Shown here in pieces: positions 1 through 33,710 of a stretch of DNA of 33,710 nt. Location of the stretch: contig JAPSIU010000003.1 of the NCBI GenBank assembly GCA_031178565.1, positions 1-33,710 of the forward strand. The letters are read 5' to 3'. Position numbers and translations under genes: made by a program. The notes below the pieces were generated by a model. The model worked only from the letters and a program-made list of their open reading frames with translations, had not been told where the DNA came from and ran no database searches. The DNA comes from Leucobacter sp. (GTDB lineage: Bacteria; Actinomycetota; Actinomycetes; Actinomycetales; Microbacteriaceae). Position 1 is the stretch's first letter; each line of letters starts with the position of its first letter.

Positions 1-2121
1 CTGCAGTCCGCCGCACTCGGCGTCGGCCTGCTGACCGCTGGCGTCGGGCTGCTCGGCGGCGCCCTGATGCGCGGCGTCGTGAACGTCGCCGAGTTCCGCG
101 CCGCTTCGGCCACGCTCGGCATGACCGGCGCGAACGCACGTCGCGGCCTCGCATCTGTTGCCTCATTCCTGGGTGGGCCATGGGGAATCGCTCTGGCCGC
201 GGCATCGCTGTCGGTGCATCTCTTCAACTCGGCGATGGATGCTTCGAAGACGTCCGCCGAGACGTTCACCAACGCGATCAAGCAGGGCGAGTCCGCGGTC
301 GCGGCGATGCAGTCCACTGCAGAGCAGAACGAGCAGGGTATCGCGAAGGCCTTCATCAACGTCGAGCAGCACCTGCAGGATCTCCCCGCCCTGGCCGATA
401 AAGCAGCCACAGCAGGCCGCGGGTTCTGGTCCTCGATGAGCTTCAACGAGAACGCCGCACTCGACTCGATCAAGGAACTCGGATCCTCGCTCGCGACTCT
501 CGCCAGCAGCGACCTCCCGCAAGCGCAGGAGGCGTTCGCGGCGTTCGTCAAGGACAGTGGCCTGGACGACGCGCAGGCGCTCACCTTCTTGAACGAGGAG
601 ATGGGCGGGTTCAAGTCGTCGCTGCTCGATGCAGCGGAGGTGGCCGGTCTGGCTACCGATGACACGACCCTCCTGAAGCTCGCGCTGGGTGAGATCAGCC
701 CGGCCGCAGCAGATGGAGCCTCGGCGGCCGACGGGCAGGCTACGTCTCTCGAGGCGCTTGCTGGCGTGGCTCAGTCCACGAGCGAAGATGTTGCTGAGCT
801 GTCGGATCAGATCCGGGACTTCGGCGGCGCGGCATTCGATGTCGAGGGCGCTGCGATCAAGCTCCAGGAGGAATACCGCGCTCTTTCCGACGCACTTGCG
901 GAGGGTGGGCAGTCGCTCGACATCACGACTGAGGCTGGCGGGAAGACGGTACAGCAGCTGCTCGATATCGCTTCAGCGGCGAATGAGTCCGCGGGTGCGA
1001 CGTTCGCGATGACGGGACGGCAAGAGGATGCCAACGCGATCCTCGACGAGGCTCGTCAGAAGATCATCGACGCCCGTACGGCGCTCGGCGAGTCCCCCGA
1101 AGTGGCGGCGGCATGGGCCGACCGGTTCGTGTCGTCGTCGGCCGCGGTGAATGACGCGATGCAGGAGGTCGCAGACAAGATCGCGGAGATCCCGTCCGAG
1201 AAGAAGCTCTACATCGACGCCGAAACGGCGGCAGCGTACGAGGGCATCGAGGGCGTGCAGGTCATGCAGATCGACGACAAGACCGCGGTCGTGGTCGGCG
1301 ATAACGATGACGCGATGGCGAAGATCCACGAGATCGCCGCGCAGCAGCCGCCGGACAAGATCTTCCAGATCAGCGCCGACGCCGCTGATGCGTACGCCGG
1401 TATCGACGGCGTGAATGTCAAGAAGGTCGACGGGAAGACCGCCTACGTGTGGGGTAACAACGCGGAGGCTGTCCAGGCGATCGAAGACGTCAACGCGAAA
1501 CAGACGCCCCGGAAGGTCGTCACTATCGACGGCGACTCTTCGAAGTTCGAGGGCGTCTGGTCGGGGATTGTCGGACGTGTCGGCGAAGCGTGGGTCAACG
1601 TCTTCGGACGCAAGACCGACTTCGCTGGCGGCATCTACGGCTCCGGCGGCCAGCACTTCGCCGCGGGCGGCTTCACTCATGTGCGGCGGTTCGCGGCAGG
1701 TGGATTCCCGCCGGGAATGTATCAGGGCCGCCTCGGCGGGATCTGGAAGCCGGGCATCGATGGCCTCATGCACAACTTCGCTGAGGCCGAGCACGGAGTC
1801 CCGTGGGAGGCCTACCTCTCGGGGAAGCCCGAGTTCCGGGGCCGCAATATCGCGCTCGCGCTCCAGTCCCTCACAAGGCTCGGGTTCCCGGTGGTGCCAG
1901 CGAGTCAGGTGTACGGCACGAGGGCGTTCGCGACAGGCGATGTGCTCGCGCGGCGTACCTCGGCGCCGACTCCGTCGGCTCCTGTCGGCGGGCCTCAGGT
2001 GGAGCGTCGACGTCGTCGGCGTGGCCCCCTTGCTGAGGTCATCAATATCGGCGTGGACGCCGGAACGAACGATCTGCGGACGTTCGCTGACATGTTCGAC
2101 CGATTCGACCGAGAGGGGTGA
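1..2121 (+). CDS. Phage tail tape measure protein, C-terminal part (5' end outside window)
   Basis: Frame open from base 1 before the listed ATG at 67; Ala-rich helical region, then GG/AGG-rich C-terminal region (FAGGIYGSGGQHFAAGGFTHVRRFAAGGF...PGIDGLMHNFAEAEHGVPWEAYLSG) typical of actinophage tape measures; followed by tail genes with ATGA overlap. Confidence 0.85.
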   Translation: MQSAALGVGLLTAGVGLLGGALMRGVVNVAEFRAASATLGMTGANARRGLASVASFLGGPWGIALAAASLSVHLFNSAMDASKTSAETFTNAIKQGESAVAAMQSTAEQNEQGIAKAFINVEQHLQDLPALADKAATAGRGFWSSMSFNENAALDSIKELGSSLATLASSDLPQAQEAFAAFVKDSGLDDAQALTFLNEEMGGFKSSLLDAAEVAGLATDDTTLLKLALGEISPAAADGASAADGQATSLEALAGVAQSTSEDVAELSDQIRDFGGAAFDVEGAAIKLQEEYRALSDALAEGGQSLDITTEAGGKTVQQLLDIASAANESAGATFAMTGRQEDANAILDEARQKIIDARTALGESPEVAAAWADRFVSSSAAVNDAMQEVADKIAEIPSEKKLYIDAETAAAYEGIEGVQVMQIDDKTAVVVGDNDDAMAKIHEIAAQQPPDKIFQISADAADAYAGIDGVNVKKVDGKTAYVWGNNAEAVQAIEDVNAKQTPRKVVTIDGDSSKFEGVWSGIVGRVGEAWVNVFGRKTDFAGGIYGSGGQHFAAGGFTHVRRFAAGGFPPGMYQGRLGGIWKPGIDGLMHNFAEAEHGVPWEAYLSGKPEFRGRNIALALQSLTRLGFPVVPASQVYGTRAFATGDVLARRTSAPTPSAPVGGPQVERRRRRRGPLAEVINIGVDAGTNDLRTFADMFDRFDREG
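1213..1524 (+). repeat. Two tandem ~52-aa repeats inside the tape measure protein
   Basis: IDAETAAAYEGIEGVQVMQIDDKTAVVVGDNDDAMAKIHEIAAQQPPDKIFQ followed by ISADAADAYAGIDGVNVKKVDGKTAYVWGNNAEAVQAIEDVNAKQTPRKVVT. Confidence 0.75.
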
Positions 2122-3029
2122 CGATGTTCGGAACGTGGCAGCTCTCCTACGAGGGCACCGGCTACGAGTTCGGCACTCCCGCTCATGCGGTGCAGGTGGT
2201 CGAGTGGGAGCAGGATCCCGACGTGCACGACGTCGGCGACGTCCGCCCGCCCCGGCAGGACGGCGTCTGGTTCGATGAGGACACCGTCGAGCCTGGCCAG
2301 ATCGTCGTGCATGTGCTCATCGACTTCACGTCTGCGCCGTATCCGGTGGAGGAGTGTGTGCGGCGCGCCATGCTGGCTCGGGCTGAGCTCGAGCGGGTGT
2401 GGCGCGCCGACACCCTTCGCAGGTCGTCGCGTGCGGTCGCGGAGCTCACGATCGGCGGGGAGGTCATCGTCGAGGGCAGGCCCCGTCGGGCCCGCTTCGA
2501 TGACGCCTACCAGAACGTCGGCCGCATCACCGCCGAGCTCCCGTTCGTGCCGGCCCGGCATGAGGTGTTCCTCGCTGGTGGGGATGGCGGTTGGCGGGAG
2601 GCCACGGTCGGTCTGGTGCCGCCGGAGCAGGCCGGCGGATGGATGTTCCCCCTCGTGTTCCCTCTCACGAACCTGCATCCGGTGGTGCGCGGCACGCATT
2701 TCACGGTCGGCGGTGACGCGCGGGCGGCGGCGATCGTCGAGATCGCGGGACCGATCGGTGCTGGCGCCGAGCTGGAGATCCCGGATCTGTGGGTGGTGCG
2801 CACGAACCGGGCGCTCGCGTACGACGAGGTCGCTGTCGCGGACGCGCGACCCGGTCGGGCACTCCTGACGGTGAATGGGCGGCCTGAGAACTGGCTTGCT
2901 CCGTCCTCGTCTCGACTGTCCGAGATCTCTCTTCCCCCGGGCGCCTGGCAGGTCATGCTCCGGGGCTCATCTCTTGAAGGCACGGCATCCGGTCGGGTGC
3001 GGTGGCGCGACACGAAGGCAGGTAAGTAA
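2118..3029 (+). CDS. Minor/distal tail protein (Dit-like position)
   Basis: 303-aa ORF overlapping the tape measure stop by 4 bp (ATGA); syntenic position directly after tape measure. Confidence 0.65.
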   Translation: MTMFGTWQLSYEGTGYEFGTPAHAVQVVEWEQDPDVHDVGDVRPPRQDGVWFDEDTVEPGQIVVHVLIDFTSAPYPVEECVRRAMLARAELERVWRADTLRRSSRAVAELTIGGEVIVEGRPRRARFDDAYQNVGRITAELPFVPARHEVFLAGGDGGWREATVGLVPPEQAGGWMFPLVFPLTNLHPVVRGTHFTVGGDARAAAIVEIAGPIGAGAELEIPDLWVVRTNRALAYDEVAVADARPGRALLTVNGRPENWLAPSSSRLSEISLPPGAWQVMLRGSSLEGTASGRVRWRDTKAGK

Positions 3030-4036
3030 TGGGCTGGGCAATCGATGGGCCGGTGCCGACGGAGGTCGCGGACGGGCGACGGATGCTGTACTCCGCAACG
3101 AGTGGCGCGGAGGGCGTCGGCGGGGTCTCCGATCTGAAGGTTGCGCCCCTCGCGACGCCTGGTCAGGGGATCCGCGTGCTGACCGGTACGGCTCTGATCC
3201 GGTCCGCGTATGGGTCTGCCGGGAACGAAACGTACCAGGGTGCTGTCAGTACGCAGCAGACGGTGGCGACCACGCCGACACCGTCGTCTCCGTCGACGGG
3301 CCGCTCGGATCTCGTGGTGATGCAGGTGGAGGATCCCTGGGCGGTGAACTCACCCTGGCCGACTCCCGCGACTCCCGCGACCTATGATGCGTTCCCGATC
3401 CGCATCATCGAGGGCGTCCCGGCAGGGACGACACGTCTGCAGGACGTCCCCGGCTACCAGACGCGCACCGCGGTCACGCTCGCCCGGATCGATATCCCCG
3501 CGTCGACGGGGACGATCACGGCGGGCATGATCAAGGACCTCCGGAAGGTCGCGCGCCCGAACCGGGACCATGCGATGCGCGTACACGCGCTCACCGGGAC
3601 GGACACTTCACAGATCACGACGACGACGGCATACCCCGCAGGTGGGCAGACCTGGCCGACCGCGGTAGATGCGGCCTGGACAGAGATCGACATCCCGTCG
3701 TGGGCGTCGCGCGCGCGAATCACGATGATCTGGGGCGGCGTACGCATCCCTCCTGGGAATGCGTTCGGCTACACATGGGTACAGATCGCGCAGACAGTGC
3801 ACCCGCAGAACGTGAAGACGCAGGCGACGGCGTGGGATACCCCGGGCCTGTCGCAGAACTCGAAGTACACGCATTTCACGGCGGACGAAGTGACGATCCC
3901 GCCGGAGCTGCGCGGCACGCGGCAGAAGTTCTACCCGCGCGCAAACCGCACTGGCGGTACCGCGTCTGCCGGCATGATCCTCGACTACGGATCCTCGGTG
4001 ATGCTCCTCGTTGATTTCTACGAGCAGGCGATCTGA
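3029..4036 (+). CDS. Phage minor tail / structural protein
   Basis: 335-aa ORF tightly coupled to neighbours within the tail operon; composition typical of structural proteins. Confidence 0.6.
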   Translation: MGWAIDGPVPTEVADGRRMLYSATSGAEGVGGVSDLKVAPLATPGQGIRVLTGTALIRSAYGSAGNETYQGAVSTQQTVATTPTPSSPSTGRSDLVVMQVEDPWAVNSPWPTPATPATYDAFPIRIIEGVPAGTTRLQDVPGYQTRTAVTLARIDIPASTGTITAGMIKDLRKVARPNRDHAMRVHALTGTDTSQITTTTAYPAGGQTWPTAVDAAWTEIDIPSWASRARITMIWGGVRIPPGNAFGYTWVQIAQTVHPQNVKTQATAWDTPGLSQNSKYTHFTADEVTIPPELRGTRQKFYPRANRTGGTASAGMILDYGSSVMLLVDFYEQAI

Positions 4037-5496
4037 TGCGGTGGAGCGTGCAGCGTTACGGCACGTGGGAGTGGCTCGACTACGAGATGCCGCTCGTCGT
4101 GCCGGAGGGTCCGGAGTGGGCGCTATCCGCGTACGGGATCGTCCGCGCAACCGTCCCCGCCCCAGCCGCGCGCTATCTCGCCGATGACGGACGGGCGATG
4201 TTCGAGGACTGGGGCACGCTCGTACACCTCGAGATCGACGACCCTGGCCGCGTACGGCGGGAGTGGACGGGCTGGGTGAAAGAGGCTGTGCTCGACTCGA
4301 GCGGCTGGGACCTGTCCCTGGTCGAGTTCCCGGGCTATTTCGCGGGCGTCCCCTACGAGGGCCTCGTCCGCGGCACCGGCACCGACCCGGCCGTGATGAT
4401 CCGGCAGATCGTCGGAGACACCCAGGGCTGGGCGAATAGCTGGTTCGGGTGCACCGTCGTCGGCTCTACGCCGGTCCGGCTGGGCACCACGCTCGACGAC
4501 AAGGTCGCGGCGGCGCGTGCCGTCGTGGACGCCCGGAAGAAGACTCTGGACAGTTTCTCGAAGACGAGGACGGAGCAGACGAAGAGTCTGCAGGATCTCG
4601 ATGCGACGCTCTCCGACGAAGTCGTCGCAGCCCGCTCGCTGCTCGCGCAGGCGCAGGCACAGGTCGCCTCTCTCATCAAGGCGGGGGCTCCGTCTGCGCA
4701 GATCGAGACGGCCCGCCAGACCGTCACCGCCCGCCAGGCCACCTACACGACGGCGCTGTCCGCCTACAACGCGGAAGTCGCCGCTGGTCGTGCCGCGCTC
4801 GCTGCGGCGAAGACCGATCAGGATGCGGCTCGTGTTGCTCACAAGGCGGCCGAGGATGCGTACAAGGCCGCGAAGGACGAGCGGGCGTTGAAGGGTGGCG
4901 CGTACGAGGTGCGTGGTGAGGATCTCACCGACACGTACCGTGCGATCAACGAACTCGCGAGGTCGGCGGGGATCGAGTGGACGACTGAGACCGTCTACAC
5001 GGAGGGCGCACCCGACGTGCGTGTCCGGATCCACTATCCGCGGGCGGGCGGACGCCGGGACGACCTGATCTTCGACACCGGCGTGAACATCGTCTCTGCG
5101 CTCGAGCTCGAGCCCGGCGGCGAGTACGCCAACGCCGCGGTCGGGGTGGGTGCGGGCGAAGGACCGAAGGCGATCCGCCGCAGCCTGAATCTCCGATCCC
5201 AGCGTGCACGCCGCCCCGCCGTGGTCGAGGACAAGACGCTCCGAACGGCCGCGCAGGTCGATGCGGCGATGCGGTACGAGGTCGCGCTCCGTCAGGCTCC
5301 CCCGTACCCGCCGGAGATCGAAGTCATCGACCACCCCAACTGCAGGCTCGGCGCCTGGTCCGTCGGGGATCTGATCACGGTGCAGGGCGCGCTCCGCAAC
5401 GGGCTCACCTACCGGGGGCTGCTCCGTGTCGTGTCCTGGGCCCGGAAGGGCGCTACGCGTGCGGTGCTGCGCCTGCAGCCCGCCGAACCAATCTAA
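4036..5496 (+). CDS. Phage minor tail protein (Gp37-like, tail-associated)
   Basis: 486-aa ORF starting MRWSVQRYGTWEWLDYEMPLVVPEGPEWALSAYG, with a central coiled-coil insertion (residues ~155-285). Confidence 0.6.
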   Translation: MRWSVQRYGTWEWLDYEMPLVVPEGPEWALSAYGIVRATVPAPAARYLADDGRAMFEDWGTLVHLEIDDPGRVRREWTGWVKEAVLDSSGWDLSLVEFPGYFAGVPYEGLVRGTGTDPAVMIRQIVGDTQGWANSWFGCTVVGSTPVRLGTTLDDKVAAARAVVDARKKTLDSFSKTRTEQTKSLQDLDATLSDEVVAARSLLAQAQAQVASLIKAGAPSAQIETARQTVTARQATYTTALSAYNAEVAAGRAALAAAKTDQDAARVAHKAAEDAYKAAKDERALKGGAYEVRGEDLTDTYRAINELARSAGIEWTTETVYTEGAPDVRVRIHYPRAGGRRDDLIFDTGVNIVSALELEPGGEYANAAVGVGAGEGPKAIRRSLNLRSQRARRPAVVEDKTLRTAAQVDAAMRYEVALRQAPPYPPEIEVIDHPNCRLGAWSVGDLITVQGALRNGLTYRGLLRVVSWARKGATRAVLRLQPAEPI

Positions 5497-5509
5497 AAGG
5501 AGACACCTC

Positions 5510-8500
5510 ATGGCTCGTGACCCCATGGAGCGCATCGCTCGAGAAGTCGTGAGCACCAAGAAGCGCCTCGACGCGCTCGCCCGCTCGCGTCAGCTTCCCG
5601 CGACGTCGGTGACGCTCGACGACGGAGAAGAGCAGGACCTCACGAACGTCCTGATCCGTGGCGCTGACGCCTGGGCCGGTGTGGGGGCGATCGATGAGCA
5701 CCTCACCGACATCGGCGACATCGCGGATGATTCCGCGGTCGGGTCCACGTTCCTGCCCGACCAGGTCGCAGCCGCGGCCGGGTCCGCGGACGCCGGCTAC
5801 GACACCGGCATCGTTGCCTGGGAGCGCGCGCAGGAAGCGAAGGCCGAGATCGAGTCGACGCGTGTCGAGCTCGAAGGTCGCCTCACGGACCTGGATCTGG
5901 ATCTCGTCGCCGCCGAAGGACGTCTCGCTGAAGCCCAGGCCCGCGCCGATGCAGCGTTCGGGGCGGCTGAATCCCGGGGGCTTCCGGTCGTGCAAGATAC
6001 CGCTCCTGCAGGCGTGGAGATCCGCCGCAACGTCGTGCTCGCGCCTCGCGGCACGGCAGCACGGGCCGGCAACTGGGCGTCCATGACCGCCCGATCGACG
6101 GAACTCACCGGCGGCCCAGAGTACTGCCCGCAGTGGGGCAAGGGAGTCGTCAGCGCGGCTACGTCCTCCTCGCTGACGTATTGGACGGCGGGAACCGGCC
6201 TCGGCGGCACACCGGTCGTCGGTGGGCAGACGTATGAGCTTGGGATGTCGGTGTACTCCTCGCGGGCGACCGACAACCGCATCGCGATCTACCAGTACCG
6301 GGCGGATGGGTCTCTCATCTCGGCAGACTCGACGATCTTCCCTCTCCTGCCGATCAGCGCTGGTGAGTGGATCCGCCGGGAAGCGACCTGGACCGCGCCC
6401 GCGGACTGTGCGCATGTCCTGCTCGAAGTGCATCTTGTGGCTCCGTCAGGCGGATGGGCAGCGGGCGACATCATCGGGTACACGGCGTCCGCTGTATCCT
6501 CCGGCACGGGCGGGTATTTCGACGGCGGGTATGCGCCAGGACGCACGTACTCGACCGCATGGACTGGGCCGGCGAATGCGTCGGTCTCGGTGCTCTCGGA
6601 GTGGGAGGTGCCTCCGTCTCAGATTCTCTGGATCGACACGTCCGGGGGCGCGAACACGCCCATGCGGTGGGACGGCACCTCCTGGGTTGAGATCACCGAC
6701 AAGACCGCGAAGGACGCCGCGGCGGATGCCGCCGTCGCGCACGAAACTGCGTCGTCGGCGCAAGGTGCCGCGGATACTGCAAAAGCAGCGGCGGATGCCG
6801 CGGCGGTGGCCGCTCTGGAGGCTGCGGATCTCGCAGCCGGGGGCGGCGCGGTCCTCGTGCAGGACACAGCACCCACGGTGACGGAAGTGCGCCGGAACTA
6901 CATCAAGGGCTCGTCGCCGTTGTCCGGGAACATGATCGCGAACTTTGCATCCACGTCGCGATCCGTGGTCACAGATCCGCTGGGGATTTACGGCCAAGTG
7001 ATCCAGGTCGTCACCACTGGAACTGCTGGAGGCATAACTCAGAACGTCGCCACCGGCTCCAACATGGGCGCGGCCGAGATGCCGGCCGGGGCAGGAACCT
7101 TCACGGCCCTCTTCCGCGCCCCGGCGGGCGCGCTGATGCGCGTCGGCGTGCAGGAGTATTCGCCGACGATCACCCCGCGCGGTGAAAACTTCCTGCCGTG
7201 GGCGGCCGCGACGGGCAACTGGCAGGAGGTCACACTCCCCTACACGGTCACCGCCGCCGACTCGCGAACACGGATTGCGGTGCAAGCTCAGAACCCGGTG
7301 ACGTTCTGGGTGGGAGGCGTCTCCGGCGAGACCGGCGCCACCCCGGGCGGGATCATCCTGCCCGGATATCCGTCGCCAGACCCGCTCCTAACGCCCGCGT
7401 GGACCGGCCCGGCGAATGCGTCCCCGTCGGTGTTGCTGCGTGGTCCGGTCCGCTTGGACCGTATCCTCTGGATCGACACCACTAGTGGGGCGAACACACC
7501 GAAGCGGTGGAACGGCAGCATATGGACGGAGGTCACGGATAAGGCCGCGAAGGACGCGGCAACCGCGGCAGCCAGCGCGGCCTCAGCGGCAGCTACCGCG
7601 CAGTCGAAAGCCGATGCGGCGCACACCCTCGCCGGCACCGCGCAGTCGAATGCTCAGAGCGCGCTCACGATGGCGGGCACGAAGGGCAAGGTCTACTACT
7701 CGACGTCCGCCCCTGCGGGCGAGGCGACCGCGCAGGGTGACCTGTGGCGACAGATCGACGACACTTCGAAAGACGTCCTGGCGGAGTGGTACTGGACCGG
7801 GACGGCATGGCAGTCGTCGAAGATCACGACGACCGCGATCGCGAACTTGGATGTCGGCAAGCTCGTCGTCGGGACCGGGATCATCTCGGATCTCGTCGCG
7901 CAACACATCGCCGGCCGCACGGCGAGCTTCCAGACCGTCGATGTGAACAACATCTTCGTCACCGGTCAGGCCGTCATCCAGGAAGCTGTGATCGAGGCGC
8001 TCTGGGCGCAGGTCGTGAAAGCCCGCTTCCTTATCGCGACTGAGCAGATCATCACGAAGGATGTCATCGCAGAGGGAACGATCTCGGCAAGCAAGCTCGC
8101 GTCCGACGTGTTCCAGGGCAATACCTTTATCGGTAACACGTTCGTCGGCGGCACCGTCAGCGGCTCGTTCTTCGAGCTCAGCGGGTACGGCAACAACGTG
8201 CTCCGCCTGTCCGACCCGATGACCAGCGTCACGCCGTGGACTGCCACCGATGGCGCTACGCGAGCGCTCGACTCCCTCATGTTCCGGTCGTCGCCCACGT
8301 CGATGCGTATCACCCGAGGCACGAGCACGTCCCCCACTGCGGGCGCGTACCGAAACATCACGGTACCCGCCGGTAAGGGCGCGGAAGCGGTGTTCTGGGT
8401 GTATTCCCCGACCGCGATGACGGTCTCCGCGAACTTCTGGAACGTGCAGTTCCCGAACCGGGCAACGGAAACGTACGTTCCTGCCGGGGCCTGGACGGAA

Positions 8501-9367
8501 GTACGGTTCAGCGCGGAGTCCCCGTCAGCCACACAGTCATGGACACGCCTGTACATTAAGTCCGGTGGCGGGCTGGCTCCGGCGTACTTCTGTGTCGATG
8601 ACCTCGCCGTGAGCTCGACCGATATTGACAACCGCAAGCTGTCGATCCTCCGAGACGAGAGCGGCGGCCCGCAGGTGTACGGGAACAGTGGCGAGTGGCA
8701 CCGCTTCAAGCTGTACGTCGGGGAACCCCCCGGCGGCAGCCGCGGCGGATCCCTTGCGGTGTGGAACAACGAAGGCACCGTGGTCACCGGATACTCCGGC
8801 ACAGGCGTCAACATGTCCGACAGTGTCGGAGAACGCCTGACGATCACCAACGGTGGCATGAGATGGCCGAAACCGTCGACGTTCAACACGGAGATCCAGT
8901 CGAACTCCGCGACCGGGTTCCTCATCGAATCCATGAACGCGAGCGCTCCACTCACCCTGAAATCCACAGGGAACGACATCGCGCTCTCAGCCAACGCGGT
9001 CACCTCGGATCGCGCGCTGAAGGTCCTCTGGTCTGGCGAGATCTTCATGAATGGCAGTCAGGTCGCCCCGCTGTCGGATCTGGTGACGAACCAGCTCTCC
9101 GGCATCGTGCTCGTCTGGTCCCGATACCCCACCGGTGGGCCCGCGGCGAACGATTCGTGGACGGAGTGCTTCGTACCGAAGCACCACGTCACGATGAACG
9201 TCACCGGCGGATCTCGCGGCATCTATATGACGGGCACGACCGGGTTCACCAGTGGCGGCGACTGGAAGAAATACATCTACATTTCCAACGATCAGATCAC
9301 CGGGAATGCGTCCAACTCGGTCGCCCCGAACACCAACGTCGTGCTCCGTTACGTGCTCGGTGTCTGA
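5510..9367 (+). CDS. Large minor tail / fibre-like protein with duplicated carbohydrate-binding-like modules
   Basis: ATG at 5510 preceded by AAAAGGAGACACCTC (good SD); the track's start at 5426 overlaps the upstream gene and is rejected. Product begins MARDPMERIAREVVSTKKRLDALARS. Confidence 0.75.
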   Translation: MARDPMERIAREVVSTKKRLDALARSRQLPATSVTLDDGEEQDLTNVLIRGADAWAGVGAIDEHLTDIGDIADDSAVGSTFLPDQVAAAAGSADAGYDTGIVAWERAQEAKAEIESTRVELEGRLTDLDLDLVAAEGRLAEAQARADAAFGAAESRGLPVVQDTAPAGVEIRRNVVLAPRGTAARAGNWASMTARSTELTGGPEYCPQWGKGVVSAATSSSLTYWTAGTGLGGTPVVGGQTYELGMSVYSSRATDNRIAIYQYRADGSLISADSTIFPLLPISAGEWIRREATWTAPADCAHVLLEVHLVAPSGGWAAGDIIGYTASAVSSGTGGYFDGGYAPGRTYSTAWTGPANASVSVLSEWEVPPSQILWIDTSGGANTPMRWDGTSWVEITDKTAKDAAADAAVAHETASSAQGAADTAKAAADAAAVAALEAADLAAGGGAVLVQDTAPTVTEVRRNYIKGSSPLSGNMIANFASTSRSVVTDPLGIYGQVIQVVTTGTAGGITQNVATGSNMGAAEMPAGAGTFTALFRAPAGALMRVGVQEYSPTITPRGENFLPWAAATGNWQEVTLPYTVTAADSRTRIAVQAQNPVTFWVGGVSGETGATPGGIILPGYPSPDPLLTPAWTGPANASPSVLLRGPVRLDRILWIDTTSGANTPKRWNGSIWTEVTDKAAKDAATAAASAASAAATAQSKADAAHTLAGTAQSNAQSALTMAGTKGKVYYSTSAPAGEATAQGDLWRQIDDTSKDVLAEWYWTGTAWQSSKITTTAIANLDVGKLVVGTGIISDLVAQHIAGRTASFQTVDVNNIFVTGQAVIQEAVIEALWAQVVKARFLIATEQIITKDVIAEGTISASKLASDVFQGNTFIGNTFVGGTVSGSFFELSGYGNNVLRLSDPMTSVTPWTATDGATRALDSLMFRSSPTSMRITRGTSTSPTAGAYRNITVPAGKGAEAVFWVYSPTAMTVSANFWNVQFPNRATETYVPAGAWTEVRFSAESPSATQSWTRLYIKSGGGLAPAYFCVDDLAVSSTDIDNRKLSILRDESGGPQVYGNSGEWHRFKLYVGEPPGGSRGGSLAVWNNEGTVVTGYSGTGVNMSDSVGERLTITNGGMRWPKPSTFNTEIQSNSATGFLIESMNASAPLTLKSTGNDIALSANAVTSDRALKVLWSGEIFMNGSQVAPLSDLVTNQLSGIVLVWSRYPTGGPAANDSWTECFVPKHHVTMNVTGGSRGIYMTGTTGFTSGGDWKKYIYISNDQITGNASNSVAPNTNVVLRYVLGV
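5987..7560 (+). repeat. Two diverged ~210-250-aa modules within the fibre-like protein
   Basis: Unit A: VVQDTAPAGVEIRRN...ILWIDTSGGANTPMRWDGTSWVEITDKTAKDAA. Unit B: VLVQDTAPTVTEVRRN...ILWIDTTSGANTPKRWNGSIWTEVTDKAAKDAA. Each is followed by an Ala-rich coiled-coil linker. Confidence 0.8.
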
Positions 9368-9382
9368 CAGGAAGGAGCCGCG

Positions 9383-9724
9383 TTGTCGTACCTGGCCCAA
9401 TCGAAGTTGACCGAGGATCATCATCTCGTCTCCCGCGTCGCCGCGTGTGCGGCAACCCGCGGGATCCGTGACGCTCGCCCGTGGGCGGCGCAGCACATGT
9501 GGCTGCTGTCCGCCCAGCCCGGGTGGGCGGCAGCGTACGCAGACGCGACCGCAGCCGATCCACCCGTGGACCCGGCCGACTGGGTCCCGCATGCCGGCGC
9601 GGATCCGAACGTTATCACTGACGGGATGATCCTCACCGGCGTCGAAGCAGTGATCGCACAGACGGCACCGCCGGCACCGCCTGACCCGCCTGCCGTCCCC
9701 GTACCCACTGAGAGCCCCGCCTAA
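9383..9724 (+). CDS. Small phage protein, 113 aa, unknown function
   Basis: TTG start preceded by AGGAAGGAGCCGCG; lies between fibre-like gene and endolysin; Pro-rich C-terminus. Confidence 0.6.
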   Translation: MSYLAQSKLTEDHHLVSRVAACAATRGIRDARPWAAQHMWLLSAQPGWAAAYADATAADPPVDPADWVPHAGADPNVITDGMILTGVEAVIAQTAPPAPPDPPAVPVPTESPA

Positions 9725-9738
9725 ACCGCGGGGCTCTC
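9710..9738 (+). terminator. Perfect 11-bp hairpin overlapping a stop codon (terminator-like or attenuator)
   Basis: GAGAGCCCCGC-CTAAACC-GCGGGGCTCTC; no U-tract follows, so terminator function is uncertain. Confidence 0.5.
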
Positions 9739-9756
9739 CTCACTTGAGGAGACTTC

Positions 9757-10449
9757 ATGGCGATTTACTACCCGTTCGACCTGTCCCTCGTCTCCGAGTG
9801 GCCAGGCACCCGGCCCGCCGGCTGGGCTCCGCACTGGGGCACCGACTTCGCCGTGCCCTCCGGTACGTCCGTCCCCGCGACGGGCACCGGCACGATCGTG
9901 CGCGTTGGCGACGACGGCCTCGGCGGCTTCACCATCGACCTCGTGGACGACTCCGGCCTACTGCACCGCTTCGGTCACCTCACCTGGCGGTCCGCGCGCG
10001 TCAGCGTCGGGCAGCGCGTCGCCGCCGGCCAGGTCATCGCGCTCTCGGGGAACTCTGGGGCCTCCCTCGGCCCACACCTCCACTGGGAGCTGCGCTGGGA
10101 CCGTCTCTGGTCCTGGGGCGCATGGGTCGACCCCCGCTCGCTCAATCCCCGGCGGCTCGGCAGCTCCGCGCCGACCCCTATCAAGCAGACCGGCGACTGC
10201 GGGTGCGCACGTCGCCGCATCAGGAAAGGACAGAAGGAAATGCATCTCATCTTCCTCACCAAGGGAGCCCGCCAGGACGGGTCCCCCGCGTACGCCATCT
10301 ACGAGCCCGGCCAGCAGGGGTCGTGGGAGGAGTTCGACAACACCACCGCGAAGGGCAAATACGCCAATGCACTGGCGGCGCAGTTCGGTACGCCGATGGA
10401 GGTGAGCCTCAAGAAGTGGCTCGACCTGCAGAAGAAGTACAAGGCATGA
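9757..10449 (+). CDS. Endolysin, M23-family metallopeptidase with separate C-terminal domain
   Basis: M23 hallmarks: HWGTDFAVPSGTSVPATGTGTIVRVG, HRFGHLTW, VGQRVAAGQVIALSGNSGASLGPHLHWELR; adjacent to holin-like genes. Confidence 0.88.
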   Translation: MAIYYPFDLSLVSEWPGTRPAGWAPHWGTDFAVPSGTSVPATGTGTIVRVGDDGLGGFTIDLVDDSGLLHRFGHLTWRSARVSVGQRVAAGQVIALSGNSGASLGPHLHWELRWDRLWSWGAWVDPRSLNPRRLGSSAPTPIKQTGDCGCARRRIRKGQKEMHLIFLTKGARQDGSPAYAIYEPGQQGSWEEFDNTTAKGKYANALAAQFGTPMEVSLKKWLDLQKKYKA

Positions 10450-10835
10450 CCCCTGGCCCGATGCTCGAGATCGATTGGAGCATCGTGCTTACAGCTCTCA
10501 TCGGAGCGGCGGGCGGCGCTGTCGTCGCCCTGATCGGTGCGAGGGAGCGACGGCACGAGACTGCGAAGACGCTCCTGGCTCAGCAGGATCGCGAGCGGCG
10601 CGACCGAGCCGCGCAGCAGGAGGCCGCGACACAAACCCTCATCGACCAGATCCAGGAGGAGCGCGACGCCTACGCGCAGCAGCTCCGCGAGGAGCGAGCT
10701 GCTGGTGACGCTCGCCTGGACAAGATGTGGGCCGACAAGGCCGCTTCGCGTCAGCACGTCGCGCAGCTCCGCGCGCACATCTACCGCGGCGACCCGCCGC
10801 CCCCGCCGGAACCCCCGGTCGGCTACATCGAATAG
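10446..10835 (+). CDS. Small membrane-anchored coiled-coil phage protein (lysis cassette)
   Basis: ATGA overlap with endolysin stop at 10446; N-terminal TM (WSIVLTALIGAAGGAVVALIGA), then a highly charged helix. The track ORF start at 9744 is an out-of-frame overlap. Confidence 0.7.
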   Translation: MTPGPMLEIDWSIVLTALIGAAGGAVVALIGARERRHETAKTLLAQQDRERRDRAAQQEAATQTLIDQIQEERDAYAQQLREERAAGDARLDKMWADKAASRQHVAQLRAHIYRGDPPPPPEPPVGYIE

Positions 10836-10843
10836 GAGACATC

Positions 10844-11143
10844 TTGGAAATCCAGATCCCTGCAATCCCTGCGGGCGTGCTCACGCTGCTCAGCGTGCTC
10901 GCCCCGTACGCGATCGCGCTCATCAACCACCCGTCGTGGCCAGCAGGGTCGAAGCGGGTCGTCGCGATCGCGGTGAGCTTCGTGCTTACTGTGGTCGTGC
11001 TCGCCGGTTACTTCGTCATGACCGGCGACCTGATCCCGCAGTGGCCCGTGCTCCTGCTCCTCGGCATCGTCGTCAGCCAAGCCGCATACACCGCGCTCTG
11101 GCCGTCCGTGAAATCCATCGAAGGCCGCCACGGCGCCCACTGA
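10844..11143 (+). CDS. Putative holin
   Basis: TTG start with upstream AGGAG; 99 aa with about three hydrophobic segments; immediately downstream of endolysin. Confidence 0.7.
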   Translation: MEIQIPAIPAGVLTLLSVLAPYAIALINHPSWPAGSKRVVAIAVSFVLTVVVLAGYFVMTGDLIPQWPVLLLLGIVVSQAAYTALWPSVKSIEGRHGAH

Positions 11144-11162
11144 TATCCCCCTCGCAAGACTT

Positions 11163-11199
11163 CGCCCCCTCCTGGCTTCGGCTGGGAGGGGGCGATTTT
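11163..11199 (+). terminator. Rho-independent terminator ending the phage late operon
   Basis: CGCCCCCTCCTGGC-TTCG-GCTGGGAGGGGGCG: 14-bp stem (two wobbles) with TTCG tetraloop followed by ATTTT. Confidence 0.9.
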
Positions 11200-11206
11200 C
11201 GTGTGT

Positions 11207-11833
11207 CTACACGGTCGTCATGGCGCGGGAGATCTCCTCGCTCGCGTGCTGCACCTCGGCGACAAGCTCGGCATCCCCAGGACGCTCGGGGTCGAGCCAC
11301 TCGTCATGCATCTCGCGCGGCAGCACGAGCGGCATGCGCCCCCAGTACTCCGCGGCCTCACTCCCGGCGGGCGCGTCGCGGGTGACCATCGAGTAGGAGA
11401 CGAGCTCGCTACCGTCGTCGCGAGTCACGGTCGAGGTGACGGCCGCGATCCCGAAAATCTCCTCGCCCGGGAGAGTGAAGCGCCCCTTCTTCTCGATGTA
11501 CCATGTCGCGGGCAGGAGGGCTCGGTGCTGGAAGGGACGCTTCCATGAGCGGAGCAGGCGGTCGTCGCGCGAGTTGAACGCCGAGAACTTCACCGGCCCG
11601 GAGCCGTCGAGCCAGAGCCACCACCACGCGAGCAGCAACTCCCGCCCGCCCTCGGATGCGCGGATGATCGGGTTCAAATTCAGGGCGTTCTTCCCTGTGA
11701 TCTTCGCCCCGCCGCCGCGCTGCTGCATCCACTCATCCAGCAGCGACAGGGATCCCTGCTCACTCATCGGCTCGAGACCGCCCGGGAGAGGGATGATCTT
11801 GCCGTCGCCGCCGAGTCCATACGATGCGCACAT
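11207..11833 (-). CDS. SRAP (SOS response-associated peptidase / YedK-HMCES-like) family protein, divergent active site
   Basis: Begins MCASYG (Met-Cys2), with FSAFNSRDD, FQHRALLPATWYIEKKGRF and GRMPLVLPREMHDEWLDP blocks matching SRAP architecture from memory. Confidence 0.8.
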   Translation of the reverse strand: MCASYGLGGDGKIIPLPGGLEPMSEQGSLSLLDEWMQQRGGGAKITGKNALNLNPIIRASEGGRELLLAWWWLWLDGSGPVKFSAFNSRDDRLLRSWKRPFQHRALLPATWYIEKKGRFTLPGEEIFGIAAVTSTVTRDDGSELVSYSMVTRDAPAGSEAAEYWGRMPLVLPREMHDEWLDPERPGDAELVAEVQHASEEISRAMTTV

Positions 11834-11893
11834 GCCGACAGGCTACGCCGCCGAGCCAGTCGTCGCTAGGGCTCCAGCCTAGGCTGATGACCA

Positions 11894-12175
11894 TCAGGGC
11901 TGCTCGACAGCGCCGTTCAGAGGCCCGTTGCGCGACCGCTGAGCGGCCTTGATCGGGCCGTCACCCCAGCGCACCGAAGCGTCCGCAGCAGCTAGCGTCG
12001 TCTGGATCGAGGTCATACGCCGCTGCGCGGGGTCGACATGCCATCCCATGACGAGGAATCGCGCCTCCCCGGCGGTGTCGGTGATGCGGTGCACGATCGC
12101 TGCAGGGTGATCTTTCACGTAGCGCATGATCGCCCACGTGTCGGCGTCCAGTCGGATCGGGTCAGGATTCGGCAT
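11894..12175 (-). CDS. Small prophage protein, 93 aa, unknown function
   Basis: ATG at 12175: MPNPDPIRLDADTWAIMRYVKDHPAAIVHRITDTAGEARFLVMGWHVDPAQRRMTSIQTTLAAADASVRWG... Confidence 0.55.
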   Translation of the reverse strand: MPNPDPIRLDADTWAIMRYVKDHPAAIVHRITDTAGEARFLVMGWHVDPAQRRMTSIQTTLAAADASVRWGDGPIKAAQRSRNGPLNGAVEQP

Positions 12176-12204
12176 GCGGGCAGGATACGCCGCACTCCCG
12201 ACAA

Positions 12205-12339
12205 TCAGCCCTCGGTCTCCCAGGGCAGACGCTCCGGCAGCGCCGGCAGGATCCGCACGACACCGCACGCGGCGTCGAGGCATCGGACGGTCTCCCCTTC
12301 CCGCTCCGCGGGTCCCCCGCACCCGACACAGATCCACAC
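12205..12339 (-). CDS. Tiny zinc-ribbon-like protein, 44 aa
   Basis: GTG start 2 nt after the preceding ORF's stop; two CxxC-type pairs: VWICVGCGGPAEREGETVRCLDAACGVVRILPALPERLPWETEG. Confidence 0.45.
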   Translation of the reverse strand: MWICVGCGGPAEREGETVRCLDAACGVVRILPALPERLPWETEG

Positions 12340-12341
12340 CG

Positions 12342-12491
12342 CTACGCCTCCCGATACCAGGCAATCTTCACAGCACCCTCCGGGAGCCGCGAGAGGGCCG
12401 CACGCGTCCCGGCGTCCCAGTCTCCGACATCGTCGCTCTCGGCTCGGGAGATCGCGCCGTCGGGGAGGCGGTAGACGAGGATCGCACGCAT
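12342..12491 (-). CDS. Tiny prophage protein, 49 aa
   Basis: Translated by hand: MRAILVYRLPDGAISRAESDDVGDWDAGTRAALSRLPEGAVKIAWYREA; below the track's length cutoff but followed 2 nt later by the next ORF. Confidence 0.5.
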   Translation of the reverse strand: MRAILVYRLPDGAISRAESDDVGDWDAGTRAALSRLPEGAVKIAWYREA

Positions 12492-12509
12492 GACCGCAGC
12501 CTACCGGGA

Positions 12510-12656
12510 TGGGGCAAATCTGGGGCAGTGGGCAATCGCAGTTGGTCGTAATGCGTTGCCCCACGCGGCCCCCTAGTCTTCGACAGATCGACCCTCTCGA
12601 GCCGATCTGTCGTAGGCTGCCGTGGGGCACCGCGATCCGTCGCAGACGGTCGTAAT
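12510..12656. promoter_or_regulatory. Repeat-rich att-flanking region (candidate integrase/excisionase arm sites)
   Basis: TGGGGCA at 12510-12516, 12521-12527 and 12623-12629, with inverted copy TGCCCCA at 12557-12563; GGTCGTAAT direct repeat at 12544 and 12648; inverted repeat CGACAGATCG/CGATCTGTCG at 12581-12612. Confidence 0.5.
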
Positions 12657-12668
12657 CTGCGAGCCTCA

Positions 12669-12710
12669 TTCCGGTACCGTAGGTCGGGGGTTCGAATCCC
12701 TCCGGGGGCA
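12669..12710 (+). other. Prophage attR: 3' half of tRNA-Arg(CCG), from anticodon loop to discriminator base
   Basis: TTCCGGT (loop, anticodon CCG)-ACCGT-AGGTC-GGGGG-TTCGAAT-CCCTC-CGGGGGC-A. No upstream GCCCCCG acceptor strand or D-arm, so the tRNA is incomplete. Confidence 0.85.
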
Positions 12711-12721
12711 CTGTGACATCG

Positions 12722-12764
12722 CCCCTCAGCTTCCGCGGGATCACGCGGGACCTGAGGGGTTTTT
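12722..12764 (+). terminator. Rho-independent terminator of the (split) tRNA gene
   Basis: CCCCTCAG...CTGAGGGG followed by TTTTT; inner CCGCG/CGCGG stem. Confidence 0.85.
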
Positions 12765-12917
12765 CCATGCTTCGATGGGGTGGGCCCACATTCAGGTTTC
12801 CCAGGCGCCGGACCGCCGATCCCGATTTCGTAGGCGACCCAGAGGGCCTCCTCACCCTGTCGGGGCGGGCTGCTCGGGGCACTCGGCGAGCACACGACGA
12901 CTCGCGTCGTGCTCGGC

Positions 12918-13601
12918 CTACGTCATCCACAACCCGTACTCGACCTTGACGGAGACCTGGTGCGCGACGTACTCGCACCTGAAGGACCCGTTCGGAGGCA
13001 GCCAGGACGCGGCGTCCCCGTCGCCCTTTCGGTTGTTCGTCGGACCGTCGACCGCGAAGAGGTTGAGCGGGTCGTTGGCGAGGGCGATCCGCTCATCCCG
13101 CGTCAGCGCCTGGGCGCCCTTCTGCCAGGCGTCCGAGAGTGCGACGACGTGATCGATCTGCACCGCCTCGGAGGTGCCCTGACCGCGCACGAACTCGATG
13201 CGCTTCCCGGTGTAGGGGTCGACGAGCACCCCGGAGAGCACCTTGCACGGCCCCGAGAGCACGACCCCCGCGAGGTCGCGCTGCAGCACATCGTTGCGGG
13301 CGTCGCAGCCGTTGCGATCCGGATCCTTCCACCCGCTCCCGAACCGCTCGTCCCGGTCGTAGCCCGTCTTGGGCGCGCGTCCCTTCACGGGGATCGCGTC
13401 GAGCAGGGCGAGCGCCGTACGGGACGCGTCCGGTGCCTTCGAGGGGGCCGGAGCGGGATCCGGAGCGGACTCGGGATCCGCGCTCCCCGGCACGGGCTCG
13501 GGAGGCGCTTCCAGCACCCGCCCCGCGGCCTGCGTCCCGACGAAGACCAGAGCGATCAGCAGAGCGATCAGAATCCAGGGCTTCTTCTTCAGTTCGCTCA
13601 T
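12918..13601 (-). CDS. HNH-family endonuclease (DUF1524 / GmrSD C-terminal-like), N-terminal TM or signal anchor
   Basis: MSELKKKPWILIALLIALVFVGTQAAG leader; IDHVVALSDAWQKGAQALTRDERIALANDPLNLFAVDGPTNNRKGDGDAASWLPP is the typical core. Confidence 0.85.
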   Translation of the reverse strand: MSELKKKPWILIALLIALVFVGTQAAGRVLEAPPEPVPGSADPESAPDPAPAPSKAPDASRTALALLDAIPVKGRAPKTGYDRDERFGSGWKDPDRNGCDARNDVLQRDLAGVVLSGPCKVLSGVLVDPYTGKRIEFVRGQGTSEAVQIDHVVALSDAWQKGAQALTRDERIALANDPLNLFAVDGPTNNRKGDGDAASWLPPNGSFRCEYVAHQVSVKVEYGLWMT

Positions 13602-14542
13602 CCCGTCGCGAACCGGCGCCGGTAGGAGGTGGGTGTCGTCGAGTACCGCCGCACGAAATTCTGCCGGAAGGTGACCGCGCTCGCGAAGCCGCACGTGCGA
13701 GCGATGCGTTCGATGCTCCAGTCGGTGCCCTCGAGGAGGCGGCACGTCTCGTCGAGACGGCGCGCGAGCACCCACCGGGCCGGGCTGGTTCCCATGACCT
13801 CCCGGAACAGGCGGGAGAAATTGCGGGGGCTCATCCGCGCGTGATCCGCGAGCTCCTCCAGGGACAGTCCCAGGTCGAGATTCTCGAGCGCCCAGGTGAC
13901 GGTCTCGCCGATCGGACCGGTCGTGCGGACGGGAAGCGGACGCTCGATGAACTGCGCCTGGCCGCCCTCCCGGTGCGGGGCGACGACGAGGCTACGGGCG
14001 ATCGCCGTCGCCGCGGCCGAGCCGAGCCGCCGCCGCACCACGTGCAGGCACGCGTCGAGCCCGGATGCGGTGCCGGCCGAGGTGAGCACGTCGCCGTGAT
14101 CGACGTAGATCGCGTCGGCCTGCACGTCCACAGCCGGGTACCGCTCCTCGAGTCCGGCGGCCGCGGCCCAGTGGGTCGTCGCGGATCGCCCGTCGAGGAT
14201 CCCGCTCGCGGCCACCGGGAACACACCGAGGCAGAGCCCGATGATCTCGGCTCCCCGGGCGTGGGCGGTACGGATCAGCTCCACAGTCTCCGGCGACGGC
14301 TCGGAGAGTTCGGTGCTCCACGACGGGAAGACCAGGATCGAGGCCTCCGCGGCGGCCTCGGGCCCCGCGATGCCGCCCATCTCGATGCCGTCCGAGGATC
14401 GCACCGGCCCGCCGTCGCTGCTCCAGACGACGGTGCTCCAGTCCTCGGCGAGCCCCTGCCGACCCACCTCTCCGAAGGTGAGCAGCGGAATGGCGAGGTG
14501 GAAGGCGGTGATTCCGTCGAACGCGTGCACCGCGACTCTCAT
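13598..14542 (-). CDS. GlxA-like transcriptional regulator (DJ-1/PfpI N-domain + AraC HTH C-domain)
   Basis: N-terminal DJ-1-like GLCLGVFPVAASG; C-terminal AraC: SLEELADHARMSPRNFSRLFREVMGTSPARWVLARRLDETCRLLEGTDWSIERIARTCGFASAVTFRQNFVRRYSTTPTSYRRRF. Confidence 0.9.
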   Translation of the reverse strand: MRVAVHAFDGITAFHLAIPLLTFGEVGRQGLAEDWSTVVWSSDGGPVRSSDGIEMGGIAGPEAAAEASILVFPSWSTELSEPSPETVELIRTAHARGAEIIGLCLGVFPVAASGILDGRSATTHWAAAAGLEERYPAVDVQADAIYVDHGDVLTSAGTASGLDACLHVVRRRLGSAAATAIARSLVVAPHREGGQAQFIERPLPVRTTGPIGETVTWALENLDLGLSLEELADHARMSPRNFSRLFREVMGTSPARWVLARRLDETCRLLEGTDWSIERIARTCGFASAVTFRQNFVRRYSTTPTSYRRRFATG

Positions 14543-14664
14543 ATGTTGTCCTGAATCCATCGAAGATGTGCTGATACGCCACTCACGTTACCCCACTCGG
14601 ACCTCGCAGGATAGGAAGCGAGCCGCACCGCCCGGAGCGGCCGCATCCGCCGAAAGGAACGTCA

Positions 14665-15297
14665 ATGACCGCCCCCACCCGCGCGCTCGTCGTGATCGAT
14701 GTGCAGAACGACTACTTCGCAGGACCTCTCGAGATCCAGCACCCTCCCCGCGACGCGTCGCTCTCGAACATCACGCGCGTCATGGACGCGGCACGAGACG
14801 CCGGGATCCCCGTGCTGACCGTGCAGCACATCCTGCCCGCGGGTGCACCCGTCTTCGCCGAGGGCTCCGAGGGAGCGAGCCTGCACCCCGAGGTCGAGCG
14901 CCGCGCCGAGAGCGCGGCGAAGCACGTCACCAAGGACGTCTCGAGCGTCTTCGGCGTAGAGGGCGTGACCGAATGGCTGCGCGAGAACGGCGTCGACACG
15001 GTGACCCTCGTCGGCTACATGACGAACAACTGCGTCATCGGCACCGCAGCGGGGGCGGAGCCGCTCGGCTTCGCCGTCGAGGTGCTGTCCGACGCCACCG
15101 GCGCGATCCACCTCGCGAACGAGGCCGGGAGCGTCTCGGCGCAGCAGGTGCACGAGACCCTGCTCGCCCTGCTCCACTCCAACTGGGCCGCGGTGGCGGA
15201 CGCCGACGCCTGGATCGGCGCGCTCGCCGCGGGCGACGCTCTCCCGAAGAGCGACCTCGGCACCTCTTCGATCCAGGGTGCCGCGACGCATCAGTAG
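14665..15297 (+). CDS. Isochorismatase-family cysteine hydrolase
   Basis: VVIDVQNDYFAGPL, GIPVLTVQHI, VTLVGYMTNNCVIGTAAGAEPLGFAVEVLSDATG. Confidence 0.88.
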   Translation: MTAPTRALVVIDVQNDYFAGPLEIQHPPRDASLSNITRVMDAARDAGIPVLTVQHILPAGAPVFAEGSEGASLHPEVERRAESAAKHVTKDVSSVFGVEGVTEWLRENGVDTVTLVGYMTNNCVIGTAAGAEPLGFAVEVLSDATGAIHLANEAGSVSAQQVHETLLALLHSNWAAVADADAWIGALAAGDALPKSDLGTSSIQGAATHQ

Positions 15298-15367
15298 GCG
15301 CATCAGCAGGAATCGGTCGAAGGACGACCCCGGCGAGAAGGCGGCTCCCGAACGCTAGGCTCGAGTC

Positions 15368-16219
15368 ATGTCAGCGACGCCGCACTCCCCGCACTCAGGA
15401 TCCGCCGCACCCGCTCCGCCCGTCGCGGAGCGGGTGGCGGTCGTCTCGGGCGCGGGTTCCCCGGACGGGATCGGGTTCGCGGCCGCGGCCCGCCTCGTGC
15501 GCGCGGGATACCGGGTCGTCGTGGGAGCCACGAGCGAGCGGATCCTCGATCGTGCGGCCGAGCTCGAGGACGCGGCCGCGGGTGCCCGCAGCGAGGCCGA
15601 CCGGATCCCCTGGGCGATCCCCGTCATCGCGGATCTCACCGAGGAGTCCGGGGCCGAGCGCCTCATCGACGCGGCGGTCGAGAGCTACGGCCGCCTCGAC
15701 GTGCTCGTGAACAATGCGGGTATGACCTCGGTCTCGGATCCGCAGGAACCCGCGGCCGCCTCAGCACTCGACCGGGCCGGGTGGGAGCACGCGATCACCC
15801 GCAACCTCACCACGGCCTACCTCGTGACCCGCTGCGCACTCCCCCGGCTCACCGCGGCGGAGCACGGGCGGATCATCACGGTCTCCTCCGTCTCCGGGCC
15901 GCTGCTCGCCTACCGCGGCGACGTCGGCTACCACGCGGCGAAGGCCGGGCTCGTCGGGCTCACCCGCTCCCTCGCAGTGGATCTCGCCGCGACCGGGACG
16001 ACCGCGAACGCGGTCGCCCCCGGCTGGATCAGAACCGGCTCGGCGACCGAGCACGAGAACCGCATGGGAGACGCGACACCGATGGGCCGCTCCGGCACCC
16101 CCGACGAGGTCGCGGCCGTGATCGAGTTCCTGGCGTCGCCGGCGGCCTCCTACGTGACCGGGCAGGTGCTGGTGGTGGACGGCGGCAACGCGATCCAGGA
16201 CGAGAAGGGGATCGCGTAG
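15368..16219 (+). CDS. SDR-family oxidoreductase
   Basis: VVSGAGSPDGIGFAAA, NNAGM, YHAAKAGLVGLTRSLAVDLA, VTGQVLVVDGG. Confidence 0.9.
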   Translation: MSATPHSPHSGSAAPAPPVAERVAVVSGAGSPDGIGFAAAARLVRAGYRVVVGATSERILDRAAELEDAAAGARSEADRIPWAIPVIADLTEESGAERLIDAAVESYGRLDVLVNNAGMTSVSDPQEPAAASALDRAGWEHAITRNLTTAYLVTRCALPRLTAAEHGRIITVSSVSGPLLAYRGDVGYHAAKAGLVGLTRSLAVDLAATGTTANAVAPGWIRTGSATEHENRMGDATPMGRSGTPDEVAAVIEFLASPAASYVTGQVLVVDGGNAIQDEKGIA

Positions 16220-16235
16220 CCGCCGTCCCGCCGGA

Positions 16236-17690
16236 TCAGGCGCGCGCCGCCTCGAGGTTCGCGCGCAGCGAGCGACCGAGGCCCTCGTCCACCTGGCTCC
16301 AGTACCGGATCGCGCGCTCGCGGATCTCCTCGCTCTGCACGGCGCCGACCGCACCCGTGATCGTCGCGAGGAAGCGCTGCTTCGCGGCGGCGTCGAAGAC
16401 CTCGCGGAAGAGCGTCCCGGCCTGGCCGAAGTCGTCGTCCTCGGCGTGCAGCGTCGCGGCGGAGCGGATCAGCTCGCCGTCCGACTCCCAGGAGCCGGCG
16501 CCCGCGAGGGCCTCGTCGGCGACGGGGCCGCCCTTCGAGTTCGGCGCGTAGACCGGGGCGCTCGCCGGCTTGAAGCCGTGGCGCGCGGCGCCGTCCTGCG
16601 AGTAGTTGTGCACGGGTGCGACGGGCGCGTTCACCGGCAGCTCGTTGTAGTTCGTGCCGACCCGGTAGCGCTGGGCGTCGGGGTAGGAGAACACACGGGC
16701 CTGCAGCATCTTGTCGGGGCTGATGTCGATCCCGGGCACGGTGTTGGCCGGCGAGAACGCGGCCTGCTCGATCTGCGCGAAGAAGTTCTCGGGGTTGCGG
16801 TTCAGCGTGTGCACGCCGACCTCGATCAGCGGGTAGTCGGCGTGCGGCCACACCTTGGTGAGGTCGAAGGGGTTGAAGCGGTAGGTCTTCGCGTCCTCGT
16901 ACGGCATGACCTGCACGAAGACCTTCCAGGCCGGGAACTCGCCGCGCTCGATCGCCTCGTACAGGTCGCGCCGGTAGTAGTCGGCATCGGCGCCCGCGAT
17001 GGCCTCGGCCTCGGCGCCGCTCATCTCCTCGTTGCCCTGCAGCGCCTTGAAGTGGTACTTCACCCAGAAGCGCTCGCCGGCGGCGTTGATCCACTGGTAG
17101 GTGTGCGAGCCGAAGCCGGGCATGTGCCGCCAGGACCGGGGCAGACCGCGGTCCCCCATGAGGTAGGTCACCTGGTGGGCGGACTCGGGCGAGAGCGTCC
17201 AGAAGTCCCACTGCATGTCGGCGTCGCGCAGGCCCGATCCCGGCAGACGCTTCTGGGAGTGGATGAAATCGGGGAACTTGATGCCGTCGCGGATGAAGAA
17301 CACTGGGGTGTTGTTGCCGACGATGTCGTAGTTGCCCTCGCTGGTGTAGAACTTCACCGAGAAGCCCCGCACGTCGCGCCAGGTGTCGGGGGATCCCTGT
17401 TCGCCCGCGACCGAGGAGAAGCGCTGCACGGTCTCGGTCACGGCACCCGGCTGGAACACGGCCGCGCGAGTGTACGCGGAGACGTCGCCGGTGACGACGA
17501 ACTCGCCGAAGGCCCCTCCGCCCTTCGCGTGCACGATGCGCTCGGGGATCCGCTCGCGATTGAACTGGGCCAGCTTCTCGACCAGGTAGCGGTCGTGGAT
17601 CGCGATCGTGCCGTCGGCACCGGCGCTCAGCGAGTGTGCGTCGCTCACGACCGGGGTTCCCGTCTGGGTGGTGGTGGGAGTGTGTGACAT
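16236..17690 (-). CDS. katA: Monofunctional haem catalase
   Basis: [65 protein letters not shown]. Confidence 0.95.
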
Positions 17691-17759
17691 GCAGTGTTCT
17701 CCATTCTGTTTTCGGGTACGACGAATACCGCCCCGGTCGAGGGGAGGCGCGGGGCTGCT

Positions 17760-18182
17760 CTACGCGGCCGACTCCTGACAGTCGGAGCACAGGCCCCAGA
17801 ACGTGACCTCGGCCGATCGGACGGTGAAGCCCGACGTCGAGGACGGGTCGAGACACGGCGCGTGCCCGACGACGCAGTCCACGTCGCCCACCGCTCCGCA
17901 GCGGGAGCAGACGACGTGGTGATGGTTGTCGCCGACGCGCCGCTCGTAGAGAGCCGCGGATCCGGCGGGCTCGATCCGGCGGACGAGGCCCGCCGCCGTC
18001 AGATCCGCGAGGATGTTGTGCACCGACTGGATCGAGGTCGTCGGCAGCTCACGAGCGACCACCCGGAACACCCCGTCGGCGTCCGAGTGCGGCATGGAGA
18101 CGAGCGCGTCGAGCACCGCGATCCGGCCCGCGGTCGCCCGCAGCCCGGCGCTTCGCAGCGTCTCGTCGAGGGTGGTCTCCAT
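17760..18182 (-). CDS. Fur-family (peroxide-responsive-like) transcriptional regulator
   Basis: HTH and metal-site features: GDNHHHVVCSRCGAVGDVDC, CSDC; upstream of catalase on the same strand. ATG at 18182. Confidence 0.88.
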   Translation of the reverse strand: METTLDETLRSAGLRATAGRIAVLDALVSMPHSDADGVFRVVARELPTTSIQSVHNILADLTAAGLVRRIEPAGSAALYERRVGDNHHHVVCSRCGAVGDVDCVVGHAPCLDPSSTSGFTVRSAEVTFWGLCSDCQESAA

Positions 18183-18202
18183 GCCAGCAACACTATCCAC
18201 TT

Positions 18203-18219
18203 TTTTGAATAACTCAAAA
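18203..18219. promoter_or_regulatory. Candidate Fur-family operator upstream of the fur-katA pair
   Basis: TTTTGA-ATAAC-TCAAAA, perfect 6-bp arms in an AT-rich island, 21 bp upstream of the Fur start codon. Confidence 0.6.
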
Positions 18220-18744
18220 TAATTGTCCCGGCGAGTCCGACGGCGATCGGTCGCGGAGCGGGATCCGGACCCAGGCGAGGAGCAGCACGAACGCGAGCAC
18301 CGCAAGCACAGCGCCGAGGCCGGCCGGCGTGCGCAGCGCCAGCGCGAGACAGCCGAGCCAGGGCAGCGTCACGACGTGCAGCCCGGCCTCCCGCACGAGG
18401 TACGGCACCGGGTCGTCGGTATCGTTGGCGTCGCCCCGCAGCACGAGGGAGGCGAGTCCCCCATCGAGCGGATCGACCGACACGACGCGATGCGTGACGA
18501 GGCCGTGCCCGTCCCCGCGAGGGACGGTGACGACCGCGCCGGGCTCGATCCCCGACGCATCAACGGTTCGGCTGAGGATCAGCGAGCCGATCGGCAGCTC
18601 GGGCTCCATCGATCCCGAGACGACGACCGCGGGCCGCAGCCCGAGCACCATCGACGCGGCGAAGGCCAGGATGCTGAGCGCGCCGATCACCGCCGCACCC
18701 CACAGCAGCGCGGATCGCAGAATGCGCAGAGCGGTCATGGTCAT
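18214..18744 (-). CDS. Signal peptidase I, SipW/ER-type (Ser/His)
   Basis: VVVSGSMEPELPIGSLILSR (catalytic Ser) and GHGLVTHRVVSV (His in place of Lys); N- and C-terminal TMs. Confidence 0.88.
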   Translation of the reverse strand: MTMTALRILRSALLWGAAVIGALSILAFAASMVLGLRPAVVVSGSMEPELPIGSLILSRTVDASGIEPGAVVTVPRGDGHGLVTHRVVSVDPLDGGLASLVLRGDANDTDDPVPYLVREAGLHVVTLPWLGCLALALRTPAGLGAVLAVLAFVLLLAWVRIPLRDRSPSDSPGQLF

Positions 18745-18840
18745 ACGGGTCGTCTCCTCGGGTCGGGCGGATGCGTCGGGAATGTACGGGCTCGGGGATC
18801 CGGATCGGGGATCCCCTTCGGGTCGGATGGATCGGGCGGC

Positions 18841-20517
18841 TCATCGCAGCACCTGCACGGTCCCAGCGGCGGAGTCGCTCACGGGGGCGCCGAACGGCGT
18901 CTCCGGAGCGGCTTCGTCGTAGCGGTAGATCTTGTATCCCTGCAGGGCCTTCGCCGGCACGACGCACTGGTTGAAGGCGTAGCCCGCGACGGTGCCCGCG
19001 CCCCACGCCCACATCGAACCGTCGGCGGAGCGCGCCCAGGAAGCGCACTGCGTCGACGCGATGGAGGTGACGGGGCGCTCTCCCGGCAGGCCCGCGACGG
19101 GGACGGGGAGATCCACCCGATTGACCGCCGTGGGTCCGCCGGCGGACGAGCAGCCGCCCGCGACGATCCGTCCCCAGTTCGTCGGCGCGCCGACCGCCTG
19201 GCAGGCGTTGTTGGCGCCCCAGCCGTACGCGATGCCGTCGCCGGAGAGCGCGAGCAGCGAGCTCACGCCGGCGGTGACGCGGTCGATCGAGAGGGACCCG
19301 GCGACGGGCGCGGGTCTGCCCGCGGGCTCCGACGCGCTCGGAGTACGGCCGAGGAACTGCTCCCCGTAACCGGCCTTCGTCAACCAGGTGAGGAGTTCTC
19401 CCCCGCTCGTGAGCAGCCGCGCGGCCCCGGCGCTGAACCCCAGCTGGCGCACCGGGCAGCCCGAGTCGTCCACGAGCGCGCTGCCCTTCGATCCGTCGCA
19501 GGCCGGCAGCACCCGTTCGCGCGTGTGCTCGACGATCGCGAGGTAGCGCTCGTGCCGCTGCGTATCGTCCGGCAGCCGGGCCTCGTCGTAGACGAGCCCG
19601 TCCGCGGTGGTGTAGCTCTCGGGATAGCGCTGGAACAGCGCGCGATTCGCCCCCTCGTTGAGCGCCGGGCAGCGGGCGTTCACGGTGACGCCGCTCAGGC
19701 CGTCGGTGGTGTCGAAGCCCCAGGTGTAGACGAGCCCGTTGCGGCCGACGGCTCCCGCGGAGTTCGTGCCGCCCCAGATCGACCGCCAGGCGACCTCACC
19801 GAGGTTCGATGGGCCCGTGCACGGCCAGGCCGACGGGACGGCCGTCGTCGCGCGCACCGCGAAGGGCAGTGCCGCGCTCGCGGCGCCCGCCGGATTCGGC
19901 AGGTTCTCGCCTCCGTAGCCCCAGGCCCACATCACCCCATCGCCGTCGAGCGCCAGGAACTGGTTCTCGATGCGGGCGATGGAGGCGATCGGCGGCAGCT
20001 CGCCGCCCCCGTCGGTCCGGATCACACGCCCCGCGTGCGCGCTGTCCGCTCGCGAGATGCCGCCTCGGCCGATGAGCTTCTCGCCACCGTACGGCCGCCC
20101 CCAGGTCCACACCCCGCCGCCGGCGTCGAGCGCCATGAACGATGTCGTGTCCGCCCACGGCGCATGGAAGTCGTTGGTCGATCCCGCGGCGTCGACGATG
20201 CGCACGCCGTCGGGGAAGGCGACGCGCGTGGGCTCCGCCGTCGGGGCGACCGAGAGGCTGCCGTTGCCGTCGCCCGTCCCCCGGTAGCCCGAGACGTACA
20301 GATCTCCGCGCGCGGAGACGAAGACCGAGGAGGCCGCCGACTGGTCGACGTTCACCGGCGGGGACTCGAGCCCCGACGAGGTGACGAGGGATGCCCGGCC
20401 GAACGTCGAGTCGGTGAAGCCCGCCGCTGTCGTCTCGGCGCCCGCGAGCCCGATGACCGCGATGAGCGTCGCCGCCGCGAGTGTCTTCTTCGTGGCTCTC
20501 ATGCGTATGGCGCTCAT
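18841..20517 (-). CDS. RCC1-repeat-like exported protein with SipW-like signal
   Basis: N-terminus KKTLAAATLIAVIGLAGAETTAAGFTDSTF; repeated GGGVWTWG, DGVMWAWGYG, NGLVYTWGF, DGIAYGWGANN, DGSMWAWGAG motifs. Confidence 0.75.
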   Translation of the reverse strand: MSAIRMRATKKTLAAATLIAVIGLAGAETTAAGFTDSTFGRASLVTSSGLESPPVNVDQSAASSVFVSARGDLYVSGYRGTGDGNGSLSVAPTAEPTRVAFPDGVRIVDAAGSTNDFHAPWADTTSFMALDAGGGVWTWGRPYGGEKLIGRGGISRADSAHAGRVIRTDGGGELPPIASIARIENQFLALDGDGVMWAWGYGGENLPNPAGAASAALPFAVRATTAVPSAWPCTGPSNLGEVAWRSIWGGTNSAGAVGRNGLVYTWGFDTTDGLSGVTVNARCPALNEGANRALFQRYPESYTTADGLVYDEARLPDDTQRHERYLAIVEHTRERVLPACDGSKGSALVDDSGCPVRQLGFSAGAARLLTSGGELLTWLTKAGYGEQFLGRTPSASEPAGRPAPVAGSLSIDRVTAGVSSLLALSGDGIAYGWGANNACQAVGAPTNWGRIVAGGCSSAGGPTAVNRVDLPVPVAGLPGERPVTSIASTQCASWARSADGSMWAWGAGTVAGYAFNQCVVPAKALQGYKIYRYDEAAPETPFGAPVSDSAAGTVQVLR

Positions 20518-21773
20518 GCCTGCGATCTCCCTTCGAGGTGGACGGCGACGGTCCAGTCCGCGCCCGTCATCGCGCGGAGCGCGGGGTCGTCCGCGAGCTG
20601 CAGCGTCAGGAGGTACGTGCGGCAGGATCCGGCCCCGCCGGTGTACGCCTCGCCGGGCGACTGCGCCGCGCCCTCGCGAGGCGCGAGCACCGTTCCCACG
20701 ACGCTCTCCGTCAGTTCGCTCAGCGGCACGCCCGCCCCCGGGTCGGCGGGGTCGCCGACGAGCACCCGCTCACCGGCGGGATCCTCCGCTCCGCCGCAGT
20801 GCTCGCTCTCGACCACTGTGAGGCGCAGCAGCCGTTCCAGGTGGTCGATCCCGCCCTCGGGAACCTCCAGGCGCAACGCCGGAACCGCCGAGACCGCCGC
20901 GCTGTTGTTCGCGAGCGCGAGCTGAATCCGGATCGCGGATCCCGGGACGATCCCCTTCGCGGGGGTGAAGCGCACGGTCTCGCCCGGGCGCGTGGCGACC
21001 CGCCGGATCGTGCCCCGGTCGTCGAGCATCGCCACTTCGAAGTCGGCGGCGAGATCCGATCGGAGTCGCACGCGATCGGTGTAGGCCGCCTGGACCTGGA
21101 CGGCGACCAGAGCGGCGATCGCGATCACCGCGACCGCCGCCGCGGCCGCGAACAGCCCGGCCCTCGTCCACCGGGCGCCTCTCCGCCGAATGAGCAGCGA
21201 ACCGCCCAGGCCGGCCGCGGCGAGCGCCACCGCCGCAAGCCACCCGGTCTGCTCGCCGCCCGTCATCGCCAGGCCGCCGTCGAAGGAGGCGGAGCCCCCG
21301 TCCTGCACCGCCGCGAAGCGGAAGTGCAGCGTCGCGTCCGATCCGCGGTACTCGTCTCCGGCCGCCGCCGGCAGCGCTGCGATCGCCCGGACGGCGTTCG
21401 AGCGACTGTCCCCGGACGACGGCACGGCCACGACCCGGCCGCGGAGCTCCGCGGCCGTCCCCGACGCGAGCTCCAGCGGAAACGCTCCGGCCGCGTCGTC
21501 GCCCTGCCCATCGAGCAGTTCGAGGCGCAGGCTCAGCGGATGACCGCCCTCGGTCGCCCGACCCTCGGCCTCGAGCAGCACGAGCGAGACTCGGCCCGGA
21601 TCCTCATCGGGAGCGCGCACGCGCATGATCCACTCGACGCTGCGCCCCGGAGCCGGGGTCTGGATCGTCGTGACCTCGCCCTCCGTCTCGAGCCGGGGCT
21701 CCGCGTGCGCGGCGGTCCCGCCCCACATCAGCGACAGCAGCGCGAGGAGCGTCGCGATCGGCCTCATTCCCAT
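20514..21773 (-). CDS. Apparent fusion of a sortase-signal protein and a SipW-signal exported protein
   Basis: Sec leader MRPIATLLALLSLMWGGTAAHA; internal LAMTGGEQTGWLAAVALAAAGLGGSLLIRRRGARW; second TM followed by VQAAYTDRVRLRSD. Alternative start at 21767. Confidence 0.65.
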   Translation of the reverse strand: MGMRPIATLLALLSLMWGGTAAHAEPRLETEGEVTTIQTPAPGRSVEWIMRVRAPDEDPGRVSLVLLEAEGRATEGGHPLSLRLELLDGQGDDAAGAFPLELASGTAAELRGRVVAVPSSGDSRSNAVRAIAALPAAAGDEYRGSDATLHFRFAAVQDGGSASFDGGLAMTGGEQTGWLAAVALAAAGLGGSLLIRRRGARWTRAGLFAAAAAVAVIAIAALVAVQVQAAYTDRVRLRSDLAADFEVAMLDDRGTIRRVATRPGETVRFTPAKGIVPGSAIRIQLALANNSAAVSAVPALRLEVPEGGIDHLERLLRLTVVESEHCGGAEDPAGERVLVGDPADPGAGVPLSELTESVVGTVLAPREGAAQSPGEAYTGGAGSCRTYLLTLQLADDPALRAMTGADWTVAVHLEGRSQA

Positions 21774-22474
21774 ACTCCTTCCAGAAGGATCGGTTGGTCT
21801 CCGGCCACCGTCTCGCCGATCACCTGCAGCACGAGCCCGAGAGGACGGCCGAAACTCGCGGCGGGGGCGTCGGAGGCGAGCCACAGACCGACCGAGACCA
21901 CCGCCTGCTCACCGGCTCCGAGGGCCGTCCCAAGATCGAGGCCCTCGGGATGATCCGCGAACCAGGAGCCGCGGATCGGCGCGTCGCCGATCGCATCGCC
22001 CCCGATCGTCGCTCCGACGAGCAGGGCGGCGGGATCGGCGCCTCCGGTCGCCTCCGCCTCGTCCTCCGCGGCGCGGACGACGAGGCGGAGGGCCGCGGGG
22101 CCCTCGGACAGATTGACGACGGGCATCGCGACCGTCGCCGTCGGCCGCTGCGGCCACCCCGCGGGGTCCTCCTCGAGCACGCGGACGGGCAGACCGTTCG
22201 AGGTCAGCTCGCTCGCGTCGTCGATCTCCGGATGCTGCACGACGGCTGGGTCGCCATCGCCGTCGGGTTCCCCGAACTGCGCGACGTCGACCGCGCCTCC
22301 CGCGGAGACCTCCCCCGCGAAGCCCGCGGTGAATAGGGCGTCGGTCGCGGGAACCGACGCCGCTACGACGAGAAGTGCGACGGCGGCGCACACACCCGCG
22401 ATGCCTCGGCGCCATGCCTGCGGACATGGTCGCGACGGCGGATGTCGCCGCGGCGGCGCGCATCCCGCGCTCAC
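21764..22474 (-). CDS. Putative SipW-dependent exported protein
   Basis: N-terminus GIAGVCAAVALLVVAASVPATDALFTAGFAG; operon with dedicated signal peptidase; overlaps next gene. Confidence 0.65.
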   Translation of the reverse strand: MSAGCAPPRRHPPSRPCPQAWRRGIAGVCAAVALLVVAASVPATDALFTAGFAGEVSAGGAVDVAQFGEPDGDGDPAVVQHPEIDDASELTSNGLPVRVLEEDPAGWPQRPTATVAMPVVNLSEGPAALRLVVRAAEDEAEATGGADPAALLVGATIGGDAIGDAPIRGSWFADHPEGLDLGTALGAGEQAVVSVGLWLASDAPAASFGRPLGLVLQVIGETVAGDQPILLEGVWE

Positions 22475-23085
22475 CGGGAGATCCCGTCCACGCGGAGGCG
22501 CACGACGGACCCCGGGGAACCGGACGCCCCGAGGAGCTGCGCGGGTTCATCGGAGAGGACCCGCAGCCCGAAGTTGCGTACTTCACCGGGTTCGAGAGGG
22601 CTCCCCGCGCAGGCCCGCCGGCTGCCCTCCTCGGGAAGCGTCAGCAGCGCCCCGTCCCTCCCCGAGAGCACTGCGCGCGGGGGGGCCGCGGAGTCCGACG
22701 GCTGCCGGTCCTGCTCGAGCGTGAAACACAGCGCAGCCGGGAGGGTCGGACTCGTGTTGCGAACCGCTATCGCGTAGCTGCGATCGCCGCCGCCATCCGC
22801 GTCGGAGCCGGCCAGGCCGACTTCGAGGGCCTCCGGGTTGGCCTCGGACCACTCCGGCGGGGCCGGCGTCCACTCCGGGATCGACGTGCTCTCCACCGTC
22901 CCCGCCTCCTCTCTCGCTGCGATCTGGATATCGAACTCGTGATCCGCCCCCGCGCGCATCTGCGCGACGACATCGATCGCGATGACGCTGAGCGCCGCGG
23001 TGGACAGCACCGCGGCCGCGAGCAGCGCTCCGAGGCTCGCGCCTGCCCTCATGCGGCGACCCGCGACCGCGCTGCCGGCCCGCAT
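22471..23085 (-). CDS. Putative SipW-dependent exported protein (paralogous to 23089-23802 product)
   Basis: ALLAAAVLSTAALSVIAIDVVAQMRAGADHEFDIQI ... PPEWSEANPEALEVG; ATGA junction with downstream gene. Confidence 0.65.
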   Translation of the reverse strand: MRAGSAVAGRRMRAGASLGALLAAAVLSTAALSVIAIDVVAQMRAGADHEFDIQIAAREEAGTVESTSIPEWTPAPPEWSEANPEALEVGLAGSDADGGGDRSYAIAVRNTSPTLPAALCFTLEQDRQPSDSAAPPRAVLSGRDGALLTLPEEGSRRACAGSPLEPGEVRNFGLRVLSDEPAQLLGASGSPGSVVRLRVDGISR

Positions 23086-23088
23086 CGG

Positions 23089-23802
23089 CTACTTGCTCGT
23101 GCCGTCGAGACGTGCCTCGACCCGGACGCCGCCGCCGTTCGCGGCGTTGGTGGAGGCCTGGTCCTCGCCGTTCGCGAGGGAGACGCGCAGCACGAGCACC
23201 CGTCCGGCCCCGCTCGTCAGGTCGCCGAGGTCGACCGTCGCCGTCGATCCGCGGGCGGCGAACGCCCCGGCGGGAATCGGCCGCAGGTCGGCGGGAACGG
23301 TCGTCGCGTCGTCCACCATCCCGTAGTCGAAGCGCAGGAGCGCCGCGTAGGCGGCGTCCGCCGGGGCGTCGCCGTCGGTGACGTTGTTCAGCGTGAGCGC
23401 CAGCGTCGAGTCCAGGTTCTTGGACGCGTTGCGCACCGGCACCTTGACGATGAGCGGGTCTCCCCCGGGGATCAGGGCGTCAGCACCCGGGATGGGCAGC
23501 GCCTCCGCATCCGGGTTCGCCTCCACCCACCGCCCGACCTCGCCGACGCTGTTCTCCTGACCGGTCGAGACCTGGATGTTGTACGCGTTGTCCGCCCCGC
23601 CGAATCCTCCGCCCGCGCCGAGGTCCAGCAGCGCGTAGTCGGTGAAGGCCGCTGCGGTCACGAGCGCGCCGGCCGTGAGGAGCGCGCCGACGGCGATGAT
23701 CGCACGGCGCTTGCCGCGACGCCTCGTGTCCCCCGATCCTGCCGCTCCCTCGATCCCGCGCGTGCCGCTCGTCGCTTCGTCGCGCTGCGTCTGGTCGATC
23801 AT
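23089..23802 (-). CDS. SipW-dependent-type exported protein (first gene of the surface operon)
   Basis: AIIAVGALLTAGALVTAAAFTDYALLDL ... DNAYNIQVSTGQENSVGEVGRWVEANPDAEAL. Confidence 0.75.
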   Translation of the reverse strand: MIDQTQRDEATSGTRGIEGAAGSGDTRRRGKRRAIIAVGALLTAGALVTAAAFTDYALLDLGAGGGFGGADNAYNIQVSTGQENSVGEVGRWVEANPDAEALPIPGADALIPGGDPLIVKVPVRNASKNLDSTLALTLNNVTDGDAPADAAYAALLRFDYGMVDDATTVPADLRPIPAGAFAARGSTATVDLGDLTSGAGRVLVLRVSLANGEDQASTNAANGGGVRVEARLDGTSK

Positions 23803-23843
23803 GTGTTCCCCTTGCTGTCGCCGTGAGTGGATTCCGCCGGTGA

Positions 23844-23881
23844 TCCCAGCGCTGCTGGGAACCGGCTGATCCAGGATCAGC
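23844..23881. promoter_or_regulatory. Two adjacent perfect palindromes upstream of the SipW-type operon
   Basis: TCCCAGC-GCT-GCTGGGA (23844-23860) and GCTGATC-CAG-GATCAGC (23865-23881), each with 7-bp arms and 3-nt centre. Confidence 0.6.
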
Positions 23882-23971
23882 GCGCGGGTGAACGACTGAG
23901 TATGCGGCCGGGGTCCGGTGAGGGCGCCTCTAGGTGGCCGCGGGGAGAAGTTGAGTAGGGGTGCGCAGAGT

Positions 23972-26497
23972 CTAGAGTCGCGAGTCGATGAGCTCGAAGA
24001 GCTCGGTCCGTGTGCGCGACCCGGTCTTGCGCAGCGCCGACGCGAGGTGGTTCTCGACCGTGCGCACGCTCAGGCCGAGACGTTCCGCGATCCGGCGATT
24101 CGTGAGAGCGCCCGCGAGCAGCGCGATCTCCCGCTCGCGAGGGGTGAGGGTGTCTCCGGTCGTCGGCGGCGTCGGGGCCTGCTCGGAGACCTCGTTCACG
24201 GGAAGGTACCGATTGCTGAACGCGACATCCGCGAGGTGCTCGAGATCGTCGGCGCGACGCTCATCGACGCGGCCGGCCCCGTCCCCCGCTCCGGCCCCGG
24301 CGCCGAGACGCTCGTAACGCGCGGCCGAGCGCAGGAGGGATCTCAGCAGGCCGTCGTGCTGGCCGGTCCCGAGCCGGTCGAGGGTGCCGGCCAGATGCTC
24401 GATGCTCGCCGAGCGGTCGAGCCCGAGCGTGAGCTCCTCGGCCGCTGCGAACGCGGGGATCGGTCTCCTCCGCTGCACCGCCCGGAAGGCCGCCGAGGTC
24501 TCGGGCCCGTATCGCAGCGTGAGCGACGCGAGTGCGGTGTGAGCCGCGCCGGTGACATATCCCAGCTCGTACCTCCGCTGCACGGCATCGGCGACCGTCC
24601 GATCCTGGGCTTCGCCCGTCGTCGGGTAGTCCGTGAACGCCTGGAAGGAGTCGGACCCCATCCCGAGGAAGGGTCCGGCCTGGGGCAGGAGCATGGCCGA
24701 CTCGCTGAGGAAGGAGTCCTTCGCCGCGGACTGCCCGGAGAACACCGCGATGAGCCCCTGCATGTTCAAACAGGCCGTGTAGACGGAGGTGTATTCGAGC
24801 TGGGGCCGCCCGACGAGCACGGCCGCGTCCACGCACTGCTGCACGGCCCGGTACTCCCCCAGATAACTCTGCGCGAGCACCGCCACGTAGGCCGACGAGG
24901 CGAACAGGGTCCGGTCGAGCGTGCCCTCCGCCTCCTGCATGGCTGCGGCAGCACGGCGCAGCGATGCGACGGCGTCGCCCTCGAAGAGCGGGAGCAGCTG
25001 CCTCGCCCACCCGACCGAGCGCCGCGCATCGGAGCCTGCGCGCGCGGCGAGGTCGGCGGCCTCGGCGATTCTCCCGCCCGCCATGAGCGCCATCAGTGCG
25101 GCGGCCTCCCGGACCCCCGCGGGATCCTCGCCCGGAGCGAGCAGATCGTCGAGGTCCTCGGGAACCCCCTGCCCGTTCATCAGCTCCAGGAGAGCGTGAA
25201 CCGACCGTGCGGAGTCGTGCCAGAGCGGGTGCAGGGCGCCGAAGCGGCCGATCATGTCGCAGGCCCGGTCCAGGTCGTGCTCCTGCATCGCCACCCAGGT
25301 CGCCCGGGCGAACGCGAACAGGAAGGCCGACGGGTCCGGTCGGCCGCGCCCCTCCGGTGTGGTCGTCAGCACCCGGTGCAGCTCCTGCTGCTGCGCCGGG
25401 GCTCCCGAGGCGACGGCGTAGTAGTCGAGCGCGTTGGGAATCGTGGGCTCCCGGTTCCACCGCGCGAGGGCCGCCGCGGCATCGCGTGCGGCGCGATCGA
25501 CGAACCGGCGGGCGAGAGTCGTGAGCTTGTCGGGATCGCCGCACCAGTCGGGAACGCCCTCCGGGGAGGGCCCCGAGACCGGCAGGCGGGCGCGGCCTCG
25601 ACGGAACCGATCGACGAGGATCGGCGGCCACGCGATCAGCGCCGGAGCGCCGGAGGCACCGCTCGCCCGCACTGCTCCGAGCTCCCGGGCGCGCTCGATG
25701 GTCTCCGGTCCGTACCTCTCCGTCAGGTCGTCCTCGCCGCGCGCTCCCTCCACCGCCAGGAACCGGATCAGCGATCGCACCTCGTCGCCGACGTCCGAGA
25801 AGAGCTCGTCGACGACCGGGATCATGTCCTCGTTCCACAGCGAGTCGCCCGTCTGCTGCCAGGTCCCGGCTCGCAGTTCGAGGAGCGCTCTCTCGCGTGC
25901 GCTCTGCAGCAGCGCCGTGATCAGCTTCGGCGAACCGCCGGTCTTGCTGAACGCCCTCGTCACCGCCGAGGGCGCGAGCCGGCCTCCGAGCACGTCGCGG
26001 GCGAGCGCGCTGGTCCTCGCGAGATCGAGCGGCCGCAGAGGGACGACCCGCTCGGGCCAGCGGACGGGGAAGCCGCTCCGCCGATCGGCGCCCGTCACCT
26101 CGGTGATGAGCGCGCGCAGTCCGAGTCGCTCGCGAAGGGTCGCGAGCGCTCGGACGGATACCGGGTCCATGCGGTGGGAGTCGTCGATCAGCAGGATCGC
26201 CTCCGGCGACAGGCGCTGCGCGACCTCGTCGATGACGAGATCGAGGCGCAGCAGAAGGTCTCCGACCCGCTGCGCTGCGCCGAGCTCGGAGGCCAGCCGA
26301 CCGAGGACGTAGCCCGCGCTGTCCGCGGCGGCGTACTCGCCGATGCAGTGGAGCACGGTCTCGCCGGTCTTCCGCAGCGAGTCGGCGACATCTCGGACGA
26401 AGCGCGACCGGCCGCTGCCGCGATCGCCGACGACCCGGACGCTCCATCCGGCGCGGAGGGCGGTGCGGGATATCCCGATCTCATTCCCGAAGACCAT
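23972..26497 (-). CDS. LAL-type LuxR-family regulator (AAA ATPase N-domain, LuxR HTH C-terminus)
   Basis: P-loop-like GDRGSGRS, Walker B EAILLIDD; C-terminal LTPREREIALLAGALTNRRIAERLGLSVRTVENHLASALRKTGSRTRTEL. Confidence 0.92.
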   Translation of the reverse strand: MVFGNEIGISRTALRAGWSVRVVGDRGSGRSRFVRDVADSLRKTGETVLHCIGEYAAADSAGYVLGRLASELGAAQRVGDLLLRLDLVIDEVAQRLSPEAILLIDDSHRMDPVSVRALATLRERLGLRALITEVTGADRRSGFPVRWPERVVPLRPLDLARTSALARDVLGGRLAPSAVTRAFSKTGGSPKLITALLQSARERALLELRAGTWQQTGDSLWNEDMIPVVDELFSDVGDEVRSLIRFLAVEGARGEDDLTERYGPETIERARELGAVRASGASGAPALIAWPPILVDRFRRGRARLPVSGPSPEGVPDWCGDPDKLTTLARRFVDRAARDAAAALARWNREPTIPNALDYYAVASGAPAQQQELHRVLTTTPEGRGRPDPSAFLFAFARATWVAMQEHDLDRACDMIGRFGALHPLWHDSARSVHALLELMNGQGVPEDLDDLLAPGEDPAGVREAAALMALMAGGRIAEAADLAARAGSDARRSVGWARQLLPLFEGDAVASLRRAAAAMQEAEGTLDRTLFASSAYVAVLAQSYLGEYRAVQQCVDAAVLVGRPQLEYTSVYTACLNMQGLIAVFSGQSAAKDSFLSESAMLLPQAGPFLGMGSDSFQAFTDYPTTGEAQDRTVADAVQRRYELGYVTGAAHTALASLTLRYGPETSAAFRAVQRRRPIPAFAAAEELTLGLDRSASIEHLAGTLDRLGTGQHDGLLRSLLRSAARYERLGAGAGAGDGAGRVDERRADDLEHLADVAFSNRYLPVNEVSEQAPTPPTTGDTLTPREREIALLAGALTNRRIAERLGLSVRTVENHLASALRKTGSRTRTELFELIDSRL

Positions 26498-26653
26498 CGC
26501 CGCTCCCGTCCGTCGTAGGCCCCCACATTATCCCCCGAACTCCGGCGCGGGCGTCCGGCCGTAACGTCTCCCCCGCGATTTCGCAACGGGGTGACGAGCG
26601 CAGGGGTCCCCGGTTTGACTGGAGAACGTCCGCTACGAAGTAAGGAGATCACC

Positions 26654-27202
26654 ATGTCACATCTGACCGGTAAGCGAGTTGCGATCCTGGCCACGAACGG
26701 CTTCGAGGACTCCGAGCTCACCGAGCCCCTCTCCGCGGTGCGCGAGCATGAGGCCGAGATCGAGGTCGTCTCGACCGAGACGGGCACGATCCGCGGCAAG
26801 AACGGACACGAGGTCTCCGTGGATCGGGCGAGTTCAGACGCGAAGGCCGACGAGTACGACGCGCTGGTGCTTCCGGGCGGGGTGCAGAACGGCGACCAGA
26901 TGCGGCTCGACCAGGAGGCGGTGCGATTCACCCGCGAGTTCTTCGAGCAGCACAAGCCCGTCGCGGCGATCTGCCACGGCGGCTGGATCCTCGCCGACGC
27001 CGACGTGCTGCGCGGCCGCCGCGTCACCTCGTACCCGAGCCTGCGCACCGATCTCGTGAACGCCGGGGCGACCTGGGTGGACGAGGAGGTCGTCGTGGAT
27101 CAGGGACTCGTGACGAGCCGGACGCCGAAGGACCTTCCGGCGTTCAACGCGAAGCTGGTGGAGGAGATCGCCGAGGGCAAGCACAAGGGGCAGACCGCGT
27201 AG
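26654..27202 (+). CDS. DJ-1/PfpI-family type 1 glutamine amidotransferase-like protein
   Basis: ATG at 26654 with AAGGAG; VAILATNGFEDSEL, ALVLPGGVQNGDQM, PVAAICHGGWILADADVLRGRRVTSYPS. Confidence 0.93.
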   Translation: MSHLTGKRVAILATNGFEDSELTEPLSAVREHEAEIEVVSTETGTIRGKNGHEVSVDRASSDAKADEYDALVLPGGVQNGDQMRLDQEAVRFTREFFEQHKPVAAICHGGWILADADVLRGRRVTSYPSLRTDLVNAGATWVDEEVVVDQGLVTSRTPKDLPAFNAKLVEEIAEGKHKGQTA

Positions 27203-27211
27203 GGATCTCCG

Positions 27212-28405
27212 TCAGCCCAGCTCGTCGCGGCGGAAGCGCAGTTCCCGCTCGGCCCCCCGGAGCGGGGAGCCCTCGAAACCGACTGCGGAGAGGTCGACGC
27301 CCATCGCAGCGGGGAGGGCTCGCCGCTGCAGACTCCTGGCCGCCCGCTCGGGGAGGCCCAAAGCCTCCCCGAAGCGGTCCCAGTGCGTCCGGCGCAGTCC
27401 GCGCTGCTTGCCGTCGACGCTCAGCGCGATGGTGCGGTCGCCGTAGACCAGGGTGCAGGGCACGTCGTAGATCGGTGCGATGACCGCGCCGAGACCGGGA
27501 TCGGCGATCACCGCGATGTTCTTCGCGTGGAGGTCGCCGTTTCCGGTGAGCCACGCGAAGAGGAGCTGCAGATAGAGGTTCCGAGCTGCGACCAGAGGCG
27601 CCTCCGTCAGATTCATGAGAGCGGTGCACGCGTCTTCGCCGGCGATGCGGTACTTGTCGGCGGGCGGGATGTCCGCCGCTTGGGCGGCGTCCTCCTGCGC
27701 GAGGCGCACCCACCCGTTCGCGTTGCGCATCCGATCGAAGCGACGGACGAGCAGTGCGGGCGCTCCGTGCCGGTCCATGATGATCCGGCTGCGCGCGACC
27801 GGGATCTTGAGCGCTCTGGCCGCGATCAGGTGGGCGTGCTCGTTCTCGAGCAGGAGCGGATACTCGCTCGACCCGAACTTCACGAGGTACGATCCGCGGT
27901 CGCTCGCGAGCGGCGCGGTGCGCATGTTGCCGCTGACCTTGTTCTGCACTCCCGGGAGCGCGTGCAGGTCGAGCTGCTCGGCGAGGCGCCCGAAGTCGAG
28001 TCTCTCCCAGTCGCTCTCCTCGACGCGCGCCCGCGGTTCGAGAAGCGGCTCCCCGTGCGGTACCAGCTGCACGTCTCCGGGAGTATCTGCGCCGACCGCG
28101 AGGAGGAGTGAGAACTCATCGCTCAGGGATGTCTTCACGGCGCGCTGCAGGTTCACGAGGCGCTGCCCTTCGGGGAGCAGGCCTGCGAAGAAGTTCGGCA
28201 CGGACCCGCCCCGGGTGAGCACGGGCTCGGCGCGGAGCGGCAGGCTGCTCGCCACGGCGGGGGCGCCCGATTCGAGATAGGCAGCCAGGTAGGCGAAGGA
28301 AATGCCGCCCCCGGACTCCCTCGTCAGAGTGCCCGCCGGCCGGCCGGACTTGTACACGTCGGCCCGCTCGACGGACGTGATCCGATCGAACTCGGGGCCG
28401 GTCAC
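27212..28405 (-). CDS. hipA: HipA-family serine/threonine kinase toxin
   Basis: GTG start overlapping hipB stop; ALPGVQNKVSGNM, YLVKFGSSEYPLLLENEHAHLIAA, LLVRRFDR, WLTGNGDLHAKNIAVI. Confidence 0.9.
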   Translation of the reverse strand: MTGPEFDRITSVERADVYKSGRPAGTLTRESGGGISFAYLAAYLESGAPAVASSLPLRAEPVLTRGGSVPNFFAGLLPEGQRLVNLQRAVKTSLSDEFSLLLAVGADTPGDVQLVPHGEPLLEPRARVEESDWERLDFGRLAEQLDLHALPGVQNKVSGNMRTAPLASDRGSYLVKFGSSEYPLLLENEHAHLIAARALKIPVARSRIIMDRHGAPALLVRRFDRMRNANGWVRLAQEDAAQAADIPPADKYRIAGEDACTALMNLTEAPLVAARNLYLQLLFAWLTGNGDLHAKNIAVIADPGLGAVIAPIYDVPCTLVYGDRTIALSVDGKQRGLRRTHWDRFGEALGLPERAARSLQRRALPAAMGVDLSAVGFEGSPLRGAERELRFRRDELG

Positions 28406-28665
28406 GATCCGTCGCCTCGCTGAGACGCCTGGACCGCGGGGAGCGAGAAGTCGCCCGCCGCGGTCAGGCGCAGCCCGAGTGCTGCGCATGCCCTCTCGAC
28501 CGACCCGATGCTCGGAGATGCCGCTCCCCGTTCGATGTCCCGCAGGGTCCGCTCGCTCATTTCTGCGAGCTCCGCGAGATCCGCCTGCGTGAGTCCGAGA
28601 GCCGAGCGGCGCTCCCGGATGCCCTCGCCCAGCAGGCGCAGATGCTCATCGACCACGTCCATCAC
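28402..28665 (-). CDS. hipB: HipB-like XRE-family antitoxin
   Basis: RRSALGLTQADLAELAEMSERTLRDIERGAASPSIGSVERACAALGLRL; 4-bp overlap with hipA. Confidence 0.88.
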   Translation of the reverse strand: MMDVVDEHLRLLGEGIRERRSALGLTQADLAELAEMSERTLRDIERGAASPSIGSVERACAALGLRLTAAGDFSLPAVQASQRGDGS

Positions 28666-28679
28666 CTCCCGAACACCCC

Positions 28680-28765
28680 GGATCCGGCAGAATCATGCCG
28701 AATTCACTTGGAGCCCTCCCATAGTAGATCCATCCGAGGTAATTCGGCAATATCTTGCCGGATCC
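28680..28765 (-). promoter_or_regulatory. hipBA promoter with two mirror-image operators
   Basis: CGGCA-N6-TGCCG at 28685-28700 and 28745-28760; minus-strand -35 TTGCCG (28745-28750), 18-bp spacer, -10 TACTAT (28721-28726). Confidence 0.75.
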
Positions 28766-28828
28766 GACCGATGCCGATCCGCCGACGCCGCTACCGCGTC
28801 TCAACCGGCAGGATCCCGCCGCCCTTCC

Positions 28829-29587
28829 TCAGCCGCGCGGTCCCCCGGCGACGTAGAGCACCTGACCGGAGACGAAACCGCTCTCCTCCGAGGCGAAGAA
28901 TGCCACCGCGTTCGCGACGTCGGCGGGAGCGCCGACCCTGCCGACCGCCGTCGCAGCGGCCTCGCGCTCGACGAGTTCGTCGAAGCCGATCCCGAGGCGA
29001 TCGGCGACGGATCGTGTCATGTCGGTGGCGATGAAACCGGGGGCGACCGCGTTGGCGGTGATCCCGAACCTGCCGAGCTCGAGCGCGAGCGTCTTCGTGA
29101 AGCCCTGGATGCCGGCCTTGGCGGCCGAGTAGTTCGCCTGGCCTGCGTTGCCGAGCGCCGAGGTGCTCGAGATGTTCACGATCCGACCCCACCGGTGATC
29201 GACCATGAAGCGCTGGGCTTCCCGGCTCATGAGGAAGGCGCCGCGCAGGTGCACGTCCATGATCGTGTCCCAGCCCTCGACGGGCATCTTGAAGAGCAGG
29301 TCGTCGCGGAGCACACCGGCGTTGTTGACCAGGATGAGCGGCGGCCCGAGACGCTCGGCGGCCTCCTCCACGCCCGCCCCGACGCTCGACTCGTCGCTGA
29401 CGTCCACCTGGAACCTGGCGGCCTCACCCCCGCTCTCGCGGATCAGCCACTCGGTTTCGGCGAGTCCCTCGAGATCGAGGTCGAAGAGTGCGAGTCGTTC
29501 GCCGCGGCCGGAGAGCTCGAGCGCGATGGCCCGGCCGAGACCCCGCGCGGCTCCGGTGACGATCGCGGTGCGTGCTCTCCCCGTCAT
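28829..29587 (-). CDS. SDR-family oxidoreductase (FabG-like)
   Basis: IVTGAARGLGRAIA, NNAGVL, NISSTSALGNAGQANYSAAKAGIQGFTKTLALEL, VSGQVLYVAGG. Confidence 0.92.
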   Translation of the reverse strand: MTGRARTAIVTGAARGLGRAIALELSGRGERLALFDLDLEGLAETEWLIRESGGEAARFQVDVSDESSVGAGVEEAAERLGPPLILVNNAGVLRDDLLFKMPVEGWDTIMDVHLRGAFLMSREAQRFMVDHRWGRIVNISSTSALGNAGQANYSAAKAGIQGFTKTLALELGRFGITANAVAPGFIATDMTRSVADRLGIGFDELVEREAAATAVGRVGAPADVANAVAFFASEESGFVSGQVLYVAGGPRG

Positions 29588-29596
29588 CCCCGTGCC

Positions 29597-30241
29597 CTAC
29601 CCGCGCAACGCCTCGGCGACGGGGGTCCCACCGTCGTTGAACCGGATGGTGCGGCGGATCGTGCCGTCGTCCGCGAGTGCGGCGGCGATCACCCGCGCCA
29701 CGTTCGCCCGGGAGACGCTGCCCGGCTCGGCGGTGTCCGCGTCGATGAGGCCGCTCGCCTCTCCGAGGGTGAGTGTGCTCGGGCCGAGCACGGTCCAGTC
29801 GAGACCGCTCGCCCGCAGGTGCTCGTCGGCCACCGCCTTCGCCTCGGCGTAGGGGAAGAAGGAGTTCTCGGGATCCACCCCGTGCTCGGGCGAGGATCCG
29901 AAGTAGGACACCATCACGTAGCGCTTCGCACCCGCGCGCTCGGCGGCGTCCATGGTGCGGATCGCCGCGTCGCGGTCGACCGCGCGGGTCCTGTCCGGGT
30001 TTCCGCCGCCGGCCCCGGCCGACCAGACGACCGCGTCGTGCCCCTCGATGAGCGTCGCGAGCGCTGCGACGTCGAGCTGCTCGACATCCGCGACGAGCGG
30101 CTCGGCCCCCGCGGCCCTCACGTCGTCCGCGTGCTCGGGGTTCCGGATCACCGCCGTCACCGAGTCGCCCCGCCCAGCCAGGATGGGCTCCGCGAGGAGA
30201 GCGATCTTGCCGTGTCCGCCGAAGAGAATGATACGAGCCAT
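29597..30241 (-). CDS. NAD(P)-binding atypical SDR (NAD(P)H-binding family)
   Basis: ATG at 30241: MARIILFGGHGKIALLAEPILAGRGDSVTAVIRNPEHADD...VMVSYFGSSPEH...; the longer track ORF to 31915 is an overlap artefact. Confidence 0.88.
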   Translation of the reverse strand: MARIILFGGHGKIALLAEPILAGRGDSVTAVIRNPEHADDVRAAGAEPLVADVEQLDVAALATLIEGHDAVVWSAGAGGGNPDRTRAVDRDAAIRTMDAAERAGAKRYVMVSYFGSSPEHGVDPENSFFPYAEAKAVADEHLRASGLDWTVLGPSTLTLGEASGLIDADTAEPGSVSRANVARVIAAALADDGTIRRTIRFNDGGTPVAEALRG

Positions 30242-30303
30242 GCCGTCCACCCTACGCCGCTCCGCCGCTGCGTTCCAGGAGGTCGTCCGGGGCGCTCGCG
30301 CTC

Positions 30304-32019
30304 TCAGAGCCGCGGCGTGCGCGGCGGCTCCGTTCGCCGGGATCCCGTGGCCTCGAAGGCCGCCGCGAACTCGAGGAGCCGCGTGTCGTCGTAGGCTCGA
30401 CCGGCGAAGGTGAGCCCCACCGGCATCCCGATGTCGGTCGTCGTGCCCATCGGCACCGTGACCGTCGGTATGCCGAGGTGCCTGGGGACGAGATTGCCGT
30501 TCGCCACCCACACCCCGTTGCGCCAGCCGAGGTCGGCGGAGGCCTCGTCGACGTCCATGTCGGCCGCTCCCACGTCGGCGACCGCGGGGAACACCACGGC
30601 GTCGAGACCGCGCTCGTCCATCCAATGCTCGAGATCGATGCGGCGCGTCTCCTCGAGGCCGCGCAGCCCCACCTCGAGGAGTGGGATCTCGTTCCAGGGT
30701 GTGATCCCTCGCTCGGCGATCCGGACGTACTCGTCCATCCCTGCGACGAGCTCGCCCTCGCGGTTCGGGAGCGTCCCGGGATCGTGCGGATAGATCTGCG
30801 GCCCGTCGACGTCCGCGAGGCGGTGCAGCGCCGGATCGCCGTTGGCGGCGAGGAAGTCGTCGAACGCCCAGGCGGTGAGGTCCCAGAGCTCGAGCGGCAG
30901 GAACTCGGGCGGCACGATCCCGCGGGTGAGGATCGTCGGCGCGCCCGGCCTGTCCCCCTCGTAGTTCGTGACGACCGGGAAATCGACCTCCACGACCTCC
31001 GCGCCCGCGGCCTCGAGGTCGCGGCGAGCCGCCTCCCAGAGTTCGACGATCGACTCGCGCGTGCGGATCGCCTCGCCCGTTGCGCCGCCGATGCCGCCGT
31101 CCGGGTTCGTTCCCGCCTCGGGATCGGCGTTGATGTACATCTTCGGCACGGCGAAGCGGCGGCCCGAGAGCTTGCGGCCCGCCGCGTCGCGATCGCGCGG
31201 GACGAGTTCCGTGTACGAGCCCGGGCGCACCTCGGAGGCGGCGGGGATCGGCACCCAGGGTTGGAGCCGCCACAGGTCCCCTCGGGTCTCGGGGTCGTCC
31301 GCGACGATCACGTCGAGCACCTCGAGCAGATCCGCCATCGTTCGGGCGTAGGGCACGACCACGTCCATGGTCGGGGTGAGCGGCCAGTTGCCGCGCACCG
31401 AGATGACGCCCCGGCTCGGCGTGTACGCGCAGAGGGCGTTGTTCGACGCGGGACCGCGACCGCTCGACCAGGTCTCCTCGGCGAGCCCGAAGGCCGCGAA
31501 GGACGCGGCGGTCGAGGTGCCCGCGCCGTTCGAGGATCCGGAGGCGAAGGGCGCCGTGAGGAACCCCGCGTTGTAGGGGCTCTCCGCGCGGCCGTAGACG
31601 CCGCGCTGCATGCCGCCGTTCGCCATGGGCGGCATGTTCGTCTTGCCGAGGCAGATCGCGCCGGCTGCGCGCAGCCGCTCCACCGTGAAGGCGTCGCGCC
31701 GGGCGACGAGATCCTTGAACGCCGGGCTGCCGGCGGCGGCGGTGAGTCCGCGCACGAGGTAGCTGTCCTTCGCCGTGTACGGGATCCCGTCGAGGGGCCC
31801 GAGGACCTCGCCGCGAGCTCGGCGTTCGTCCGACGCCCGAGCTTCGGCGAGCGCCTCGGGATTGCCCACGACGATGGAGTTGAGGGCCGTGCTCGTCCCG
31901 GGCCCGTCGTAGCACTCGATGCGGGCGAGATAGGCCTCGACGAGCTCGACTGCTGTGACTCGGCCCGTCTCGAGGGCTTCCCTGAGCTCGGCGATCCCGG
32001 CCTCCACGACGTCGATCAT
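30304..32019 (-). CDS. Amidase (amidase-signature family)
   Basis: GPLDGIPYTAKDSYLVRGL, GGMQRGVYGRAESPYNAGFLTAPFASGSSNGAGTSTAASFAAFGLAEETWSSGRGPASNNALCAYTPSRG. Confidence 0.9.
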   Translation of the reverse strand: MIDVVEAGIAELREALETGRVTAVELVEAYLARIECYDGPGTSTALNSIVVGNPEALAEARASDERRARGEVLGPLDGIPYTAKDSYLVRGLTAAAGSPAFKDLVARRDAFTVERLRAAGAICLGKTNMPPMANGGMQRGVYGRAESPYNAGFLTAPFASGSSNGAGTSTAASFAAFGLAEETWSSGRGPASNNALCAYTPSRGVISVRGNWPLTPTMDVVVPYARTMADLLEVLDVIVADDPETRGDLWRLQPWVPIPAASEVRPGSYTELVPRDRDAAGRKLSGRRFAVPKMYINADPEAGTNPDGGIGGATGEAIRTRESIVELWEAARRDLEAAGAEVVEVDFPVVTNYEGDRPGAPTILTRGIVPPEFLPLELWDLTAWAFDDFLAANGDPALHRLADVDGPQIYPHDPGTLPNREGELVAGMDEYVRIAERGITPWNEIPLLEVGLRGLEETRRIDLEHWMDERGLDAVVFPAVADVGAADMDVDEASADLGWRNGVWVANGNLVPRHLGIPTVTVPMGTTTDIGMPVGLTFAGRAYDDTRLLEFAAAFEATGSRRTEPPRTPRL

Positions 32020-32135
32020 GCGTGCCCCTTCATGTGCGCCTTCTCGTGCGCGCCTTCGCGTACGGCGGCCTTCCCGCCCGGAACCGACCCTACCGCGCCC
32101 TTCCACCGGGGAGCCGCCGCTGCAAGACTGGTCTC

Positions 32136-32669
32136 ATGGTCCGCCTCACCGCCGTCCTGGGAGACATCACCGAGCAGCACGTCGACGCGATCGTCAACGC
32201 CGCGAATACCGCGATGCGCGGCGGGGGCGGCGTCGACGGGGCGATCCACCGGGCCGGCGGCCCCGGGATCCTGCGCGACTGCGTGGAGCGCTTCCCCGAC
32301 GGGCTCGCCACGGGCGACGCCGGCTGGACCGCCGCGGGCGAGCTCCCGGCGCGGTGGGTGATCCACACGGTCGGCCCGAACTGGAGGGCCGGTCAGCGCG
32401 AACGCTCGCTGCTCGAATCCTGCTACCGCCGGGCGCTCGAGGTCGCCGACGAACTCGGGGCCCGCACGGTCGCCTTCCCGCTGATATCGGCCGGCTTCTA
32501 CGGCTGGCCCCTCGAAGACGCGATCGAGGCCGCGGTCGACACGGTCCTCGCGTCTGAGGCCGGTGTCGAGGAGGCGGGGATCGCAGCCCGGGACGATGTC
32601 GTGCACGGCCTCGTGGAGGCGGCGATCCGCGCCCGGGGAGTTCGGGCGGATCAGAGGCGCCGCGACTGA
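32136..32669 (+). CDS. Macrodomain protein (O-acetyl-ADP-ribose deacetylase-like)
   Basis: VLGDITEQHVDAIVNAANTAMRGGGGVDGAIHRAGG, VIHTVGPNW, TVAFPLISAGFYGWPLEDA. Confidence 0.93.
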   Translation: MVRLTAVLGDITEQHVDAIVNAANTAMRGGGGVDGAIHRAGGPGILRDCVERFPDGLATGDAGWTAAGELPARWVIHTVGPNWRAGQRERSLLESCYRRALEVADELGARTVAFPLISAGFYGWPLEDAIEAAVDTVLASEAGVEEAGIAARDDVVHGLVEAAIRARGVRADQRRRD

Positions 32670-32708
32670 GCGCAGATGGTTTTGCCGACGCGCCCCGGCC
32701 GGTGCCGC

Positions 32709-33710
32709 TCAGGTGCCGCAGTAGGTGATGAAGGGGCCGGAGCCGGGCGGCGCCGGGAGAGCGTAGCGTTCGAGGCCCTGGCGCTCCTCGAACGGGCGGG
32801 AGACGACGTCGAGGATCCGCTCGAACGGGCCGAGGTCGCCGGCGTTCGCGGCCTCGAGCGCCTCGTCGACGAGGTGGTTCCGCGGGATGTAGGCGGGATT
32901 CACGGAGTCCATGGCGTCGGAATCCGGCGACAACTCGCGCCACTGCCGGAACCAGCCGCCGAGCGCCCGTCCCTCGGGAAGGAGTTCGCGCAGCGAGGCC
33001 TCCCTCCCGCGCGCGGCCTCCGCGAGCGCGCGGAAGAAGCGCGTGTAGTCGACGCGCCCCTCCTGCAGGTCGCCCAGCAGTCCCGTCGCGATCTCCGTCA
33101 CGATCTCGTCGTCGACGCGCTCGAGCATGCGGCCGGCGGCCCCGGCGGTCCCCGCTGGCCGCGGATCCCGCCGTCCGCCGAGACCGAGCTTCGCGCGCAT
33201 GCCGGCGATCCAGGCCTCGTCGAAATCTCCCGTGAACCGCGAGAGCGCCCGCAGTGCGATCTCCTTCGCGGCGTCCTCCTCAGGAGCGAGCAGCGGCAGC
33301 AGCGTCTCGGCGAAACGCGTGAGGTTCCAGAGGATGATCCCCGGCTGATTGCCGTAGGCGTACCGACCCCGATGGTCGATCGAGCTGAACACGGACGCGG
33401 GATCGTAGGCGTCGATGAAGGCGCAGGGACCGTAGTCGATCGTCTCGCCCGAGATCGTCGTGTTGTCGGTGTTCATCACTCCGTGCACGAAGCCGACGAG
33501 CATCCACGAGGCGACCAGCTTCGCCTGAGCGCCGACCACCGCGCTCAGCAGTTCGGAGTAGGGATCCTCGACGTCCGCCAGGACTGGGTAGTGGCGGTCG
33601 ATCGCGAAGTCGGCCAGCCGGCGCAGCAGCTCGAGATCCCCCGTCGAGCGGACGAGCTGGAACGTTCCGACGCGCAGGTGACTGGCGGCGATGCGCACCA
33701 GCACGGCGCC
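32709..33710 (-). CDS. selO: SelO/YdiU-family protein adenylyltransferase, C-terminal part (5' end outside window)
   Basis: GFVHGVMNTDNTTISGETIDYGPCAFIDAYDP, GNQPGIILWNLTRFAETLLPLL, NPAYIPRNHLVDEAL, C-terminal ITYCGT; frame open to window end. Confidence 0.93.
   Translation of the reverse strand, partial: GAVLVRIAASHLRVGTFQLVRSTGDLELLRRLADFAIDRHYPVLADVEDPYSELLSAVVGAQAKLVASWMLVGFVHGVMNTDNTTISGETIDYGPCAFIDAYDPASVFSSIDHRGRYAYGNQPGIILWNLTRFAETLLPLLAPEEDAAKEIALRALSRFTGDFDEAWIAGMRAKLGLGGRRDPRPAGTAGAAGRMLERVDDEIVTEIATGLLGDLQEGRVDYTRFFRALAEAARGREASLRELLPEGRALGGWFRQWRELSPDSDAMDSVNPAYIPRNHLVDEALEAANAGDLGPFERILDVVSRPFEERQGLERYALPAPPGSGPFITYCGT

Follow-up and report, generated by a model that had tools for sequence, protein, structure and literature searches.

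What does a gene cluster with its own SipW-type signal peptidase build at the surface of an actinobacterium? Fibres of the TasA type are known from Bacillota and archaea, but the picture of how they begin, how they end and what holds them to the wall is still coarse. In a stretch of 33,710 nucleotides from a Leucobacter sp. (hereafter the window), a first reading of the sequence alone described a self-contained SipW-type surface-protein operon with a dedicated peptidase and five candidate substrates. We consider that this operon, known here from its genes, somewhat more probably than otherwise encodes a wall-anchored SipW-type fibre held together by donor-strand exchange, with TasA-like working and dedicated ends. 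The two interface elements known from TasA appear to be divided within one conserved cassette, one lying in a candidate tip and the other in a candidate anchor, and the order of assembly may therefore be readable from the sequence. The protein families concerned are without names in current Pfam and NCBIfam models, and the cassette provides them with a proposed function and a candidate regulator site.

Layout of the operon

Six minus-strand open reading frames (ORFs), running from 23802 to 18214, encode g1, g2, g3, g4, an RCC1-like propeller (g5) and an ER/SipW-type peptidase (g6) (Table 1). The ORFs and three overlaps described in the sequence-only reading are present, and two of the overlaps are ATGA (21767/21764 and 20517/20514); the third (22474/22471) reads GTGA rather than ATGA, and at the remaining two junctions the genes lie 3 bp and 96 bp apart. 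The host assembly comprises 542 contigs, with 8% contamination.

Table 1. Coordinates of the operon components and of the adjacent regulatory features in the window. A slash marks the predicted cleavage site or signal end.
Feature	Position	Strand	Description
g1	23802-23089	-	Candidate major shaft subunit; SipW-type N-terminus TAA/AFTDYALLDL; proline box PGGDPLIVKVPVRN; ORF
g2	23085-22471	-	Paralogous shaft subunit; predicted cleavage after STAA; hhalign to g1
g3	22474-21764	-	Paralogous subunit; signal end ATDA/LFTAGF; proline box weak or absent
g4 as one ORF	21767-20514	-	417 codons open in contig
g4N (g4 N-half)	21767-21168	-	Ordinary Sec signal, beta-sandwich, LAMTG sortase-type motif (21272-21258), membrane helix, RRR tail
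g4C (g4 C-half)	21170-20514	-	SipW-type substrate VQA/AYTDRV; g1 paralogue; own gene in relatives
g4N/g4C junction GTGGA	21171-21167	-	One base fewer gives a GTGA stop/start overlap
g5	20517-18841	-	RCC1-like beta-propeller; SipW-type N-terminus TTAA/GFTDSTF; proposed tip/adhesin (donor only)
g6	18744-18214	-	ER/SipW-type signal peptidase; SGSMEP (Ser), LVTHRV (His); two membrane segments
LuxR-family large ATPase (STAND/LAL-like) regulator	23972-26497	-	GerE and AAA domains
Candidate operator	23956-23897	-	ACTCA 23956-23952, CCTCA 23923-23919, ACTCA 23901-23897

The peptidase and its candidate substrates

The last gene had been taken for an ER/SipW-type peptidase from its SGSMEP and LVTHRVV motifs, and g6 indeed scores 61.8 bits against TIGR02228 (cut-off 51.85), the NCBIfam model for archaeal/ER-type signal peptidases (S26B). 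Its translation shows both catalytic boxes, the histidine replacing a lysine, and activity is predicted from the sequence. Against the Bacillus SipW equivalog NF046067, g6 reaches 47.1 bits, under the cut-off of 190 bits. It is the sole TIGR02228-type peptidase match found in this Leucobacter genome, which, together with the retained synteny described below, bears out the view of a self-contained SipW-type export cassette.

The motifs that follow the hydrophobic segment are not a matter of chance. The segment is followed by AAAFTD in g1, AYTD in g4C and GFTD in g5, and a [FYM]xD-type motif stands directly after it in 26 of 28 homologues of g1, 18 of 27 of g3, 17 of 28 of g4C, 18 of 29 of the RCC1 protein and 10 of 28 of g2, but in none of the 28 homologues of g4N; the donor-motif pattern used in these counts, like the proline-box pattern used below, was picked after the sequences had been viewed. 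The claim that all substrates share such a segment and motif holds for g1, g4C and g5 but not for g2 in the form proposed: by g1-g2 profile alignment, the site equivalent to the g1 cleavage region is TAAL/SVIAID, not AQMRAGADHEF, and the N-terminus of g2 in the window is non-canonical. Across 18 homologues of g1, seven of residues 50-59 are invariant or nearly so. The SipW-cognate signal peptide domain TIGR04088 (cut-off 19 bits) has no match among the window proteins, and gives weak matches (best E 0.04) in 3 of the 18 g1 homologues. The count of five candidate substrates overlooked that g4N is a sortase-type wall-anchor protein and not a SipW-type substrate.

Paralogous subunits and their possible relation to TasA

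The small subunits had been called paralogous, and profile comparison agrees. In hhalign, g2 matches g1 at 99.9% across 190 columns (99.8% once the first 45 residues are removed), g3 at 99.8% (mature-only 99.2%) and g4C at 99.9% (mature-only 99.4%), such that g1, g2, g3 and g4C are paralogous without the signal region too (98-99.8%). g4N is related to g2 (97.6%) and g1 (91.6%), and the propeller has only N-terminal stretches of 13-19 columns in common with the other operon proteins. The AlphaFold model of g1 is a beta-sandwich whose core has pLDDT above 90, with residues 18-67 below 50, that is, a disordered mature N-terminus.

No known TasA sequence family was detected: the TasA/camelysin model PF12389 has no match in the window proteins or the whole genome, the g1 profile matches TasA at 0.8% in hhalign, and a PDB sequence search with g1 gave no match. 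Filament folds are among the Foldseek matches (350,542 PDB chains). For g1, the Pyrobaculum bundling pilin 7ueg ranks 4 (E 8e-4) and the TasA fibre 8aur ranks 7 (E 1.6e-3, probability 1.00, TM 0.39, the top query TM among the listed matches); for the g4N anchor domain, the Pyrodictium cannula protein CanA (9hdi) ranks 1. The fold matches have low TM-scores (0.28-0.41), for which disorder in the signal and donor regions is part of the reason, and a beta-sandwich resembles many other structures; a tie of the subunits to TasA-like donor-strand filaments is partly supported by these modelled folds.

In TasA, residues 28-38 form the donor strand, of which F29 and I32 are buried in the subunits that follow (PMC9674648), and the proline box is the most conserved part of the interface, contacting A28/F29 (PMC10151520). 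At the sequence level, g1 has both elements: its start is A-F-x-D-aromatic, as in TasA, and is conserved in its homologues, and the proline box occurs in all 25 g1 homologues, as it does in 27 of 27 of g4N and 25 of 26 of g4C. In the propellers the box is not above expectation (7 of 27, with 9.8 expected from shuffling), and in g3 it is not clear (10 of 26). The elements of the TasA interface thus appear to be distributed among genes, with A-F-x-D but no box in the propeller, the box but no A-F-x-D start in g4N, and both in most shaft subunits.

These patterns bear on an alternative in which the operon exports separate surface or matrix proteins in a SipW-dependent way and no polymer results, the paralogues forming a wall complex or coat around the propeller and the signals serving only to route proteins to the peptidase. 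The substrates do have signal type and peptidase in common, the structural matches have modest TM-scores, and the system is known from genes, with no filament observed. Yet a pure sorting signal would have no need of a conserved block that reaches the mature N-terminus, as that of g1 does; the donor motif and the proline box fall to different components, as the ends of a fibre would need; and three different filament proteins are among the top fold matches. We therefore regard a non-polymerising cassette as unlikely and continue with the fibre.

The candidate wall-anchor half of g4

g4 passes the sortase-anchor model TIGR01167, which describes an LPXTG-like motif with a hydrophobic segment and a basic tail (17.4 bits; cut-off 15.9), at residues 166-196. 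The anchor is internal in the window, while C-terminal in relatives, because g4N and g4C are fused. Two sortases are encoded in this genome. In the three closest relatives (L026, L036 and L037) the halves are separate ORFs, and removal of one G from the GTGGA junction restores a GTGA stop/start overlap, where L036 reads CGTGACGAGC. The fusion appears to hang on one base and is seen only in this genome, and the earlier listing of a fusion protein within an unusual substrate set is better replaced by a one-base event. A genuine fusion with a new role, for instance as a bifunctional link between base and shaft, could account for the long ORF, which runs open through the contig and keeps both membrane segments and both signals; it is rather improbable, since the relatives that were examined have two separate genes, one G distinguishes the junction from a GTGA overlap, and the assembly is in the state given above. 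Under the fibre model, g4N and g4C would be read as one protein here through a one-base change or error, and a sortase and g6 would still cut the fused g4 into the same two products.

The propeller and possible tip exchange

An RCC1-like propeller had been noted among the substrates, and g5 matches PF25390 (72.1 bits, E 6.7e-20, under the Pfam cut-off of 150) and PF13540 (E 0.0015); its positional homologue in L028 passes the RCC1-like propeller Pfam cut-off with 163 bits. The substrate set is not as unusual as had been supposed, the propeller being a regular cassette member in many genera. In variant cassettes, propellers are joined or replaced by ricin-B lectin proteins with SipW-like signals (L035, L062 and L064) or by an unrelated 480-aa protein, also with a SipW-like signal (L061). 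In some variants, the lectin is fused to a g1-like part, which is a misfit with a strict donor-only tip rule.

RCC1-like folds serve many functions, and the role of the propeller as tip is a proposal from gene content. RCC1-like propellers, among them BLIP-II-like ones, occur in secreted bacterial inhibitors, and no other large component of window-type cassettes is as well conserved as g5 (58-66% identical in L026, L036 and L037), but a secreted inhibitor or bacteriocin-like system, with the propeller as effector and the small proteins as carriers or chaperones, is very improbable, since every complete cassette has a sortase anchor and paralogous subunits that indicate a surface structure, the propeller is exchanged as binding tips would be, and no immunity-like gene was seen.

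Distribution and genomic context

The same arrangement, g1-g2-g3-{anchor, propeller, g4C}-peptidase, is found again in other Leucobacter, Brevibacterium MAGs, Microbacterium, Arthrobacter, Sanguibacter, Propionicicella and Arenivirga, and synteny of all seven components extends over at least seven genera. The refuting outcome set by the sequence-only reading, unrelated families together with no conserved synteny, did not come about: sequence families went undetected, yet the gene order is strongly conserved. The nearest relatives of g1 are in Brevibacterium MAGs (62-64%). The window is not a misbinned Brevibacterium contig: the flanking SelO gene has full-length counterparts, 57-69% identical to it, across many Leucobacter, and the complete Leucobacter genome G011 has the same LuxR-linked operon. 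The cassette tree mixes genera, and transfer between genera is therefore likely; a plasmid search gave no matches, and plasmid-borne spread was set aside. So was membership of fur and katA in the system, the downstream neighbour in G011 being an unrelated hydrolase. In a search of the open-access literature, we found neither an actinobacterial SipW/TasA cassette nor RCC1 in SipW operons.

Candidate regulation

The LuxR/STAND regulator adjoins several cassettes; in L026 and L036, the cassette has a homologue of it, at 51% identity, as its neighbour. The candidate operator repeats are phased by 33 and 22 bp, and phased ACTCA repeats stand upstream of many LuxR-linked cassettes. Judging from this arrangement, the adjacent regulator, acting on the repeats, probably sets the expression of the operon. 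Palindromes upstream of g1 are not conserved in relatives, and a promoter/terminator scan gave nothing useful.

A model of assembly

In the proposed fibre, Sec would export g1, g2, g3, g4C and g5, and g6 would cut them at A/[AG][FY]xD, freeing an N-terminal strand. By comparison with TasA and from the conserved motifs, the shaft subunits g1, g2, g4C and probably g3 would be incomplete beta-sandwiches, each with a groove into which the subunit before it inserts its N-terminal strand. The propeller has a donor strand and no sandwich, and therefore could only start a chain; it would be the tip, and probably an adhesin. g4N, with a sandwich and proline box, no free donor strand and an LAxTG anchor, could only end the chain as an acceptor, and would fix the fibre to the wall via a sortase whose gene lies at another place in the genome. 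The fuller claim of a complete Actinomycetota donor-strand pilus, in which SipW-type cleavage activates the donor strands, the donor-only propeller or lectin tip is exchangeable, the shaft is a heteropolymer of four paralogues, the acceptor-only end is sortase-anchored, and LuxR/STAND and phased ACTCA repeats exert control, is put forward tentatively, as possible but not quite probable.

Comparison with known systems

By design, the Leucobacter operon looks like a little-studied actinobacterial relative of the Bacillus TasA biofilm fibre. The tapA-sipW-tasA operon of B. subtilis likewise has a dedicated SipW-type peptidase, and TasA resembles g1 in its mature start (A-F-N-D in TasA, A-F-T-D predicted in g1) and in its proline box, which in g1 belongs to a predicted beta-sandwich, the TasA fibre being in the top structural matches. 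It has one subunit and TapA, whereas the Leucobacter operon has four paralogous subunits, a sortase-type anchor and a propeller, belongs to Actinomycetota, has another regulator and shows no detectable sequence homology.

In B. cereus, sipW-tasA/calY/capP has SipW-processed paralogous subunits, as in the Leucobacter operon, and these were shown to form heterofilaments; unlike that operon, the system is described as sortase-independent and uses the chaperone-like CapP, with no propeller described in the available part of the report (PMC13082335). The C. perfringens sipW-bsaABCRSD operon likewise unites SipW, several secreted proteins and its own regulators, and when sipW is deleted, BsaA is no longer secreted and no pellicle forms; the regulator is a two-component system rather than LuxR/STAND, BsaA polymerisation was judged sortase-independent, and no propeller is described in the available part of that report (PMC7395162). 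The Pyrobaculum pilin, one of the better fold matches for g1, and CanA, the top match for g4N, are archaeal and without sortase anchor, and no sequence similarity to the operon proteins was detected. The resemblance of TasA to chaperone-usher pili has been noted (PMC9674648). Type 1 and P pili are Gram-negative and depend on usher and chaperone, and no homology with the Leucobacter operon is claimed; as an analogy only, their tip adhesin, shaft and cell-end subunit are joined by donor strands, as in our model. A complete donor-strand pilus of Actinomycetota, if true, would parallel the logic of chaperone-usher pili on the Gram-positive side.

The operon, its peptidase and its anchor

The operon consists of six minus-strand genes (g1 to g6 in transcription order), the last of which, as the sequence-only reading had claimed, encodes an ER/SipW-type signal peptidase: it matches TIGR02228 above cut-off, carries SGSMEP and LVTHRV boxes, and is the only match to that model in this genome. 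The same reading had the genes joined mostly by ATGA overlaps, which holds for two junctions; one other is GTGA, and gaps of 3 and 96 bp separate the genes at the remaining two. Neither Pfam nor NCBIfam models match g1, g2 or g3 above cut-off; g5 encodes an RCC1-like propeller, by a match (E 6.7e-20) that falls short of the Pfam cut-off for that model. g4 contains an LPXTG-type anchor, and homologues of its N-half (g4N) end in an LAxTG or LPxTG-like motif followed by a hydrophobic stretch and then basic residues. Class E sortases typically recognise LAxTG; the genome has two sortases, both away from the operon. A gene for a LuxR-family ATPase lies upstream (Table), and fur and a catalase gene downstream. 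The window also holds a prophage-like tail module (tape measure, three minor tail proteins, an M23 endopeptidase and a 1313-aa tail-fibre-like protein bearing a carbohydrate-binding domain), and the genes of a HipA-type kinase and a protein with a GmrSD C-terminal domain.

The halves of g4 are separate genes in a complete Leucobacter genome (G011, locus L026) and in the Brevibacterium MAGs L036 and L037. The window's junction reads CCCGGTGGACGAGG, and that of L036 CGTGACGAGC. With one G fewer, the window sequence would form a GTGA stop/start overlap (products RRGAR-stop and (M)TRAGLFAAA); a single base thus accounts for the fusion, whether it is genuine or stems from misassembly. In the genuine case too, a sortase acting at LAMTG and the peptidase cutting between AQA and AYTD would regenerate both products.

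Table. Coordinates of features in the window and in compared loci
Feature	Locus	Position	Strand	Remark
Six-gene operon	window	23802-18214	minus
ACTCA, CCTCA, ACTCA repeats	window	23897-23956	minus	spacing 33 + 22 bp
LuxR-family ATPase, 841 aa	window	23972-26497	minus	GerE + AAA domains
Prophage-like tail module	window	67-10449	plus	PHROGs matches
GmrSD restriction endonuclease C-terminal domain protein	window	12918-13775	minus
HipA-type kinase	window	27212-28489	minus	HipA_C + Couple_hipA
Ricin-B lectin protein, SipW-like signal	L035	10460-12049		variant Leucobacter cassette
Ricin-B lectin protein, SipW-like signal	L062	6250-7725		variant Leucobacter cassette
Ricin-B lectin protein, SipW-like signal	L064	4545-6758		variant Leucobacter cassette
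480-aa protein, SipW-like signal SAFQDQAF	L061	11374-12816		after peptidase
LuxR-type ATPase genes	L049	6216-8783; 15235-17805		flanking cassette

Subunits and a proposed fibre

In profile-profile comparison, g1, g2, g3 and the C-half of g4 (g4C) were joined at 98-99.8% probability with the first 45 residues removed, while g4N joined g2 at 97.6% and g1 at 91.6%. These proteins form one superfamily of subunits; the propeller has only 13-19 N-terminal columns in common with them. In the AlphaFold model, g1 has a beta-sandwich core predicted with confidence, and residues 18 to 67, the mature N-terminus included, are disordered. In a Foldseek search of 350,542 PDB chains, its top seven matches include the Pyrobaculum bundling pilin (rank 4) and the TasA fibre (rank 7, probability 1.00, query TM 0.39), and the g4N model (mean pLDDT 83) has CanA of Pyrodictium cannulae at rank 1. 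Because TM-scores are modest and generic beta-sandwiches match too, these results support, rather than prove, a link to TasA-type filaments; by sequence, none of the operon proteins belongs to the TasA/camelysin family.

In TasA fibres, residues 28-38 of one subunit extend into the following one to complete its sandwich, and F29 and I32 are buried (PMC9674648), and a proline box around P62, the most conserved part of the interface, contacts A28/F29 (PMC10151520). TasA in PDB 8aur begins AFND, and the counterpart of this donor segment in g1, TAAAFTDYAL, is the best-conserved stretch of that protein. The donor-type motif and the proline box were both scored with patterns devised after sequence inspection. 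We found the donor-type motif in g1 (26/28), g3 (18/27), g4C (17/28), g2 (10/28) and the propellers (18/29), and in none of 28 g4N. The proline box occurs in g1 (25/25), g2 (23/25), g4C (25/26), g4N (27/27) and g3 (10/26), and in 7 of 27 propellers vs 9.8 expected from shuffles. g3 fits the donor/acceptor pattern poorly. The simplest reading is a polar fibre of peptidase-cleaved, strand-exchanging subunits, in which the propeller, as donor only, would form the tip, g4N, as acceptor only, the wall base, and the remaining subunits the shaft.

Distribution, variants of the proposed tip and a candidate operator

Conservation of gene order, a check proposed from the sequence alone, was borne out by a survey with profiles of eight components. 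Over the 31 loci covered, these profiles reveal the order g1-g2-g3, then g4N, RCC1 and g4C (varying slightly), then SipW, which is present in Leucobacter, Brevibacterium, Microbacterium, Sanguibacter, Arthrobacter, Propionicicella and Arenivirga. One Arthrobacter cassette, L049, is flanked on both sides by LuxR-type ATPase genes. The cassette is accessory: g1 homologues are present in 13/54 Leucobacter genomes, and a 397-genome sample of the phylum holds no g1 homologue outside the window's own genome. The tree of six concatenated proteins intermixes genera, grouping the window with G011 and the two Brevibacterium MAGs, which suggests transfer between lineages. The window contig looks like Leucobacter, and no PLSDB plasmid carries the cassette.

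Three variant cassettes (L035, L062, L064) encode, besides an RCC1 protein, a ricin-B lectin protein with a SipW-like N-terminus. In L061, which has an ECF-type sigma factor gene upstream, a 480-aa protein with no Pfam match takes the place held elsewhere by the propeller. Such exchange would be the behaviour expected of adhesin tips. Since the lectin proteins hold a weakly g1-like part, the donor-only rule for tips may not be universal.

ACTCA, spotted by eye in four loci and then found elsewhere, is the top enriched 5-mer upstream of g1 in the four window-type loci (25.8-fold). Same-strand pairs 20-23 bp apart lie upstream of 8/26 non-redundant cassettes vs 0.36% of background windows, and accompany six of nine cassettes with a LuxR gene in view vs one of 15 without (Fisher p 0.004). 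Repeats are spaced 22 + 32 bp in L037, 22 + 33 in L026 and 21 + 21 in L036, and phased direct repeats at 21-22 or 33 bp, which go with a neighbouring LuxR/STAND gene, also precede g1 in L042, L043, L046, L047, L051 and L059. This spacing would fit a large LuxR-type regulator binding one DNA face, a candidate for control of the proposed fibre.

Relation to known fibres

The analysis establishes the operon, its conserved gene order, the paralogy of the subunits, the identity of the peptidase, the anchor motif, the separation of donor and acceptor motifs and the one-base nature of the fusion; cleavage, strand exchange, fibre polarity, the function of the tip and regulation are inferred. No account of a comparable cassette in Actinomycetota turned up in the open-access literature searched. 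The SipW-dependent TasA/CalY-type fibre is a known kind; the Leucobacter cassette, differing by its own anchor and proposed tip, would extend it as a new variant.
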